DNA of 64,000 bases from Frigoribacterium sp. PvP032 (GTDB lineage: Bacteria > Actinomycetota > Actinomycetes > Actinomycetales > Microbacteriaceae): NCBI RefSeq assembly GCF_017833035.1, contig NZ_JAFIBM010000001.1:1302001-1366000 (forward strand), read 5' to 3'. Of this stretch, positions 1 through 64,000 are shown in pieces. The notes under the pieces are model-generated. The model ran no database searches. It was given only the letters and a program-made list of their open reading frames with translations, and was not told where the DNA came from. A program made the translations under genes and the position numbers. Numbering within the stretch: position 1 is the stretch's first letter; the number at the start of each line of letters is the position of its first letter.

Positions 1-1
1 C

Positions 2-886
2 TCGCGTGACGCCGACAAGGCGCGCCGGTTCGCCGACGACCACGGCGTCGCGACCGCGCACGGCAGCTACGACGACCTCGTGGCCGATCCCGAGGTCGAC
101 GCCGTCTACGTCGCCACCCCGCACGTGTTCCACGAGCAGAACGCCCTCCTGGCGATCCGGGCCGGGAAGCACGTCCTCGTCGAGAAGCCCTTCACCGTGA
201 CGGCAGCCGAGGCCGAGCGGGTGCTGACCGCGGCCCGCGGGGCGGGCGTCGTGGCCCTCGAGGCGATGTGGACCCGCTACCTGCCGCAGCAGGTCCGCCT
301 CCGCGAGGTGGTCCGCAGCGGGGTGATCGGCGAGCCGCGCCTCCTGACGGCTGCCCACATGCAGTCGCTGCCGACCGATCCGCGGCACCGTCTCAACGAT
401 CCTGCCCTCGGCGGCGGCGCCCTGCTCGACCTCGGCGTCTACCCCGTCTCGTTCGCCCACGACCTCCTAGGCCCGGTCGACGCGGTCGCCGCCACAGCCG
501 TGCTGAGCGATCAGGGCGTCGACACGCGCACGGGCATCACGCTCCGCCACGCGAACGGCGCGACGTCGAACCTGTTCTGCGCCCTCGACACCGCGGGACG
601 AAACGACGCCGTCCTGCACGGGAGCGGAGGCCGGATCGAGATCGACCACACGTTCTTCGCGCCCGGCGGCTTCACCGTCAGGGACGCCGACGGCGAGGTC
701 GTCGAGAGGTTCGACTCGGCCGAGGGCGACCTCCGCGGCATGCACCACCAGGCGCTCGAGCTGGCCCGTCTCGTCGACTCGGGCGAGCTCGAGAGCCCGG
801 CGCTCACCTCCTCCGGCGTCGTGGCCGTGATGACCACCATGGACGAGGTCCGCCGCCAGGTCGGCGTGGAGTATCCCGAGCGCTGA
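2..886 (+). CDS. Gfo/Idh/MocA-family NAD(P)-dependent oxidoreductase, 5' truncated
   Basis: The frame is open from base 2, so the N-terminus with its Rossmann GxGxxG lies outside the window; 294 residues are visible. The family oxidises or reduces sugars, inositols or related substrates with NAD(P). Visible family marks are the segment leading into HVLVEKP (the EKP substrate/cofactor motif), LEAMWTRYLP, and GGGALLDLGVYPVSFAHDLLG, the usual start of the C-terminal alpha/beta domain. A paralogue lies at 4679. The substrate cannot be told from sequence. The stop codon sits inside the first copy of a 15-base tandem repeat (875-934). The family call is secure; the product is not specific. Confidence 0.9.
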   Translation, partial: SRDADKARRFADDHGVATAHGSYDDLVADPEVDAVYVATPHVFHEQNALLAIRAGKHVLVEKPFTVTAAEAERVLTAARGAGVVALEAMWTRYLPQQVRLREVVRSGVIGEPRLLTAAHMQSLPTDPRHRLNDPALGGGALLDLGVYPVSFAHDLLGPVDAVAATAVLSDQGVDTRTGITLRHANGATSNLFCALDTAGRNDAVLHGSGGRIEIDHTFFAPGGFTVRDADGEVVERFDSAEGDLRGMHHQALELARLVDSGELESPALTSSGVVAVMTTMDEVRRQVGVEYPER

Positions 887-934
887 GCTCCCGGGCGCTG
901 AGCTCCCGAGCGCTGAGCTCCCGGGCGCTGAGCC
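875..934. repeat. four tandem 15-bp units spanning the stop codon of the oxidoreductase gene
   Basis: Units CCCGRGCGCTGAGCT occupy 875-889, 890-904, 905-919 and 920-934, alternating A or G at the fifth base. The first unit contains the last codons and TGA of the upstream gene, so the array looks like an expanded copy of the gene's own 3' end. It lies just before the dac promoter. Confidence 0.95.
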
Positions 935-996
935 CGAGAGCAGGGCCCCGGGCCGAGGAGGCGCGAGCTCGGCCCCCGGAGGAGGCACGCGTTTCG

Positions 997-1002
997 TAGG
1001 AT
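997..1002 (+). promoter_or_regulatory. -10-like element for dac, leaderless type
   Basis: TAGGAT followed by 7 bases and then ATG at 1010. The same TANNNT-N6-8-ATG arrangement recurs before many genes here. No convincing -35 box is visible. Confidence 0.5.
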
Positions 1003-1009
1003 GTCCTGG

Positions 1010-2560
1010 ATGAGCGAGCAGGACGCGACCCCCGACGACCGCCCCTCCGACGACGGCACCCCCGCCGTGGCTGCGGAGGCGGCCCGGCCGCGCGACGTCC
1101 GCGCGTCGGCCGCGCGCCTCCTGCGGGAGCACCCTCGCACCACGCTCGTGACCGCCGGCGTCCTCGCGTTCGCCCTGCTCGGCGGCGGCGCGGTCGCCGC
1201 CGGCGCCGCGACGGCCCCCGACGCCCCTGCTCCCTCGAGTGCGCTGGCAGGCGGAGACGCCACCGCGGACGCCGCAGAGCCGACCGAGGTCGTCACCGTC
1301 ACGCCGGACCCGACGACGGCGCCCGATCCTCAGCGGGCAGCCCCCGCCGCCGTGCCGCCCGCGACCAAGCTGCGCACCTGCTCCGTGGCCGCCGCCGCCG
1401 CCGACCCGCGCCTCGCCCAGTTCGAGGGCTCGGTCGTCAACGCCGCGACGGGCGAGGTCCTCTTCGACCGGAACGGGTCCACCCCGGCCCGGACCGGCAG
1501 CGTCCTGAAGACCCTGACGAGCGCCGTCGCGCTCTCCGTCCTCGGCGCAGACCACCGCCTGACGACCACGGTCACGGGCGACCCCGCGAGCGGCACGATC
1601 GCCCTCGTCGGCGGCGGCGACGCCACCCTCAGCGCGACGGGCCGCAGCGTGTACTCGGGGGCGCCGACGCTCAGCGACCTCGCGGGGCAGGTGGCCGCCT
1701 CCCTCGGCGGTCAGCCGGTCTCGCAGATCACGCTCGACGCGACCTGGTGGAGCCAGGCCGACAAGTGGGACCCGTCGTGGAAGCGCACCGAGCAGACCAT
1801 CGGCTACCACAGCGAGGTGACGGCGCTGATGGTCGACGGCGACCGTGCCGACCCGTCGGCGAACACGAGCCCGCGCAGCACCGACCCGGTCGGACGAGCG
1901 GGCGAGGCGTTCCGCGCCGCGCTCGTGGCGGCGGGCGTCTCGGGCGCCGGGTCGGCGTCGATCTCCCAGGGCACGGCGAGCAGCGCGACGGTGCTCGGCT
2001 CCGTGCAGTCGCAGCCCGTCTCGACGCTGATCGGCCAGATGCTGCCGAACTCGGACAACACGCTGGCGGAGATGCTGGCGCGGGCCTCGTCGAGGGAGTC
2101 CGGGGCGGACGGCTCCGCCGCCTCCCTGACGGCCCTGTACCGGTCGGCCCTGGGCGGCACCTACGGGCTCGACACGTCGGCGATCACGATCGTCGACGGT
2201 TCCGGGCTGAGCGAGAACAACGCCGTGCCCTCGACCTTCGTGGCTCGCCTGATGATCCAGGTGCGCGACCGCGCCCACGGGCTGGGCGCGGTCTACGACG
2301 CCCTGCCGATCTCGGGCCAGACCGGCACCCTCGCGTCGCGCTTCACCGGCTCGAACGCCGCCGCGCGCGGAGCCGTCCACGCCAAGACCGGCTGGATCGA
2401 CACCGCCTACACGCTCGCCGGCTCGATCGACTCGGCCGACGGCACGCCCCTGACCTTCGCGTTCTACGCGATCGGCCCGGTGAGGGACAACGCCCGCAGC
2501 GCACTCGACACCCTCACGGCGTCGGTCTGGCGCTGCGGCAACTCGCTCGCGAACAGCTGA
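1010..2560 (+). CDS. dacB: D-alanyl-D-alanine carboxypeptidase/endopeptidase (PBP4, peptidase S13)
   Basis: Low-molecular-mass penicillin-binding protein that trims or cleaves peptidoglycan cross-bridges outside the membrane. From ATG 1010 it has 516 residues, usual for S13. A hydrophobic anchor or signal segment (roughly residues 42-62) is followed by a Thr/Pro-rich linker. Catalytic motifs are in order: SVLK (Ser164, Lys167), SDN (348-350) and KTG (459-461). An ATG at 1001 is in frame, but it overlaps the TAGGAT -10-like box, and 1010 fits a leaderless start. The 3' end is followed by small tandem repeats. No operon partner is evident. Confidence 0.9.
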   Translation: MSEQDATPDDRPSDDGTPAVAAEAARPRDVRASAARLLREHPRTTLVTAGVLAFALLGGGAVAAGAATAPDAPAPSSALAGGDATADAAEPTEVVTVTPDPTTAPDPQRAAPAAVPPATKLRTCSVAAAAADPRLAQFEGSVVNAATGEVLFDRNGSTPARTGSVLKTLTSAVALSVLGADHRLTTTVTGDPASGTIALVGGGDATLSATGRSVYSGAPTLSDLAGQVAASLGGQPVSQITLDATWWSQADKWDPSWKRTEQTIGYHSEVTALMVDGDRADPSANTSPRSTDPVGRAGEAFRAALVAAGVSGAGSASISQGTASSATVLGSVQSQPVSTLIGQMLPNSDNTLAEMLARASSRESGADGSAASLTALYRSALGGTYGLDTSAITIVDGSGLSENNAVPSTFVARLMIQVRDRAHGLGAVYDALPISGQTGTLASRFTGSNAAARGAVHAKTGWIDTAYTLAGSIDSADGTPLTFAFYAIGPVRDNARSALDTLTASVWRCGNSLANS

Positions 2561-2613
2561 GCGGCGCACCTGACCGGCGCACCTGACCGGCATAGACAGT
2601 TCAGACAGCTGAG
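2553..2613. repeat. short duplications at the dacB 3' end
   Basis: CGGCGCACCTGAC is tandemly repeated at 2562-2574 and 2575-2587. ACAGCTGAG, which contains the dacB stop codon at 2553-2561, recurs at 2605-2613. This is the same kind of stop-proximal duplication as at 875-934. Confidence 0.85.
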
Positions 2614-2637
2614 ACACCACAGAGGGAGGATGGGAGC

Positions 2638-3210
2638 ATGACCACCGCGCTCTTCGTCATCGACGTCCAGAACGACTTCACCGAGGGAGGCGCCCTCGCC
2701 GTCACCGGGGGCGCGAGCGTCGCCGCCCGGGTGACGGAGCACCTGCGCGCTGACCGCGCCCGGTACGACGTCGTCGTCGCCAGCCGCGACTGGCACGACG
2801 ACCAGGGCGACAACGGCGGCCACTTCTCGGCCGAGCCGGACTACGTCGACAGCTGGCCGCCGCACTGCGTCCGGGGCACGACGGGCGCCGACTACCACCC
2901 CGACCTCGACACCGGGCTCGTCGACGAGCACGTGCGGAAGGGCGCGGGCACCCCGGCCTACTCGATCTTCGAGGCCGCGACGGAGGCGGGCGAGTCGCTC
3001 GTCGACCTCGTGGCCCGGCGCGGCGTCACCGACGTCGACGTCGTCGGCCTGGCCACCGACCACTGCGTCAGGGCGTCAGCGCTCGACGCCGCGCGGGCGG
3101 GGCTCCGCGTCAGGGTCCTGACCGATCTCGTCGCCGGGGTCGCCGAGGGGCCGAGCGCGGCCGCCCTCGACGAGCTGCGCGAGGCCGGCGTCGACACGGT
3201 GCGCTCGTGA
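2638..3210 (+). CDS. pncA: nicotinamidase / isochorismatase-family amidase
   Basis: Predicted to hydrolyse nicotinamide to nicotinate and ammonia for NAD salvage (cytoplasmic). The 190 residues show the cysteine-hydrolase triad: Asp9 in VIDVQNDF, Lys101 in HVRKGAG and Cys143 in ATDHCVRASA. The segment SRDWHDDQGDNGGHFS carries the Asp/His metal ligands typical of nicotinamidase rather than isochorismatase. A good ribosome-binding site (GGGAGGATGGGAGC) precedes ATG. The TGA overlaps the GTG of the next gene (GTGA), so the two are translationally coupled. Confidence 0.88.
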   Translation: MTTALFVIDVQNDFTEGGALAVTGGASVAARVTEHLRADRARYDVVVASRDWHDDQGDNGGHFSAEPDYVDSWPPHCVRGTTGADYHPDLDTGLVDEHVRKGAGTPAYSIFEAATEAGESLVDLVARRGVTDVDVVGLATDHCVRASALDAARAGLRVRVLTDLVAGVAEGPSAAALDELREAGVDTVRS

Positions 3211-4682
3211 GCGCGGGCGACGAGGCACGCGTCCTCGCAGCCGTGCCGACCGGCCTGCACGTCGACGGCGAGTGGGTGCCGGCCGCCTCTGGCCGCACGT
3301 TCGAGGTGCGCGACCCGTCGACCGGCGACGTCATCGCGACGGTCGCCGACGCCGCTGCGGCGGACGGGCTCCGCGCCCTCGACGCCGCCGTCGCCGCGCA
3401 GGCGGCCTGGGCGGCCACTGCTCCCCGTACCCGCTCCGACATCCTGCGGCGTGCCTTCGACCTGCTGCGCGAGCGCGCCGACGACCTGGCGCTGCTGATG
3501 ACGCTCGAGATGGGCAAGCCGCTCGCCGAGTCGCGCGGCGAGGTGGCCTACGGCTCCGAGTTCGTGCGCTGGGCCAGCGAGGAGGCGGTGCGCATCTCGG
3601 GCCGCTACGGCACGAACCCGGAGGGGACCGGTCGCACGATCGTGCTGAAGCGCCCCGTCGGCCCGTGCCTGCTCATCACGCCGTGGAACTTCCCCCTCGC
3701 GATGGCGACCCGCAAGATCGCGCCTGCCCTCGCGGCCGGCTGCACGGTCGTGGTCAAGCCCGCCGACCTGACCCCGCTCACCACCTTGGCCCTCGTCGGG
3801 ATCCTCACCGAGGCCGGCGTGCCGCGCGGCGTCGTGAACGTGGTGACGACGACCTCGGCAGGCGACGTCTGCGAGCCCCTGATCCGCGACCCGCGCCTCC
3901 GGAAGCTCAGCTTCACGGGCTCGACGCCGGTCGGGTCGACCCTGCTCGCCCAGGCGTCCGAGCGCGTGCTCCGCACCTCGATGGAGCTCGGCGGCAACGC
4001 ACCGTTCCTGGTCTTCGACGACGCCGACCTCGACGCCGCCGTCGAGGGCGCCCTGCTCGCCAAGTTCCGCAACGTCGGGCAGGCCTGCACCGCCGCCAAC
4101 CGGTTCCTCGTCCACGAGGCCGTCGCGGACGAGTTCGTCCGCCGGGTGACCGAGCGCGTCGCGGCGATGACGCTCGGCCGCGGCACCGACGACGGCGTCG
4201 ACGTCGGCCCGCTGATCGACGACCGCGCCGTCGAGAAGGCCGAGCGCCTCGTCGACGACGCCGTCGCCCGCGGCGCCGTCGTGCGGACGGGCGGCGCCCG
4301 CGTCGACGGCACGGGCACCTTCTACGAACCGACCGTCCTCGACGGCGTGCGGCCCGGCAGCGAGCTGCTCACCACGGAGATCTTCGGCCCCGTCCTCGCC
4401 GTCTCGACCTTCGCCGACGAGGAGGAGGCGGTGCGGAAGGCGAACGACACCGAGTTCGGCCTCGTGGCCTACGCCTTCACCCGTGACCTCGCCCGCGGCC
4501 AGCGACTGGCCGAGACCCTCGAGACCGGCATGCTCGGGCTCAACGTCGGCGTGGTGTCGAACGCCTCCGCGCCGTTCGGCGGCGTCAAGGCGTCCGGCCT
4601 CGGCCGCGAGGGCGGCCTGGAGGGCATCCAGGAGTACCTGGAGACCGTGTACCTGATGACCCCCGACCCCTTCGCCGCATGA
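3207..4682 (+). CDS. gabD: NAD(P)-dependent succinate-semialdehyde dehydrogenase-type aldehyde dehydrogenase
   Basis: Aldehyde dehydrogenase superfamily, 491 residues, full length. The nucleotide-binding segment ITPWNFPLAMATRK, the GFTGSTPVG-like turn (SFTGSTPVG), catalytic base Glu260 in ELGGNAPF and nucleophile Cys294 in GQACTAANRF are all present. The closest subgroup by motif is succinate-semialdehyde dehydrogenase, oxidising succinate semialdehyde to succinate; other small aldehydes are possible. It starts with GTG overlapping the pncA stop by 4 bases, and its own stop overlaps the next ATG, making a coupled three-gene unit. No aminotransferase GabT is near, so the pathway is uncertain. 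Confidence 0.88.
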   Translation: MSAGDEARVLAAVPTGLHVDGEWVPAASGRTFEVRDPSTGDVIATVADAAAADGLRALDAAVAAQAAWAATAPRTRSDILRRAFDLLRERADDLALLMTLEMGKPLAESRGEVAYGSEFVRWASEEAVRISGRYGTNPEGTGRTIVLKRPVGPCLLITPWNFPLAMATRKIAPALAAGCTVVVKPADLTPLTTLALVGILTEAGVPRGVVNVVTTTSAGDVCEPLIRDPRLRKLSFTGSTPVGSTLLAQASERVLRTSMELGGNAPFLVFDDADLDAAVEGALLAKFRNVGQACTAANRFLVHEAVADEFVRRVTERVAAMTLGRGTDDGVDVGPLIDDRAVEKAERLVDDAVARGAVVRTGGARVDGTGTFYEPTVLDGVRPGSELLTTEIFGPVLAVSTFADEEEAVRKANDTEFGLVAYAFTRDLARGQRLAETLETGMLGLNVGVVSNASAPFGGVKASGLGREGGLEGIQEYLETVYLMTPDPFAA

Positions 4683-5731
4683 GCGCCGCCGACCAGCAGC
4701 AGCCGCCGCGCCTCCGCGTCGGGATCGTCGGCTACGGCCTCGCCGGCCGGGTGTTCCACGCCCCCCTCGTGGCCGCGGACGACGCGTACGACCTCGTCGC
4801 CGTCGTCACCCGTGACGGCGACCGGGCAGAGCAGGCCAGGTCCTCGCACCCCGGGGTCGAGGTCGTCCCGCAGGCGAGCGACCTCGACGCCCTCGGCCTC
4901 GACCTGGTGATCGTCGCGACGCCCAACGCGACGCACGCCGACGTGGCCGCGGACGCCCTGCGCGCCGGGTCCGCGGTCGTCGTCGACAAGCCCGTCGCGA
5001 CCACCGCCTCCTCGGCTCGCCAGCTGATCGAGCTCGCCGAGTCGCTCGGGCGGACGCTGACCGTGTACCAGAACCGTCGCTGGGACGGCGACTACCTGAC
5101 GGCGTCGCGTCTGGTGCAGAGCGGCGCACTCGGCGACGTGCACACCTTCGAGTCGCGCTTCGAGCCGTGGAAGACGGCGAACCGCGCGGGCTGGAAGTCG
5201 CAGGCGACGGCTGCGGAGGGCGGGGGGATCCTGTTCGACCTCGGCCCGCACCTGGTCGACCAGGCGCTGCACCTGTTCGGGCCCGTGGCCGACGTCCACG
5301 CGGAGATCGCCCGGCGGCGCCCGTCGGGAGCCGCGGACGACGACGTGTTCGTCTCCTTGCGGCACGAGAGCGGGGTGCGGTCGCGGCTCTGGATGAGCCA
5401 CGTCGACGCGCAGCCCGGTCCGCGCCTCCGGGTGCTGGGCACGGCAGGGGCGTACGTCGTCGACGGGCTCGACCCGCAGGAGGCGCAGCTCGCGTCGGGC
5501 ACGTCGCCCCGCGATCCTGGCTACGGTCGCGTCCCCGACGGGCGCCACGGCCTCGTCGGCATCGGGGACGATGCCCGGCGCGAGCCCACCGACCAGGGGC
5601 GGTACCCGTTGTTCTACGAGCAGCTCGCCCGTGCCCTGCGGGGTGCCGGGCCGGTGCCGGTCGACCCGCGGGACGCGCTGGTGGCGCTCGAGGTGATCGA
5701 GGCGGCACGCGAGTCGGCGGGCCCCGCCTGA
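4679..5731 (+). CDS. Gfo/Idh/MocA-family oxidoreductase
   Basis: 350 residues. The N-terminal Rossmann motif is complete (VGIVGYGLAGRVFHAPL), followed by VIVATPNATHA and VVVDKPVATT, a DKP in place of the more usual EKP. The middle reads NRRWDGDYLT and GGGILFDLGPHLVDQALHLFGP, typical of the family's C-terminal domain. ATG overlaps the gabD stop (ATGA). The role is an NAD(P)-dependent sugar or polyol dehydrogenase; the substrate is not deducible. It converges on the 3-hydroxyisobutyryl-CoA hydrolase gene with a 43-base gap. Confidence 0.88.
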   Translation: MSAADQQQPPRLRVGIVGYGLAGRVFHAPLVAADDAYDLVAVVTRDGDRAEQARSSHPGVEVVPQASDLDALGLDLVIVATPNATHADVAADALRAGSAVVVDKPVATTASSARQLIELAESLGRTLTVYQNRRWDGDYLTASRLVQSGALGDVHTFESRFEPWKTANRAGWKSQATAAEGGGILFDLGPHLVDQALHLFGPVADVHAEIARRRPSGAADDDVFVSLRHESGVRSRLWMSHVDAQPGPRLRVLGTAGAYVVDGLDPQEAQLASGTSPRDPGYGRVPDGRHGLVGIGDDARREPTDQGRYPLFYEQLARALRGAGPVPVDPRDALVALEVIEAARESAGPA

Positions 5732-5774
5732 CACCAGGCGCCCGGACGGCGACCGACCACCATCCGGAGACGGG

Positions 5775-6824
5775 TCAGAGCCGGGTGCCCCAGTCGACGC
5801 TCGCGAGGACGGCATCGACGTCCACCTCGGCCAGCGTGGCCGGCGACCAGTGCGGGGCCCTGTCCTTGTCCACGACCCTGGCGCGGATGCCCTCGACGAG
5901 GTCGGGGGAGTCGGCCAGCGCGGTGACGAGCCCCAGTTCCTGGCCGAGCACCGCCTCGAGGTCGGGCAGGCCGCGGGCGCGACGCTGGGCGGCGAGCGTG
6001 AGCACGACGGAGGTGGGCGAGGCGGCCACGAGGTCGTCGGCCGCCCGGCCAGCCGCCTCGACCCCGTCCCGCTCGAGCCCACGGAGCCGTGCGAGCACCA
6101 GCGCGGCGTCGTCGCCCCGGTAGGCGTCGTCGATCCAGCTGCGCTCGGCGGCGAGCGGCGCCGGGGGAGGCTCGACGGCGAGGGCCCTGACTGCGTCCGG
6201 ACCCCCGGTCGCCAGCGCGTCGAGGACGCGGTCGCCGCCTCCCTCGCCCTCCTCCTCGACGAGGACGTCGGCGAAGCCCGTGAGCAGGGCGTCGGAGGCG
6301 GTCATGGCCGCCCCGGTCAGCGCCAGGTGGGTGCCCAGCTCGCCGGGCGCCCGGGAGAGCAGGTAGCTGCCGCCCGCGTCGGGCGTCAGGCCGATGAGGG
6401 TCTCGGGCATGCCGACGCGGCTGCGGGGCGTGACGACCCGGAGCGACACGTGGCCGCCGAGCCCGACGCCCGCGCCCATGGCGATGCCGTCGAGGTACGA
6501 GACGACCGGGCGGTGCCAGCGGGCGAGCCGCAGCGCGCCGCGGTACTCGCGCCGCCACATCGCGACGCTGCGGGCAGGGGCGGCGGTGGCATCCCGGTGG
6601 ATCGCCGTGATGTCGCCGCCGGCGCAGAAACCGCGGGGGCCCGCGCCCCGCAGCAGCAGGCTCTCGACCGCGGCGTCGTCCTGCCAGGCGTCGAGGGCGT
6701 GCTCGATCAGCCCGAGCATCCCCTCGGTCACCGCGTTGATCTTGGCGGGCCGGTTCAGCGTGATCACGCCCACGCCCCGGTCGACGTGGAACAGGACCTC
6801 GGGCTCGCGGGCGTCGTCGCTCAT
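5775..6824 (-). CDS. 3-hydroxyisobutyryl-CoA hydrolase (enoyl-CoA hydratase/isomerase family)
   Basis: 349 residues, longer than classical enoyl-CoA hydratases (about 260) and matching the HIBCH subgroup, which releases 3-hydroxyisobutyrate from its CoA ester in valine catabolism. Crotonase-fold marks are VITLNRPAKINAVTEGM, the oxyanion-hole segment GFCAGGDI, GIAMGAGVGLGGH and MPETLIGLTPDAGGSYLLSR. ATG 6824 is 6 bases downstream of a TAGCCT box on the same strand. No other valine-degradation genes are in the window, so the physiological link is from family knowledge. Confidence 0.85.
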   Translation of the reverse strand: MSDDAREPEVLFHVDRGVGVITLNRPAKINAVTEGMLGLIEHALDAWQDDAAVESLLLRGAGPRGFCAGGDITAIHRDATAAPARSVAMWRREYRGALRLARWHRPVVSYLDGIAMGAGVGLGGHVSLRVVTPRSRVGMPETLIGLTPDAGGSYLLSRAPGELGTHLALTGAAMTASDALLTGFADVLVEEEGEGGGDRVLDALATGGPDAVRALAVEPPPAPLAAERSWIDDAYRGDDAALVLARLRGLERDGVEAAGRAADDLVAASPTSVVLTLAAQRRARGLPDLEAVLGQELGLVTALADSPDLVEGIRARVVDKDRAPHWSPATLAEVDVDAVLASVDWGTRL

Positions 6825-6830
6825 GCCGCC

Positions 6831-6836
6831 AGGCTA
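6831..6836 (-). promoter_or_regulatory. -10-like element for the HIBCH-type gene
   Basis: On the minus strand TAGCCT is followed by 6 bases and then ATG (6824), the leaderless pattern. Confidence 0.5.
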
Positions 6837-6917
6837 GGCGACCCGGCGACCCGGCGTCCCTGCGCCCTGAGGTCAGACGAGCCGGCGACCCGGCAGGCGA
6901 CCGGAGGTCAGACGAGC
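6837..6917. repeat. about 35-bp imperfect duplication spanning the ABC transporter stop codon
   Basis: GAGGTCAGACGAGC occurs at 6869-6882 and again at 6904-6917, where it contains the stop (tca 6908-6910) and last codons of the ABC gene. Each copy is preceded by a GCGACCCGGC motif, so a unit of roughly 35 bases appears duplicated downstream of the gene. Confidence 0.85.
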
Positions 6918-8812
6918 AGCTGGTGCTTCGCGAGGTCCTTGTAGAGCGGCGTGCTCTCGACCAGCTCGGAGTGGGTGCCGACGCCGACGACCCGTCCGTC
7001 GTCGACGACGACGATCTGGTCGCTGTCGACGACGGTCGAGAGCCGGTGTGCGATCACGATCAGGGTGCGTCCCTCGGCGACGGCGTCGATGGCCTCGCGG
7101 AGGCGCTGCTCGTTGAGCCCGTCGAGGCTCGACGTCGACTCGTCGAGCAGCAGCAGCGCGGGCGCCGAGAGCAGCGTCCGCGCGATCGCGAGTCGCTGGC
7201 GCTCGCCGCCCGAGAGCAGCACGCCGTCCTCGCCGACCTGGGCGTCGAGGCCCAGTTCGCCGCGCTCGAGCACCGCCGTCAGGTTGACCGCCTCGAGCAC
7301 CCGGCGGCAGTCCTCGTCGGTGGCCTCGGGCGACCCCAGGGTGAGGTTGTCGCGGATGGTGCCCGCGAGCACCGCGGCGTCCTGCTCGACGTAGCCGATC
7401 TGCGCCCGCAGGTCGACGCGGTCGAGCGCGCGCACGTCGACGCCGCCGAGCCTGACCACGCCGGAGGTCGGGTCGTAGAAGCGCTCGATCAGGGCGAGGA
7501 TCGTGCTCTTGCCTGCTCCGGAGGGGCCGACCAGGGCGGTGCGCTTGCCCACCGGAGCCGAGAACGAGACGCCGCGCAGCACCGTGAGGTCGTCGTCCCG
7601 ACCCTCGCGCGCCTCCTTCGCCGGGGTCGTGCCGTCGGCGGCGGGAGGTGAGTCCGGGTAGCGGAAGTGGACGTCGTCGAAGCGGATCGCGGCGTCCGTC
7701 TCGACCCGGGCGTCGCCGCCGAGGCCGGCGGCGACGGCGTCGTCCCCCTCGGTCTCGCGGGGCAGGTCGAGGATCTCCTGGATGCGGCCGAGGGCGCCGA
7801 GCGCCTGGTTCACGCTGAGGACGGCACCCATGGCCTGGCCGAGCGGCATGATCATCAGGAACAGGAACAGGATGAACGACACGAGCGAGGCGATGTCGAT
7901 GGTGCCGCTGGCCACGCGGAAGCCGCCGACGCCCAGCACCACGAGGAACGACGCCTGCAGCGCGACGGAGGCGATGGGCACGACGAGCGCCGAGATGCGC
8001 GCCACCTCGAGGCCGCGCTGGTAGGCGCCCTCGGCGTCGGCCTGGACGCCGGTGATCTCGCGCTCCGTGGCGCCGCTCGCGCGGATCGTCCGCACCGAGC
8101 CGATCGACCGCTCGACGGCGGCGGTCAGGTCGCCGACCTTCTCCTGGGCACGCCGGCTGGCGACGCGGATGCGGCCCGAGAGCAGCACGACGACGGTGAC
8201 CGAGATCGCGACCACGAGCACGGTGAGGCCGAGCAGCACGGGGTCGATCAGGAACATGCCGACCAGGGCGCCGACGAAGGTCAGGGAGCCGCCGATCGCC
8301 TCGACGAGTCCCTGGGTCAGGACGGCCCGCAGCAGCGTCGTGTCGCTGCCGACGCGGGACACGAGGTCGCCGGTGCGGCGACGGTCGAACTCGCTGACCG
8401 GCAGGTGCAGCAGGCTCGCCACGAGCCGACGGCGGCTGGAGAGCACCACTCCCTCACCGGTGCGCTGCAGCAGGTAGTGCTGGAACCCGCTCAGCAGCCC
8501 GGCCACGACGACCAGCGCGACGAGGGCCCAGACCAGCCGGCCGAGCGTCTCGCCCTGCTGCACGAGCGTGATGACCTGGCTGACGAGGAGGGGCTGGCCG
8601 AGCGAGGCGGCGGCGCCCAGCACGCTGAGCACGATGATGACGACCATCACCTTCTTGTGCTCGAACAGGTAGGGGAGCAGCTGGCGGAACGTGGCCCTGG
8701 GGCCGTCCGCCTCTCGTCGGCCCGTTCGGCCGCGTCGCGCGCGTGCCGGTGCGGGTGCTGATGTCGACGCGGATCGAGTGCTCTGGTCGGAGCGGCTCGT
8801 GTCGGAGCTCAT
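6908..8812 (-). CDS. ABC transporter, fused permease and ATPase (multidrug/lipid exporter type)
   Basis: 634 residues from ATG 8812, which has GAGAGG four bases upstream; an in-frame ATG at 8878 lacks such a site. The order is a basic Ser/Ala-rich N-terminus, a six-helix type-1 exporter membrane domain beginning near FEHKKVMVVIIVLSVLGAAA, then a nucleotide-binding domain with Walker A GPSGAGKSTI, Q-loop YVEQDAAVLAGTIRDN, signature LLSGGERQRLAIARTLL, Walker B LLLLDESTSSLDG and H-loop IAHRLSTV. Such half-transporters work as dimers exporting drugs, lipids or peptides. The substrate is unknown and there is no partner half-transporter next door. Confidence 0.9.
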   Translation of the reverse strand: MSSDTSRSDQSTRSASTSAPAPARARRGRTGRREADGPRATFRQLLPYLFEHKKVMVVIIVLSVLGAAASLGQPLLVSQVITLVQQGETLGRLVWALVALVVVAGLLSGFQHYLLQRTGEGVVLSSRRRLVASLLHLPVSEFDRRRTGDLVSRVGSDTTLLRAVLTQGLVEAIGGSLTFVGALVGMFLIDPVLLGLTVLVVAISVTVVVLLSGRIRVASRRAQEKVGDLTAAVERSIGSVRTIRASGATEREITGVQADAEGAYQRGLEVARISALVVPIASVALQASFLVVLGVGGFRVASGTIDIASLVSFILFLFLMIMPLGQAMGAVLSVNQALGALGRIQEILDLPRETEGDDAVAAGLGGDARVETDAAIRFDDVHFRYPDSPPAADGTTPAKEAREGRDDDLTVLRGVSFSAPVGKRTALVGPSGAGKSTILALIERFYDPTSGVVRLGGVDVRALDRVDLRAQIGYVEQDAAVLAGTIRDNLTLGSPEATDEDCRRVLEAVNLTAVLERGELGLDAQVGEDGVLLSGGERQRLAIARTLLSAPALLLLDESTSSLDGLNEQRLREAIDAVAEGRTLIVIAHRLSTVVDSDQIVVVDDGRVVGVGTHSELVESTPLYKDLAKHQLLV

Positions 8813-8900
8813 GGTGCCTCTCGGGGATGGTCGTGGCTGATCGCCTCGACCAAAGTACTTCGTCCCGTCCCGAGCCACCTGCGCTCGCGCTGGGACCGTG

Positions 8901-8940
8901 CCCGGTCGGCCCGCCCGGTCGGCCCGCCCCGGTCAGCCCG
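8901..8940. repeat. three tandem 13-14-bp units spanning the MFS gene stop codon
   Basis: CCCGGTCGGCCCG at 8901-8913 and 8914-8926, then CCCCGGTCAGCCCG at 8927-8940. The last unit holds the stop codon (tca 8933-8935) of the minus-strand MFS gene. Confidence 0.9.
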
Positions 8941-10279
8941 CCGCGTCGTACTCCACGTCCTTCGTCTCCCGGCTGAGCAGCAGCGCGACGAGCGTGAGCA
9001 CCGCCATCGACGAGAGGTACAGGCCCACGAGCCACGTGCTGCCGCCGGCCGCCTGCCAGAGCGCGACCGCGATGAACGGGGCGACGGCCGCGCCGAGGAT
9101 GCTGGCGACGTTGTAGCTGATGGCCGAGCCCGTGTAGCGCACGCTGGTCGGGAACAGCTCGGGCAGCACCGCGCCCATGGGGCCGAAGGTGAGCCCCATC
9201 AGCGTGAACCCGACGATCAGCAGGGCCTGGGCCCCGAGCGCCCCGGCCGCGAAGAACGGCGCGAACAGGAACCCGAAGACGAGGATCGCGCTCGTCACGA
9301 CGATGAGCAGGGCGCGTCGGCCGAAGCGCTCGGCCAGCGGGCCCGACACGAGCGTGAAGATCCCGAAGAACACGCAGCCGAAGATGAGCATCAGCAGGAA
9401 CTGCGTGCGGTCGATGCCGAGCCCCGGGGCCGCGCCCGACGCCTCCGCGGTGCCGTACGTCAGGGTGAAGGTCGTCATCAGGTAGAAGAGCGTGTACGTC
9501 GCCAGCATGATGAACGTGCCGAGGACGAGCGGGCGCCAGCTCGTCGTGAAGACGCGGGCGAGCGGCAGCTTGGCGACGTTGCCCGAGTCGACCACGGCCT
9601 GGAACGCCGGAGTCTCGATGAGCTTGAAGCGGACGTAGAGCCCGATGATCACCAGCAGGGCGCTCGCGAGGAACGGCACGCGCCAGCCCCAGCTGAGGAA
9701 CTGCTCGTCGGTGAGGTTCGCGTTCAGGACGATGAAGACGAGGTTGGCGATGATGAAGCCGATCGGGGCGCCGAGCTGCGGGAACGTGCCCCAGATCGCG
9801 CGACGGCCGGCCGGGGCGTTCTCCGTCGCGAGCAGCGCGGCGCCGCTCCACTCGCCGCCGAGGCCGAGGCCCTGGCAGAAGCGCAGCACGACCAGGCACG
9901 CGGGCCCGGCGACGGCCCAGCCCGGCGTCGTGCCGGCGGGGATGCAGCCGATCAGCACCGTCGCGACCCCCATGGTCAGCAGGGAGGCGACCAGGGTGCC
10001 CTTGCGGCCGATGCGGTCGCCGAAGTGACCGAACACGATCGAGCCGACGGGGCGCGCGATGAACGCGACCCCGAAGACCGCGAAGGAGGCGAGCCTCGCG
10101 ACGGCCGGGTCGTCGTTCGCGAAGAAGATGGTCGGGAACACCAGCACGGCCGCCGTCGCGTAGACGTAGAAGTCGTAGAACTCGATGGACGTGCCGACGA
10201 GGCTCGCGAGGACGACGCGCGAGCGCTTGTTGACGGGCTGTGCGGTGGGCGTCGACGAGGCGACGGTGCTGCGGGACAT
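8933..10279 (-). CDS. MFS transporter of the metabolite:H+ symporter (ProP/ShiA-like) family
   Basis: 448 residues from ATG 10279 with GGAG upstream; a longer frame to 10447 adds a Pro/Arg-rich stretch unlike the family. It has twelve hydrophobic segments, with the subgroup's opening VGTSIEFYDFYVYATAAVLVF, the loop GHFGDRIGRKGTLV and QGLGLGGEWSGAALLATENAP, all hallmarks of the MHS group that takes up osmolytes, shikimate, citrate or other carboxylates. Its substrate cannot be assigned. A TAAGAT box at 10445-10450 on the minus strand may be its promoter, giving a leader of about 165 bases. Confidence 0.85.
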   Translation of the reverse strand: MSRSTVASSTPTAQPVNKRSRVVLASLVGTSIEFYDFYVYATAAVLVFPTIFFANDDPAVARLASFAVFGVAFIARPVGSIVFGHFGDRIGRKGTLVASLLTMGVATVLIGCIPAGTTPGWAVAGPACLVVLRFCQGLGLGGEWSGAALLATENAPAGRRAIWGTFPQLGAPIGFIIANLVFIVLNANLTDEQFLSWGWRVPFLASALLVIIGLYVRFKLIETPAFQAVVDSGNVAKLPLARVFTTSWRPLVLGTFIMLATYTLFYLMTTFTLTYGTAEASGAAPGLGIDRTQFLLMLIFGCVFFGIFTLVSGPLAERFGRRALLIVVTSAILVFGFLFAPFFAAGALGAQALLIVGFTLMGLTFGPMGAVLPELFPTSVRYTGSAISYNVASILGAAVAPFIAVALWQAAGGSTWLVGLYLSSMAVLTLVALLLSRETKDVEYDAAG

Positions 10280-10444
10280 GCGGACTCCGGTGCGGCGAGG
10301 AGCGGACGAGTGGCGGCGGCCGGGCGACGTCCGGAGCCAGGTGGGCTCGACGGGGTCGCTGGCGGAGATCCGGCCCCGGGAGATCGGCGGGGCGTGCGGT
10401 GCCGTGGTGCGTGGTGCAGGTGACCGCTCGTGACAGCCGTCGTC

Positions 10445-10450
10445 CATCTT
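10445..10450 (-). promoter_or_regulatory. possible -10 element for the MFS gene
   Basis: TAAGAT on the minus strand in the 205-base gap between ribA's 3' end and the MFS start. It stands out in a G+C-rich gap, but no -35 match is visible. Nothing else was recognised in the gap. Confidence 0.3.
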
Positions 10451-10484
10451 ACGTCGCAGCGGGAGGTGCCGCTGTCCGTGTCCG

Positions 10485-11138
10485 TCAGGCGTCGCCGTGA
10501 AGCTGCCCCGGCAGCTCGTGTCCCATGCGGTCGCGCTTGGTGTCGAGGTAGCCCTCGTTGAAGGCTCCCACCCCGACGACCAGGGGGACGGACTCGAGCA
10601 CCTCGATGCCGTGCTGCACGAGCTGGCGTCGCTTCTCGGGGTTGTTGCTGAGCAGGCGGACCGACGTGACGCCGAGGTCGCGCAGCATGTCGGCGGCGGC
10701 GCCGTACTGGCGCGAGTCCGCCGGCAGGCCGAGGGCGAGGTTGGCGTCGAGCGTGTCGAGGCCGTCCTCCTGCAGCCGGTAGGCGCGCAGCTTGTTGATC
10801 AGGCCGATGCCGCGGCCCTCGTGGCCGCGCAGGTAGACGACGACGCCGCCGTGGTCGCGGATCGTGTCGAGGGCGGCGTCGAGCTGGGGCCCGCACTCGC
10901 ACTTGAGCGAGCCGAAGGCCTCGCCGGTCAGGCACTCGGAGTGCACGCGGACCAGCGCGCCGTCCGAGGGCGCGGTGCCGTCGGGCCCCGAGGCGACGAT
11001 CGCGATGTGGTCGGCGCCGGTCTCGACGTCGGTGTAGGCGCGCATCCGGAACGTGCCGTGCGAGGTCGGGACGGTCGTCTCGACCTCGAAGGTCACGTGC
11101 GAGACGCGGGAGGAGTCGGGGGTGCGGGCGTCGGTCAT
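10485..11138 (-). CDS. ribA: GTP cyclohydrolase II
   Basis: Opens GTP to 2,5-diamino-6-ribosylamino-4(3H)-pyrimidinone 5'-phosphate, the first committed step of riboflavin synthesis. At 217 residues it is the stand-alone enzyme with no fused DHBP synthase (RibB) domain. Zinc-binding cysteines lie in SECLTGEAFGSLKCECG, and the catalytic loop is YLRGHEGRGIGL. Substrate residues are in LSNNPEKRRQL. ATG overlaps the ribD stop by 4 bases. RibB and RibE/H are not in the window. Confidence 0.93.
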   Translation of the reverse strand: MTDARTPDSSRVSHVTFEVETTVPTSHGTFRMRAYTDVETGADHIAIVASGPDGTAPSDGALVRVHSECLTGEAFGSLKCECGPQLDAALDTIRDHGGVVVYLRGHEGRGIGLINKLRAYRLQEDGLDTLDANLALGLPADSRQYGAAADMLRDLGVTSVRLLSNNPEKRRQLVQHGIEVLESVPLVVGVGAFNEGYLDTKRDRMGHELPGQLHGDA

Positions 11139-12181
11139 GAGGTGCTCCGGGTGTCGTCGCGGGCCACGACCAGGAGGTCGGTGCCGAGCAGGGTGACGTC
11201 GGCGACGCGGAGGCGCCGCTGGTCGTCGATCGTGGCGACGCCGAGGTCGTCGAGCGCGGTGCGCGCGCCGCCGATCAGCGTCGGGGCGAGGTAGACGAGG
11301 TAGTCGTCGGCGAGGCCGGCCCGGACGAAGGCACTCGCCACGGTCGGGCCGCCCTCGACGAGCACGCTGCGGACCCCGAGTCGCCAGAGTGCGTCGAGCG
11401 CAGCGGCAGGGTCGTGCCCCGCGACCTGCACGAGCTCGCGCGGGTGGCTCCGGAGGCGGGCGTCGGCCGGCACCGCCCGGTCACCGACCACGACGGGGAC
11501 CGGCTGGTCGGCGAGCAGCTCGCCCGCGTCGCCCCGTGCCGTGAGGCTCGGGTCGTCGGCGAGGACCGTGCCCGTGCCGACGAGGATCGCGTCGTGGGCG
11601 GCACGCACCTCGTGCACGTGCTGCCGGGCGGCGGTGCCGGTGATCCAGCGACTCGTACCGTCGGGCGCGGCGGCTCGGCCGTCGAGGCTCGAGGCCCACT
11701 TGACGGTCACGAACGGACGGCCGTGCCGCGCCGGCACCAGCCAGCGGCGCACCAGCTCGGTCGCCTCGTCGACGAGGAGGCCCCGCTCGACCGCGACGCC
11801 GGCCTCGAGGAGGCGCGCACCGCCTCCTGAGGACCGCTCGCCCGGGTCGTCGACCGCGTACACGACACGGGCCACGCCCGCCTCGATCAGGGCCGTGCTG
11901 CACGGCCCGGTGCGGCCGGTGTGGTCGCACGGCTCGAGCGTGACGACCGCCGTGAGGCCAGAGGCCCCGGTCTCGCCGAGCTGGGCCAGCGCGTCGATCT
12001 CCGCGTGCGGCGTGCCCGCGCCGCGGTGCCAGCCCTCGGCGGCCGTGCTGCCGTCGGGTCGCAGCAGCACGCAGCCCACCTGGGGGTTGTCGCCGCGGGC
12101 CGGGCCCCTGGCCGCCAGCTCGAGCGCACGCCGCATCGCCGTCTCGACGACGGCGGCGTCGGGGGTGAGGTGGTCGGTCAC
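11135..12181 (-). CDS. ribD: bifunctional riboflavin deaminase/reductase RibD
   Basis: 348 residues. The N-terminal deaminase has the zinc signature HAEIDALAQ and EPCDHTGRTGPC; the C-terminal dihydrofolate-reductase-like domain has VTVKWASSLDGRAA, SRWITG and VLVEGGPTVASAF. It deaminates and then reduces the RibA product. The start is GTG 12181, which overlaps the GNAT stop (GTGA). No FMN riboswitch was seen upstream, which is expected for a gene inside a coupled operon. Confidence 0.93.
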   Translation of the reverse strand: MTDHLTPDAAVVETAMRRALELAARGPARGDNPQVGCVLLRPDGSTAAEGWHRGAGTPHAEIDALAQLGETGASGLTAVVTLEPCDHTGRTGPCSTALIEAGVARVVYAVDDPGERSSGGGARLLEAGVAVERGLLVDEATELVRRWLVPARHGRPFVTVKWASSLDGRAAAPDGTSRWITGTAARQHVHEVRAAHDAILVGTGTVLADDPSLTARGDAGELLADQPVPVVVGDRAVPADARLRSHPRELVQVAGHDPAAALDALWRLGVRSVLVEGGPTVASAFVRAGLADDYLVYLAPTLIGGARTALDDLGVATIDDQRRLRVADVTLLGTDLLVVARDDTRSTS

Positions 12182-12837
12182 GAGTCCTCCGGGAGGCGCG
12201 GGGCGCCCTGCGGTTGCCGGGCACTGTCGTCAACGCCGTCGGCGCGCGGCCATTCCCGCGGGGGGTCGCCGACCCCGCCGGTCAGGTCGGGCCAGCCCTG
12301 CTTCGGGAAGTGCTCGTCGCCGGGGCGCAGCCGCGCCTTCCAGCAGAGCGGCCGAGCGCCGTCGCGGCCGGGGTGCATCCCCGGCCCGACACCCGTGTAG
12401 GTGAAGCCGCAGCGTCGAGCGACCGCCGCGGAGGCGTCGTTCCCGACGTAGCCCTCCCAGTGCAGCTGGTCGAGGCCGGCGTCGCCGAGCGCCCAGTCGG
12501 CCACGAGCCGGACCGCCGCGGTCATCAGGCCACGGCCTCGTGCCGCTGGCGTCGTCCAGAAGCCGATGTCGCGGGTGCCCAGCCGCACGCTCACGACGCC
12601 GAGCAGCAGCGACGAGCCGGGCCCGCGCAGGCCCCAGGTCGCCTCGCGACCCGTGGCCCAGCCGTGGTCGACGATGCGCTCGAGGAAGAACTGCGCGTCG
12701 GCCCGCGAGTAGGGCGCCGGCACGGTCGTGAAGCGCTGCAGCACCGGGTCCTGGCAGGCCTCGACGATGGCATCGACGTCGGCCGGTCCCGGCACCTCGA
12801 GCCGGACCGCGGGCGACTCGAGCACGAACGGCTGCAC
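12178..12837 (-). CDS. GNAT-family N-acetyltransferase (RimJ/RimL-like)
   Basis: 219 residues from GTG 12837, two bases after the trpS stop. Layout is that of RimJ/RimL acetyltransferases that acetylate protein N-termini or small molecules: LESPAVRLEVPGPADVDAI at the N-terminus, FWTTPAARGRGLMTAAVRL as the acetyl-CoA pyrophosphate loop (Q/RxxGxG/A type), and the NDASAAVARRCGFTYTG segment. The last 40 or so residues (after GDEHFPKQGW) are polar and outside the domain. Its place between trpS and ribD gives no substrate clue. The reading frame stays open far upstream inside trpS, which is shadow coding. Confidence 0.8.
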   Translation of the reverse strand: MQPFVLESPAVRLEVPGPADVDAIVEACQDPVLQRFTTVPAPYSRADAQFFLERIVDHGWATGREATWGLRGPGSSLLLGVVSVRLGTRDIGFWTTPAARGRGLMTAAVRLVADWALGDAGLDQLHWEGYVGNDASAAVARRCGFTYTGVGPGMHPGRDGARPLCWKARLRPGDEHFPKQGWPDLTGGVGDPPREWPRADGVDDSARQPQGAPRLPEDS

Positions 12838-12839
12838 GG

Positions 12840-13949
<1,110 letters not shown>

Positions 13950-14795
13950 TCAGATGTCGTAGTCGACGACGACGGGGGCGTGGTCCGACCAGCGCTTGTC
14001 GTACGAGGCGGCGCGGTCGACGACGAGGCCGGAGGCACGCTCGGCGAGGGCAGGGGTCGCGACGTGGTAGTCGATGCGCCAGCCGGTGTCGTTGTCGAAG
14101 GCCTGGCCTCGCCACGACCACCACGAGTACGGCCCCTCGACCTCGCCGGCCAGGCGACGGCCGACGTCGACCCAGCCGAGGCCGGTGCCGCCCTCGCCGT
14201 CGGCGGTCTCGACGGGCTCGCCCTCGGGGCCGAAGAAGCGGTCGAAGTAGGCGCGCTCACGGGGCAGGAAGCCGGCGCGCTTCACGTTGCCCTTCCAGTT
14301 CTTGATGTCGAGCTCGCGGTGCCCGACGTTGAGGTCGCCGGTGACGACCGCGAGCTCGGAGTGCGCGGCGAGCTGGGGCAGCCGCTCGGTCATCGCGTCG
14401 AGGAACTTCCACTTCTCGTCCTGCTTCTCGGTGCCGACCTCGCCCGAGTGCACGTAGGTGCTGACGACCGTGACGATCGTGCCGTCGACGTCGTAGTCGG
14501 CCTCGATCCAGCGACCGGCGCTGTCGAAGTCGTCTGCGCCGAGCTCGACGCGGTGGATCTGGGCCGCGCCGCGGGAGGCGATGGCCACGCCGGCGCGCCC
14601 CTTGGCCGTGGCGGGGTGGTGCAGCACGTTCCACTCGGGGCCGAGCAGGCCCTCGAGGTCCTCTGTCGTGGCCCGCACCTCCTGCAGGGTCAGGACGTCG
14701 ACGTCACGGTCGGCGAGCCACTCGCCCATGCCCTTGCGGTACGCGGCACGGATGCCGTTGACGTTGACCGAGGCGAGACGAAGACGAGAACCCAT
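13950..14795 (-). CDS. xth: exodeoxyribonuclease III (AP endonuclease)
   Basis: 281 residues of the EEP nuclease fold used in base-excision repair. Motifs: LASVNVNGIRAAYRKG, metal ligand Glu in LTLQEVRAT, VVTGDLNVGHRELDIKNWKGN, WRIDYHVATP and the C-terminal catalytic WSDHAPVVVDY. ATG 14795 lies 7 bases after TAGTCT on the same strand, matching the leaderless pattern. Upstream open frame into yihY is shadow coding. Confidence 0.93.
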   Translation of the reverse strand: MGSRLRLASVNVNGIRAAYRKGMGEWLADRDVDVLTLQEVRATTEDLEGLLGPEWNVLHHPATAKGRAGVAIASRGAAQIHRVELGADDFDSAGRWIEADYDVDGTIVTVVSTYVHSGEVGTEKQDEKWKFLDAMTERLPQLAAHSELAVVTGDLNVGHRELDIKNWKGNVKRAGFLPRERAYFDRFFGPEGEPVETADGEGGTGLGWVDVGRRLAGEVEGPYSWWSWRGQAFDNDTGWRIDYHVATPALAERASGLVVDRAASYDKRWSDHAPVVVDYDI

Positions 14796-14802
14796 GCCAG
14801 AG

Positions 14803-14808
14803 AGACTA
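14803..14808 (-). promoter_or_regulatory. -10-like element for xth, created next to a duplicated stop codon
   Basis: TAGTCT on the minus strand, 7 bases before ATG 14795. Its TAG belongs to the second copy of a 12-base duplication of the yihY gene end. Confidence 0.45.
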
Positions 14809-14830
14809 GCGGCGGAGGGACTAGCGGCGG
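14804..14830. repeat. 12-bp duplication spanning the YihY stop codon
   Basis: GACTAGCGGCGG at 14804-14815 and 14819-14830, period 15. On the minus strand the 14819-14830 copy holds the yihY TAG stop; the other copy supplies the -10-like box of xth. Confidence 0.9.
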
Positions 14831-15915
14831 CCCGGGTGCCGGAGGGCCCGCGGCAGCCGGGAGGCGAGGCCGCGGAGGCGCTCGGCCGCCTGCGTCCTGC
14901 GGGAGCCGAGCTGCGCCTCCTCGGCCAGCCGCGCCTCCTCGAGCAGGCGCAGTCGTTCCGCCTCGGCGTGAGGGTCGGCGAGCACCCCGATGTCGTCCAT
15001 GCCGACGGCGATCCAGCCCGCGGCGAGCAGCAGCACCTGGCAGAGCAGGTTGATGACGAGCAGGAGGCCGACGATCGCGGCGAACGACGCCAGCAGGGGG
15101 TTCGAGCCGGCTGCGCGCAGCAGCGTCCCGCCGACGAAGGTGATGAGCACGAACCCGGCACCGCCGATCGCCGAGCCGGCGAGGAGGCGCCTGACCGGGA
15201 TGTGCAGGCCTGCCAGCACCCGGAACAGCACGGCGAGCACGGCCGTGTCGAAGACGAAGACGAGCACCAGCCCGACGAGCCGCAGCAGGGCCACGGAGGC
15301 GTCGGAGTCGGTCGAGAGGCCGACGAGGCGCAGCCCCCAGGTCACGGCCGTCGTGCTCAGCAGCGAGATCGAGGCCGAGACGAGCACCGTCGCCCCGAAC
15401 GCCAGCGCGAGCACCAGGTCGCGGGCGATCAGCCGCAGGAGGGGCGTCGCCGGCTGAGGGGCCCGGAAGACGGTCCGGACCGAGTCGCGCATGCTGCCGA
15501 AGAGCCTGATCGACGAGAAGAGCAGCCCGACGAGGGCGACCGTGCCGGTCCAGCCGAAGACCGAGGCGTTCATCAGCGCGCCCGGCTCGACGACGCCGGC
15601 GCCGGAGTCGTCCTTGATCACGCCCGGCACGGCCGACTGGATGAAGGTGATCAGCTCGTCGCGCACGACGTCGTTGCCGGCGATGACGAAGCCCGCGACG
15701 CTGAAGCCGACCCAGAGGGCGGAGAACAGGGCGAAGAGCGCCTGGTACGTGAGGCCGGCGGCCAGCAGGGGGCCCTTCTGCACGACATGCCGGCCGACCA
15801 CCCGCACGGCCCTCGACGACGCGAGGCGCGACCCGGCCGCACGGGCGGCGGAGGCGGCGGTGGCAGCGTCGGGGGCGACGCCGCCCTGCTCGGTGTCGTC
15901 GGGGCGGCGGCGCAT
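14821..15915 (-). CDS. YihY/BrkB-family inner-membrane protein
   Basis: 364 residues with about six membrane helices, including QALFALFSALWVGFSVAGFV, LVLALAFGATVLVSASISLL and LVGLVLVFVFDTAVLAVLF, and the family's GSAIGGAGFVLITFVGGTLL. Function is unsettled; the family was once mis-called ribonuclease BN. ATG 15915 is chosen because TACCCT lies 6 bases upstream on the same strand, while an earlier frame to 16044 runs into ptsI. The C-terminus is a basic, Arg/Glu-rich cytoplasmic tail with coiled-coil-like AEAERLRLLEEARLAEEAQL. Confidence 0.88.
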   Translation of the reverse strand: MRRRPDDTEQGGVAPDAATAASAARAAGSRLASSRAVRVVGRHVVQKGPLLAAGLTYQALFALFSALWVGFSVAGFVIAGNDVVRDELITFIQSAVPGVIKDDSGAGVVEPGALMNASVFGWTGTVALVGLLFSSIRLFGSMRDSVRTVFRAPQPATPLLRLIARDLVLALAFGATVLVSASISLLSTTAVTWGLRLVGLSTDSDASVALLRLVGLVLVFVFDTAVLAVLFRVLAGLHIPVRRLLAGSAIGGAGFVLITFVGGTLLRAAGSNPLLASFAAIVGLLLVINLLCQVLLLAAGWIAVGMDDIGVLADPHAEAERLRLLEEARLAEEAQLGSRRTQAAERLRGLASRLPRALRHPGRR

Positions 15916-15921
15916 GCACCC

Positions 15922-15927
15922 AGGGTA
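15922..15927 (-). promoter_or_regulatory. -10-like element for yihY
   Basis: TACCCT on the minus strand, 6 bases before ATG 15915. Confidence 0.45.
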
Positions 15928-15962
15928 CGGGCGCGTGCACGGGTCGTCCGCCACCGCTCGCG

Positions 15963-15968
15963 TACGAT
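15963..15968 (+). promoter_or_regulatory. -10-like element for ptsI
   Basis: TACGAT on the plus strand in the yihY-ptsI divergent gap, about 70 bases before the chosen ptsI start. Confidence 0.35.
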
Positions 15969-16037
15969 GTCGCTGACCCCGCGGCGCCGCCGACCAGCGT
16001 GCCCGCCGCAGACACCGCGAGCACGAAGAGGTACACA

Positions 16038-17690
16038 GTGGCACTACAGGGCGTTGGCGTCGGACGTGGAGTGGCCGTCGGCCCCGTCCTGAGGATGCCC
16101 GAGCCGCTCCCCGAGCCCGGCACCGGGGGGCGCACCGCGGACGCCGCCGTCGAGTCGGCCGCCGTCGAGAAGGCGCTCGCCGCCGTCGCCGCCGACCTCA
16201 CCGCACGAGGCGAGAAGGCAGGAGGCGAGGCGAAGGACGTCCTGGACGCCCAGGCCCTGATGGCCCAGGACCCGACCCTCGTCGAGGACGTCGACCAGCG
16301 CATCGCCGACGGCTCCACGGGCGAGCGCGCGGTCTTCGAGGCCTTCGCCGCGTTCCAGGAGATGCTCGTCGGCATGGGCGGCTACATGGCCGAGCGCGCG
16401 ACCGACCTGGGCGACGTCGCCCAGCGCGTCATCGCCTCCCTGCGGGGCGTCGCCGCTCCCGGCGTGCCCGAGAGCGACACCCCCTTCGTGCTGGTCGCCC
16501 CCGACCTCGCACCCGCCGACACGGCCCTGCTCGACCTCGAGAAGGTCCTCGCGCTGATCACCCGCGACGGCGGCCCCACCTCGCACACGGCGATCCTCGC
16601 GCGCTCGAAGTCGATCCCCGCGATCGTCGGCGTCACCGGGGCCCTCGACCTCGCCGACGGCACCGTCGTCGTCGCCGACGCCGCGACCGGAGTCGTCACC
16701 GTCGACCCGTCCGCCGACGAGGTCGCCGAGGCCGAGCAGCGCATCGCCGACCGCGCCGCCGCGGCCGCCGCGCCCCTGACCGACGGCGCCCTCGCCGACG
16801 GCCACGCCGTGCCGCTGCTCGCGAACCTCGGCTCGCCCGACGAGGCCGCCGGCGCCGTCGCGCTCGGCGCCGAGGGCGTCGGCCTGTTCCGCACCGAGTT
16901 CCTGTTCCTCGGCAACAGCACCGCCCCGACCGTCGAGAGCCAGACCGCGAGCTACACCGCGCTGCTCGAGGCGTTCCCCGGCCGCAAGGTCGTCGTGCGC
17001 GCCCTCGACGCCGGGGCCGACAAGCCCCTCAGCTTCCTCAACGACGCGCACGAGGAGAACCCGGCACTCGGGCTGCGCGGCCTCCGCGCCCTGCGGGTCA
17101 AGGAGCAGATCCTGCGCGACCAGCTCAGCGCGCTCGCCGCCGCCCAGGCCGCGACGACGGCCGACCTCTGGGTGATGGCGCCCATGGTCAGCGACGCGGA
17201 GGAGACGGAGTACTTCGTGGCCCTGGGCCGCGAGCTCGGTCTCAAGACCGTCGGCGTGATGGCCGAGGTGCCGTCGCTCGCCGTGCTGGCCGACCAGATC
17301 TTCTCGTCGGCCGACTTCGTCAGCGTCGGCACGAACGACCTGACGCAGTACACCCTCGCCGCCGACCGCATGCTCGGCTCGGTCGCCCGCTACCAGGACC
17401 CGTGGCACCCTGCCGTCCTCCGCCTCGTCAAGGCGCTCGGCGACGCGGGGGCGGCTGCGGGCAAGCCCGTCGGCATCTGCGGTGAGGCCGCGGCCGACCC
17501 GCTGCTCGCCGTCGTGCTCGTCGGCCTCGGCGCGACCACGCTGTCGATGACGCCGGCCGCGCTCGCGGACGTCCGCCTCGAGCTGGGGAACCACACGCTC
17601 GAGCAGGCACGCGCCCTGGCGACCGCGGCGATCGCGGCGACGACCGCCTCCGGCGCGCGCGAGGCCGCCGAGGCCGTCGTCGCCGGCTGA
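16038..17690 (+). CDS. ptsI: phosphoenolpyruvate--protein phosphotransferase (PTS enzyme I)
   Basis: Transfers phosphate from PEP to HPr, the entry of the sugar phosphotransferase system. From GTG 16038 (AGAGG 6 bases upstream) it has 550 residues; a GTG at 15999 is in frame but has no clear site. The phospho-acceptor is His183 in GGPTSHTAILARSK. The C-terminal PEP-binding barrel shows EGVGLFRTEFLFLG, VSVGTNDLTQYTLAADR and catalytic Cys481 in PVGICGEAAADP. A PTS IIA/IIB pair is encoded at 52991-53706, and HPr is not in the window. The gene converges on the type VII operon end with only 13 bases between. Confidence 0.93.
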   Translation: MALQGVGVGRGVAVGPVLRMPEPLPEPGTGGRTADAAVESAAVEKALAAVAADLTARGEKAGGEAKDVLDAQALMAQDPTLVEDVDQRIADGSTGERAVFEAFAAFQEMLVGMGGYMAERATDLGDVAQRVIASLRGVAAPGVPESDTPFVLVAPDLAPADTALLDLEKVLALITRDGGPTSHTAILARSKSIPAIVGVTGALDLADGTVVVADAATGVVTVDPSADEVAEAEQRIADRAAAAAAPLTDGALADGHAVPLLANLGSPDEAAGAVALGAEGVGLFRTEFLFLGNSTAPTVESQTASYTALLEAFPGRKVVVRALDAGADKPLSFLNDAHEENPALGLRGLRALRVKEQILRDQLSALAAAQAATTADLWVMAPMVSDAEETEYFVALGRELGLKTVGVMAEVPSLAVLADQIFSSADFVSVGTNDLTQYTLAADRMLGSVARYQDPWHPAVLRLVKALGDAGAAAGKPVGICGEAAADPLLAVVLVGLGATTLSMTPAALADVRLELGNHTLEQARALATAAIAATTASGAREAAEAVVAG

Positions 17691-17703
17691 CGTCGAGGCC
17701 GCG

Positions 17704-18405
17704 TCAGAGGCCGAGGCGGTCGACGACCGCCTCGGCCGCCCGCAGCGTCGACGGCAGCAGGTCGGCGGGGCGCAGTGCTCCCGATCCGGCCAGGGCAGGG
17801 TCGGCGGGCAGCCGCACCACGCTCACCCCGGGGTGCTCGCCGGTGACCGCGCGGACGACGTCGTCGGCGCGAGGGCGTCCGAAGGGCTCCGTCACGACCA
17901 CGACCGTGGACGTCGGGCCCCCGCCGTCGCCGAGCGCGGTGAGCCGGTGCAGGGCCCGGCGGATCGCCTCGAGGCCTGCGGGGCTCGCCGGCGCCACGAG
18001 CACGGCGGAGTTCTCCGGGACCCGGAACACGTCGCCGGGGCCGGTCGCGTGGGCACCCAGGTCGTGCACCGTCAGGGCGGCGTCGTGCGAGGCCGCCCCC
18101 CGCGCGTGGACCGGCAGGCGGGCAGCCAGCGCGCCCTCGGTGTGGTCGCTCGCGCTCGGCGTGCCGCCGCGCCGGACGACGGCGTCCCAGACGAGAGCGG
18201 CGACGGTCGTGGTGCCGACGCCTCCTGCCGTCCCGGCCACGACCACGGTCCTGGCTCGGCCCCTCGCCGACTGACGGCGGGTGCCGGGCACGGACTCCGA
18301 CGAGACGGGAGAACCGTCCCCGGTCGCCCTGGTCGTCCCCGGCAGGCGCATGCTGCCCGGCACCGAGCCAGGTCGCACCACGTCGTCCCGCGACGGCCCG
18401 GTCAC
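17704..18405 (-). CDS. MinD/ParA-like protein with degenerate P-loop, last gene of type VII operon
   Basis: 233 residues from GTG 18405, which overlaps the preceding stop (GTGA). After a disordered N-terminus, VVVAGTAGGVGTTTVAAL occupies the deviant Walker A position of MinD/ParA proteins, but both lysines of KGGVGKT are replaced (Ala and Thr). The rest follows the fold: LTVHDLGAHATGP as a switch-like segment, VLVAPASPAGLEAIRRAL and VVVVTEPFGRPRADDV. MinD-like proteins occur in several type VII loci, but whether this one binds nucleotide is doubtful. A second one lies at 22701. Membrane targeting is not obvious. Confidence 0.65.
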   Translation of the reverse strand: MTGPSRDDVVRPGSVPGSMRLPGTTRATGDGSPVSSESVPGTRRQSARGRARTVVVAGTAGGVGTTTVAALVWDAVVRRGGTPSASDHTEGALAARLPVHARGAASHDAALTVHDLGAHATGPGDVFRVPENSAVLVAPASPAGLEAIRRALHRLTALGDGGGPTSTVVVVTEPFGRPRADDVVRAVTGEHPGVSVVRLPADPALAGSGALRPADLLPSTLRAAEAVVDRLGL

Positions 18406-18755
18406 GACGCGTCCTCGACGATGCACACGCCGTCCAGGGAGGCGGCGAGCCCCAACGCCACGGCGACCCCCGCGTCGCCGCGGGCCCCCCACGGCGCCCA
18501 CGCCTCCGTCCAGAAGACCGGCGTGCCCAGGCGCTCGGCGGCGCCGGGCGCCAGACGGGCGATCTCGTCAGCGGACTCCACGCGACTCGGGTGCCCGAAC
18601 GAGACGACGGCCGAGCCGTCCCCCGCGACGAGCTGCACGTAGGCTCCCGCCTCGACGGCGCGGACCCCCAGCCCGGGGTCGACCGCGAGGCCGGCCTGCA
18701 CGAGGGCCGTGGCGTCGGGCGGGCGGGACGTCACGACGACGATGTCACGAGGCAC
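18402..18755 (-). CDS. small conserved type VII-associated protein (paralogue of 37974-38321)
   Basis: 117 residues, no signal or membrane segment. It starts with GTG 18755 inside the 3' end of eccC (11-base overlap). It pairs with the 115-residue protein at 37974: both begin PR(D/E)I, and both end with a W-x-APxGxxGxxGVxVALxLA-type stretch and CIVEDA or CIVEDD. Both starts overlap the upstream stop by exactly 11 bases in the same CGTGA arrangement. No known domain is recognised. The conserved C-terminus suggests a small alpha/beta fold; function unknown, presumably in secretion or its control. Confidence 0.7.
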   Translation of the reverse strand: MPRDIVVVTSRPPDATALVQAGLAVDPGLGVRAVEAGAYVQLVAGDGSAVVSFGHPSRVESADEIARLAPGAAERLGTPVFWTEAWAPWGARGDAGVAVALGLAASLDGVCIVEDAS

Positions 18756-21700
18756 GGGGTGCTCCTGTCTCGGCGGCGGGGAACGCCGCCACCTGGACGA
18801 TGCGCGGTGCCGTCCCGCGCCGGACGAGGCGCCCTCGCCCCGGCGGGAACTGCTCGGCGAAGACCTTGGGGAACACGGGGCCCTCCGAGCGTTCCCCGCT
18901 CATGACGAGACCGGCACCGCCGCTGTCGCGCATCGACTGCAGGGCAGGGTCGAAGAGGGCCCGCGACGCACCCGCGACGGGACGGGTGGCGACGACGTGC
19001 AGGCCCAGGTCGCGGGACGACGGCAGATACGGCAGCAGGGGCCGGAGGGGCTCCGTGCCGGCGGAGGCGAGGATGTCGTAGTCGTCGACCAGCACGACGA
19101 TGCGGGGCCGCGGGCCGGTCACGGCACCGGTCAGCCGGGCCTCGAGCTCGTCCGCGATGGCCGTCGCGAGGCCCCTGGCGTCCCGGCCGTTGCTGGCGTG
19201 GCCGCCCAGGTAGGCGTCCGGCGTGCCCTCCACCGCGCCTCCTCGGACGTCCATGAAGGCGAGCACGAGCTCGTCGGGCGTCGCCCGGTCCATGAAGCCG
19301 CGAGCCAGGCCGCGCAGCAGCGTCGTCTTGCCGCAGCGGGTGTCGCCGAGCACGAGGAGGTGCTGGTCCCTGGCCGGGTCGAAGCCGACCCACTCCATCG
19401 TGTCCTGGCGCAGCCCGAAGGGCACCACGTCAGGGGCCTCGAGCTCGTCGGGCAGCTCGTCGGGGTCGAAGGACTCGGGCAGCAGCCGGATGGGCGAGGC
19501 CAGGGGGCCGCTCCAGCTGGCGGCCGACCGGCGGGCCAGCTGCTGCAGCGCCTCCGAGACCCTGTCGTCGTCGGTGTCGTCGAGGACGGGCAGCGCGACC
19601 TGCGCGAAGAGGGTGTCGTCCGTGAGGACGCGCCCCGGCTGCCCGCTCTTCAGCGTTGCCGAGAACTTGCGGCCGATGGTGCTGTCCTGCGGGTCGTTCA
19701 GCCTCAGCTCGAACCGCTGGCCGATCAGGGGCTGCACCGCCATCCGCAGCTCGTTCCACCGGGTCAGCCCGACCACGACGTGGATCCCGAAGCTGCCGCC
19801 GCGCTGCAGGAGGTCGGCGAACGGGTCCTCGAGCTCCTCGAAGTCGGTGCGCAGCGCGCCGTAGCCGTCGACGAGCAGGACGACGTCGGCGGACACGAGC
19901 TCGGGCACGGCTCCCTCGGCGTGACGCGCCCGCAGCATGGGGAGCGAGTCGATGTCGTGGTCGCGGAACACGGCCTCCCGGGTGCGGACCATGGCCTGCA
20001 GCTCCTCGAGGAGGCGGCGGAGGCGCGCGCGGTCGGAGCGGGTCGCGACGCCGCCGACGTGCGGGAACTGCTCGATCCTGGACAGCCCGCCGCCGGCGAG
20101 GTCCATCCCGTAGATGCTGACCTGGCGGGGGGTGTGCGTCAGGGCGAGCGACGCCGCCACCGTGCGGAGGAAGGTCGTGCGCCCGGACTGCGGCGCGCCG
20201 ACGACCGCCGCGTGCCCGCCTCCCTTGGTGAGGTCGACGGTCCACGCGCGCTGGCGCTGTCGCGCCGGCTCGTCGAGGAGGCCGAGCGGCACGGACATGG
20301 CAGCCGCGGGGGCCCGGCCCGGTGCGTCCACGACGGCTCCGAGGGCGAGCCTCGTGGGCAGCGGCGGCAGCCAGACGGGCGTCGTGGCGAGCCCTCCCAC
20401 GGCGATGCGGTCGACGGCCTCGTCGATCAGGGCCCGTCCCACCTCCGGCCGGGTCAGCTCGATCTCGCCCGGGTCGTCGTCCGCGGTGGCGACGGTGTTG
20501 TACGTCGGCAGCAGGAAGGGCGCGACCGCCTCGACGCCGTCGTGCCGCGCCGCGTCCGCACCGGAGACGGGGACGGGACCGGACACGTAGCCGGCACGGA
20601 AGCGGCGGTAGACGCTCGTGTCGACCTTGAGGTAGCCGTAGCCCGGCACGGCCGGCAGGTGGAACGCATCGGGGGTGTCGAGGACGACCTGGCTCTCTGC
20701 CTCGGAGAAGGTCCTCATGCCCAGCCGGTACGACAGGTAGGTGTCGAGGCCGCGCAGCTTGCCGCCCTCGATCCGCTGGCTCGAGAGCAGGAGGTGGACG
20801 CCGATCGAGCGGCCGATCCGGCCGATCGTGAGCAGCAGGTCCACGAAGTCGGGCTCCGCCGTCAGCAGCTCGCCGAACTCGTCGATGACGAGCAGGAGGT
20901 GCGGCATCGGGGGCAGCTCGGGGCGCGACGCGCGCATCTCGCGGTAGTGCGAGATGCTCGGCGACGAGTCCGCCTCCTTGAGCAGCTCCTGGCGACGCCG
21001 GACCTCGCCCGCGATGCTCGCCCTCGCGCGCTGCGTCAGCTGCGGGTCGTCGGCCAGGTTGTCGATCAGCCCGGCCACGTGGGGCAGCCGGACGAAGGGA
21101 GCGAAGGCGGCGCCTCCCTTGTAGTCGACGAGGATCATCGCGAGGTCGTCGGGCGAGTGCGTCGTCGTCAGGCCGAGGACGAGCGTCCGGAGCATCTCGC
21201 TCTTGCCCGAGCCGGTCGCCCCGATGCAGATGCCGTGCGGGCCCATGCCCAGCTGCGCGCTCTCCTTGAGGTCGAGGAGGAGGGGCGCCCCGACGTCGTC
21301 GACGCCGATCGGCACCCGGAGGAAGTCGCGGGGCGACCGGGGCCGCCACGTCGACGTGGTGTCCAGGGTCCTGACGTCGTCGACGCCGAGCAGGTCGATG
21401 ATGCCGACGGCTTCCTGGGCCTCGGTGCGTTCCTGGCTGGTGAGGGAGAGGCGCAAGGGGGAGAGGGCGCGGGCGACGGCCGTGAAGGCCGCCTCCGAGA
21501 CCGCGTCGCCGACTGCGCCGCGCTGCTCGGGCTCCTCGTCGCCCTCGGTCGCGAGCAGGTCGGTGACCGTGAGTCCGCCGTCGTCGTCCACCACGATGCG
21601 CGAGGCGACGTCAGAGGGCTCGTGGAGGCGGTCGGACAGCAGGTGGACGACCGTGATCCGGAGGTCGGCCAGGCCGAGGTCCTGGTCGGGCAGGGGCAGG

Positions 21701-22704
21701 CCGGAGGCCACGTGCCCGTGGTCGTCGACCAGCACGACCATCCTCGTCACCTCGGGCCTCGCCGACCCCGATCCGCTGCGCCGGACGCTGGCCGCGAGCT
21801 GGCTGCGCTCGCCGAGGTCGTCGGCGAGCACGCGTGACAGCTCGCGCGGCGAGGGGGCCACGCGACGCGCGGCCACGGGACCGTCGAGGGTCTCGTCCAT
21901 CGCGACGTGCGGCAGCAGGTCCCAGCCGGCCCAGTCGCCGGCGACCTGCTCGGGGAACGCCACCGCCACACGGACGTCGTCGGGCGAGTGCAGGGCCGCG
22001 ACCTGGACGGCGAGGGTCCTCGCCACGGCGAGCACCTGCTCTCGCCCGCCGACGACCGACACGTGGCCGACCCCGTCGAGGTCGACCGTGACGGGCATGC
22101 CGCGGACGACGCCGTAGTGCTGCGAGACCTGCTCGAGCTCGCTGAGCATGAGCGGGTCGAGGGGCTGGACGGGGTTCGCGTCGTCCGGGACGGCCAGGTC
22201 GAACCACCGGACCACGCCGAGCCCGACGCGCACCCGCAGGAAGTCGGTGTCGCCCCGGCGCCGCTCCCAGAGGCGGGCAGGGTCGAGCACGAGGCTGGGC
22301 AGGGCGTCCGGCGCCGGGTCGACCTCGGCCGCCCTGGCCCGCACCTCGCCGGCCCGGCGGCGCATGTCGCCGCGGACGCGCTCGAGGTAGTCGAGGTACC
22401 TCTCCCGCTGCGTCCGCCTGTTGCGGGCCGCGTTGCCCCGCTGGGTGAACGCCATGCCGAGGCCGCCCACGAGGGCGACGACGAAGATGAGCGCGGCGAC
22501 GACCATGAGCACGGGGTTGTTGCCGCGCAGGACGACCATCATCACGACCGACGAGACGGCGCCGACGACGGGCAGCAGGCTCTGCAGCGGGACGCCTCCC
22601 GCCGGTCCCTCCGGCAGCTGGGGAGGCGGCGCGAGCGACTCCGGCTGACCCGTGCTCACGGGGCGGGTGACGCGGGCGGGCCGGTGGACGATCCTCAGGG
22701 TCAC
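18745..22704 (-). CDS. eccC: type VII secretion ATPase EccC (FtsK/SpoIIIE family, three ATPase domains)
   Basis: 1319 residues, the full fused form of EccC. Two membrane helices near residues 40-80 (LLPVVGAVSSVVMMVVLRG, VVAALIFVVALVGGLGM) precede three P-loop domains. Domain 1 has GATGSGKSE (Lys501) with MILVDYKGGAAF and LLLVIDEFGELL; domain 2 has GAPQSGRTTFL, where Arg842 replaces the Walker lysine; domain 3 has GDTRCGKTTLL (Lys1126) with VVLVDDYDIL. EccC recognises WXG100 substrates and drives export through the membrane complex. GTG 22704 overlaps the upstream stop (GTGA). It is the core of the secretion operon. Confidence 0.95.
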   Translation of the reverse strand: MTLRIVHRPARVTRPVSTGQPESLAPPPQLPEGPAGGVPLQSLLPVVGAVSSVVMMVVLRGNNPVLMVVAALIFVVALVGGLGMAFTQRGNAARNRRTQRERYLDYLERVRGDMRRRAGEVRARAAEVDPAPDALPSLVLDPARLWERRRGDTDFLRVRVGLGVVRWFDLAVPDDANPVQPLDPLMLSELEQVSQHYGVVRGMPVTVDLDGVGHVSVVGGREQVLAVARTLAVQVAALHSPDDVRVAVAFPEQVAGDWAGWDLLPHVAMDETLDGPVAARRVAPSPRELSRVLADDLGERSQLAASVRRSGSGSARPEVTRMVVLVDDHGHVASGLPLPDQDLGLADLRITVVHLLSDRLHEPSDVASRIVVDDDGGLTVTDLLATEGDEEPEQRGAVGDAVSEAAFTAVARALSPLRLSLTSQERTEAQEAVGIIDLLGVDDVRTLDTTSTWRPRSPRDFLRVPIGVDDVGAPLLLDLKESAQLGMGPHGICIGATGSGKSEMLRTLVLGLTTTHSPDDLAMILVDYKGGAAFAPFVRLPHVAGLIDNLADDPQLTQRARASIAGEVRRRQELLKEADSSPSISHYREMRASRPELPPMPHLLLVIDEFGELLTAEPDFVDLLLTIGRIGRSIGVHLLLSSQRIEGGKLRGLDTYLSYRLGMRTFSEAESQVVLDTPDAFHLPAVPGYGYLKVDTSVYRRFRAGYVSGPVPVSGADAARHDGVEAVAPFLLPTYNTVATADDDPGEIELTRPEVGRALIDEAVDRIAVGGLATTPVWLPPLPTRLALGAVVDAPGRAPAAAMSVPLGLLDEPARQRQRAWTVDLTKGGGHAAVVGAPQSGRTTFLRTVAASLALTHTPRQVSIYGMDLAGGGLSRIEQFPHVGGVATRSDRARLRRLLEELQAMVRTREAVFRDHDIDSLPMLRARHAEGAVPELVSADVVLLVDGYGALRTDFEELEDPFADLLQRGGSFGIHVVVGLTRWNELRMAVQPLIGQRFELRLNDPQDSTIGRKFSATLKSGQPGRVLTDDTLFAQVALPVLDDTDDDRVSEALQQLARRSAASWSGPLASPIRLLPESFDPDELPDELEAPDVVPFGLRQDTMEWVGFDPARDQHLLVLGDTRCGKTTLLRGLARGFMDRATPDELVLAFMDVRGGAVEGTPDAYLGGHASNGRDARGLATAIADELEARLTGAVTGPRPRIVVLVDDYDILASAGTEPLRPLLPYLPSSRDLGLHVVATRPVAGASRALFDPALQSMRDSGGAGLVMSGERSEGPVFPKVFAEQFPPGRGRLVRRGTAPRIVQVAAFPAAETGAPRAS

Positions 22705-23615
22705 GAGACCGCCTCCTGCCGAGAGCCGACGTGCTCGACGTGCTCAGCGTGCTCGACGTCGGACGTGCTCGTCGACGCCTGCACGAGGGCCGCGGCCAGC
22801 TCGATGTGCGCGCGGCGGCTCGCCGGCCGCAGGGACCGGCTCGTCGGCGGGACGCCGGCCGTCTTCGCGGCGTCCCAGGGCAGCGTGACGAGGGGCACGT
22901 CGTGGTCTCCGCGCCGGCGGAGCAGCCGCGCGGCCGCGTGGCCGACCCCACCGACGTCGACGACGACGACCACGACGCGGGGCGGCGACGGGATGCGGGC
23001 GACGGTCCCGGCCAGCGCGACCGCCTCCTCCAGGGCGGCCCGTTCCGACCGGCTCACGACGGCGAGCACGTGGCTGTCCCTGGCGGCGTCGCCCAGGTCG
23101 ACGTGCGGCGAGCGGACGCCCCAGTCCGAGACGACGACCTCGTGGAACCGGGCGATCGGCTCGACCTCGTCGGCCCACCGGGACGGCACGGGGACGCGGG
23201 AGGGGTCGTCCCGGTCGCCGAGGCCCACCACGAGCGCGCCGGACGGCGCGACCGGGAGGTCCGTCGTGGCCTGCCACGAGGTCCGGGCCGTGCGTCGCAC
23301 CGCCGAGGCGGGCGTGCTCCGGGCCTCGTCGTCGAGACCGAGGTGCCAGACGGTCCCGCGCAGGCCCGCGGCGCCGTCCACCGCGAGGACGCGCCCTGCC
23401 CGGCGGTGAGCGAGCACCGAGGCCACCGCGGCGGCGGTCGCCGAGGTCCCCGAGCCGCCCGCGACGCCCGTGAGGCCGATGCGCCGGCTCGTCGACACGC
23501 TCTGTCGGATGTGCCGGTCGTCCTCGCCGAGGTCCCGCGCGCCTCCTGCCGTGCTCGTGAAGGCGCTGCGTGCGAGGGCGGACAGGACGTCACGGGGGTC
23601 GGGGGTCGCCCTCAT
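22701..23615 (-). CDS. MinD/ParA-like protein with degenerate P-loop, type VII operon
   Basis: 304 residues from ATG 23615 overlapping the eccD stop by one base (TGATG). A variable N-terminus is followed by GLTGVAGGSGTSATAAAV (residues 48-65), where MinD/ParA proteins have KGGVGKT. Both lysines are missing, as in the paralogue at 17704. VLAVDGAAGLRGTVWHLGLD and VVSDWGVRSPHVDLGDAARD resemble the family's switch regions. The C-terminal tail contains short EHAEHVEHV-like repeats. It lies between eccD and eccC. Likely a structural or regulatory relative of MinD ATPases; catalytic activity is doubtful. Confidence 0.65.
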   Translation of the reverse strand: MRATPDPRDVLSALARSAFTSTAGGARDLGEDDRHIRQSVSTSRRIGLTGVAGGSGTSATAAAVASVLAHRRAGRVLAVDGAAGLRGTVWHLGLDDEARSTPASAVRRTARTSWQATTDLPVAPSGALVVGLGDRDDPSRVPVPSRWADEVEPIARFHEVVVSDWGVRSPHVDLGDAARDSHVLAVVSRSERAALEEAVALAGTVARIPSPPRVVVVVVDVGGVGHAAARLLRRRGDHDVPLVTLPWDAAKTAGVPPTSRSLRPASRRAHIELAAALVQASTSTSDVEHAEHVEHVGSRQEAVS

Positions 23616-24946
23616 CAGAAGGTCCCCAGCAGCTGCGAGTAGAGGTCGAACGCGCCGAGGAGGAGCGGGAGGGCCGTGATCACGCTCAGGGTCTCGAGGA
23701 CGTTGCCGAGCGAGCGGAGCCGGGCGCGCGTGTGCGCAGCCGGCTGCACCCCCGCCGTCAGGACGGCCACGACCGCGACGGCGGAGAGGGCGGCGACGAG
23801 CACCCCGGCGGAGCCGGAGAGGTGCGAGGACAGGCCGACCAGGACGGCGACCGCGACGGCCGCCCACAGGAGAACGCCCTGCAGCGCCAGGGGGAACGAC
23901 CTCGTCCTCAGGGCCGTCACGAGCGTGACGACGACGCCGAGGGCGACAGCCCACGGGTCGTCCGACAGCACCAGGGCGGTGGCTGACGCCCCGAGGGGCA
24001 CGGCCACGGCTGCCGTCGCCCAGTCGAGCGACCGGTAGGCGTCGGCGAGGGTGTCGACGACCCTGTCGCGCGCGGGGAGGGACCCCGACGCCGTCTGGTC
24101 GTCGAGGCCCGTGAGCCCCGCGGTCGACATGGCGTACCAGGGCAGCAGCCCCGCGGCGAGCAGGGCGACCACCGCGACGACGCCCCAGGCGGCCTCGATC
24201 GGCACCGCCGTGAGCCACAGGGCGGAGGCGAGGAGGGCCAGGCCCGCGCCGAGGCCGGCGGCGGGGACGACGGGGCGGTGCCCGGAGCCGAGCCCGAGTC
24301 CCGCTCCCACGGCCAGCCACGCCCACGCGGCGGCCAGCGTCCAGGCGAGGGGGCCGGCGTGAGCCGGTGCGACCTGGGCGACCGAGACGCCGAGGGGGAG
24401 GGCCAGGCCCGCGCCCGCCGCCGTGAGGGAGGAGGCGGACCAGCGGCGGCCGGTCCGCCCCAGGACCAGCGAGAGGGCGGCGGCCGCCACCGCCACCGCC
24501 ACCAGGCCCGCAGCGGTGGCGGGCCGGTTCGCGGGGGCGGACGCGGCGTCGACCACGACGGACGCCGCGAGGAAGGTCGCGGCGCCGGCGACCGCCGCGG
24601 CGACGGCACGCCGGACGCGGGGAGACCACAGGTCGCCCCGCCGGGTGAGGGCCTCCGAGACCGCGTCGGTGACGTCGGAGACCTCGGGCGGCGGCGGCGC
24701 GTCGCTCCGGCGGACGAGGTGCAGCACCTCGCCGTCGGCCACCGACTGGGTGGCCGAGTCGCCGGAGAGGTCGATCTCGTCGCCCGTCACGCGCACCAGG
24801 GCGAGGGGCTGGGCCGAGTCGGTGCCCCGCTCGCCGAGCAGGTCGACGACGCGGGGCAGGAGCCCCGCCCAGGGCTCGGTGGTCGCGACGACCACGTCGG
24901 CACGCCTGGTGGCGCCGACGACGGTGATCCGGGTGAAGTCGGTCAT
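23615..24946 (-). CDS. eccD: type VII secretion integral membrane protein EccD
   Basis: 443 residues. Residues 5-85 form a ubiquitin-like (YukD-type) domain beginning FTRITVVGATRRADVVV. Eleven hydrophobic helices follow from about residue 113 to 435, broken by a polar loop near residue 275-305, the EccD architecture. EccD forms the membrane pore scaffold of type VII systems with EccB, EccC and EccE. ATG 24946 overlaps the preceding stop (ATGA). Length and helix number fit the family; sequence identity to mycobacterial EccD looks low by eye. Confidence 0.85.
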   Translation of the reverse strand: MTDFTRITVVGATRRADVVVATTEPWAGLLPRVVDLLGERGTDSAQPLALVRVTGDEIDLSGDSATQSVADGEVLHLVRRSDAPPPPEVSDVTDAVSEALTRRGDLWSPRVRRAVAAAVAGAATFLAASVVVDAASAPANRPATAAGLVAVAVAAAALSLVLGRTGRRWSASSLTAAGAGLALPLGVSVAQVAPAHAGPLAWTLAAAWAWLAVGAGLGLGSGHRPVVPAAGLGAGLALLASALWLTAVPIEAAWGVVAVVALLAAGLLPWYAMSTAGLTGLDDQTASGSLPARDRVVDTLADAYRSLDWATAAVAVPLGASATALVLSDDPWAVALGVVVTLVTALRTRSFPLALQGVLLWAAVAVAVLVGLSSHLSGSAGVLVAALSAVAVVAVLTAGVQPAAHTRARLRSLGNVLETLSVITALPLLLGAFDLYSQLLGTF

Positions 24947-25305
24947 CGGGCGTCTCCGTCGGTCGGGATGCGGGTCGGGTCGTCGGTCGGCGTGGCGGAC
25001 GACCCGGGGCGACCGGTCGTCGGCGGGGCGTCCGAGGCCCGGGGCGTGCTCGTCGGCACGGCAGGGGCCGACGACGACTGCGCCGCCCGCTCGGCCGCCT
25101 GTCGAGCGAGGGCGTCCACGACGAACGAGTAGCCGACGCAGCCCACGCAGGCGACCGCGGCGAGCACGACGCTGCCGACGAAGCGCTTGACGTTGTCGTT
25201 CACCTGTCGCCGGTCGACGAGCCAGCCGAGGAGGAACGCCGAACGGAGGCGCGCCCGGTGCGTCGCGACGCTCTCGAGGAGGAGGGAGTCACTGTTCTGC
25301 GGCAC
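24943..25305 (-). CDS. small single-span membrane protein of the type VII operon
   Basis: 120 residues from GTG 25305. The cytoplasmic start THRARLRSAFLLGWLVDRRQ and one helix (about 44-64, VGSVVLAAVACVGCVGYSFV) are followed by a Ser/Thr/Pro-rich tail that would lie outside. The short basic N-terminus plus one helix recalls the beginning of EccB, but EccB's large periplasmic domain is absent. It overlaps the upstream gene by 17 bases and eccD by 4. It may replace or mimic the EccB membrane anchor; this is inference from position only. Confidence 0.6.
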   Translation of the reverse strand: MPQNSDSLLLESVATHRARLRSAFLLGWLVDRRQVNDNVKRFVGSVVLAAVACVGCVGYSFVVDALARQAAERAAQSSSAPAVPTSTPRASDAPPTTGRPGSSATPTDDPTRIPTDGDAR

Positions 25306-26380
25306 GTCTGACCTGTTCTTCCTGGAGGGGGTCTGCCCCGGCTGCCCGGAGGACGTCGGCTCCGCCGACGGCGTCCAGCACCTCGGCCAGGCGGCCTATC
25401 CCCGCCGGGTCCACGCCGTCGCCGAGGGGGACGACGAGACCAGGGGTGCGGGGCCGGCCCGTGACGGCGGCGTCGAAGCGACGACCGAGGTCGGCGACGT
25501 CGAGGCCGAGGCCGCGGACCCCGGGGGGCCCGATCAACAGCGCGACGGGCACCGGCGGCGACTCGAGCACCGGCGGCCAGGTGAGGTCCGCACGGCCGCG
25601 CCGGGCCATGACGAGCCCGAAGAGCGGCATGCCGACCTCCGCGATCCCGGCGAGCAGCCGGGGCACGTCGGCCAGGCGACGGGTCACGTCGTCGTCGTCG
25701 ATCCCGCCGATCCCGACCAGGCCGGTGACGAGCTCCTCGACGCCGCGGTCGGTGCGCCGGGCGGTGACGTCGAGCGCGAGGGGCAGTCGTGCCGAGCCCG
25801 TGACGACGTACGTCGTGGCCCGCGGCATCCGGGACCGCGCGTGGGCCGTCATGGCCGGCCGGTCCCAGGTCCGGGCCGCCGGCTCGTGCGTGCCCCAGCC
25901 GGAGGGGACGTCGCCGTCCAGGTGCCGGACGATCCGCTCCACGGTGCCGCCCAGGAGGGTCTCGGCGCGGGCCTGGTGGCGCGTCGACGCCGAGACGACG
26001 AGCTGCGTCGCCGTCGGGGTGCGCAGGTCGAGGTGAGCGAGCGAGACGTCGTCGGGCGACCGGGGCGGCCCTGCCGTCACCGCGTCCTGGAACCGGTCGA
26101 GGCGCCGCCCCGACCGGCCGTCGCGCAGCTGGCCGTCCGCGCCGCGGACGACCCACCGTCCGCCGACCTGCTGCAGCGCGTGCCTCATCGGCTCGGTCAG
26201 CACGGAACGACCGTCCGACACGAGGACGACACGGCCGCCGGCACGGGCGACCTTCGCCAGCAGGTCGAGGCGCCCCTCGCTCAGGTGCACGACGGGGGCC
26301 CGCGTCTCGGTCCTGACCGTCCCCTCTCCCTCGCTGTCCGCGAGCGGGTGCGGGACGAACGGCTCGTCGACGGCGGTCAC
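25289..26380 (-). CDS. DUF6177-like type VII-associated protein (paralogue of 36779-37984)
   Basis: 363 residues from GTG 26380, overlapping the FHA gene stop (GTGA). No membrane segment. It aligns with the protein at 36779 along most of its length: RWVVRGADGQLRDG against AWAVHDERGRLRDG, RTWDRPAMTAHARS against RPWDRWVLTQSARH, and VALLIGPPGVRGLGL against VVLLIGAPSVQRLGL. Assignment to DUF6177, a family seen in actinobacterial type VII loci, is from memory and tentative. The ordered LLIGPPG segment is not a P-loop (no GKT/S). Function unknown. Confidence 0.65.
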   Translation of the reverse strand: MTAVDEPFVPHPLADSEGEGTVRTETRAPVVHLSEGRLDLLAKVARAGGRVVLVSDGRSVLTEPMRHALQQVGGRWVVRGADGQLRDGRSGRRLDRFQDAVTAGPPRSPDDVSLAHLDLRTPTATQLVVSASTRHQARAETLLGGTVERIVRHLDGDVPSGWGTHEPAARTWDRPAMTAHARSRMPRATTYVVTGSARLPLALDVTARRTDRGVEELVTGLVGIGGIDDDDVTRRLADVPRLLAGIAEVGMPLFGLVMARRGRADLTWPPVLESPPVPVALLIGPPGVRGLGLDVADLGRRFDAAVTGRPRTPGLVVPLGDGVDPAGIGRLAEVLDAVGGADVLRAAGADPLQEEQVRRAAEQ

Positions 26381-27492
26381 CGCTGACCCTCCCCGCCGGC
26401 CGGGACGTCGGCGTCCGGTGCGAACTCGAGGGCGAACTCGTGGTCGCCGATGCTCACGACCGCTCCCGGGCGCAGCTCCGCCTCGGTGCCCGGCGACACG
26501 GGCACGACCCCGCCGTCGGCCGTCCGCACCGTCGTCCCGTTGGTCGAGCCGAGATCGGTCAGCACGACGACGTCGCCCCGCCGCACGAGGGAGGCGTGGG
26601 ACTTCGAGAGCGTGCGCGAGAGGTCGGGGACGGCCAGCGGCACCGCGCCGTCGGGCGCGGCCGGGCCGCGACCGACCACGGCCGCGCCCGTGAAGACGTG
26701 GACCAGCCCGGATCGGAAGCGCAGCCGGACCTCGTCGGACGGGGCGGCTGCGGTGCCGTCGCCGACAGGGCGAGGTGCCTGGTCGGCTCGCGGCCGACGG
26801 GTGTCGGTCCCTGCCGACGAGACTGTCCGCTCGAGGTCGCCCAGGTCGTCCGCGACGGCGTCGCGCCGGTCGTCGAGCCGATCGCCGGACGACGTCCGGA
26901 CTGTCCCGCGGGAGGACGCCGGGACCACGGCAGACGGGTCGCGCCCGGTCGTCAGGTCGGCGACGACGGTGCCGAGCCGGCGGGACAGGGGACCCCGCAC
27001 GTCGTCGTGGCCCCTCGCCGGCCCGCGGCCGACGAGCCGGGCGGGGACGAGGCGGAGCCGGAGGGGAAGGCCGTCGGCGCCGTCGACCTCTCGCGTGCGG
27101 GCGACGAGCCCGCCGAGCGCTCGGCCGCGCCGCGACCAGGAGGCGGCGACGACGCAGGCGGAGGCGAGGGCCCCCAGCAGGGCGCCGACCACGACGCCTC
27201 GGGGCGATGCGTCCCCGGACACGGTCGCGTCCAGCAGGGCGAGGACGCCCGCGCCGGCCGCGGCGCCCGCCGCGAGGGTGAGGAGGTCGAGAGCCCTGCC
27301 GAGCAGGACGCGGCCCGAGGAGGCCGGTCGCGTGCCGCGCAGGCCGGCGGGGGCGTCGTCGTCGTTCCTCGCCCGGGGCGGACCGGCGGGGGAGCCGCAG
27401 TCGGCACAGCGGAGCGACCGCGGCGCGGTCCCTGCTCCGCAACGGGCACAGGTGACGGACGGGACGGCCGGGTCGGCGATCGACGACGTCAT
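26377..27492 (-). CDS. RDD-like membrane protein with zinc ribbon and FHA domain, first gene of type VII operon
   Basis: 371 residues. Cys15, Cys18, Cys29 and Cys32 form an N-terminal zinc ribbon. Residues about 60-125 hold two helices and an RDD-like stretch (GRALDLLTLAAGAA, RGRALGGLVARTREVD). The C-terminal FHA domain (about 265-355) has VVGRGP, the SKSHASL phosphopeptide-binding loop and TDLGSTNGTTV. FHA domains bind phosphothreonine, and RDD-FHA proteins accompany some type VII systems, suggesting phosphorylation-dependent control. GGGGAGGATCAGC before ATG is a strong ribosome-binding site, and it heads the eight-gene operon. Confidence 0.82.
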   Translation of the reverse strand: MTSSIADPAVPSVTCARCGAGTAPRSLRCADCGSPAGPPRARNDDDAPAGLRGTRPASSGRVLLGRALDLLTLAAGAAAGAGVLALLDATVSGDASPRGVVVGALLGALASACVVAASWSRRGRALGGLVARTREVDGADGLPLRLRLVPARLVGRGPARGHDDVRGPLSRRLGTVVADLTTGRDPSAVVPASSRGTVRTSSGDRLDDRRDAVADDLGDLERTVSSAGTDTRRPRADQAPRPVGDGTAAAPSDEVRLRFRSGLVHVFTGAAVVGRGPAAPDGAVPLAVPDLSRTLSKSHASLVRRGDVVVLTDLGSTNGTTVRTADGGVVPVSPGTEAELRPGAVVSIGDHEFALEFAPDADVPAGGEGQR

Positions 27493-27666
27493 GCTGATCC
27501 TCCCCTCAGGACGACACCAGTATGGCTGCTCGGGGAGGCCCGGCGGCTCGTCGGCCGGGCCCCGACGTGAGCAGTTCTCGTCCGGGGCGTGACTCGGCGG
27601 GAGACATCTGCTTGACTGAGCCGGTCATTGTCGCCCGGACGTGGGGTATCGAGGAGAGGTAACGAC

Positions 27667-28002
27667 ATGAAGTTCGCCATGGGGGCCCAGGTCCTGACCA
27701 ACCTGACCAAGCAGACGTCCGGCTCGAGCGAGGACCTCGGCACGCTCGTCCGCCGTCTCGCCGACGCGGCGGAGCCGCTGCAGGGCAAGTTCAACGGCAC
27801 CGGCCGCGCCGCCTTCGACAAGTTCAAGTCCGAGACCGACCGCATCGCGATCGACCTCGACCGCGCGCTCGGCAGCGTCCTCACCGGGATCGCCGGCATG
27901 GACCGCTCGTTCGCCGAGGGCGACCAGGAGATGGCCGACCAGACCCGCAGCGCCGACAGCAGCGCGAACTACGACGCCGCCCGCTTCGGCTCGCGCGCCT
28001 GA
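27667..28002 (+). CDS. WXG100-like secreted protein with FNG in place of WXG
   Basis: 111 residues, start ATG 27667 with GGAGAGG 7 bases upstream. Two amphipathic helices flank a turn at residues 42-44 (KFNGTGRAAF), exactly where WXG100 proteins carry Trp-x-Gly. The helix-turn-helix size is that of ESAT-6-like substrates exported by EccC systems. It is the first gene of the effector operon and diverges from the secretion operon. No classical YxxxD/E tail is at the C-terminus (NYDAARFGSRA has Tyr but not the acidic residue at the right spacing). Confidence 0.75.
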   Translation: MKFAMGAQVLTNLTKQTSGSSEDLGTLVRRLADAAEPLQGKFNGTGRAAFDKFKSETDRIAIDLDRALGSVLTGIAGMDRSFAEGDQEMADQTRSADSSANYDAARFGSRA

Positions 28003-28069
28003 CGCCGCTCCGCGACCGCACGCGCAGACCCGAACGAACACGAACCACCGGACACAGGGGAGAACGATC

Positions 28070-28390
28070 ATGAGCAGTGGTGGGAACGCGGCCGACCGCC
28101 GCGACTACGACATCGCGTCGTCGCAGAACGCGCAGGACAACTTCAACGCCGTCGCCTCGCAGCTGGAGTCGCTCATCACGCAGCGCGACAGCGACGTCAA
28201 GGCCGCGATGAGCGACTACGCCGCCGACGGCGTCTCGGAGGACTACGCGTCCAAGGAGCAGAAGTGGAACGAGGTCGCCGGCGAGGTCCGGACGATCATC
28301 AGCACGCTCCGCTCGTCGCTCCAGCAGAACGACGAGAGCGCCACGAGTGCGATCAGCAAGGCGAAGTCCGCCGTCGGCAACATCGGCTAG
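28070..28390 (+). CDS. WXG100/ESAT-6-like small protein without WXG
   Basis: 106 residues, all-helical in appearance. The central turn reads SDYAADGVSEDYASKEQKWNEV, with no Trp-x-Gly but containing Y59-ASK-E63, a YxxxE pattern of the type VII signal kind, though in the middle rather than at the end. Helix two (66-100) is rich in Ser and Lys. GGGGAG lies before ATG. It probably pairs with the 27667 product as a heterodimer; that is inference from operon order. Confidence 0.7.
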   Translation: MSSGGNAADRRDYDIASSQNAQDNFNAVASQLESLITQRDSDVKAAMSDYAADGVSEDYASKEQKWNEVAGEVRTIISTLRSSLQQNDESATSAISKAKSAVGNIG

Positions 28391-28393
28391 CCG

Positions 28394-28768
28394 GTGGGTG
28401 ACCAGGGCTGGGCGGTCGACCCCGGCGGGGTCGAGGCCGTCCTCAACGACGTGCTCACGAAGAGCGCCGACATCTCCACAGCCCTCGGCGGCGCCGAGGG
28501 CACGACGGGCGGCGGAGTGGCCGCCAGCGCGATGAGCGCGGCGACCGCGGCCGAGTCGGCGGTGATCGGCGAGGCCCTGAACGGCTACTTCGAGGAGCAG
28601 TCGGCGACCATCCGCAGCATCGGCGACCGGATCCAGGCGTGCCTCCTCGGCGCGTCGGGGGCCGTCACCGCCATCCAGCAAGGCCACGAGGAGATGGCGG
28701 CGACCACGCAGGCGAACGCCGTGCACGCCGCCTCCACGGGCGACTTCAGCGCGTTCCAGGAGGGCTAG
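28394..28768 (+). CDS. small helical type VII-associated protein (DUF6507-like)
   Basis: 124 residues from GTG 28394, three bases after the previous stop. The opening GWAVDPGGVEAVLNDVL resembles the W-x-(I/V)-x-P-x-GV start I recall for DUF6507, a family of short chaperone- or substrate-like proteins in actinobacterial type VII loci; the assignment is tentative. The rest is Ala-rich helix. Its stop is followed after three bases by the toxin ATG. It may be the helical partner that delivers the toxin, as small Lap or WXG proteins do for LXG toxins. Confidence 0.65.
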   Translation: MGDQGWAVDPGGVEAVLNDVLTKSADISTALGGAEGTTGGGVAASAMSAATAAESAVIGEALNGYFEEQSATIRSIGDRIQACLLGASGAVTAIQQGHEEMAATTQANAVHAASTGDFSAFQEG

Positions 28769-28771
28769 CAG

Positions 28772-31700
28772 ATGGCTGCTGCAGCGAGTCTCGTCGTCCC
28801 CGGCGGCATCCCCTACACCGACGTCGACCTCGAGGGCGTGTCCGTGGCCGCATCCGAGTTCCGGACGGCCGGAGGCGGCGTGCGCGACGGCGGATCCGCC
28901 GTCGTCACGTCGTGGGCCGGGCTGGCCACGAGCTACTCGGGTCCGAGCGACAGCACCCTGTTCGAGTCCATGACGCCCGTCGGCACGACGACCGACTCCC
29001 TCGGCTCGGACCTCGAGGCCATGGCCAGGGCCCTCGACGCCTTCGTCGAGGAGGCGCGTCCGATCGTCGACGCGCTCAAGGCGCTGAAGGCGGACGCGAC
29101 GACCCTCAAGGGCAAGGCGGACTCCTACGAGGGATCGTCGTTCCTCGGCATCACCTGGTCCGACAACTGGGACCAGGACGGCGACCTCAACGACGAGAAC
29201 ACGCGCATCGTCAACGGCGTCGCCGACAAGGTCGTCGCGTACCAGGCGGCGGAGCGCACCTGCGCGAACGCGATCAGGGCCCTGTCGGGGCTCGCTCCGC
29301 TCCACGCGATCCAGGGGGAGGACGACCCCCTGGGCTACGGCTACGAGGCCCTCCCGGAGGGGACGGAGCTGCCGTGGGGCCGGTCGAACAGCGAGACCGG
29401 CGAGTCGTGCGTCAAGAACACGGTCACGTTCATCCCCGACCTGATCGGGGGCATCGTCTTCGACGGCCTCATCATGGGCGTCGGCTGGGGCACGCTGCAG
29501 CTGCTCGGCTTCGGGCCCGGTTTCTGGAGCCTCGACAACCTCGGCACGATGTGGGGCGGCATGGGCACGCTCATCGGGCGCGACCCGGAGACAGGCGAGT
29601 TCGCCGGCGACACGGCGGGGGACGCCTGGGGGGCGTTCGGCCTCGAGATGGTCGCCGCCGACGAGTGGTCGGAGGACCCGGGGCGAGCCCTGGGCGCCGC
29701 GGCCTTCAACATCGTCACCACCGTCGTCCCGGTGATCGGCTGGGTCGGCAAGATCAGCAAGGCCGGGAAGGCCGCCGAGGCCGGTTCCCTCGCAGCGCGG
29801 GCTGCGCAGGTCGTCAAGCTCGTCGACCTCACCACCGACCCCTTCACCTGGGTGTCCAAGGGCAGCAAGCTCGTCCTGCCGACCCTCTCCGACATCGCCC
29901 AGAACGTGACGTCCGCGCTGTCGCCCGCCCACCTCGGCGACCTCACGGACTTCCGCGGGGTCGACGTGCCGTCGATGCAGGGCGGCCGGTTCGAGCTCGA
30001 CGGGGTGCACGCCGACGTCGAGGTGCCGGCTCCCCGGTCCGAGGCGCCGGCGGCCCCGCCGGCGACCGCCGACGTGCCCGTGCGCGTCCCCGAGCCAGCC
30101 CAGGTGGGCGGAGGCGGCCACCACGACGGAGGGACGTCCGGCTCCGGCGGCGGCGGGCCGGGGACGGATCCCTCGACCCCCTCGGGCGGCGGCACGCCGT
30201 CCGCGCCGGCCCCCGGCTCGGGGCTCGGCGACGGTCCGGCAGGGTCCGGTCCGGGCTCTGCGGGCGATCCGCCCACCGGTGACGCGCCTCCTGCCGACGG
30301 CCCTCCTGCCGACGGCTCTCCCGCCGACGCAGGCCAGCCGGGCCCCGGTGACGGAGGCCAGCCGCCGGGCACGCCGGGCACGCCCGGTCGCCCGCCCGTC
30401 GAGTGGACGCCCGACATGGGCGATCCCGTCCTGTCCGACGCGGACTTCGGTCCCGACTGGACCAGGGAGCCCGACCGGGGCGACCCGGTCGACCCGAACT
30501 ACGGCGAGGTGCAGCCGACATCGGGCACGACTCCGGCCGGCTACGACCACCCGGGCGTCGTCGACCCGGCCATCGAGCACCTGATCAGCGACGCGGGCGC
30601 GCCCTGGGGCCGTGACGTCGACGGCACGCCGTTCTCGCAGGCCGAGTACGACGCCCGCTACGTCGGCGACACGGGCATGCCCCGGTACCCGGGAAACGAC
30701 GGAGCGGTGTCCGGCACCTACGTGGAGTACACCTCCGCCGACTCCTTCACGCGCGACTACGGCTCCCAGATCGACCGTCTCGGAGACCCGTCGGGCGGCT
30801 TCCTGTCGCTCCCCGACACGCCCTTCGAGCAGCGCTCGTTGCCGCCGAGCAACCTGCGGGCGCCCTACTCGATTTACGTGCTCACGGGAGACCTGCCCGC
30901 AGGCGCTCGCATCGAGGTGTCCGAGATCGCGCCGGCGTTCGGCCGTCCGGGCGGCGGCATCCAGGTCCGGGTCCTCGACGCGTTCGACGAGGTGATGACC
31001 GTCGACCAGATGATCGACGAGGGCGTCGTCACCCGCACCGACGTCGACGGTGCCGACGGCAGCTACGTGGACACCTCCCTCGGCGGGGCCCCCGACGTGG
31101 TCCCGCCCGCGAACCAGGCACCGGTGCCGCACGTCGACGACGCGACGGACTTCCGGCTCGGCGGCTCGCTCGACGACCTGTCCGACCCTGCGCCGCGTGC
31201 CCCGCACGACCAGGTGCCCGTCGCGGACGACGCCACCGTGCAGGACACGTCCGTGCTCGACCCGACGGACCTCGGGCCCGACGCCGACGACATCCCCGTC
31301 GACGACCTCCTCGTCGACGACCTCCCTGTCGACCCCCGCGTGGACGACAAGACGACCCGCATCGTGCAGTCCGGCGGGAAGGGCGGCTGGAGCTACGAGC
31401 TCAACCACCCCGAGGCCGATGCCCGGTACGTCGTCGACGACCGCTTCGTGTTCGAGACCGATCACCGGGGACGCGTCGACTACAGCGAGGCCCAGCTCGA
31501 CCCCGGCTCCGTCGCGAGCGAGCGCAACAAGCATCAGCAGGTGGCCGCCGGGCGCGGGGACCGCGTCCCCGGCGACGAGGGCGGGCACATCTGGGCGAGC
31601 ATGTTCGGCGGGCCGGGCGAGGCCGTCAACCTCACCGCCATGCACGAGACGCTGAACAGCAAGGGCGTCGCCGAGTACGCCAAGATCGAGCGGATCTGGA

Positions 31701-31855
31701 AGGCGCAGCTCGCGTCGGGCTCCCCGGTCCACGCCTCGGTCGACGTCCACTACGACGGCGTCTCGCACCGTCCCTCCGGCTACGAGGTGAACTGGGTCGA
31801 CGCCGCGGGGAGGGTCAGGAGCGCATACCTCGAGAACGTCACGGCGCGGCCTTGA
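28772..31855 (+). CDS. type VII-secreted polymorphic toxin with tandem TNT and endonuclease domains
   Basis: 1027 residues. The N-terminal 200 residues are helical and LXG/WXG-like, followed by Gly/Trp-rich hydrophobic stretches (about 225-255, 320-345) and a Pro/Gly/Ser-rich spacer (about 410-560). A TNT domain (about 638-755) reads YPGNDGAVSGT, GGFLSLPDTPFEQRSLPP and APAFGRPGGGIQVR; Gln731 sits at the position of TNT's catalytic glutamine. TNT destroys NAD. After an acidic linker, residues about 885-1020 match non-specific endonucleases (Endonuclea_NS_2 type): GDEGGHIWASMFGG with His939, then AVNLTAMHETLNSKG and the IERIWKAQL helix. There is no signal peptide, consistent with type VII export. 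AGGAGGG precedes ATG. Confidence 0.85.
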   Translation: MAAAASLVVPGGIPYTDVDLEGVSVAASEFRTAGGGVRDGGSAVVTSWAGLATSYSGPSDSTLFESMTPVGTTTDSLGSDLEAMARALDAFVEEARPIVDALKALKADATTLKGKADSYEGSSFLGITWSDNWDQDGDLNDENTRIVNGVADKVVAYQAAERTCANAIRALSGLAPLHAIQGEDDPLGYGYEALPEGTELPWGRSNSETGESCVKNTVTFIPDLIGGIVFDGLIMGVGWGTLQLLGFGPGFWSLDNLGTMWGGMGTLIGRDPETGEFAGDTAGDAWGAFGLEMVAADEWSEDPGRALGAAAFNIVTTVVPVIGWVGKISKAGKAAEAGSLAARAAQVVKLVDLTTDPFTWVSKGSKLVLPTLSDIAQNVTSALSPAHLGDLTDFRGVDVPSMQGGRFELDGVHADVEVPAPRSEAPAAPPATADVPVRVPEPAQVGGGGHHDGGTSGSGGGGPGTDPSTPSGGGTPSAPAPGSGLGDGPAGSGPGSAGDPPTGDAPPADGPPADGSPADAGQPGPGDGGQPPGTPGTPGRPPVEWTPDMGDPVLSDADFGPDWTREPDRGDPVDPNYGEVQPTSGTTPAGYDHPGVVDPAIEHLISDAGAPWGRDVDGTPFSQAEYDARYVGDTGMPRYPGNDGAVSGTYVEYTSADSFTRDYGSQIDRLGDPSGGFLSLPDTPFEQRSLPPSNLRAPYSIYVLTGDLPAGARIEVSEIAPAFGRPGGGIQVRVLDAFDEVMTVDQMIDEGVVTRTDVDGADGSYVDTSLGGAPDVVPPANQAPVPHVDDATDFRLGGSLDDLSDPAPRAPHDQVPVADDATVQDTSVLDPTDLGPDADDIPVDDLLVDDLPVDPRVDDKTTRIVQSGGKGGWSYELNHPEADARYVVDDRFVFETDHRGRVDYSEAQLDPGSVASERNKHQQVAAGRGDRVPGDEGGHIWASMFGGPGEAVNLTAMHETLNSKGVAEYAKIERIWKAQLASGSPVHASVDVHYDGVSHRPSGYEVNWVDAAGRVRSAYLENVTARP

Positions 31856-31869
31856 TCCTCGGCGTCCCC

Positions 31870-31875
31870 TACGCT
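31870..31875 (+). promoter_or_regulatory. -10-like element before the YezG-like gene
   Basis: TACGCT 24 bases before ATG 31900, with AGGAAGGGGAGG between. It could give immunity-gene expression independent of the toxin. Confidence 0.35.
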
Positions 31876-31899
31876 TGAGGCACCAGGAAGGGGAGGGCC

Positions 31900-33366
31900 A
31901 TGGACGTCAGCGTCGTCGAGCAGAAGCAGAAGGAGGCGGCGCTCGCCGTGTTCCGGGCCGTGTCGCGGGCAGGGGCGCCGTGGGCGCGGGTCCGGGTCTT
32001 CTGGTCCGAGATCGCCGGCAACGTCAGCACCTTCCTCGACATCTGGGACGAGCACGACGAGCGGTCGAGCATCCGCGTGCCGCGAGAGGTCAACGAGCCC
32101 CTCGAGGAGCTCCGCCGCCAGACCGAGCGCCCGGGAGAAGGTGCCTGGCTGAGCACGTTCCTCACCGTGACGGCCGAGGGGCGCTACTCCTACGAGTACA
32201 ACTACGACCGTCGCCCGTCCTGGACGAACGCCGACGAGCCCCTGTCCGGCCACGCCGACGACTCGCCCACGGACGAGTCGCTCCTCGAGGACCTGGCTCG
32301 GCATCCTCGACGCCCTGAGTCCCTTCCGGCCTGGTACCCGGTCGCGCGACCGGCGGCCGACGAGCGGCCGGTCGAGGTCGAGGTCGAGCCCGAGCGTGCC
32401 ACGACCCCGCTGGCGCCGCCCCCGTCCGTCGCCCACCTGGTCGCGATCCCGGGCTGGGCCGACGTGTGGCAGAGCGTCGTGGGGACCGTGGACCGCGTGC
32501 TGCGTCCTGAGGTCGTCCGTGAGCTCGCGCGCTCGCCGCGCGAGGAGCGCGTGCAGGAGACCGACGACGCCGCAGACGACGTGTGGAAGGCCGTCTGGGC
32601 CGATCGGGTCACGTCCCTCGACGCGGGGGGCGTCGTCGCGCTCTGGGAGCCCTGGGCCCGCGCGACCGGACGCGACCTGGCGCTCGGCCGCGCGGTCGAC
32701 CCCCGGGCCGACGTCGGCGTTCCTCTCGTCCCGAACTCGCCGCTGGACCTCGTGCTCCAGGACGTCGCCGACGTCGTCGACACGCTGACCGAGGCCGCCC
32801 TCGAGGCCAGGATCGCCGAGGTCGACGCCGGGGCCGAGGCCGAGGTCGACGCGCAGGTCGGCGCCGAGGTCGACGTCGACGTGCGCGGCCTCGTGGTCGC
32901 CCTCGCCGAGCGCGGCCGTCTGCGCATCGTCGAGCAGCCCGGCACGGAGCTGGCGGTCGGCAACGGCGACACGGGCTTCCAGGTGAGGGCGTCCGACCTC
33001 GGCTTCGACGTCGAGAGCACCGAGCGCGGCCGGGCCCGCGTGCGGGCCACGACCAGCACGCTCGACCTCGCCTGGCGCGTGCTCCTCTGGGAGCTTCGCG
33101 TGCCGGTCCGCGCCGAGCTCGGGCTCGAGCGCGTCGCCGTCAGCGACGACCTAGCCTCGATCCCCGCAGGGGTCGACGTCGAGGCGGACACCCGGGCGGT
33201 GACCCTGTCCTGGCGCTCCGCGGCAGGCGCCGAGTGGGTCGCGTTCCCCGGCTCGGGCGCACGCCGCTCCGCCGTGGGCTTCTCCCGGGTGCTCGAACTC
33301 GGGGCCCGCGCCGTCGTCGACCTCGTGCTCGACCCCGACGCGCCCCGGACCCTCGGCGGGGCCTAG
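31900..33366 (+). CDS. YezG/DUF600-like immunity candidate with extra C-terminal domain
   Basis: 488 residues, 44 bases after the toxin stop. Residues 1-150 resemble the YezG antitoxin family: a helical start, then GAWLSTFLTVTAEGRYSYEY, the pair of strands ending in an aromatic/acidic run, and LARHPRRPESLPAWYP. YezG-type proteins neutralise LXG toxins in Firmicutes. A middle region (about 190-300) is shared with the protein at 35682. The last 170 residues form an additional domain with alternating hydrophobic strands (GFQVRASDLGFDVEST, LDLAWRVLLWELRVPV). Position suggests immunity to one or both toxin domains; this is not proven. A tandem repeat overlaps its stop. Confidence 0.68.
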   Translation: MDVSVVEQKQKEAALAVFRAVSRAGAPWARVRVFWSEIAGNVSTFLDIWDEHDERSSIRVPREVNEPLEELRRQTERPGEGAWLSTFLTVTAEGRYSYEYNYDRRPSWTNADEPLSGHADDSPTDESLLEDLARHPRRPESLPAWYPVARPAADERPVEVEVEPERATTPLAPPPSVAHLVAIPGWADVWQSVVGTVDRVLRPEVVRELARSPREERVQETDDAADDVWKAVWADRVTSLDAGGVVALWEPWARATGRDLALGRAVDPRADVGVPLVPNSPLDLVLQDVADVVDTLTEAALEARIAEVDAGAEAEVDAQVGAEVDVDVRGLVVALAERGRLRIVEQPGTELAVGNGDTGFQVRASDLGFDVESTERGRARVRATTSTLDLAWRVLLWELRVPVRAELGLERVAVSDDLASIPAGVDVEADTRAVTLSWRSAAGAEWVAFPGSGARRSAVGFSRVLELGARAVVDLVLDPDAPRTLGGA

Positions 33367-33420
33367 ACCCTCGGCGGGGCCCAGGGCCTCAGCGGGTCCC
33401 GGACCTTCGGCGGGGCCCGG
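33349..33420. repeat. four tandem 18-bp units beginning with the last codons and stop of the YezG-like gene
   Basis: Units at 33349-33366 (containing TAG), 33367-33384, 33385-33402 and 33403-33420, each like ACCCTCGGCGGGGCCNNG. The array fills the gap to the convergent gene at 33433; its GGGGCCC segments could also fold as a weak terminator. Confidence 0.92.
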
Positions 33421-33432
33421 ACCTGGCCGTCC

Positions 33433-34179
33433 TCAGTGCTGGTCGTGCAGCCGGGCGTCCGCGTCGTGCCGGTCCTGCAGCGCCCCGAGGTCCGCGACCG
33501 CGGCGAGGTAGGGCTCGAAGGCGGCGAGGTCGTCGTCCTCGAGGAACGGTCGTCCGACCTCGACGACGACGAGCGACCCTGCTGTCGGCAACACGACGAG
33601 CGTGGAGCCGGGCGTGCCCGCCGCGCCGTGGCGGGGCAGCACCTCCAGGTGGACGCGCCGGAGGTGACGGGTCACGACCGCACGAGCCTCCCGAGGGGCG
33701 GACACCAGCTCCGCCGCCGCGGCGTCCCGGGCCGCGGGCACGACGCGCGTCCAGCCCTTCGACTCCAGCGCCCCGGCCGTCTGCCCGATGCGCGCTGCCG
33801 CGACGAGGAGGGGGGAGTCGGGGGAGGAGGCGGGTCCGAAGCCCAGCCGCGTGCTGAGGGCCTCCTGCACGATGAGGCGCACCGCCTCCGTCGGGTCAGG
33901 GGTGCCGGTCGACGGCAGCCGGCCGACGACGTCCGCCACGAGGGCGACGAGGACGGCGGGCCAGCGCTCGACCACACGGTCGTCGAGGAGGTCGTCGTGC
34001 TCGCCCGTCCCGAGGGCGGCCGCGACGGCGTCGTCGAGGCCGGCCAGACGACGGGACGTCGGTCGGTCGAGGGCAGGCGGCAGCACCAGCCGAGGGCGCA
34101 GGAGGCGTGACACGGCACGCTGCCGCTCGGCCGCGTCCCGGGGGCGGCCCGCCGAGGCCCCCGCGTGGCCCGGCGTCAC
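33433..34179 (-). CDS. unknown protein coupled to the TNT-related gene
   Basis: 248 residues from GTG 34179, overlapping the TNT-related gene's stop (GTGA). No signal or membrane helix. A helical, Arg/Asp-rich N-terminal two thirds is followed by a beta-looking end (LVVLPTAGSLVVVEVGRPFLEDDDLAAF). No family recognised. Coupling to a TNT-related gene makes an immunity or chaperone role possible, but nothing in the sequence shows it. It converges on the toxin operon. Confidence 0.6.
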   Translation of the reverse strand: MTPGHAGASAGRPRDAAERQRAVSRLLRPRLVLPPALDRPTSRRLAGLDDAVAAALGTGEHDDLLDDRVVERWPAVLVALVADVVGRLPSTGTPDPTEAVRLIVQEALSTRLGFGPASSPDSPLLVAAARIGQTAGALESKGWTRVVPAARDAAAAELVSAPREARAVVTRHLRRVHLEVLPRHGAAGTPGSTLVVLPTAGSLVVVEVGRPFLEDDDLAAFEPYLAAVADLGALQDRHDADARLHDQH

Positions 34180-34829
34180 GGGCCCTCGACGAGCTCGACG
34201 AGACCGGCGACCAGGAGGTCCCGCAGGCCCGTGCCGGCATCCGCCACCGTGAAGCGCAGGCCGCCTCCTGGGCGGCCGAACCACGGCGGGGTGACGACGG
34301 CGCGCATGAGGACGACGCCCGTCGTCATCACGACGTGGACGCGGGCGGGCGCGCTCACGGCCGTCGGCGGGAGGGAGCGCGCCTCGAGGTCGGTCCCCGC
34401 GACGTACAGGTGGACCCCGTCGAGGGCGCCGACCCGGTCGAGTGGCACGCCGGGCGGCACCTCGACGAGGACGCCGGCGTCGCCGGCCGCCCGTGCCCGC
34501 GCGGACAGGGGCATGACGAACTGCTCGACGCGGAGCGCGGCGGCCGCCACGTCGACCGGCCCCAGCGCGGAGGAGGGAGGGAGGGGGCGTGAGACGTACT
34601 CGACGACGCCGTCGAGCGCCGCGTCCCGGCCGGGGAAGCGGCGGAGGAGATGCCCGTGGCCGTAGTCGACCGTCTCGAGTCGCCAACGGCCAGAGCCGTC
34701 GCGCTCGTCGGCGCGCACCACGAGGGCGCCCTCGAGCGGGGGTGACGCGAGCTCGTCGCCCGGCAGCACGACCGCCTCCGGCGGGATCCCCTCGGCGGTG
34801 AGCGCGTCCCTCGTCCGTGTCGTCCCCAT
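34176..34829 (-). CDS. TNT-related protein with Arg at the catalytic Gln position
   Basis: 217 residues. The N-terminus GIPPEAVVLPGDE and the C-terminal third match the stand-alone TNT-related family: LEARSLPPTAVSAPARVHVV and TPPWFGRPGGGLRFTVADAG followed by a closing helix. Compared with the toxin's GRPGGGIQ, the active-site glutamine position is Arg here, and the region before it is shorter. It may be an inactive or differently acting relative rather than an NAD glycohydrolase. ATG 34829 lies 6 bases after TAGGAT. It is transcribed away from the RDD gene. Confidence 0.72.
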   Translation of the reverse strand: MGTTRTRDALTAEGIPPEAVVLPGDELASPPLEGALVVRADERDGSGRWRLETVDYGHGHLLRRFPGRDAALDGVVEYVSRPLPPSSALGPVDVAAAALRVEQFVMPLSARARAAGDAGVLVEVPPGVPLDRVGALDGVHLYVAGTDLEARSLPPTAVSAPARVHVVMTTGVVLMRAVVTPPWFGRPGGGLRFTVADAGTGLRDLLVAGLVELVEGP

Positions 34830-34835
34830 GCTCCG

Positions 34836-34841
34836 ATCCTA
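34836..34841 (-). promoter_or_regulatory. -10-like element for the TNT-related gene
   Basis: TAGGAT on the minus strand, 6 bases before ATG 34829. Confidence 0.5.
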
Positions 34842-34900
34842 GGGCGGACCGAGCCCGCGACGGTCGGGGCGTCCTCGCCGCGGCGCGACGGCACGGTCGC

Positions 34901-34906
34901 TAGCCT
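34901..34906 (+). promoter_or_regulatory. -10-like element for the RDD gene
   Basis: TAGCCT, 6 bases before ATG 34913; divergent from the box at 34836. Confidence 0.5.
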
Positions 34907-34912
34907 GGACGG

Positions 34913-35653
34913 ATGAGCTCGTCACCGCCCTCCGACCCGACGCCCCCGCCCTCCCACGGCGGATGGGGCCACGCGCCGTCTGACGAACCCGGCCCCGTCG
35001 GCCCCGCGAGCCCCGGAGGCGCCGGCGGCCCGGTGCGCCCCGTCGCTCCCGCAGGCCCGGTCGGTCCGATCGGTCCCGGCGCGGCAGGCACCGTGGTCGC
35101 CCCCGTCCCGGTGGTCCAGCTCGGGCCCGGCGAACGCTGGGCGGGCCTGGTGGTGGCCGGCGTCGGGCGGCGCATCGCAGCGCTCGCCATCGACGTCGTC
35201 CTCTCGGTGGCGGTGCTGTACGGCACCCTGTTCGCCGCCGTCCTCGTCGTGCCCGACCCCGCCGTCGAGGCCTGGGCCGTGCCGACGGCCTTCTTCTCGG
35301 CCGAGCTCGCCTGGCTCGCCGGCCTGGGCGTGGCCGTCGGCCTCGTCGGTCGCACCCCCGGCATGGCCCTGCTCGGTCTCCGCGTCGTGCACGACTCCGA
35401 TCCACGCCGCACCGTGGGCGTCGGGCGGGCGCTCCTGCGCGGGCTCGTCGTGTTCCCGCTCGGCCTCGCGTGGATCTGGCTGCTGCTCCTGCTGCTCTCG
35501 GCCACCTCCCTCGACCCGACGGGTCGTCGGAGGGGCTGGCACGACCGGGCGGCACGCAGCCAGGTCCTCGACGTGCGGCGGGGCGCCGACCCCGTGGCCG
35601 ACCCGTCGTGGCGAGCACCCGACGACCGGCCCGTCCTCGTGCGCCTGGCCTGA
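34913..35653 (+). CDS. RDD-family membrane protein
   Basis: 246 residues. A Pro/Gly-rich N-terminal tail of about 75 residues precedes an RDD domain: RRIAALAIDVVLSVAVLYGT (the Arg-Asp-Asp-type helix), a second helix near AELAWLAGLGVAVGLVG, RTPGMALLGLRVV and a final helix LAWIWLLLLLLS, ending RGWHDRAARSQVL. RDD proteins have been linked to ion transport, but the role here is unknown. It resembles the RDD part of the FHA protein at 26377 without its zinc ribbon and FHA domain, so it looks like a secretion accessory paralogue. Confidence 0.8.
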   Translation: MSSSPPSDPTPPPSHGGWGHAPSDEPGPVGPASPGGAGGPVRPVAPAGPVGPIGPGAAGTVVAPVPVVQLGPGERWAGLVVAGVGRRIAALAIDVVLSVAVLYGTLFAAVLVVPDPAVEAWAVPTAFFSAELAWLAGLGVAVGLVGRTPGMALLGLRVVHDSDPRRTVGVGRALLRGLVVFPLGLAWIWLLLLLLSATSLDPTGRRRGWHDRAARSQVLDVRRGADPVADPSWRAPDDRPVLVRLA

Positions 35654-35681
35654 CCCGGACCGCGCGGCGGCGGGCCGGGGA

Positions 35682-36614
35682 TCAGGCCACGACGGCCCGG
35701 AGGTGCTCGGCGACGACCGCGTCGACGACGCTCGCGACGGCCGCCTCGACGGCCGGCACGACCTCGGGGGAGGCGACGCGCGCCTCCTCGAGGCCCAGCT
35801 CGGGGTCGACCGACTCGACCGCGTCGACGGCGGGCAGCACACCGGCGTCGACGGCCTCGGCGTGCAGCCGGAGCAGGGTGGCGACCCGGTGGGGCGCGAT
35901 CACGTCGAGCACGACGGCGTCCCGCACGCGGAGGGCGAGCTGGCCGAGCGAGAGCTCCGGCGCGTCGGACTCGTCGGCGGGCGTGGCCTCGGGCGACGAC
36001 GCCACCGGTGAAGCCGCGGTCTGCTGCGCGACGCTCGCGAGCACTCCCGGCCAGCCCCAGCGGCCCGCGAGACCGGAGAGCGAGGCGGGGAGGACCGCGG
36101 CGGGTGCGGTGGCCGAGGGAGGGGCGGCCGGCGACCCGGAGGCGGTGGGAGAGGTCGCCGCGGCAGGTGCGACGCCCTCTGGCAGCCACTCGGGCCGGTA
36201 CTTCTCGGCACGGGGGAAGCGCGCGAGGTCCGCGGCGTAGTCCGCGTCGGTGGGGACGACCACGTCGTTCGTCGCCTCGAACGGCGACGCGGAGTCGTCG
36301 AACACGCGTCGCTCGCCGTTGAAGCGCGCGGTGAAGGAGCCGTCGGCCGAGAGCGTGAGCACGAGCGAGAACCACGTGCCGCGCTCGGGATCGGCCATCG
36401 CCTCACGGAGCTGCCGCCCGAGGGCCTCGACATCCGGCGTCGGGAGGTCCTGCTTCACGCTGCCGGCCGCGTCGAGGGCGTCGACCCAGGTGCGGCTGAC
36501 GTCGCCGACCTGCAGGAGGAACAGGGTCGCCTCCGCCCAGTCGACGTCGACCAGGGACTCGGCGACGCGAGCGGCGATCTGGTTCTGCAGGTCCTGCTGT
36601 CGGGCGACGTCCAC
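35682..36614 (-). CDS. second YezG-like immunity candidate
   Basis: 310 residues from GTG 36614 with GAGAGG upstream. Its first 160 residues parallel the 31900 product: both start MDV, share GTWFSLVLTLSADGSFTARF against GAWLSTFLTVTAEGRYSYEY, and YAADLARFPRAEKYRPEWLP against LEDLARHPRRPESLPAWYP. The C-terminal Ala/Val-rich helical part corresponds to the middle of that protein, while the extra C-terminal domain is missing. It is unlinked to a toxin gene, so it may be an orphan immunity gene or protect against another strain's toxin. Confidence 0.65.
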   Translation of the reverse strand: MDVARQQDLQNQIAARVAESLVDVDWAEATLFLLQVGDVSRTWVDALDAAGSVKQDLPTPDVEALGRQLREAMADPERGTWFSLVLTLSADGSFTARFNGERRVFDDSASPFEATNDVVVPTDADYAADLARFPRAEKYRPEWLPEGVAPAAATSPTASGSPAAPPSATAPAAVLPASLSGLAGRWGWPGVLASVAQQTAASPVASSPEATPADESDAPELSLGQLALRVRDAVVLDVIAPHRVATLLRLHAEAVDAGVLPAVDAVESVDPELGLEEARVASPEVVPAVEAAVASVVDAVVAEHLRAVVA

Positions 36615-36778
36615 GTCGGTGCCTCTCGGTCGTGATCGGGGATCGGGAGCGGTGCCGACGTCGCGGGCGTCGCGGACGGCACCGACAGACTATTCGCACC
36701 GGCCGCCTCCTGCCCTCTTCGGGGCGACCGAGGTCGTCGACCGGTCACCGTCCAGGGGCCGGGAGCAGACTTGTCGTC

Positions 36779-37984
36779 GTGGGCACCCCTATCCGACACC
36801 CGTTGATCGACGCCGTGACCTCGCGCGTCGTCCGTGTCGACAGCCGAGCCCGCGTCGTCAGGCTGAGCGCGCCGCTCGCCGACCTCCTGGCCCGGCGCCG
36901 GGGCCGTCGCCGCATCGTGCTCGTGACGGGAGAGTCCTCCCGCCTGACCGTGGGGACGCGAGCCGCGCTCGTCCACGCCGGAGCCGCCTGGGCTGTCCAC
37001 GACGAGCGCGGACGCCTCCGCGACGGGCTGACGGGATCCCCGTACGCAGACCTCGATGACGCTGGCTGGCCGCCGACGGCCACCGACGGACCGGACGACC
37101 ACGATGTCGTCCCCGAGGCGGTGATTCTCGAGGAAGCGGTCGACACGGCCGCGCAGCTCTCGGTCGACCTCACGGTGCTGCACCGCGTCGACCACGACAC
37201 GACCCTCGGCGGTGCCGTCGAGGTCCTCTCCGAGGCTGTGGCCGGGTCGATGCCCGACCGGTGGGGCGAGACGGAGCCGCTGCGGCGCCCTTGGGACCGC
37301 TGGGTGCTCACGCAGAGCGCCCGGCACGCTGCGCCCGAGCTCGTCCGCGTGGTCGTCGAGGGCCCCGGCTTGTCGGGCACGCTCACGGCCCGCGTCACGG
37401 AGAACGGGATCGAGGAGACGACCGCCCTCACGATCGCCGTGCCGGACGCACGCACGGACGCAGGCGCCGTCGACGCCGCCGTCGGCCGTCTCACGGAGGC
37501 CCTCTCGGAGATCGCCCGCACCTCCGTCCCGACCTTCGCCCTCGTCGTGGCGAGGGAGGGCGAGCCCGACCGCAGCGTCCGGGCCGTCACGTACCCGCCG
37601 CCCAACCCCGTCGTCCTCCTGATCGGCGCACCGTCCGTGCAGCGGCTGGGCCTGACGGTCTCGACGATCCCCGTGCCCCGGCCGGTGACCGTGGTCGGCC
37701 GCGCGCGCCTCCCTGCCTACGTGGTCTCGCTCGGCGACGCCGCGACCTCCGGCTGGGACGCCCTGCACGACACCCTCGACGCCGTGGGCCCGGAGAGGCT
37801 GGCCGAGATGGTGTCGCCGCCGCTCCTCGAGGCCTGGGAGGACGACCTCGACGAGCACGACCTCCTGCACGAGGGGCGGCCCGCTGCGGACGGCGGCGCC
37901 GATGCAGACACCGACACCGATGCAGACACAGACACCGATGCAGACACCGACACCGACGAGGAGGCGCCCCCCGGTGCCCCGTGA
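36779..37984 (+). CDS. DUF6177-like protein, second copy with acidic repeat tail
   Basis: 401 residues from GTG 36779. It is homologous to the product of 25289 over about 330 residues (see there) and ends in an acidic tail of DADTDT repeats encoded by three 18-base units. No membrane segment or known catalytic motif. The stop overlaps the next gene by 11 bases. The start is the first plausible GTG in frame; the gap upstream (36615-36778) holds a TAGTCT box on the minus strand at 36685-36690 for the divergent gene and no clear box for this one. Confidence 0.65.
   Translation: MGTPIRHPLIDAVTSRVVRVDSRARVVRLSAPLADLLARRRGRRRIVLVTGESSRLTVGTRAALVHAGAAWAVHDERGRLRDGLTGSPYADLDDAGWPPTATDGPDDHDVVPEAVILEEAVDTAAQLSVDLTVLHRVDHDTTLGGAVEVLSEAVAGSMPDRWGETEPLRRPWDRWVLTQSARHAAPELVRVVVEGPGLSGTLTARVTENGIEETTALTIAVPDARTDAGAVDAAVGRLTEALSEIARTSVPTFALVVAREGEPDRSVRAVTYPPPNPVVLLIGAPSVQRLGLTVSTIPVPRPVTVVGRARLPAYVVSLGDAATSGWDALHDTLDAVGPERLAEMVSPPLLEAWEDDLDEHDLLHEGRPAADGGADADTDTDADTDTDADTDTDEEAPPGAP
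37901..37954. repeat. three in-frame 18-bp units encoding DADTDT repeats
   Basis: GATGCAGACACCGACACC at 37901-37918, with one base changed in the second copy (37919-37936), then 37937-37954. Being in frame with a multiple-of-three period, copy number could change without frameshift. Confidence 0.95.
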
Positions 37985-38321
37985 GATCACGATCCTGAGC
38001 CCGCACGCCGTCGACGCCCTCGACCTCGCCACGGCCGCGAGGACGGTCGACGACTCCCTGGGCGTCCGCGAGATCGACGGCGGAGCCGCCCTGCAGGTGT
38101 TCGGGGGGTCGGGCGACGCCGTCCTCACCGTCTTCAGCTCCGACGAGGTCACGGTCGCGGGGGAGATCGAGCGCCTGCTCCCCGACCCGCCCGCCGTCCG
38201 CCTCCCCGTCTGGTGGGTCGACGCGGTCGCGCCCCACGGCGACGGGGGCGAGCAGGGAGTCTCGGTGGCCCTCCGGCTGGCGCTCGGCCTCGAGGCCGTC
38301 TGCATCGTCGAGGACGACTGA
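37974..38321 (+). CDS. small type VII-associated protein, second copy
   Basis: 115 residues from GTG 37974, GGAGG about 11 bases upstream. It is a paralogue of the 117-residue product of 18402, sharing the PREI start and the DAVAPHGDGGEQGVSVALRL to CIVEDD end. Same gene order logic as the main operon, where the DUF6177-like and small genes are separated by four others; here they are adjacent and overlap by 11 bases. Function unknown. Confidence 0.7.
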   Translation: MPREITILSPHAVDALDLATAARTVDDSLGVREIDGGAALQVFGGSGDAVLTVFSSDEVTVAGEIERLLPDPPAVRLPVWWVDAVAPHGDGGEQGVSVALRLALGLEAVCIVEDD

Positions 38322-38335
38322 CCGTTCCGCGACCG

Positions 38336-38383
38336 GCTGTCCCGGGACGCACCTGTCCCTGGATGCACCTGTCCCGGCATGCA
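38336..38383. repeat. three tandem 16-bp units downstream of the small type VII gene
   Basis: Units at 38336-38351, 38352-38367 and 38368-38383, consensus CCTGTCCCGGNATGCA. They start 14 bases after the stop and lead into the terminator hairpin. Confidence 0.9.
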
Positions 38384-38385
38384 CG

Positions 38386-38419
38386 AGGGCCCGACGCCAC
38401 CGAGGTGGTGCCGGGCCCT
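38386..38419. terminator. bidirectional terminator between the type VII satellite genes and sdhB
   Basis: A 16-base stem with two mismatches around a GA loop: AGGGCCCGACGCCACC pairs with GGTGGTGCCGGGCCCT. It separates convergent genes. There is no long T-run, as usual in G+C-rich actinobacteria. Confidence 0.75.
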
Positions 38420-38451
38420 TCCGTGCGTCGCCGGGGCTGCGGGGCGTCGGC

Positions 38452-39219
38452 TCAGCTGACGGGGGCGACGCTGCCGCGCAGCACGGCGTTCTTGACCTCG
38501 GCGATCGCCTTGGTCACCTGGATGCCGCGGGGGCAGGCCTCGGTGCAGTTGAAGGTGGTGCGGCAGCGCCACACGCCTTCTTTGTCGTTGAGGATGTCGA
38601 GGCGCACCTGGGCGCCCTCGTCGCGCGAGTCGAAGATGAAGCGGTGCGCGTTGACGATGGCGGCCGGGCCGAAGTACTGGCCGTCGGTCCAGAACACGGG
38701 GCAGCTCGACGTGCACGCGGCGCAGAGGATGCACTTGGTGGTGTCGTCGAAGCGCTCGCGCTGGGTGGCGCTCTGGATGCGCTCCTTCTCGGGCTTCGAG
38801 GAGGCCATGAGGAACGGCTGGATCTCGCGGTACGACTGGAAGAACGGCTCCATGTCGACGACGAGGTCCTTCTCGAGGGGCAGCCCCTTGATGGCCTCGA
38901 CGTAGATGGGCTGGCTGAGGTCGAGGTCCTTGATGAGGGTCTTGCAGGCGAGCCGGTTGCGGCCGTTGATCCGCATCGCGTCCGAGCCGCAGACGCCGTG
39001 GGCGCACGAGCGGCGGAACGTCAGCGAGCCGTCCTGCTCCCACTTGATCTGGTGCAGGGCGTCGAGCACGCGGTCGGTGGGCAGCACCTGCACGTCGAAG
39101 TCCTGCCAGCGCGGCTCGTCGTCCACCTCGGGGTCGAAGCGACGGATGATCAGCGTCGCGGTGAAGGTGGGGACGGCGTCGGAGGCGGTCGGGGCGTTCT
39201 CGAGGACTGCGGAGCTCAT
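38452..39219 (-). CDS. sdhB: succinate dehydrogenase iron-sulfur subunit
   Basis: 255 residues from ATG 39219. Three cysteine clusters are complete: SCAHGVCGSDAM with a later Cys (2Fe-2S), CILCAACTSSCP and CTEACPRGI (4Fe-4S and 3Fe-4S). The protein passes electrons from SdhA to the membrane quinone site. The open frame continues upstream in sdhA but only as shadow. It follows sdhA by two bases and ends the sdhCDAB operon. Confidence 0.95.
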   Translation of the reverse strand: MSSAVLENAPTASDAVPTFTATLIIRRFDPEVDDEPRWQDFDVQVLPTDRVLDALHQIKWEQDGSLTFRRSCAHGVCGSDAMRINGRNRLACKTLIKDLDLSQPIYVEAIKGLPLEKDLVVDMEPFFQSYREIQPFLMASSKPEKERIQSATQRERFDDTTKCILCAACTSSCPVFWTDGQYFGPAAIVNAHRFIFDSRDEGAQVRLDILNDKEGVWRCRTTFNCTEACPRGIQVTKAIAEVKNAVLRGSVAPVS

Positions 39220-39221
39220 GC

Positions 39222-41039
39222 TCAGTACTTCCGTTCCATCGGCTGGTAGTTCGTGATCACGACGGGCTTCGTGTCGAGTCGGATGTGGTCGCCCGCGAGC
39301 GACGAGTGGGGGTCGCCCGTCAGGTAGGCCATCGTGTGGACGAGCCAGTTCTCGTCGTCGCGCGTCGGGTAGTCCTCGCGGAAGTGGCCTCCGCGGCTCT
39401 CCTGGCGCGAGCGTGCCGAGTACACGACGACCTCGGCGAGGTCGAGCAGGAACCCGAGCTCGATGGCCTCGAGCAGGTCGGTGTTGAAGCGCTTGCCCTT
39501 GTCCTGCACCGAGATGTTCTTGAACCGGTCGCGCAGGTCGGCGATCACGTGGGTCACCTCGTCGAGGGTCTCCTCGGTGCGGAACACCTGGGCGTTGCGG
39601 TCCATGCTGTCCTGCAGCTCCTTGCGGAGCGTCGCGATGCGCTCCGTGCCGGTGGCGTTGCGGACGTCGGCGACGAGCCCCCGGACGAAGCCGGCAGGAT
39701 CCTCGGGCAGCGGCACGAACTCGGCGGTCCTGGCGAACTCGACGGCGTTGTTGCCGGCGCGCTTGCCGAAGACGTTGATGTCGAGCAGCGAGTTCGTGCC
39801 GAGGCGGTTCGAGCCGTGCACGCTGACGCAGGCACACTCGCCGGCGGCGTAGAGCCCGGGCACGACCGTGGTGTTGTCGCTGAGCACCTCGGCGTGGACG
39901 TTCGTGGGGATGCCGCCCATGGCGTAGTGCGCCGTCGGCAGCACCGGCACCGGCTCCGTGTACGGCTCGACGCCGAGGTAGGTGCGGGCGAACTCGGTGA
40001 TGTCGGGCAGCTTCGCGTCGATCACGGCGGGGTCGAGGTGCGTGATGTCGAGGTAGACGTATTCCTTGTGCGGGCCGCCGCCACGACCCTCGCGGATCTC
40101 TGTGGCCATGCAGCGGGCGACGATGTCGCGCGGGGCGAGGTCCTTGATGGTGGGGGCGTAGCGCTCCATGAAGCGCTCGCCCTCGCTGTTGCGGAGGATG
40201 GCGCCCTCGCCGCGGGCCGCCTCCGACAGGAGGATGCCGAGACCGGCCAGGCCGGTCGGGTGGAACTGGAAGAACTCCATGTCCTCGAGGGGCAGGCCCT
40301 TGCGCCAGATGATGCCGACACCATCGCCCGTCAGGGTGTGGGCATTGGACGTCGTCTTGTAGATCTTGCCGAAGCCGCCCGTGGCGAAGACCACGGACTT
40401 GCCCTGGAAGACGTGCAGCTCGCCGGTCGCGAGCTCGAGCGCCACGACGCCGGCCGGTCGGGCGACGCCGTCGACCTCGCCCATGATCAGGTCGAGCACG
40501 TAGAACTCGTTGTAGAAGTCGATGCCGAGCTTGACGCAGTTCTGGTACAGCGTCTGCAGGATCATGTGGCCGGTGCGGTCGGCGGCGTAGCAGGCCCGTC
40601 GGACGGGGGCCTTGCCGTGCTCGGCCGTGTGGCCGCCGAAGCGTCGCTGGTCGATCTTGCCCTCGGGCGTGCGGTTGAACGGCAGGCCCATGTTCTCGAG
40701 GTCGAGGACGGCGTCGATCGCCTCCTTCGCCAGGATCTCGGCGGCGTCCTGGTCGACCAGGTAGTCGCCTCCCTTGACCGTGTCGAAGGTGTGCCACTCC
40801 CAGTTGTCGTCCTCGACGTTGGCGAGCGCCGCGGCCATGCCGCCCTGCGCTGCGCCGGTGTGCGACCGGGTCGGGTACAGCTTCGAGATGACGGCGGTCC
40901 TGGCGTTGGGGCCGGCCTCGATCGCGGCGCGCATCCCTGCGCCCCCGGCGCCGACGATCACGACGTCGTGCTGGTGGTAGTGGATGCCGTCGACGACGGA
41001 GTCCTGGTCGGACGAGGCGGGAGCGGAGGGAGTGGTCAC
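39222..41039 (-). CDS. sdhA: succinate dehydrogenase flavoprotein subunit
   Basis: 605 residues. FAD-binding start [20 protein letters not shown], the covalent-flavin histidine segment [13 protein letters not shown], and active-site motifs [15 protein letters not shown] and [16 protein letters not shown] are intact; [15 protein letters not shown] and [21 protein letters not shown] complete the family pattern. Oxidises succinate to fumarate in the TCA cycle. GTG 41039 has GGAAAG upstream. Confidence 0.96.
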
Positions 41040-41111
41040 AGTTCTTTCCGGGGGACGGTGGTGCCGGCGGCGGTACGGGTCGAGGAGGCGGAGGTCGTCA
41101 CGCCGAGGTGG

Positions 41112-41558
41112 TCAGGCCGAGCAGATGGACGGCAGCATGTCGGCCGGCGCGTTGGCCGGGCACGGGTCGAAGGTCCAGACCACGAGGGTGCCGAGGAGGA
41201 GCAGGACGGCAGCCGAGACGACGAGCGTCCCGAGCAGCACACGGCGCACCGCGGGTCGGCCGACGTAGTCGTTGACGATGGTGCGCATGCCGTTCGAGCC
41301 GTGGATCAGCGCGAGCCAGAGGAGCAGCGTGTCGTAGACCTGCCAGAAGGGGTTGGCCCACTTGCCGGCGACGAAGCCCCAGTCGATCGCCTTGACGCCG
41401 CCCTCGCCCGCGAGCAGGTTGACGAACAGGTGGCCGAAGATCAGCACGACCAGCACGGCGCCGCTGGCGCGCATGTAGATCCAGCCCCACTTCTCCCAGT
41501 TGGTGCTGCGGCGGGCGGTGCGCGCGCTGCGCGGGGCCTCGACGGTCTCAGTGGTCAT
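41112..41558 (-). CDS. sdhD: succinate dehydrogenase membrane anchor subunit SdhD
   Basis: 148 residues with three helices: MRASGAVLVVLIFGHLFVNL (with the haem-region His), LLLWLALIHGSNGMR (second His) and VLLGTLVVSAAVLLLLGTLV. Small size, position between sdhC and sdhA, and the NWEKWGWIYMRASG start mark SdhD. Binds haem b and quinone with SdhC. Confidence 0.9.
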   Translation of the reverse strand: MTTETVEAPRSARTARRSTNWEKWGWIYMRASGAVLVVLIFGHLFVNLLAGEGGVKAIDWGFVAGKWANPFWQVYDTLLLWLALIHGSNGMRTIVNDYVGRPAVRRVLLGTLVVSAAVLLLLGTLVVWTFDPCPANAPADMLPSICSA

Positions 41559-41562
41559 CGCG

Positions 41563-42021
41563 TTACTCCGAGAAGACGTTCATCAGGTGGCGGGGGGCGA
41601 AGCCGGCGAACAGCACCACGGCGACGCCGATGACGATCCAGAACAGGAGTCGCTGGTGCTTGGTGGCCGGGGCCCAGAAGTCGATGAGGATGATGCGCAG
41701 GCCGTTGAGGGCGTGGAAGAGGATCGCCGCCACGAGGCCTGTCTCGCCGAGGCCCATGATCGGGTTCTTGTAGGTGCCGATCACGGCGTCGTACGCCTCG
41801 GGGCTGATCCGCACGAGAGCCGTGTCGAGGATGTGCACGAGGAGGAAGAAGTAGATGCTCACGCCGGTGATGCGGTGCAGCACCCACGACCACATGCCCT
41901 CACGGCCGCGGTAGAGGGTGCCGGCGAAGCGGCCGCCCCTGCGGGGCTCCGGCATGCGCGGCGACGAGCCGCCCGACCTGCCTGCCGGTGACGCCAGTGT
42001 TCCCGTCGACTGCTCAGCCAT
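41563..42021 (-). CDS. sdhC: succinate dehydrogenase cytochrome b subunit SdhC
   Basis: 152 residues from ATG 42021 with GAGGAGGG upstream; a longer frame to 42096 has no site. The family motif is WSWVLHRITGVSIYFFLLVHILD, here split by the usual HRxTG segment, followed by ILFHALNGLRIILIDFW. Three membrane helices in total. It starts the sdhCDAB operon. Confidence 0.92.
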   Translation of the reverse strand: MAEQSTGTLASPAGRSGGSSPRMPEPRRGGRFAGTLYRGREGMWSWVLHRITGVSIYFFLLVHILDTALVRISPEAYDAVIGTYKNPIMGLGETGLVAAILFHALNGLRIILIDFWAPATKHQRLLFWIVIGVAVVLFAGFAPRHLMNVFSE

Positions 42022-42130
42022 GAGCGGCCCTCCTCGCGGACGAGGCGGTCGGCTGCGATCCGGGGGAGGACAGCCGCGTCCGCCGTGTGCGTTCATAGAA
42101 CTGTCCCAGCATACGAGCGGGGTGCGTGGT

Positions 42131-42153
42131 CCCGCCGCTTAGGCGGGCCTAAG
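42131..42153. terminator. alternative hairpins at the glycosyltransferase 3' end
   Basis: CCCGCC-GCTTA-GGCGGG (42131-42147) and CTTAGG-CGGG-CCTAAG (42138-42153) share bases and cannot form together. They lie between the glycosyltransferase stop and the sdhC region and may act as a terminator for the minus-strand gene. Confidence 0.4.
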
Positions 42154-42163
42154 AAGGGTCGAT

Positions 42164-43339
42164 CTACCTCGATGTCGAGAGAAGGTCGGCTGTCGTGGCG
42201 GCGCGGGCGGCCGTCGCCTGCCGGAGGCTGGCCTGCGCGAGGGCGTAGTGGCCCAGCAGGTCGTCGCCGACGCTCTCCCAGGTGCGCCCCACGACGGCTC
42301 GGCGACCGGCCTCGCCGAAGCGGGCCCTCAGGGCCCCGTCCGCCACGAGCGTGCCGACCGAGCGCCGCAGCGAGTGGTCGTGGCGGGGGTCGAACAGGTA
42401 CCCGTCGACGCCGTGGCGCACGAGGTCGAGGGGCCCTCCCGCTGCGGGCGCGACCACCGGGACGCCCGCGGCGTGCGCCTCCTGCACGGTCTGTCCGAAC
42501 GTCTCGGTGGTGCCCGTGTGGACGAAGACGTCGAGGGCCGCGTACGCGTCCGCGAGCTCGTCGCCGTGCAGCGGGCCGGTGAAGAGCGGGTCGAGGTGGC
42601 GCAGCCGGCGACGCAGCGAGGGCAGCGAGGGCCCCCCGCCGACGACGACCAGGCGGACGCCGTCCTGTCGGCGCAGGGCCGCGAGGCGCTCGACCTGCTT
42701 CTCGGCCGCGAGCCGTCCGACGTAGCCGACGAGCACGTCGTCCGGACCGGCGCCCGCGGCGGCCCGCAGCCGCGACGCGCCCTGGCCCGTGCGGCGGTTC
42801 GGGTGGTACCGGCGGGCGTCGACGCCGCGGCCCCAGGTCGCCAGCCGCTCGACGCCGGCGCGCTCCAGGTCCCGGAGGGAGGCGGTGGACGGCACGAGCG
42901 TGACGGTCGCCTGGTCGTGGATGCGCCGCACCAGCTTCCAGGCCACCGCCTCGGTCACCGACCCGAGGCCGCTCGTGGCGGCGTAGCGGGCGACGTCGGT
43001 CTGGAAGACCGCGACGCTCGGCATGCCGAGCCGCGCGGCGGCCGAGATCGCCTGGGCGCCGAGGAGGAAGGGCGAGGCGACGTGCACGACGTCGGGGGCG
43101 AAGGACGCGAGCGCCCCGGCGACGTGCGGCCCGGGGAGCCCGACGGGGAACTGGCGGTACGCGACGGACGGCACGCGGTGGACGCGGGCGCCGGCGTAGC
43201 TGTCGTGTCCCCGGCCCGCCGGGGCGACCACGAGGGCCTCGTGGCCCCGCCGCTCGAGGTGGTCGAGCACCCGCAGCACGCTGGTGGTCACGCCGTTGAC
43301 GGTGGGCAGGAAACTCTCGGTCACGATGGCGACCCGCAT
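42164..43339 (-). CDS. GT4-family glycosyltransferase (mannosyltransferase-like)
   Basis: 391 residues from ATG 43339 with GGAG upstream. GT-B fold: N-terminal MRVAIVTESFLPTVNGVTTS, central VGYVGRLAAEKQVERL, and the donor-site E-x7-E motif in TETFGQTVQEAHAAG. The closest group is GDP-mannose-dependent alpha-mannosyltransferases acting on glycolipids in actinobacteria. A GDP-mannose-forming gene is divergent at 43497, which supports but does not prove a mannose donor. Confidence 0.82.
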   Translation of the reverse strand: MRVAIVTESFLPTVNGVTTSVLRVLDHLERRGHEALVVAPAGRGHDSYAGARVHRVPSVAYRQFPVGLPGPHVAGALASFAPDVVHVASPFLLGAQAISAAARLGMPSVAVFQTDVARYAATSGLGSVTEAVAWKLVRRIHDQATVTLVPSTASLRDLERAGVERLATWGRGVDARRYHPNRRTGQGASRLRAAAGAGPDDVLVGYVGRLAAEKQVERLAALRRQDGVRLVVVGGGPSLPSLRRRLRHLDPLFTGPLHGDELADAYAALDVFVHTGTTETFGQTVQEAHAAGVPVVAPAAGGPLDLVRHGVDGYLFDPRHDHSLRRSVGTLVADGALRARFGEAGRRAVVGRTWESVGDDLLGHYALAQASLRQATAARAATTADLLSTSR

Positions 43340-43483
43340 GGGCACTCCTCGACTCGGCGTGCCACCAGGTTGCCCGGCCGTCGTGGCCGGACGGAGCCGT
43401 CGCCGTGACGCGGCGGTGTCGCGTGCGTGAACTGCCGGGACCGGCGCGAGCCGGTCCTGCCCGACGGTCAGGATCCCGCTCGG

Positions 43484-43489
43484 TAGGGT
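43484..43489 (+). promoter_or_regulatory. -10-like element for manC
   Basis: TAGGGT, 7 bases before ATG 43497. It also argues for the ATG over the in-frame GTG at 43488, which the box overlaps. Confidence 0.5.
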
Positions 43490-43496
43490 GGCCGTC

Positions 43497-44615
43497 ATGA
43501 CCAGCACCGACGGCCTCGACCGCTTCTACAGCATCATCCCCGCGGGCGGCATCGGGTCGCGCCTCTGGCCCCTCAGCCGTGCGGACGCCCCCAAGTTCCT
43601 GCACGACCTCACGGGCAGCGGCTCGACCCTGCTCCGCGGCACCTGGGACCGGCTCGCGCCGCTGGCGGGCGAGCAGCGGATCATGGTCGTCACCGGCCGT
43701 TCGCACCGTGCGGCGGTCGAGGCGCAGCTCCCCGCCCTCGCCGACCACAACGTCGTGCTCGAGAGCGAGCCGAAGGACTCGACGGCCGCGATCGGCCTGG
43801 CCGCGGCCATCCTGCGTCGTCGTGAGCCCGACGTCATCATCGGCTCGTTCGCGGCGGACCACGTGATCGCCGACGTCCGGGGCTTCGGACGTGCCGTGCG
43901 CGAGGCGATCGCCCTGGCCGACGCGGGCTGGATCGCCACGATCGGCATCACCCCGACCGAGCCCGCGATCGGCTTCGGCTACATCCACGTGGGCGAGGGC
44001 CTCGACGTCGAGGGCGCGCCCAGCGCGCGACGGGTCAGGTCGTTCGTCGAGAAGCCCGACCTCCCCACGGCAGAGGGCTACGTCGCCGGGGGCGACCACC
44101 TCTGGAACGGGGGCATGTTCATCTCCCGTGCCGACCGCCTCCTCGAACAGCTGGGCGAGACGCGACCCGAGCTCCTCGCGGGCATCGAGGAACTGGCCGA
44201 GGCGTGGGACACGTCGCGTCGCGGCGCCGTCGTCGACGCCGTCTGGCCGGGCCTCGAGAAGATCGCCATCGACTACACGGTCGCCGAGCCCGCGGCCGCC
44301 GCCGGGCGCCTCGCCGTCGTGCCGGGCGACTTCGACTGGGACGACGTCGGGGACTTCGCGTCCATCGCCAAGCTGCACTCGGGCGGTCGCAAGAGCGACC
44401 TCGCCATCCTCGGCGAGAACGCGCGCGTGCTCTCCGACGCGTCCAGCGGCATCGTCGTGGGCCACAGCGGCCGGCTCATCTCGCTGATCGGCGTGAACGA
44501 CATCATCGTGGTCGACACCCCCGACGCCCTGCTCGTCACGACGACGGCGAACGCGCAGCGGGTCAAGAGCGTCGTCGACGCCCTCAAGCTCAGCGGCCGC
44601 AGCGACGTGCTCTGA
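43497..44615 (+). CDS. manC: mannose-1-phosphate guanylyltransferase
   Basis: 372 residues. The nucleotidyltransferase signature IIPAGGIGSRLWPLSRADAP with the PK that follows, SFAADHVI, and RSFVEKPDLPTAEGYVAGG, WNGGMFISRADRLLE match bacterial GDP-mannose pyrophosphorylases, which make GDP-mannose from GTP and mannose-1-phosphate. The C-terminal isomerase cupin of bifunctional enzymes is absent. It precedes the nucleoside-uptake operon by 155 bases. Confidence 0.9.
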   Translation: MTSTDGLDRFYSIIPAGGIGSRLWPLSRADAPKFLHDLTGSGSTLLRGTWDRLAPLAGEQRIMVVTGRSHRAAVEAQLPALADHNVVLESEPKDSTAAIGLAAAILRRREPDVIIGSFAADHVIADVRGFGRAVREAIALADAGWIATIGITPTEPAIGFGYIHVGEGLDVEGAPSARRVRSFVEKPDLPTAEGYVAGGDHLWNGGMFISRADRLLEQLGETRPELLAGIEELAEAWDTSRRGAVVDAVWPGLEKIAIDYTVAEPAAAAGRLAVVPGDFDWDDVGDFASIAKLHSGGRKSDLAILGENARVLSDASSGIVVGHSGRLISLIGVNDIIVVDTPDALLVTTTANAQRVKSVVDALKLSGRSDVL

Positions 44616-44624
44616 GGTCGCATC

Positions 44625-44665
44625 GTGTTACGGCTCGGTTTCGGGCCGGTCGCACTTGTGTAACG
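44625..44665. promoter_or_regulatory. direct repeats GTGTTACG and GTGTAACG upstream of the BMP gene
   Basis: GTGTTACG at 44625-44632 and GTGTAACG at 44658-44665 are 33 bases apart, about three helical turns. Possible regulator-binding sites for the nucleoside operon; the regulator is unknown. Confidence 0.25.
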
Positions 44666-44712
44666 CCTCCGCATCGGTCCGTCCCTGCGGTCGGGGGCGC
44701 TCGTCACACTGG

Positions 44713-44718
44713 GTAACC
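44713..44718 (+). promoter_or_regulatory. -10-like element for the nucleoside-uptake operon
   Basis: TAACCT about 52 bases before the TTG start of the BMP lipoprotein. Confidence 0.4.
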
Positions 44719-44770
44719 TGTCGCCATACGTGCCCGGCTTCCCGTGTCGGGCTGCATCTTGGAGGACACC

Positions 44771-45856
44771 TTGACTACAACTGTGCGTAGGGCCGCCCTC
44801 GGCGGCCTCGCCCTGGCGAGCTCCGTCGCCATCCTGGCCGGCTGTGCCTCGGCACCCGAGGGCGACGGCGCCTCTGGCGGGTCCGCGTCCAGCGACTTCG
44901 TGCCCTGCATGGTCTCCGACGCCGGCGGCTTCGACGACAAGTCGTTCAACCAGCTCGGCTACGAGGGCCTCACCGAGGCCGCGGAGGCCGAGGGGGCCGA
45001 GGCCAAGACGGTCGAGTCGGCCGACGAGACGGTCTACGACGCCAACCTGTCGAACCTGGCCGACCAGGGCTGCAACCTGATCGTGACGGTGGGCTTCGCG
45101 CTCGCCGACGCCACCAAGACGGCGGCCGAGGCGAACTCGAACATCGACTACGCCACGATCGACGACGCGTCCATCACGGCCGACAACGTCAAGCCGATCA
45201 CCTTCAACACCTCCGAGGCGGCGTTCCTCGCCGGCTACGCGGCGGCCAGCTACTCGAAGACCGGCACCGTCGGCACCTTCGGCGGCATGCAGTTCCCGAC
45301 CGTGACCATCTTCATGGACGGCTTCGTCGACGGCGTCGAGTACTACAACGAGCAGAAGAGCGGCGACGTCAAGGTCGTCGGCTGGGACGTCGCGTCGCAG
45401 ACCGGCACCTTCACCGGCGGCTTCGAGGCCGGCACCACGGCCAAGCAGAGCGCGCAGACCCTGATCGACCAGGGCGCCGACGTGATCCTGCCGGTCGGCG
45501 GCCCGATCTACCAGAGCGCCGCCGAGGCGATCCGCGACTCCGGCTCGGACATCGTCCTCGTCGGCGCCGACTCCGACACCTACGAGACGGACAGCGCCAA
45601 CAGCGACCTGTTCCTCACCTCGGTGCTGAAGGGCATCAAGCAGGCGACGGACGACGTCACCACGCAGGCCTCGTCGGGCGACTTCTCGAACGAGCCCTAC
45701 GTCGGCACGCTCGAGAACGACGGCGTCGGCATCGCGCCGTTCCACGACTTCGAGGACAAGGTCGACGCCGGCCTCTCGGACGAGCTGGACACCATCAAGG
45801 CAGGCATCATCGACGGCTCGATCCCCGTCGAGTCGCCGTCCTCGCTGACGAACTGA
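44771..45856 (+). CDS. BMP-family nucleoside-binding lipoprotein
   Basis: 361 residues from TTG 44771, chosen because GGAGG lies 5 bases upstream and the reading then begins with a normal lipoprotein signal; an in-frame GTG at 44744 adds an unlikely CILEDT extension. Lipobox ILAGC (Cys25). The mature part has the BMP hallmarks DAGGFDDKSFNQLGYEGL, FAGYAAA-like FLAGYAAASYSKTG, GFEAGTTAKQSAQTLIDQGADVI and LTSVLKG. It captures purine or pyrimidine nucleosides for the ABC transporter that follows, matching the neighbouring nucleoside enzymes. Confidence 0.9.
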   Translation: MTTTVRRAALGGLALASSVAILAGCASAPEGDGASGGSASSDFVPCMVSDAGGFDDKSFNQLGYEGLTEAAEAEGAEAKTVESADETVYDANLSNLADQGCNLIVTVGFALADATKTAAEANSNIDYATIDDASITADNVKPITFNTSEAAFLAGYAAASYSKTGTVGTFGGMQFPTVTIFMDGFVDGVEYYNEQKSGDVKVVGWDVASQTGTFTGGFEAGTTAKQSAQTLIDQGADVILPVGGPIYQSAAEAIRDSGSDIVLVGADSDTYETDSANSDLFLTSVLKGIKQATDDVTTQASSGDFSNEPYVGTLENDGVGIAPFHDFEDKVDAGLSDELDTIKAGIIDGSIPVESPSSLTN

Positions 45857-45902
45857 CACCAGTCGGCAGCAGGTCAGGCATCGATTAGCATGGCCTGATC
45901 GA

Positions 45903-45942
45903 GGGCCCGGGTCGGACGGTCTCCACCGTTAGTCCCGGGCCC
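45903..45942 (+). terminator. hairpin between the binding-protein and ATPase genes
   Basis: Perfect 9-base arms GGGCCCGGG (45903-45911) and CCCGGGCCC (45934-45942), with an inner ACGGT/ACCGT pairing, followed by TTCCC. It probably attenuates transcription into the transporter genes. Confidence 0.65.
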
Positions 45943-45963
45943 TTCCCACGCCTACACCCGAGG

Positions 45964-45969
45964 TAGATT
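45964..45969 (+). promoter_or_regulatory. -10-like element for the ABC ATPase gene
   Basis: TAGATT, 6 bases before ATG 45976. It gives the transporter genes an own start after the hairpin. Confidence 0.5.
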
Positions 45970-45975
45970 GACGAG

Positions 45976-47492
<1,517 letters not shown>

Positions 47493-47496
<4 letters not shown>

Positions 47497-48770
47497 GCGA
47501 CGCGACGACCACGACCACCCCGGCGCCCCAGGGCCCCCCGACCGGAGGCGGCCTCGAGGCAGGCGACTCGCGCGGCTCGCGCCTGCTGCGTGAGGTCACC
47601 ACCGGCAACGCGGCGATCTCCGTGCTCGCCGTCGTGCTGGCCCTCGTCGTCTCCGGGCTGCTGATCGGCTTCACCGATCCCGACGTCCAGGCGACGACCG
47701 GCTACTTCTTCTCTCGCCCCTCCGACTTCTTCCAGGCGTTCTGGGCATCGGTCGGCGGCTCGTACTCCTCGCTGTTCCAGGGGTCCGTCTACAACTTCCG
47801 GGTCGACGGCTTCGCGGCCGGCATCCGCCCCCTGACCGAGACGCTCAACTACTCGGTGCCCCTGATCGCCGCAGGCCTCGGCGTGGCCCTCGCCTTCCGC
47901 GTCGGCCTCTTCAACATCGGCGCCAGGGGCCAGATGCTGATCGCGGCCGGCGCCGCGGGCTGGGTCGGCTTCTCGTTCGACCTGCCCCTCGCCGTGCACC
48001 TGCCCCTCGCCCTGCTCGCGGGCATCGCGGGCGGTGCCGTCTGGGGCGGGATCGTCGGCCTCCTCAAGGCGCGCACCGGCGCCCACGAGGTGATCCTCAC
48101 GATCATGCTCAACTACGTCGCGTTCTACCTGATCGCGTACGCCCTGCGCACCCCCGGCCTGCTGCAGGCTCCCGGCAGCCCCAACCCGAAGTCCCCGGCG
48201 ACGCTGCCGAGCGCGGTGCTGCCCGACCTGTTCGGGGCCCGGTACAACCTTAACTGGGGCTTCCTGCTCGTCATCGTGATCACCGCGGTCGTCTGGTGGC
48301 TCATCAACCGGTCGACGCTCGGCTTCCGGTTCAGGGCCGTCGGCGAGAACCCGCACGCCGCACGCACCGCCGGCATGAACGTCAAGAACATCTACCTCTA
48401 CGCGATGCTCATCTCGGGCGCCCTCGCCGGTGTCGCCGGCTCCACGCAGGTGCTCGGCACGCTCACCACCGGGTTCACCTCCGGCATCGACGCCGGCATC
48501 GGCTTCGACGCCATCACCGTCGCCCTCCTCGGTCGTTCGCGACCCTGGGGCGTCTTCGGCGCGGGCATCCTCTTCGGGGCGCTCAAGGCCGGCGGCTACT
48601 CCATGCAGGCGGCGAACGGGGTCCCCATCGACATCGTCCTCGTCGTCCAGTCCCTGATCGTGCTGTTCGTGGCGGCCCCGCCGCTGGTCCGCAGCATCTT
48701 CCGTCTGCCCGCGCCGGGTGCCCCTCGGGTGCCCCGCGGCTCGAAGAAGGAGGCGGTGGTCACCAAGTGA
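47493..48770 (+). CDS. nucleoside ABC transporter permease 1
   Basis: 425 residues with about nine to ten helices and a Thr/Pro-rich N-terminal tail. FNIGARGQMLIAAGAAGWVG and FRAVGENPHAARTAGMNVKN are the BPD-2 (branched-chain amino-acid/nucleoside) permease signatures. It pairs with the permease at 48767. GTG overlaps the ATPase stop. Confidence 0.9.
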
Positions 48771-50056
48771 GCACCCTCACCCCCGACACGGCGGTCCCCG
48801 CCGCGCCGACCCCCGGCCTCAGCCGCACCACCACGCGCAGCTACAAGGCGCCCATCGCGTTCGCGGTCTTCACCGTGATCGCCGTGGTCCTGTTCGTCGT
48901 GAACCCCCGCGAGGGATCGAGCACCTTCCGTCTCGCCACCGCGACCGACTTCTTCGCGCTGCCCGACGCCGTGGTGCCCTCGGCGGCCACCGGCATCGCG
49001 CTCACGGTCGTGCTCGCCGCCGTGACCGTCGTGGCGTTCCTGCTCGCCCGTCGGGCTCAGCGGGTGCCGATCTGGCTCGTGGCCGTCTTCGGCGTCCTCT
49101 TCCTCGTCGCGTTCCTCACCTGGACGAGCGCCGACGCCACGATCCCCGTCCCCGGCCTGCTGCTCGGGGCCCTCGCGCTCAGCACCCCGCTGATCTTCGG
49201 CGCCCTCGGCGGCGTCATCAGCGAGCGGGTCGGCGTCGTGAACGTGGCCATCGAGGGCCAGCTGCTCGCCGGCGCCTTCGTGTCGGCCGTCGTCGCGTCG
49301 GCGACCGGGTCCGCGTACGTGGGCCTCGCCTCCGCGATGGTGGCCGGCGTGCTCGTGTCGATGGTCCTGGCCGTCTTCAGCATCCGGTACATCGTCGACC
49401 AGGTGATCGTCGGCGTCGTGCTGAACGTGCTGGTCACGGGGCTCACGAGCTTCCTGTACTCGCAGGTCCTCACGAAGTCCGAGGCTCTCAACCAGGGCGT
49501 CCGGTTCCCGCAGCTGCCGATCCCCGGGCTCAGCCAGATCCCGATCGTCGGGCCGGTGTTCTTCCGCCAGACGATCATCGTGTACCTGATGTACATCGCG
49601 ATCGCCGTGGTCTTCTACGGGCTCTTCCGCACGCGGTGGGGCCTTCGCCTCCGCGCGGTCGGCGAGCACCCGCAGGCAGCCGACACCGTGGGCATCAAGG
49701 TCAACGCGACCCGCTTCTGGAACGTCTCGCTCGCAGGCGCCATCGCTGGTCTCGGCGGTGCGTACTTCACGCTCGGCTCGCTCGGCAACTTCCAGAAGGA
49801 GATGACGGCGGGCGCCGGGTTCATCGCCCTCGCCGCGGTCATCTTCGGCCGGTGGGACCCGATCAGGGCGACGCTCGCGGCGCTGCTCTTCGGCTTCGCG
49901 TCGAACCTCCAGAACGTGCTCGGCGCCATCGGGTCGCCGGTCCCCAGCGAGTTCATGCTGATGCTGCCGTACGTCGTCACGATCTTCGCCGTCGCCGGCC
50001 TCGTCGGCCAGTCCCGGGGCCCGGCCGCGTCCGGCAAGCCCTACGTCAAGTCGTGA
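48767..50056 (+). CDS. nucleoside ABC transporter permease 2
   Basis: 429 residues from GTG 48767 (GTGA overlap). The permease signature is GVVNVAIEGQLLAGAFVSAV and LRAVGEHPQAADTVGIKVN, with about eight to ten helices. Earlier in-frame codons lie within the previous gene and are shadow. With the partner permease it forms the membrane channel. Confidence 0.9.
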   Translation: MSTLTPDTAVPAAPTPGLSRTTTRSYKAPIAFAVFTVIAVVLFVVNPREGSSTFRLATATDFFALPDAVVPSAATGIALTVVLAAVTVVAFLLARRAQRVPIWLVAVFGVLFLVAFLTWTSADATIPVPGLLLGALALSTPLIFGALGGVISERVGVVNVAIEGQLLAGAFVSAVVASATGSAYVGLASAMVAGVLVSMVLAVFSIRYIVDQVIVGVVLNVLVTGLTSFLYSQVLTKSEALNQGVRFPQLPIPGLSQIPIVGPVFFRQTIIVYLMYIAIAVVFYGLFRTRWGLRLRAVGEHPQAADTVGIKVNATRFWNVSLAGAIAGLGGAYFTLGSLGNFQKEMTAGAGFIALAAVIFGRWDPIRATLAALLFGFASNLQNVLGAIGSPVPSEFMLMLPYVVTIFAVAGLVGQSRGPAASGKPYVKS

Positions 50057-50472
50057 GCGTCGCCGAGACCACCGACTGGGAGGCGCTCCGAGAGGCCGCC
50101 AGGGAGGCGATGACCAAGGCCTACGTGCCGTACTCCCGGTTCCCCGTGGGCGCCGCCGCGCTGACGGCCGACGGCCGGCTCGTCACCGGCTGCAACATCG
50201 AGAACGCCTCGTACGGCATCACCCTGTGCGCCGAGTGCTCGCTCGTCAGCGACCTCGTCATGGGAGGCGGCGGCCAGCTCGTCGCGTTCGCCTGCGTCGA
50301 CGGCAACGGCGGGGTCCTGATGCCCTGCGGCCGCTGCCGCCAGCTGCTCTACGAGCACTCCCACGAGACGATGGTGCTCGACACCGTCTCCGGCCTCAAG
50401 TCCATCGACGAGGTGATCCCGGACGCGTTCGGGCCCCGTCAACTCGAGCAGTACCGCGACTCGCAGTCGTAG
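50053..50472 (+). CDS. cdd: cytidine deaminase
   Basis: 139 residues, tetrameric small form. Zinc site and catalytic Glu: GCNIENASYG, CAECSLVS and CGRCRQLL. Turns cytidine or deoxycytidine into uridine or deoxyuridine. GTG start overlaps the permease stop, so the enzyme is coupled to uptake. Confidence 0.95.
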   Translation: MSVAETTDWEALREAAREAMTKAYVPYSRFPVGAAALTADGRLVTGCNIENASYGITLCAECSLVSDLVMGGGGQLVAFACVDGNGGVLMPCGRCRQLLYEHSHETMVLDTVSGLKSIDEVIPDAFGPRQLEQYRDSQS

Positions 50473-50486
50473 CTAGGAGCACCATC

Positions 50487-51809
50487 ATGACCACCAGCGA
50501 CACCGCCACCACCGCCTCCTCGACGTCTGTCGAGCCCTTCGACACGGTCGACCTCATCCGCGTGAAGCGACGCGGCGACGCGCTCGAGACTCCCCAGATC
50601 GACTGGCTGATCGACGCCTACACCCGCGGCTACGTCGCGGACGAGCAGATGGCCGCGCTCACGATGGCGATCTTCCTGAACGGCATGGAGCGCCGCGAGA
50701 TCCGCGACATGACGCTGGCGATGATCCGCAGCGGCGAGACGATGGACTTCACGGGCCTCGGCAAGACGACGGTCGACAAGCACTCGACCGGGGGAGTGGG
50801 CGACAAGATCACCCTGCCCCTGGCGCCCTTGGTCGCCTCCTTCGGGGTCGCCGTGCCGCAGCTCTCCGGCCGTGGCCTCGGGCACACCGGCGGCACGCTC
50901 GACAAGCTCGAGTCGATCCCCGGCTGGCAGGCGTCGATCTCGAACGAGCGGATGCGCGAGATCATGGCCGACTCGGGCGCGGTCGTCTGCGCTGCCGGCT
51001 CGGGCCTCGCCCCCGCCGACGGCAAGCTCTACGCACTCCGCGACATCACGGGCACGGTCGAGGCGATCCCGCTGATCGCGTCGTCGATCATGAGCAAGAA
51101 GATCGCGGAGGGCACGGCGGCGCTCGTGCTCGACGTGAAGTTCGGCTCCGGCGCGTTCATCCAGGACATCGAGCAGTCGCGCCTGCTGGCGCAGACGATG
51201 GTCGACCTCGGCAAGGACGCGGGCGTCGCGACGACCGCGCTGCTCACTGACATGAACGTCCCGCTCGGCCTGACCATCGGCAACGCGCTCGAGGTCCGCG
51301 AGTCGATCGAGACCCTGGCAGGAGGCGGTCCGTCCGACATCCGCGAGCTGACGGTCGCGCTCGCCCGCGAGATGCTCACCCTCGCTGGCCAGCCCGACGC
51401 CGACGTCGAGGCCGCCCTCGACGACGGGCGGGCGATGGACGCCTGGAAGACCATGATCCGCGCCCAGGGAGGCGACCCCGACGCGGCCCTGCCCACCGCC
51501 CGCGAGACGCACGTCGTGACCGCAGGTCGGAGCGGCTTCGTGACCGAGCAGCAGGCGCTGCCCTTCGGCATCGGGGCCTGGCGCCTCGGAGCCGGTCGTG
51601 CCCGCAAGCAGGACCCTGTGCAGGCGGCCGCGGGCATCGAGCTGCACGCCAAGCTCGGCGACGCCGTCGTCGAGGGGCAGCCGCTCTTCACGCTGCACGC
51701 CGACGAGCCCGCGCGGTTCGAGCGAGCGCTCGAGGCGGTCGAGGGCGCGTGGGCCATCGGCGACGAGCGCGTCGAGCGCGGCCCGCTGGTCGCCGGCCGC
51801 GTCTCCTGA
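50487..51809 (+). CDS. deoA: thymidine phosphorylase
   Basis: 440 residues. KHSTGGVGDKITLPLAPLVA, GRGLGHTGGTLDKLESIPG and LYALRDITGTVEAIPLIASS are diagnostic of pyrimidine-nucleoside phosphorylases. It splits thymidine or deoxyuridine with phosphate, giving deoxyribose-1-phosphate. AGGAG lies upstream of ATG 50487. The gene continues the uptake operon. Confidence 0.95.
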   Translation: MTTSDTATTASSTSVEPFDTVDLIRVKRRGDALETPQIDWLIDAYTRGYVADEQMAALTMAIFLNGMERREIRDMTLAMIRSGETMDFTGLGKTTVDKHSTGGVGDKITLPLAPLVASFGVAVPQLSGRGLGHTGGTLDKLESIPGWQASISNERMREIMADSGAVVCAAGSGLAPADGKLYALRDITGTVEAIPLIASSIMSKKIAEGTAALVLDVKFGSGAFIQDIEQSRLLAQTMVDLGKDAGVATTALLTDMNVPLGLTIGNALEVRESIETLAGGGPSDIRELTVALAREMLTLAGQPDADVEAALDDGRAMDAWKTMIRAQGGDPDAALPTARETHVVTAGRSGFVTEQQALPFGIGAWRLGAGRARKQDPVQAAAGIELHAKLGDAVVEGQPLFTLHADEPARFERALEAVEGAWAIGDERVERGPLVAGRVS

Positions 51810-51851
51810 CGGACGGACGCCGACCCCCAGCGACGAGACGCCGGGCGGCGG

Positions 51852-51857
51852 TAGCCT
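51852..51857 (+). promoter_or_regulatory. -10-like element for add
   Basis: TAGCCT, 6 bases before ATG 51864. Confidence 0.5.
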
Positions 51858-51863
51858 TGTCCC

Positions 51864-52988
51864 ATGAGCGCACCGGACAAGGACTACCGCCTGCCTGACG
51901 GCGGACCCCGCATCGCCCCCCTGCCGAAGGTGTCGTTGCACGACCACCTCGACGGCGGGCTGCGGCCCCAGACCATCGTCGAGCTGGCCGACGAGATCGG
52001 CTACGAGCTGCCCGTGACGGGCGGGGCCGACGAACTGGGCCGCTGGTTCGTCGACAGCGCCGACTCGGGCAACCTGCCCGACTACCTGAAGACCTTCGAC
52101 GTCACGACGGCCGTCATGCAGACCGAGGCCGGTCTCGAGCGCGTCGCGCGCGAGTTCGTCCTCGACCTGGCGGGCGACGGGGTCGTCCACGGCGAGGTCC
52201 GCTGGGCTCCCGAGCAGCACCTCCAGGGCGGGCTCAGCCTCGACCAGACCGTCGAGGCGGTCCAGCGCGGGATCGAGCAGGCGATCGACCAGCTCGACGG
52301 CGAGGGCCACGTCATCTCGATCGGCCAGCTGGTCACGGCCATGCGGCACGCCGACCGCGGTCTCGAGATCGCGCAGCTGGCCGTCAAGCACCGCGAGGCC
52401 GGCGTGATCGGCTTCGACATCGCCGGGGCCGAGGCGGGCTTCCCCGCGTCGAACCAGCGACCGGCCTTCGACCTGCTGGCCCGCGAGTTCATGCCCGTGA
52501 CCGTCCACGCGGGCGAGGCCGACGGCCTCGAGAGCATCCGCAGCGCCCTCCTCGACGGTCGGGCCCTCCGGCTCGGGCACGGGGTCCGCCTCGCCGAGGA
52601 CATCCGCGTCGTCGGGTCCGCGGGCGAGCAGACGACCGTCGAGCTCGGCCCGATCGCCTCGTGGGTCCGCGATCGTGAGATCGCGCTGGAGCTCTCGCCC
52701 CAGTCCAACCTGCAGACCGGCGCGATCGCCGCGTGGGGCCGCGACCTCGACGACCACCCCTTCGACCTGCTGTACCAGCTCGGCTACTGCGTGACGGTCA
52801 ACACGGACAACCGCCTGATGAGCGACACCAGCCTCACGAAAGAACTGGCGCTGCTCGCCCAGGCGTTCGACTACGGCCTGTCCGACCTCGAGACGTTCCA
52901 GCTCAACGCCGCGGCGTCGAGCTTCCTGCCCCTCGAGGACCGAGAGGCGCTGGCCGACCGCATCACGGCGGGCTACGGGGAGGCCTGA
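51864..52988 (+). CDS. add: adenosine deaminase
   Basis: 374 residues. Zinc ligands in LHDHLDGGLRP and TVHAGEADG, catalytic HGVRL region (RLGHGVRLAED), and SPQSNLQTGAI with TVNTDNRLMSDT. Deaminates adenosine to inosine. The substrate histidines and aspartate expected of Ada are in place. It may have its own leaderless promoter although deoA precedes it by 54 bases. Confidence 0.93.
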   Translation: MSAPDKDYRLPDGGPRIAPLPKVSLHDHLDGGLRPQTIVELADEIGYELPVTGGADELGRWFVDSADSGNLPDYLKTFDVTTAVMQTEAGLERVAREFVLDLAGDGVVHGEVRWAPEQHLQGGLSLDQTVEAVQRGIEQAIDQLDGEGHVISIGQLVTAMRHADRGLEIAQLAVKHREAGVIGFDIAGAEAGFPASNQRPAFDLLAREFMPVTVHAGEADGLESIRSALLDGRALRLGHGVRLAEDIRVVGSAGEQTTVELGPIASWVRDREIALELSPQSNLQTGAIAAWGRDLDDHPFDLLYQLGYCVTVNTDNRLMSDTSLTKELALLAQAFDYGLSDLETFQLNAAASSFLPLEDREALADRITAGYGEA

Positions 52989-52990
52989 CC

Positions 52991-53437
52991 GTGGCGCTCC
53001 CGTCCCTGCCCGACTCGGCGGTCGTCATCGCGGCCGACGCCCCCGACTGGCGCGCCGCGGTGCGTCGCGCGGGCGACGCCCTGGTGGCCTCCGGCTCCAC
53101 GCGTGACGGCTACGGCGACGAGATGGTCCGCATGATCGAGGAGCACGGCCCCTACGTGGTCATCGCCCCCGGCCTGGTGCTCGCGCACTCCAGGCCGGAC
53201 GAGAGCGTCCTGCAGGACGGCCTCGCCGTCGTGACGCTCGCCGAGCCGGTGCCGTTCGGCCACCCGCACAACGACCCCGTGAGCGTCGTGCTCGGCCTCG
53301 CGGTGAAGTCGGTGGGCGGGCACCTCGAGTCGATCGCCGACCTGGCGAACGTCTTCAACGACGCGTCGGTGATCCCGGCGCTGGCGGGTGCGACGAGTGC
53401 TGACGAGGTCCGCCGGCTGATGGGGATGAGAGCATGA
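52991..53437 (+). CDS. PTS sugar transporter subunit IIA (mannitol/fructose/ascorbate type)
   Basis: 148 residues. GPYVVIAPGLVLAHSRPDES holds the phosphorylated His66, the site that accepts phosphate from HPr. VVTLAEPVPFGHPHNDPV is typical of the ascorbate-like (UlaC) branch. GTG start two bases after the add stop. No IIC permease follows. Confidence 0.85.
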   Translation: MALPSLPDSAVVIAADAPDWRAAVRRAGDALVASGSTRDGYGDEMVRMIEEHGPYVVIAPGLVLAHSRPDESVLQDGLAVVTLAEPVPFGHPHNDPVSVVLGLAVKSVGGHLESIADLANVFNDASVIPALAGATSADEVRRLMGMRA

Positions 53438-53706
53438 AGATCGTGACCATCTGCGGCGCCGGCATCGGCAGCAGCGGGATCCTCAAGGTCAACGCCGAGC
53501 GCGTCCTGGCCCGGCTCGACATCGAGGCCGACGTGGTCGCCGCGGACGTCGCCTCCATCGCCACCGTGGCCGACGACGCGCAGGTCATCCTCACGTCTCA
53601 GGAGTTCGTCGACGCGATCGGCACGACCTTCGCCGACGTCATCGTCATCCAGAACCACTTCGACCAGGCGGAGCTGACCGAGAAGCTGCAGAAGTCCCTG
53701 GGCTGA
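53434..53706 (+). CDS. PTS sugar transporter subunit IIB (lactose/ascorbate type)
   Basis: 90 residues, a stand-alone IIB. KIVTICGAGIGSSGILKVN holds the phospho-acceptor Cys7. ATG overlaps the IIA stop by 4 bases. With IIA it forms a relay whose membrane IIC partner must be elsewhere. A strong hairpin follows the stop. Confidence 0.88.
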   Translation: MKIVTICGAGIGSSGILKVNAERVLARLDIEADVVAADVASIATVADDAQVILTSQEFVDAIGTTFADVIVIQNHFDQAELTEKLQKSLG

Positions 53707-53724
53707 GAACGGCCCCGGACGCGG

Positions 53725-53763
53725 GAGAGGGCCAGGTCGCACGAGGTGCGGCCTGGCCCTCTC
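53725..53763. terminator. bidirectional terminator between IIB and pgm genes
   Basis: GAGAGGGCCAGG pairs perfectly with CCTGGCCCTCTC; after one mismatch, CGCAC pairs with GTGCG around a GAG loop. It serves the two convergent operons. Confidence 0.85.
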
Positions 53764-53788
53764 GTCGTCGCTGCTCGGGGGCCTGCAG

Positions 53789-55474
53789 CTAGCTCAGCAG
53801 CTCGCGCATGCCGGCGTCGAGATCCGCGACGGCAGCCTCGGCGGCGGCACGGCGGGCCCGCGCGTCGCCCTCGGTGCTCGAGGCGTCGATGTAGACCTTG
53901 AGCTTCGGCTCGGTGCCGCTCGGGCGCACGATCACGCGCGACCCGTCGGTGAACCAGTAGCGCAGCACGTCACCGGCGGGGAACCCGCCGAAGCCGTCCC
54001 GGAAGTCGTCCACGTGGTCGACGCGGTGCGATCCCACGGTCGCGGGGGGCGCCTCCCGCAGCCGGCTCGTCAGCCTGCTGATCTCGGCGAGGTCGTCGAC
54101 GCGGAGCGAGATCTGCGACGAGGCGTACGCCCCGAAGCCCTCGTCGAAGGCGGTGAGGTGCTCGGCGACCGACGACCCGGCGGCAGCCAGCTCGGCGGCC
54201 AGCGCGAGGAAGTCGACCGCGGCGGAGATGCCGTCCTTGTCGCGCACCTTCTCCGGGTCGACGAGGTAGCCGAGGGCCTCCTCGTAGCCGTACAGCAGCC
54301 CGCCCACGCGCGAGACCCACTTGAAGCCGGTGAGGGTGTCGACGTAGTCCAGGTCGTAGCGGCGGGCGACCTCACGGAGGGCCGGTGACGAGACGATGCT
54401 CGCGGCCAGGGTGCCGTCGACGTCGTCCCTCCGAGCTCGCTCGGCGGCGCGCCAGCCGAGCAGGGCGCCGACCTCGTTGCCCGAGAGGCGGCGCCAGCCG
54501 TCGGCCGAGGGCACGGCGACGGCGAGCCGGTCGGCGTCGGGGTCGTTGGCGATCACCAGGTCGGCCGACACCCGGTCAGCGGTCGCGAAGGCGAGGTCGA
54601 GCGCACCGGGCTCCTCGGGGTTGGGGAACGCCACGGTGGGGAAGTCCGGGTCGGGCGCGGACTGCTCGGCCACGGGGATCGGCTCGACGAAGCCGGCCTG
54701 GGCGAAGACCCGGCGCGCGACCTCCCACCCGACGCCGTGCATGGCCGTGTAGACGACGCACGGCTGCGTGCCCGAGGCCGCGGTGCCGGCGAGGGCCGCC
54801 GTGCGGCGGACGTACTCGCCGACGAGGTCGTCGCCCGCCTCGGCGAAGTCGTCCGACCGGGGCAGCTCGCTGACCGGCCGGGTGGCCGCGTCGTCGATGT
54901 GCGCGGCGATCTCGGCGTCGACCGGCGCGACGATCTGCGAGCCGGCGTCGACGCCGCCGAGGTACACCTTGTAGCCGTTGTCCCGAGCGGGGTTGTGGCT
55001 CGCGGTCACCATGACGCCGGCGCTGACGTCGAGGTGCCGCACGGCGAAGGCGAGCACCGGCGTCGGCAGGGCGCGGGGCAGGATCGTCGTGCGGACCCCG
55101 GCCGCGGCCATGATCTCGGCCGTGTCACGGGCGAAGACGGCGCTGTTCTTGCGCCCGTCGTACCCGATCACGATGCTCGGCTCGGTCTCGCGACCGGTGA
55201 GGAACGCGGCGAAGCCGGCGGCGGCCTGGGCGACGAGGACGCGGTTCATCCGGGCCGAGCCCGCCCCGAGGGCGCCGCGGAGCCCGGCCGTGCCGAAGGC
55301 GAGGCGCGTGTCGAAGCGGTCGTGCAGGTCGGCCACGGCGGCGGCGTCGCCGGACTCGACTGCCGCGAGGACGGCGTCGAGCTCGTCGCGCGTCTCGTCG
55401 TCCGGGTCCTGGTCGCGCCACGAGCAAGCCGTGGCGACCAGGGCGTCGTCGGTCTGGGCCGCGTCGTCGGTCAC
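53789..55474 (-). CDS. phospho-sugar mutase (phosphoglucomutase/phosphomannomutase family)
   Basis: 561 residues from GTG 55474, overlapping the pnp stop (GTGA). Catalytic serine in MVTASHNPARDNGYKVY, magnesium loop ANDPDADRLAV, and sugar-binding EEALGYLVDP and RPSGTEPKLKVYID. The N-terminus FGTAGLRG is the PgcA-type long mutase. Coupled to pnp, it could move phosphate on the ribose-1-phosphate released; the true hexose/pentose preference is not readable. Confidence 0.9.
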   Translation of the reverse strand: MTDDAAQTDDALVATACSWRDQDPDDETRDELDAVLAAVESGDAAAVADLHDRFDTRLAFGTAGLRGALGAGSARMNRVLVAQAAAGFAAFLTGRETEPSIVIGYDGRKNSAVFARDTAEIMAAAGVRTTILPRALPTPVLAFAVRHLDVSAGVMVTASHNPARDNGYKVYLGGVDAGSQIVAPVDAEIAAHIDDAATRPVSELPRSDDFAEAGDDLVGEYVRRTAALAGTAASGTQPCVVYTAMHGVGWEVARRVFAQAGFVEPIPVAEQSAPDPDFPTVAFPNPEEPGALDLAFATADRVSADLVIANDPDADRLAVAVPSADGWRRLSGNEVGALLGWRAAERARRDDVDGTLAASIVSSPALREVARRYDLDYVDTLTGFKWVSRVGGLLYGYEEALGYLVDPEKVRDKDGISAAVDFLALAAELAAAGSSVAEHLTAFDEGFGAYASSQISLRVDDLAEISRLTSRLREAPPATVGSHRVDHVDDFRDGFGGFPAGDVLRYWFTDGSRVIVRPSGTEPKLKVYIDASSTEGDARARRAAAEAAVADLDAGMRELLS

Positions 55475-56301
55475 AGGGCCGCCACGATGCGAGCCAGGAG
55501 CTGGCTGATGGCGGCCTCGGCGTCCTTGCCGGCCTGGAGCACCTCCTGGTGGCTCAGGGGCGTCTTCTGGATGCCGGCGGCGAGGTTGGTGATCAGCGAC
55601 ATGCCGAGCACCTCCATGCCGGCCTCGCGGGCGGCGATCGCCTCGAGCGCCGTCGACATGCCGACGATGTGCCCGCCCATGGCCTTGGCCATCTGCACCT
55701 CGGCGGGCGTCTCGTAGTGCGGTCCGCGGAACTGCGTGTAGACGCCCTCGTCGAGGCTCGGGTCGATGCCCTTGGCCAGGGCGCGGAGACGTGCCGAGTA
55801 GAGGTCGGTGAGGTCGATGAAGGTGGCGCCCTCGAGGGGGCTGTCGGCCGTGAGGTTGATGTGGTCGCTGATGAGGACGGGGCTGCCCGGCGTCCACGTC
55901 TCCTTGATGCCGCCGGCGCCGTTCGTGAGGATCATCGTGCGGGCGCCCGTGGCGGCGGCGGTGCGCACGCTGTGGACGACGCGGCGGACGCCGTGGCCCT
56001 CGTAGTAGTGCGTGCGGGCGCCGATGACGAGGGCGTGCTTGCCGCTCGGCAGCGCGATGCTGCGGATCGACCCGGTGTGGCCGACGACCGCCGAGGCGCT
56101 GAAGCCCGTGATCTCGGTCGCGGGGATCTCGGCCGTGGTCTCGCCGATCAGGTCGGCGGCCTTCGCCCAGCCGCTGCCCAGGGTGAGGGCGACGTCGTGG
56201 TGGGCGACGCCTGTCGCCTCGGCGATCTGGGCGGCGGCGGTGCGGGCGACCTCGAACGGGTCGGCGGCGCCGTCGAGGGGGTGCGTGGGTGTCTCGGACA
56301 T
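55471..56301 (-). CDS. punA: purine-nucleoside phosphorylase
   Basis: 276 residues, the trimeric high-molecular class II type. VALTLGSGWAKAAD, GARTHYYEGHGVRRVVHSVR, LTNGAGGIKETWTPGSPVLI and FRGPHYETPAEVQMAKAMG are diagnostic. Cleaves inosine, guanosine and deoxy-forms to base plus ribose-1-phosphate. ATG 56301 lies 7 bases after TAGAGT on its strand. Confidence 0.94.
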   Translation of the reverse strand: MSETPTHPLDGAADPFEVARTAAAQIAEATGVAHHDVALTLGSGWAKAADLIGETTAEIPATEITGFSASAVVGHTGSIRSIALPSGKHALVIGARTHYYEGHGVRRVVHSVRTAAATGARTMILTNGAGGIKETWTPGSPVLISDHINLTADSPLEGATFIDLTDLYSARLRALAKGIDPSLDEGVYTQFRGPHYETPAEVQMAKAMGGHIVGMSTALEAIAAREAGMEVLGMSLITNLAAGIQKTPLSHQEVLQAGKDAEAAISQLLARIVAAL

Positions 56302-56308
56302 GCCGTCC

Positions 56309-56314
56309 ACTCTA
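56309..56314 (-). promoter_or_regulatory. -10-like element for punA
   Basis: TAGAGT on the minus strand, 7 bases before ATG 56301. Confidence 0.5.
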
Positions 56315-56340
56315 GATCCCGCGCCCCGCCTCCTTAATCG

Positions 56341-56373
56341 CCCCTCCTCATTCAGGAACTTCCTGCCTGAACC
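56341..56373. repeat. left inverted repeat of the 1.2-kb palindrome-flanked element
   Basis: 33 bases matching, inverted, 28 of 33 positions at 57522-57554. The inner 18 bases (56341-56358 against 57537-57554) match perfectly. Confidence 0.9.
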
Positions 56374-56391
56374 GTGCGGTGGGGGGAGCCA

Positions 56392-56450
56392 GGTTCCTGT
56401 TCCGTGCACGCTTCAGGAACCTCGGACCGTTCGTTCCTGCGTCGTGCACG
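56392..56450. repeat. two GTTCCTG..CGTGCACG..CAGG palindromic units
   Basis: GGTTCCTG-TTC-CGTGCACG-CTT-CAGGAACC at 56392-56421 is a 30-base near-palindrome. A second unit has GTTCCTG at 56433 and CGTGCACG at 56443-56450. A third copy is in the 3' end of the enclosed gene (57475-57502). Confidence 0.88.
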
Positions 56451-56560
56451 TCCTCAGGGCGTCCTAGTCGTCCCTGCACCGGCGGCAGACCTCCACATCG
56501 CCTCCACAGGGCAGCCGAGGAGGCGCTGGTCGGGGCCCGGACACCGGTGACGATGCGGAG

Positions 56561-57547
56561 ATGGACCTCCTACAGACACTGGCCGCGTTCGGCGGCATCG
56601 CGACCCGCCACCAGCTCCTCGCGAACGGACACAGCGGAGGCGACCTGACGACCGCGGTGCAGCGAGGCACGGTCCGCAGGGTCCGCCAGGGCTTCTACGT
56701 GAGGCTCGACGCCTCGACGGACGCGGTCGCCGCCGTGCGCCTCGGCGGCCGCCTCGCGGGCCCGTCCGCCGCCTCCGTGCACGGGATCTGGACCGGGTAC
56801 GACCGGCGTCTTCACGTGTCGGTGGCCCGGAACGCGTCGCGTCTCAGGCAGGCGCACCAGGTCGCTCAGGGGCTCACGGGGGCACCTGGGTCGGCCGACG
56901 CCTCCGTGGTCGTCCACTGGACCGACACCGAGCCCCAGCAGCTGGACGAGCCGTGCTGGCGGTCGCCCGTCGTCCTCTGCCTGCGACAGATGGTCGCGTG
57001 GTGCGACGAGGTGACGGCCGTCGCGTGCGTCGACACTGCGCTGCAGGCCTCTCTCATCAGCATGGAGGAGCTCACGGCGGGCCTCGAGGGGCACGGCCCT
57101 CGGGTGCGGTCCGTCCTCCGTCTGTGCCGACCCGGGTCGGACTCGGGAATCGAGTCGATCGTGCGACAGGCCCTGGCTGCCCGGGGCGTGGAGGTCGAGC
57201 AGCAGGTGTCGGTGACGTCGGTCGGGCCGAGCGACATGCGCCTCCGAGGGCGTCGCGGGCAGGCGCTCCGCGTGCTGGTCGAACTGGACGGCTTCGCCTT
57301 CCACTCGCGGCGGGACGCCTTCGACCGGGACCGGCGGAAGGACGCGGAGGCGGCATCGGCCGGCTACACGACCCTGAGGTTCAGCGCCGACCAGGTCGAG
57401 CGCGACCTCGGAGGGCTCGTCGACACGATCGTCCGCGTTCGCGACGCGCACGATGCAGGAATGGACGAGTCGCTGTTCCTCAAGCGTGCACGATTCAGGA
57501 CGACGCTGCCCTCCCTCGCGAGGATCAGGACGGATCTTCCTGAATGA
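56561..57547 (+). CDS. AbiEi-antitoxin-like / PD-(D/E)XK endonuclease-like protein
   Basis: 328 residues. The first 50 residues read as a winged helix of the AbiEi type (LLQTLAAFGGIATRHQLLAN, QRGTVRRVRQGFYVRL). A middle domain of about 130 residues follows. The C-terminal part has the Vsr/DUF559-like endonuclease pattern: SGIESIVRQAL, VLVELDGFAFHSRRDAF and AGYTTLRFSADQV, though the usual Asp strand before VELDG is not obvious. It may be a lone antitoxin-like regulator or nuclease. The stop codon and last residues lie inside the right inverted repeat. The ATG has GGAG directly before it, so the start is uncertain. Confidence 0.7.
   Translation: MDLLQTLAAFGGIATRHQLLANGHSGGDLTTAVQRGTVRRVRQGFYVRLDASTDAVAAVRLGGRLAGPSAASVHGIWTGYDRRLHVSVARNASRLRQAHQVAQGLTGAPGSADASVVVHWTDTEPQQLDEPCWRSPVVLCLRQMVAWCDEVTAVACVDTALQASLISMEELTAGLEGHGPRVRSVLRLCRPGSDSGIESIVRQALAARGVEVEQQVSVTSVGPSDMRLRGRRGQALRVLVELDGFAFHSRRDAFDRDRRKDAEAASAGYTTLRFSADQVERDLGGLVDTIVRVRDAHDAGMDESLFLKRARFRTTLPSLARIRTDLPE
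57475..57502. repeat. third palindromic unit, inside the gene's 3' end
   Basis: GTTCCTC-AAG-CGTGCACG-ATT-CAGGACG at 57475-57502 matches the units at 56392 and 56433 in core and arms while coding for residues FLKRARFRT. Confidence 0.85.
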
Positions 57548-57554
57548 GGAGGGG
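57522..57554. repeat. right inverted repeat of the 1.2-kb element
   Basis: Partner of 56341-56373. It encodes the last codons RIRTDLPE and the stop of the enclosed gene, then runs into a purine-rich G/A tract (57548-57589). Confidence 0.9.
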
Positions 57555-57589
57555 AGGGGAGAGGAGGGGCGGGGCGGGGGCCGGGCCGG

Positions 57590-59347
57590 TCAGTCGATGC
57601 TGAGGAGGACGTGGCCGGAGGAGACCGTCTCGCCGACCGTGGCCGAGATGCCCGAGACGACCCCGTCGCGGTGCGCCGCGACCGGCTGCTCCATCTTCAT
57701 CGCCTCGAGCACGAGCACGAGGTCGCCCTTCACGACCTGCTGCCCCTCCTCGACGGCGAGCTTCACGACGGTGGCCTGCATCGGCGACTTGACCTCGGCG
57801 CCCGTGGCGGTGACGACGGCGCCGCGGCCGGCTCCGCGGCGGCGGGGGGCAGCCGCAGGAGGCGCGGTGCGAGCACCGAGACCGGCGGGCAGCGAGACCT
57901 CGACGCGCTTGCCGCCGACCTCGACGACCACGGTCGTGCGCTCGTCGTCGGGGCGGGGAGCCTCGGCCTCACCGCTCCACGCGGGGATGTCGTTGACGAA
58001 CTCGGTCTCGATCCAGCGGGTGTAGATCGAGAACGGCTCGCCGCCGTCGGGGGCGAAGGCAGGGTCGCGCACGATGGCGCGGTGGAACGGCAGCACGGTC
58101 GGCAGGCCCGCGACCTCGAACTCGTCGAGCGCGCGGCGCGATCGCTCGAGCGCGTCCTCGCGCGACGAGCCGGTGACGATCAGCTTGGCGAGCAGCGAGT
58201 CGAACGAGCCGCTGATCTCGTCGCCGGCCTGGACGCCGCTGTCGACGCGGACGCCGGGACCGCCGGGCGCCTTGAACACGTGCACGGGGCCGGGGGCAGG
58301 CATGAATCCGCGGCCCGCGTCCTCGCCGTTGATGCGGAACTCGAACGAGTGGCCGCGGGGCTCGGGGTCGCCGTACTCGAGCACGCCGCCCTCGGCGAGG
58401 CGGAACTGCTCGCGGACCAGGTCGATGCCGGTGACCTCCTCCGACACGGGGTGCTCGACCTGCAGGCGGGTGTTGACCTCGAGGAACGACACGGTGCCGT
58501 CCTTGCCGATCAGGAACTCGCAGGTGCCGGCGCCGACGTAGCCGACCTCGCGGAGGATCGCCTTCGACGACTCGTAGAGCGCGGTGGTCTGCGCCTCCGT
58601 CAGGAACGGGGCGGGCGCCTCCTCGACGAGCTTCTGGTGACGGCGCTGCAGCGAGCAGTCGCGCGTCGACACGACGACGACGTTGCCGTGGGCGTCGGCG
58701 AGGCACTGGGTCTCGACGTGGCGGGGCTGGTCGAGGTACTTCTCGACGAAGCACTCGCCGCGGCCGAAGGCGGCGACGGCCTCGCGGACGGCCGAGTCGA
58801 ACATCTCGGGCACCTCGTCGCGGGTGCGGGCGACCTTGAGGCCGCGTCCGCCGCCGCCGAAGGCCGCCTTGATGGCGACGGGCAGGCCGTGCTGGTCGAC
58901 GAAGTCGAGCACCTCGTCGGCGCCTGAGACGGGGTTGAGGGTGCCGGGCGCCAGGGGCGCGCCGACGCGCTCGGCGATGTGCCGGGCGCTGACCTTGTCG
59001 CCGAGCTGCTCGATCGCCTCGGGGGAGGGGCCGATCCAGACGAGGCCCGCAGCCGTGACGGCGCGGGCGAAGTCGGCGTTCTCGGCGAGGAAGCCGTAGC
59101 CGGGGTGCACGGCGTCGGCACCTGAGCGGCGCGCGACCGAGAGGATCTTGTCGATGACGAGGTAGGTCTCGGCGCTGGTGGTGCCGTCGAGCGCGTAGGC
59201 CTCGTCGGCGAGGCGTGCGTGCTGGGCGTCCCTGTCCTGGTCGGCGTAGACGGCGACGCTGCCGATCCCGCTGTCGCGCGCTGCGCGGACGACCCGGACC
59301 GCGATCTCTCCACGGTTGGCGATGAGGACCTTGCTGATGGACGGCAT
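57590..59347 (-). CDS. accA: acetyl/propionyl-CoA carboxylase alpha subunit (biotin carboxylase + BCCP)
   Basis: 585 residues from ATG 59347. The biotin carboxylase part (1-450) starts [20 protein letters not shown] and has [30 protein letters not shown] and [20 protein letters not shown]. The C-terminal biotinyl domain carries the acceptor Lys551 in [10 protein letters not shown]. It carboxylates biotin for a carboxyltransferase beta chain that is not in the window. Placement after maf mirrors the accD5-accE5-maf-accA3 neighbourhood known in mycobacteria. TAGGGT lies 8 bases upstream. Confidence 0.93.
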
Positions 59348-59355
59348 AGTTCCCC

Positions 59356-59361
59356 ACCCTA
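59356..59361 (-). promoter_or_regulatory. -10-like element for the carboxylase alpha gene
   Basis: TAGGGT on the minus strand, 8 bases before ATG 59347. Confidence 0.4.
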
Positions 59362-59426
59362 TTGCGCCGCCCGCAGCCGCCTTTGGATGACGTGCACCAA
59401 AACACGCAGGAGGCGCGTGAGGATTG

Positions 59427-60116
59427 CTACAAGGAGCCGGCGGTCGGCGTCGTCCAGAGCTCGTGCCACGGGACGCCGAACCCCCGCACCAACGACCGCA
59501 GCACGGGCACCGACAGGCCCACGACGGCGCTCGGCGTGCCCTCGATGTGGGTGATGAACGCGGAGGCACGGCCGTCGATGGTGAAGGCGCCCGCGACCTC
59601 GAGGGGCTCGCCGGTCTCGACGTACGCGGCGAGCTCGGCCGGGTCGAGGTCGTCCGCGAAGGTGAGGTCGGCGCTGGCGACGGCTCCGGCGCCGCCCGAG
59701 GGGAACGCCTCGTCAGAGCGGAGCGCGCCGCCGCGGTGGTCGATCAGCCAGTGCCCCGACCAGAGCGTCCCGCGTCCGATCTCGGCCATGCGTCGCCAGC
59801 GGTCGAGGGCCAGGGCGGGCTCGTGCGGCTTGCCGTGCACCTCGCCGTCGAACTCGAAGGCGCTGTCGCCGCCGAGGACGAGGCCGTCGATCGGCGAGCC
59901 GTCGACGGTGACGTCGAGGACGGCCTCCGCCTTCGCCCTGGCCAGCAGAGACACCGTCTCGGAGGCCGTGAGGGGTCGGCCCGCCGCCTCCTCGGCCGAC
60001 GCGACCGCCGCCTCCTCGTCGACGCCGGGGCTGATCAGCACGGGCTCGACGCCCGCGGCCCGCAGCAGGGCGAGGCGCGCGGGGGAGGTGCTGGCCAGGT
60101 AGAGGGGAACGGTCAT
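59427..60116 (-). CDS. maf: Maf-family nucleoside triphosphate pyrophosphatase
   Basis: 229 residues from ATG 60116. [20 protein letters not shown] and [17 protein letters not shown] are the family signatures, and the catalytic Asp and GKP loop are intact. Maf proteins hydrolyse non-canonical or specific NTPs (dTTP, UTP or modified forms), guarding nucleotide pools and cell division. A CAGGCT box 7 bases upstream only partly fits the local -10 pattern. It shares a divergent 26-base gap with the methyltransferase gene. Confidence 0.9.
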
Positions 60117-60142
60117 GTCCGCCAGCCTGGCAGACTCGGAGC

Positions 60143-61384
60143 ATGGGAGACATGCTGGGCCGCGAGGTCGAACTGGACGTGACGGGGATCGCACACGGGG
60201 GCATCTCGGTGGCGCGCCTCGACGGGCGGGTCGTGTTCGTGTCGGACACGCTGCCGGGCGAGAAGGTGCGCGCGCGGGTCACCGACGACCGCAAGAAGTC
60301 GTTCTGGCGGGCGGAGACGGTCTCGGTCGTCGAGGCCAGCCCGCACCGCCGCGAGCACGTCTGGTCGGCGGCGTCCGTCGACCGGGCGCCGGAGGACCGT
60401 GCCGGCGGCGCCGAGTTAGGGCACATCGAGCTCGGCCACCAGCGCGAGCTCAAGTCGCAGGTGATCCGTGACGCCCTCACGAGGACGGGCGGCCTCCCCG
60501 ACGAGCAGGCGACCGTCAGGGTCGAGGCGCTGCCGGGCGACGACGAGCGCGGCGGCACCGGCTGGCGCACCCGCGTGCGCCTGCACCTCGACGCCGAGGG
60601 GCGCCCCGGGCAGTACGCCGCGCGGTCCCACCGCGTCGTGCACGTCGCCGACCTGCCCCTCGCGACGCCCGAGGTCGCCGAGGCCGCGCCGCTCGCCGAC
60701 GCGTTCCCGGGCGAGGAGCACGTCGACGTGCTGGCCCCGAGCACAGGAGGCGCGCGCCTGATCATCGGCGGGCAGGCGCCCAGCACGGTGACGGAGGTCG
60801 TCGGCGACCGCACGTTCCAGCTGGACGACGGCGGCTTCTGGCAGGTGCACCGCCACGCCGCCGCCACGCTGACCACCGCCGTGCAGCAGATGATCGACCC
60901 TGCTCGTTTCGACGCCGGTGCCGCGAACCTCGATCTCTACGGCGGCGTGGGGCTGCTCGCGGCGGCCGTGGGCGACGCGTTCGGCAGCGCGGTGCGGATC
61001 ACGAGCGTCGAGAGCGACGAGCGCGCGACCGACCACGCCTCCGAGAACCTCGCCGACTGGCTCGGCGCCTCGGCCGTCACGGCCAGGGTCGACCGCTGGG
61101 TGCGCCAGGCCGCCGCCCAGGCGACCTCGGCCGAGCGAGGCCGCTTCCGCGAGGCGACCGTCGTGCTCGACCCGCCGCGCTCGGGAGCCGGTCGTCCGGT
61201 GGTCGACGGCATCGCGGAGCTCGCCCCCGCGCAGGTCGTCTACGTCGCCTGCGACCCGGTCGCCCTCGCCCGCGACCTCGCGCTGTTCCGCGACCACGGG
61301 TACGACGTCGACGCGATCAGGGCCTTCGACCTGTTCCCCAGCACCCACCACGTCGAGACGGTCGTCCGGCTGCTCCGCCGCTGA
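60143..61384 (+). CDS. TRAM-domain RNA methyltransferase (TrmA/RumA family)
   Basis: 413 residues. A TRAM-like N-terminus (LDVTGIAHGGISVARLDGRVVFV) is followed by the central insert and a SAM-binding domain (NLDLYGGVGLLAAAVG, TSVESDERATDHASENL). Catalytic segments are VVLDPPRSGAGRPVV and VYVACDPVALARDL, with the nucleophile Cys. The CxxxxxCxxC iron-sulfur cysteines of RumA are absent (GGAELGHI instead), typical of actinobacterial members. Likely methylates uridine C5 in rRNA or tRNA. It contains a rare TTA leucine codon at 60416. Confidence 0.88.
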   Translation: MGDMLGREVELDVTGIAHGGISVARLDGRVVFVSDTLPGEKVRARVTDDRKKSFWRAETVSVVEASPHRREHVWSAASVDRAPEDRAGGAELGHIELGHQRELKSQVIRDALTRTGGLPDEQATVRVEALPGDDERGGTGWRTRVRLHLDAEGRPGQYAARSHRVVHVADLPLATPEVAEAAPLADAFPGEEHVDVLAPSTGGARLIIGGQAPSTVTEVVGDRTFQLDDGGFWQVHRHAAATLTTAVQQMIDPARFDAGAANLDLYGGVGLLAAAVGDAFGSAVRITSVESDERATDHASENLADWLGASAVTARVDRWVRQAAAQATSAERGRFREATVVLDPPRSGAGRPVVDGIAELAPAQVVYVACDPVALARDLALFRDHGYDVDAIRAFDLFPSTHHVETVVRLLRR

Positions 61385-61409
61385 GGTCCGCCGCCGACGC
61401 CTGCCGCGT

Positions 61410-61415
61410 TACGAT
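61410..61415 (+). promoter_or_regulatory. -10-like element for the two-component operon
   Basis: TACGAT about 57 bases before GTG 61473. Confidence 0.35.
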
Positions 61416-61472
61416 GACCACGTTGACGACCCGGGATTCAGGGACCGGGTCGCACACGAACGAAGGACCATC

Positions 61473-62171
61473 GTGACCGACACCTCGACGGACGCCCCGG
61501 CGCCGACAACCCCCGCCCCCGTCCGCGTCGCCATCGTCGACGACCACGAGTCGGTGCGGCTCGGCATCCAGGCGGCGTGCCAGGCCGAGGGCTTCGACGT
61601 CGTGCTGACGGCGGCCGGCGTGCAGGAACTGGTGGAGTCGCTGGCGGGCCGCGAGGTCGACGTCGTCGTCCTCGACCTCTCGCTCGGCGACGGCTCCACG
61701 GTCACCGAGAACGTGAAGCGGGTCCAGGCGACCGGCTCGGCCGTGCTCGTGCACAGCATCGCCGACCGCGTGGCGAGCGTCCGCGAGGCGCTCGCCGCCG
61801 GCGCGGCCGGCGTCATCCCGAAGTCCTCCGCGACGAAGACCGTGATGGCCGCCGTCGCGACCGTCGCACGGGGCGACGTGCTCAACAACCTCGAGTGGGC
61901 CAGCGCGATCGACGCCGACCGCGACTTCGCCAAGGCCCAGCTCGGCCGTCGCGAGCGCGAGATCCTGCACCTCTACGCCTCGGGGCTGCCCCTCAAGCTC
62001 GCCGCCCAGCAGCTCGGCATCGGCTACTCGACCGCGCGGGAGTACCTCGACCGCATCCGCGTCAAGTACGTCGAGGTGGGCCGCCCGGCTCCGACGAAGG
62101 TCGACCTGCTGCGCCGCGCCGTCGAGGACGGCATCCTGCCGGGCCTCGACGCGGACGGCGATGGTCGCTGA
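61473..62171 (+). CDS. LuxR/NarL-family response regulator
   Basis: 232 residues from GTG 61473 with GAAGGA upstream. Receiver domain: VAIVDDHESVRLGIQ, phospho-acceptor Asp68 in VVVLDLSLGDG, and the conserved Lys in VIPKSSATK. The output helix-turn-helix reads REREILHLYASGLPLKLAAQ and STAREYLDRIRVKY, a slightly divergent LuxR type. It is followed with 11-base overlap by the kinase; the target genes are unknown. Confidence 0.88.
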   Translation: MTDTSTDAPAPTTPAPVRVAIVDDHESVRLGIQAACQAEGFDVVLTAAGVQELVESLAGREVDVVVLDLSLGDGSTVTENVKRVQATGSAVLVHSIADRVASVREALAAGAAGVIPKSSATKTVMAAVATVARGDVLNNLEWASAIDADRDFAKAQLGRREREILHLYASGLPLKLAAQQLGIGYSTAREYLDRIRVKYVEVGRPAPTKVDLLRRAVEDGILPGLDADGDGR

Positions 62172-63417
62172 ACCCCTCCCGTCGGCGCTGACACCGCCGA
62201 CGACGCGCTCCGCGCGCAACCCGATCAGCCGAGCCCTGTTCGACAAGGTGCTCGGCCGGGTCATCGCCCTGGCCGGCATCATCTTCGGGCTCCAGGCGCT
62301 GCCGACGACCATGGCGCAGATCGAGGTCATGCAGGTGGCCTGGGCCTGGTTGATCGGGCTGGGCATGCTCGGGGCGATCGTGGCCGTCGGCGTGGCGAGC
62401 ATCGTCGTGCGGGGCGTCGAGACGACCTGCGCGATCCTCGCCGTCTCCTACCTGGTGGCGATCGTCACCTGGCCGCTCGCCGTCGTCGACCCCGACCAGG
62501 TCCTCGGGGGCGTTCCCTGGCTCTGGTACCTCTGCACGGTCGCCACGGCGGCGGCTGCGTACGCCTTCTCCGCGTGGATCGCGATCGGCTACTCGGTGGT
62601 CGTCCCGCTCGTCTACGGCTTCATCCGGCTGACCCCCTCGGGCGGCGGCGAGTCGCTGACCAGGGCCGCGCTCGACTCGACCTACGCGATCCTGCTCGGC
62701 GGCGCCGTCCTCGTGCTCGTGCTGATCCTCCGCCAGGCGAGCGCCGCGGTCGACGCTGCCCAGGCGACGGCGGTCGCCCGCTACTCCGGGGCCATCCGTG
62801 AGCACGCCACCGAGCTCGAGCGGGTCCAGGTCGACGCCATCGTCCACGACAGCGTGCTGACGACCTTCATCCAGGCAGCCAGGGCGTACACGCCTGAGCA
62901 GAGGGTGCTCGCGACGACGATGGCGAGGAACGCGATGGCGCACCTCACCTCGGCCGCCGCGACGACCCCCTTCGACGAGTCGACCACCACCCTCGGCAGC
63001 CTCAGGAGGCGCCTGGTCGAGGCGGTGGACGCGTCGGGAGTCGTCGTCGAGCTGCGCGCCGACGACGCTGACGACCGCGTCCTCCCGACGACGGCCGTCG
63101 AGGCGATCGTCAGCGCGGCGGCCCAGGCGCTGGTCAACAGCTCGCAGCACGCGGGCCCCGGCCCCGTCCGGCGCTGGGTCGCCCTCGAGCGCACGGGCGA
63201 CGCCGGGGTGCTCGTCGAGGTCGGGGACGACGGCGCGGGCTTCGACCCCGGCGCCGTGCCCGAGGAGCGCCTCGGCGTCCGGGTGTCGATCATCGAGCGC
63301 GTCGCCAACGCCGGCGGACGGGCCTGCATCGACTCCCGGCCCGGCGCCGGCACGGTCGTCCGCGTGATGTGGCCCACTGGCCTCGTCGTCGGCCCCGCCA
63401 GGGGCGCCGCCTCGTGA
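62161..63417 (+). CDS. sensor histidine kinase (HisKA_3/HATPase type)
   Basis: 418 residues. About six helices between residues 30 and 200, then a dimerisation helix with His229 in AIVHDSVLTTFIQAA, and an ATPase part with N box AAQALVNSSQHAG and G box VEVGDDGAGFDPGAVP. This is the partner of the upstream regulator. Its stop overlaps the next GTG (GTGA). Confidence 0.87.
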   Translation: MVAEPLPSALTPPTTRSARNPISRALFDKVLGRVIALAGIIFGLQALPTTMAQIEVMQVAWAWLIGLGMLGAIVAVGVASIVVRGVETTCAILAVSYLVAIVTWPLAVVDPDQVLGGVPWLWYLCTVATAAAAYAFSAWIAIGYSVVVPLVYGFIRLTPSGGGESLTRAALDSTYAILLGGAVLVLVLILRQASAAVDAAQATAVARYSGAIREHATELERVQVDAIVHDSVLTTFIQAARAYTPEQRVLATTMARNAMAHLTSAAATTPFDESTTTLGSLRRRLVEAVDASGVVVELRADDADDRVLPTTAVEAIVSAAAQALVNSSQHAGPGPVRRWVALERTGDAGVLVEVGDDGAGFDPGAVPEERLGVRVSIIERVANAGGRACIDSRPGAGTVVRVMWPTGLVVGPARGAAS

Positions 63418-64000
63418 GGATCTCCGTCCCGCGGTGGCTCATCGTCTCGCTGGCGGCCGTCTTCTCCGGCTACCACCTGGTGCTCGGGGCCGTCTCGCTC
63501 GGCCAGGCCGCCGATCCCGTGCCCGTCGTCGCCTGCATGCTCGCGTACGCGGTCGTCACCGCCGTGGTGCTCTGGCCCAGCAGCCAGCCGGTGCTGCCCG
63601 TCTGGGCGGCCGCCTTCGCCCTCGCGGTGAGCATCGTGGTGCCGCTGGTCGTGACGAGCGTCCTCGACCCCGACGCCGAGAACGGCTACGCGACCTGGTA
63701 CGTCGCCGCCGTGGGCACGCTCATGGTGATCATCTCGACCCGTCGTCGCCAGGGCTTCGCGTGGCTAGGCGTGGGCTTCATGGCCGTGCAGGGCGTCGCC
63801 TGGGCCGGGGTGTCCCAGATCGCCGATCTCGGCATCGTCGGCAGCGTCAGCTGGGTCGCCTTCTCGCACGCGATCTCGTCCACGCTGACGAGGGCGGGTC
63901 GGGAGACCCGCGAGTTCATCCTTGCCGAGCACGAGGCCGCGGACTGGCAGGCGGCCCAGGAGGCGCACGTCAACGAGCGTCAGTACCGCCTCCTGCAGAC
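63414..64000 (+). CDS. membrane protein coupled to the two-component genes, 3' cut by window
   Basis: 195 residues visible from GTG 63414, which overlaps the kinase stop. Six or so hydrophobic helices (VSLAAVFSGYHLVLGAVSLG, VVACMLAYAVVTAVVLWP, FALAVSIVVPLVVTSV and more) run to about residue 150, then a charged helical stretch AEHEAADWQAAQEAHVNERQ. This layout is like a histidine-kinase sensor module, and a catalytic part may lie beyond the window. Family not determinable. Confidence 0.65.
   Translation, partial: MRISVPRWLIVSLAAVFSGYHLVLGAVSLGQAADPVPVVACMLAYAVVTAVVLWPSSQPVLPVWAAAFALAVSIVVPLVVTSVLDPDAENGYATWYVAAVGTLMVIISTRRRQGFAWLGVGFMAVQGVAWAGVSQIADLGIVGSVSWVAFSHAISSTLTRAGRETREFILAEHEAADWQAAQEAHVNERQYRLLQ

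Follow-up and report, generated by a model that had tools for sequence, protein, structure and literature searches.

We found that a single gene of Frigoribacterium sp. PvP032, situated in a 64,000-nucleotide stretch of DNA (the window), encodes a type VII-type protein with two separate warheads, a TNT NAD glycohydrolase domain and an EsaD-type nuclease domain. The evidence for this reading comes from the sequence, the active-site residues and the fold, and from three further TNT+NS_2 proteins in relatives. The gene directly behind it encodes a protein in which a YezG-like and an IFT-like domain are joined. We consider it probable that the two genes form an interbacterial type VII toxin and its fused, two-headed antidote, and that the arrangement arose by nested insertion of cassettes.

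Two toxin domains in one reading frame

The toxin gene (28772-31855) is an uninterrupted reading frame of 1027 residues without an internal stop. Its domains follow in the order N-terminal part, Gly/Pro-rich stretch, TNT, acidic linker and NS_2 nuclease.

28772..31855, forward strand: two-warhead toxin, 1027 aa (ORF translation, Pfam)
28772..30031, forward strand: N-terminal delivery part, residues 1-420 (BLAST)
30545..31030, forward strand: warhead 1, TNT NAD glycohydrolase domain, residues 592-753 (Pfam, PDB, residue alignment, fold match)
31067..31381, forward strand: acidic linker, residues 766-870 (sequence, structure model)
31385..31843, forward strand: warhead 2, EsaD-type Endonuclea_NS_2 nuclease, residues 872-1024 (Pfam, PDB, residue alignment, fold match)

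The Pfam TNT family (PF14021) matched residues 663-754 with 71.9 bits against a cut-off of 27 (E 6.3e-20). By sequence, this region matched TNT itself in the PDB (4qlp_B, E 9.5e-34), and comparison of the model with solved structures confirmed the TNT fold. By alignment, R129, F137, R148 and Q194 of AfNADase correspond to R669, F677, R688 and Q731 in the window TNT; according to PMC7955114, mutation of R129, F137 or Q194 inactivates AfNADase and R148 touches nicotinamide. The R, F/Y, R and Q positions are retained in all 10 TNT domains with at least 200 residues behind them, although L100 and L101 have Tyr in place of Phe. The position of His792 of CpnT is occupied by Ser700 in the alignment. 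We considered the loss of this histidine as a sign of a dead TNT and dismissed it, and His792 was not counted as a defining TNT residue, because the residue at this column is not constant in the family: the tabulated toxins have H, S, N, F, Y, A, T, M, R or W there.

Behind the linker, which the structure model predicts to be disordered up to residue 857, Endonuclea_NS_2 (PF13930) matched residues 888-1007 with 67.2 bits against a cut-off of 27 (E 2.1e-18). By sequence, the region matched EsaD in the PDB (8guo_B, E 8.3e-17), and structure comparison gave a His-Me finger nuclease fold on a model of moderate confidence in the nuclease half. The catalytic residue of EsaD is H528 and its Mg ligand N551, as reported in PMC9616950; the aligned residues of the window toxin are H939 and N962, with the same spacing of 23 residues. 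Inside a rival cell, the TNT warhead would hydrolyze NAD(P) and the EsaD-type nuclease warhead would cut DNA.

The initial annotation had proposed a TNT NAD-glycohydrolase-like domain with Gln731 in the catalytic position and, behind an acidic linker, a separate endonuclease domain with His939. Both proposals held, as the two regions each scored over their own Pfam cut-off and matched different solved folds, not one shared domain. Its remark that a polymorphic toxin as a rule has a single toxin domain at its end is a fair generalization, but exceptions are known: a survey of 2012 mentions a Streptomyces toxin that carries several toxin domains (PMC3482391), and two-toxin effectors of the type VI secretion system (T6SS) have been demonstrated experimentally (PMC12135965). 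In its own genome, the NS_2 domain of the toxin is the sole NS_2 match and its TNT the better of two TNT matches. For the whole toxin, the Pfam search gave no LXG family at E<=1. A search of ncbifam gave no family over its cut-off.

EccC- and EccD-like genes of type VII character lie upstream of the toxin gene, and further genes of the locus lie near it.

18745..22704, reverse strand: EccC-like FtsK/SpoIIIE ATPase of a type VII system (FtsK_SpoIIIE 233 bits)
23615..24946, reverse strand: EccD-like membrane protein with YukD domain (EccD 60.5 bits, YukD 38.1 bits)
26377..27492, reverse strand: FHA-domain protein of the locus (profile search)
27628..28002, forward strand: WXG100-like small protein (22.9 bits, cut-off 27.3)
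28070..28390, forward strand: small protein conserved beside the toxins of relatives (BLAST)
28394..28768, forward strand: DUF6507 protein, possible partner of the toxin N-terminus (63.7 bits, cut-off 25)
34176..34829, reverse strand: pseudo-TNT gene with Arg at the catalytic Gln position (profile match, alignment)

The adjoining type VII machine probably exports the toxin, and it would do so together with the small partners of the toxin.

The fused gene and its two heads

The gene for the 488-residue protein starts 44 bases downstream of the toxin gene, and a purine-rich GGAAGGGGAGGG precedes its ATG.

31900..33366, forward strand: fused two-headed immunity protein, 488 aa (ORF, BLAST, profile search)
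31900..32370, forward strand: YezG/EsaG-like domain, residues 1-157, predicted anti-nuclease head (profile searches)
32380..32874, forward strand: middle region, residues 161-325 (BLAST)
32872..33360, forward strand: IFT-like domain, residues 325-487, predicted anti-NADase head (BLAST, profile searches)
35682..36614, reverse strand: second YezG-like protein, 310 aa (BLAST, profile search)

The last 163 residues of the protein belong to a family found behind the TNT toxins of relatives. A profile of this family made without the window sequence (A9) matched IFT, the known immunity factor of TNT, in the PDB (4qlp_A, E 7.5e-17). When a near-identical profile (12 of its 13 rows) was searched against the 329 ORFs of the window, the 488-residue gene was found with E 5.7e-24 and the next ORF with 0.71; the match spans residues 327-479. 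Residues 1-157 belong to a YezG-like family found behind the NS_2 toxins of relatives. The YezG family of Pfam (PF04634) gave 14.0 bits for residues 1-160, under its cut-off of 21.7, and matched five of the 14 members of the YezG-like family at E<=0.1. In the PDB, the profile of the YezG-like family found BH3703 and EsaG first, but only with E 0.0056-0.0079; a window-free version of it gave E 2.8e-14 against the window ORFs. Neither the 488-residue protein nor the L034 immunity protein had a meaningful match when searched alone against the PDB with phmmer, and BLAST found no homolog of the middle region (161-325) in the fetched loci. An in-frame GTG lies at 32881, from which the IFT part could be made separately.

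YezG/EsaG proteins inhibit NS_2-type nucleases (PMC9616950), and Zhang et al. give NucA-type nucleases as the primary toxin association of DUF600 (YezG), their Imm36 (PMC3482391). We infer that the YezG-like head pairs with the nuclease and the IFT-like head with TNT. The producer would then be guarded by the fused protein, one head blocking the nuclease and the other TNT, and the anti-NADase immunity is predicted to be the IFT-like C-terminal third of this adjacent gene, behind the YezG-like domain.

Two YezG-like genes had been noted near the toxin gene and taken for the two immunities that such a toxin would need. Both genes exist, but we dropped their reading as two immunities because both are assigned to the anti-nuclease family and a distinct head, the predicted NADase immunity, is picked up by the IFT profile. 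The second YezG-like protein is related over its full length to the immunity gene behind the L114 toxin (31% over 325) and possibly acts as another anti-nuclease protein. As the L114 immunity has its full-length counterpart in this gene and not in the fused one, the 310-residue protein may even be the main nuclease antidote.

Relatives and the nested order of immunities

Relatives were sought in samples of 396 genomes of the order, 398 of the family and 396 of the phylum, and in a scan of genome contigs (at least 13 loci). The family sample held 24 genomes with a TNT match, of which 19, including that of the window, were examined and G477, G510, G513, G683 and G730 were left out. L104, a duplicate of L036, was left out of the counts, and in one comparison of 29 loci the choice of ORF was usable in 10, so only these were used. 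The scan of viral contigs found no relative, and no other genome among the 396 of the order had one match that covered both warheads. The three further proteins with TNT and NS_2 (L100, L112 and L114) came from the genome-contig scan and the family sample.

The N-terminal part of the toxin (residues 1-420) is common, by BLAST, to TNT-only, NS_2-only and TNT+other toxins of relatives. Toxins sharing it carry TNT only (L106, L116-L118), NS_2 only (L041, L043, L044, L046) or both. We collected 33 TNT toxins, defined as ORFs of more than 450 aa with a TNT match under 1e-15; these are best matches and not a random sample. Twenty-two end within 20 residues after TNT, L126 has 70 residues there, and 10 have at least 200. 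An NS_2 nuclease lies behind TNT in four of the 10 (the window, L112, L114 and L100), with a papain-fold domain between TNT and NS_2 in L100. The tips of L035 and L101 are papain-fold domains distant from GlnA, that of L105 is a Tox-REase-5-like domain under its cut-off, and those of L034, L099 and L113 were assigned no family.

In the TNT tree, seven of the 10 two-warhead TNTs cluster (84/88, a rough bootstrap) despite their different tips, and close TNT relatives are from Agromyces and Microbacterium (Microbacteriaceae). The NS_2 tree places the window with L114 (99/96), a join that carries a long-branch warning, apart from L112, L113 and L119 (96/93). This split points to at least two separate events that joined TNT and NS_2. 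In the nine genomes of the same genus that were listed, there was no TNT match at E 1e-6, and the locus thus looks patchy. In L112 and L113, a pair from one genus, the NS_2 tip is present in L112 only; L113 retains, downstream of its toxin, an orphan NS_2 that is close to the tip of L112, together with a YezG and an IFT.

The order of the immunities was counted in loci with at least two recognized warheads and their mates, the recognized pairs being TNT-IFT, NS_2-YezG, papain-fold GlnA-Ximm and Ntox15-Tdi1. The count took same-strand immunities within 5 kb downstream, the first copy of each kind, with Ntox15 and Tdi1 positions placed by hand. In 12 of 13 pairs, the later warhead has its immunity ahead of that of the earlier one, and eight of nine loci are fully nested; because the loci are related, we treat the pairs as non-independent and give no p-value. 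Only L034 departs from this order, with a Tdi1-type gene before IFT. Two of the 12 reverse-order pairs depend on a truncated IFT part in L100, where one chain carries Ximm and then this IFT. In L101 there was no sense-strand IFT match, and the only match of the IFT profile was antisense and weak.

Fused immunities correspond to their toxin in all four cases: YezG-IFT beside the TNT+NS_2 toxin of the window, YezG-Ximm beside a GlnA+NS_2 toxin (L045), IFT-Ximm beside a GlnA+TNT toxin (L125) and Tdi1-Ximm beside a GlnA+Ntox15 toxin (L035). Ximm, which measures some 90 residues, occurs in L035, L045, L099, L100 and L125, all of which have the same papain-fold domain. It is present in five of six GlnA loci, L101 with its weak GlnA match not being counted, and this co-occurrence points to Ximm as the immunity for papain-fold GlnA.

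The mirror order is the trace expected if whole toxin-immunity cassettes were inserted in a nested manner. In the history that we propose, a tip-plus-immunity cassette would have inserted in frame between TNT and the IFT gene, giving the order warhead1-warhead2-immunity2-immunity1. In-frame insertion between a warhead and its immunity gene would make warheads pile up in nested order. In the lineage of the window, the two immunities would have been fused afterwards, and fusion of neighboring immunities is possible via stop loss or frame change. With less confidence, we are inclined to extend this to an actinobacterial type VII toxin family that grows by nested insertion to two to four warheads (papain-fold, Ntox15, TNT and papain-fold in L035), with immunities in mirror order and multi-headed antidotes fused repeatedly. 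In such a family the inner TNT may be kept while the tip is exchanged, so that a rival would need several immunities at once.

Alternative readings, known systems and significance

Tip exchange drives polymorphic toxin evolution, and L113 suggests such an exchange beside its orphan NS_2 cassette. The terminal nuclease might accordingly be the only working warhead and the inner TNT, which lacks the H792 of CpnT, a remnant of an earlier tip. We regard this as unlikely. The R, F/Y, R and Q residues persist in 10 of 10 inner TNT domains; these are 36-60% identical to the window TNT (alignment A5, with L105 and L113 left out), and seven of them cluster while their tips differ. Nine of the 10 inner-TNT loci have an IFT-like gene or domain downstream on the sense strand, truncated in L100 and weak in L105; L101 has none.

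Because NAD and DNA are universal targets, there is also some room for a toxin directed at eukaryotes such as protozoa or fungi, as CpnT is at macrophages, with the nuclease as an addition. The TNT of CpnT works in host cells (PMC8092274), and the antibacterial role of the window toxin is our own interpretation. Dedicated immunities and orphan tip cassettes, however, are the usual signs of interbacterial conflict, which makes a eukaryotic target improbable.

Polyimmunity proteins, which likewise have several immunity domains per chain, were described by Zhang et al. in 2012 as usually lying far from toxins, in toxin-free operons (PMC3482391). The 488-residue protein might be of this kind, rescuing the cell from foreign toxins, and not the dedicated antidote of its own. 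This is very unlikely: its gene starts directly behind the toxin gene, its two recognized heads correspond to the warheads of the adjoining toxin in reverse order, and other matched fusions exist in L045, L125 and L035. A frameshift or mis-assembly fusing two genes is hardly credible, as no supporting evidence was found, the genome is a single contig, the toxin ORF has no internal stop, and L112 and L114 have the same architecture.

The reading as a two-warhead toxin with a fused antidote sets the locus apart from known systems. CpnT of Mycobacterium tuberculosis ends in TNT, whereas the window toxin has a nuclease after TNT and its IFT-like domain is fused behind a YezG-like domain. EsaD/EsaG of Staphylococcus aureus and YeeF/YezG of Bacillus subtilis, like the window, have an NS_2 nuclease with this His and this Asn; their YezG-family immunity would correspond to the predicted YezG-like head of the window (PMC9616950, PMC7033585). 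In contrast to them, the window toxin had no LXG domain found and its nuclease is the second of two warheads. The double-blade WHIX effectors of type VI secretion likewise have two toxic domains per effector and two immunities (PMC12135965); as described there, their domains flank WHIX and each has a separate immunity protein, whereas both warheads of the window are C-terminal, in a type VII context, with fused immunities. In the literature on two-domain and type VII toxins, mostly open-access, we found no type VII toxin accompanied by a fused antidote that matches its warheads. The nearest published cases, going by the accessible text, are these double-blade effectors and the 2012 survey, and the two-toxin principle is already known.

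If both warheads work, one delivered molecule would hit NAD and DNA, and a rival would need both antidotes. The evolution of resistance to T6SS is reportedly held back when several toxins are delivered in combination (PMC11745330). From the fused antidotes, immunity partners can be predicted for unassigned domains: Ximm for the papain-fold domain, and the adjoining genes for the unassigned tips of L034, L099 and L113. The mirror order of immunities would be a readable record of polymorphic toxins gaining, rather than merely swapping, warheads.

Toxin tips in related loci

L113, 7266-11449: toxin region
L034, 2310-8459: toxin, tip in the final 363 residues
L035 (genome G021), 3203-12194: toxin and immunity region

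The L113 toxin is a relative of that of the same-genus locus L112, which ends in the NAD glycohydrolase domain (TNT) and an EsaD-type nuclease (NS_2), but it has a different tip after TNT; an orphan NS_2 ORF, several ORFs of YezG and IFT, the predicted immunities to NS_2 and TNT respectively, lie 3' of it. The L034 tip contains an HEGGH motif and possibly resembles a metallopeptidase; a Pfam search with this tip returned no family above its cut-off. In L035, a toxin of 1993 residues carries two papain-fold domains, with Ntox15 and then TNT between them; the immunities encoded after it are an IFT-like one and a Tdi1-Ximm fusion.

Genes beside the toxin region

25292-26386, -: DUF6177 gene
34176-34829, -: short pseudo-TNT ORF
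36632-37981, +: DUF6177 gene

The two DUF6177 genes bracket the toxin region of the window, and relatives of the plus-strand gene adjoin toxins in several related loci.

A second TNT family, of short ORFs (209-314 aa), adjoins the toxin loci of the window, L034, L035, L099, L100, L101, L114, L116, L117 and L118. Arginine replaces the catalytic glutamine in all 10 copies, and these proteins are likely pseudo-enzymes.

YezG and TNT outside the toxin

In genomes of family f14, single ORFs join a YezG-like region to a following pseudo-TNT of the kind described above. Such ORFs, of 363-441 aa except one of 690, were found in 10 of 29 loci (L054-L056, L058, L060, L063, L066-L068 and L073). The association of YezG with TNT extends past the toxin itself.
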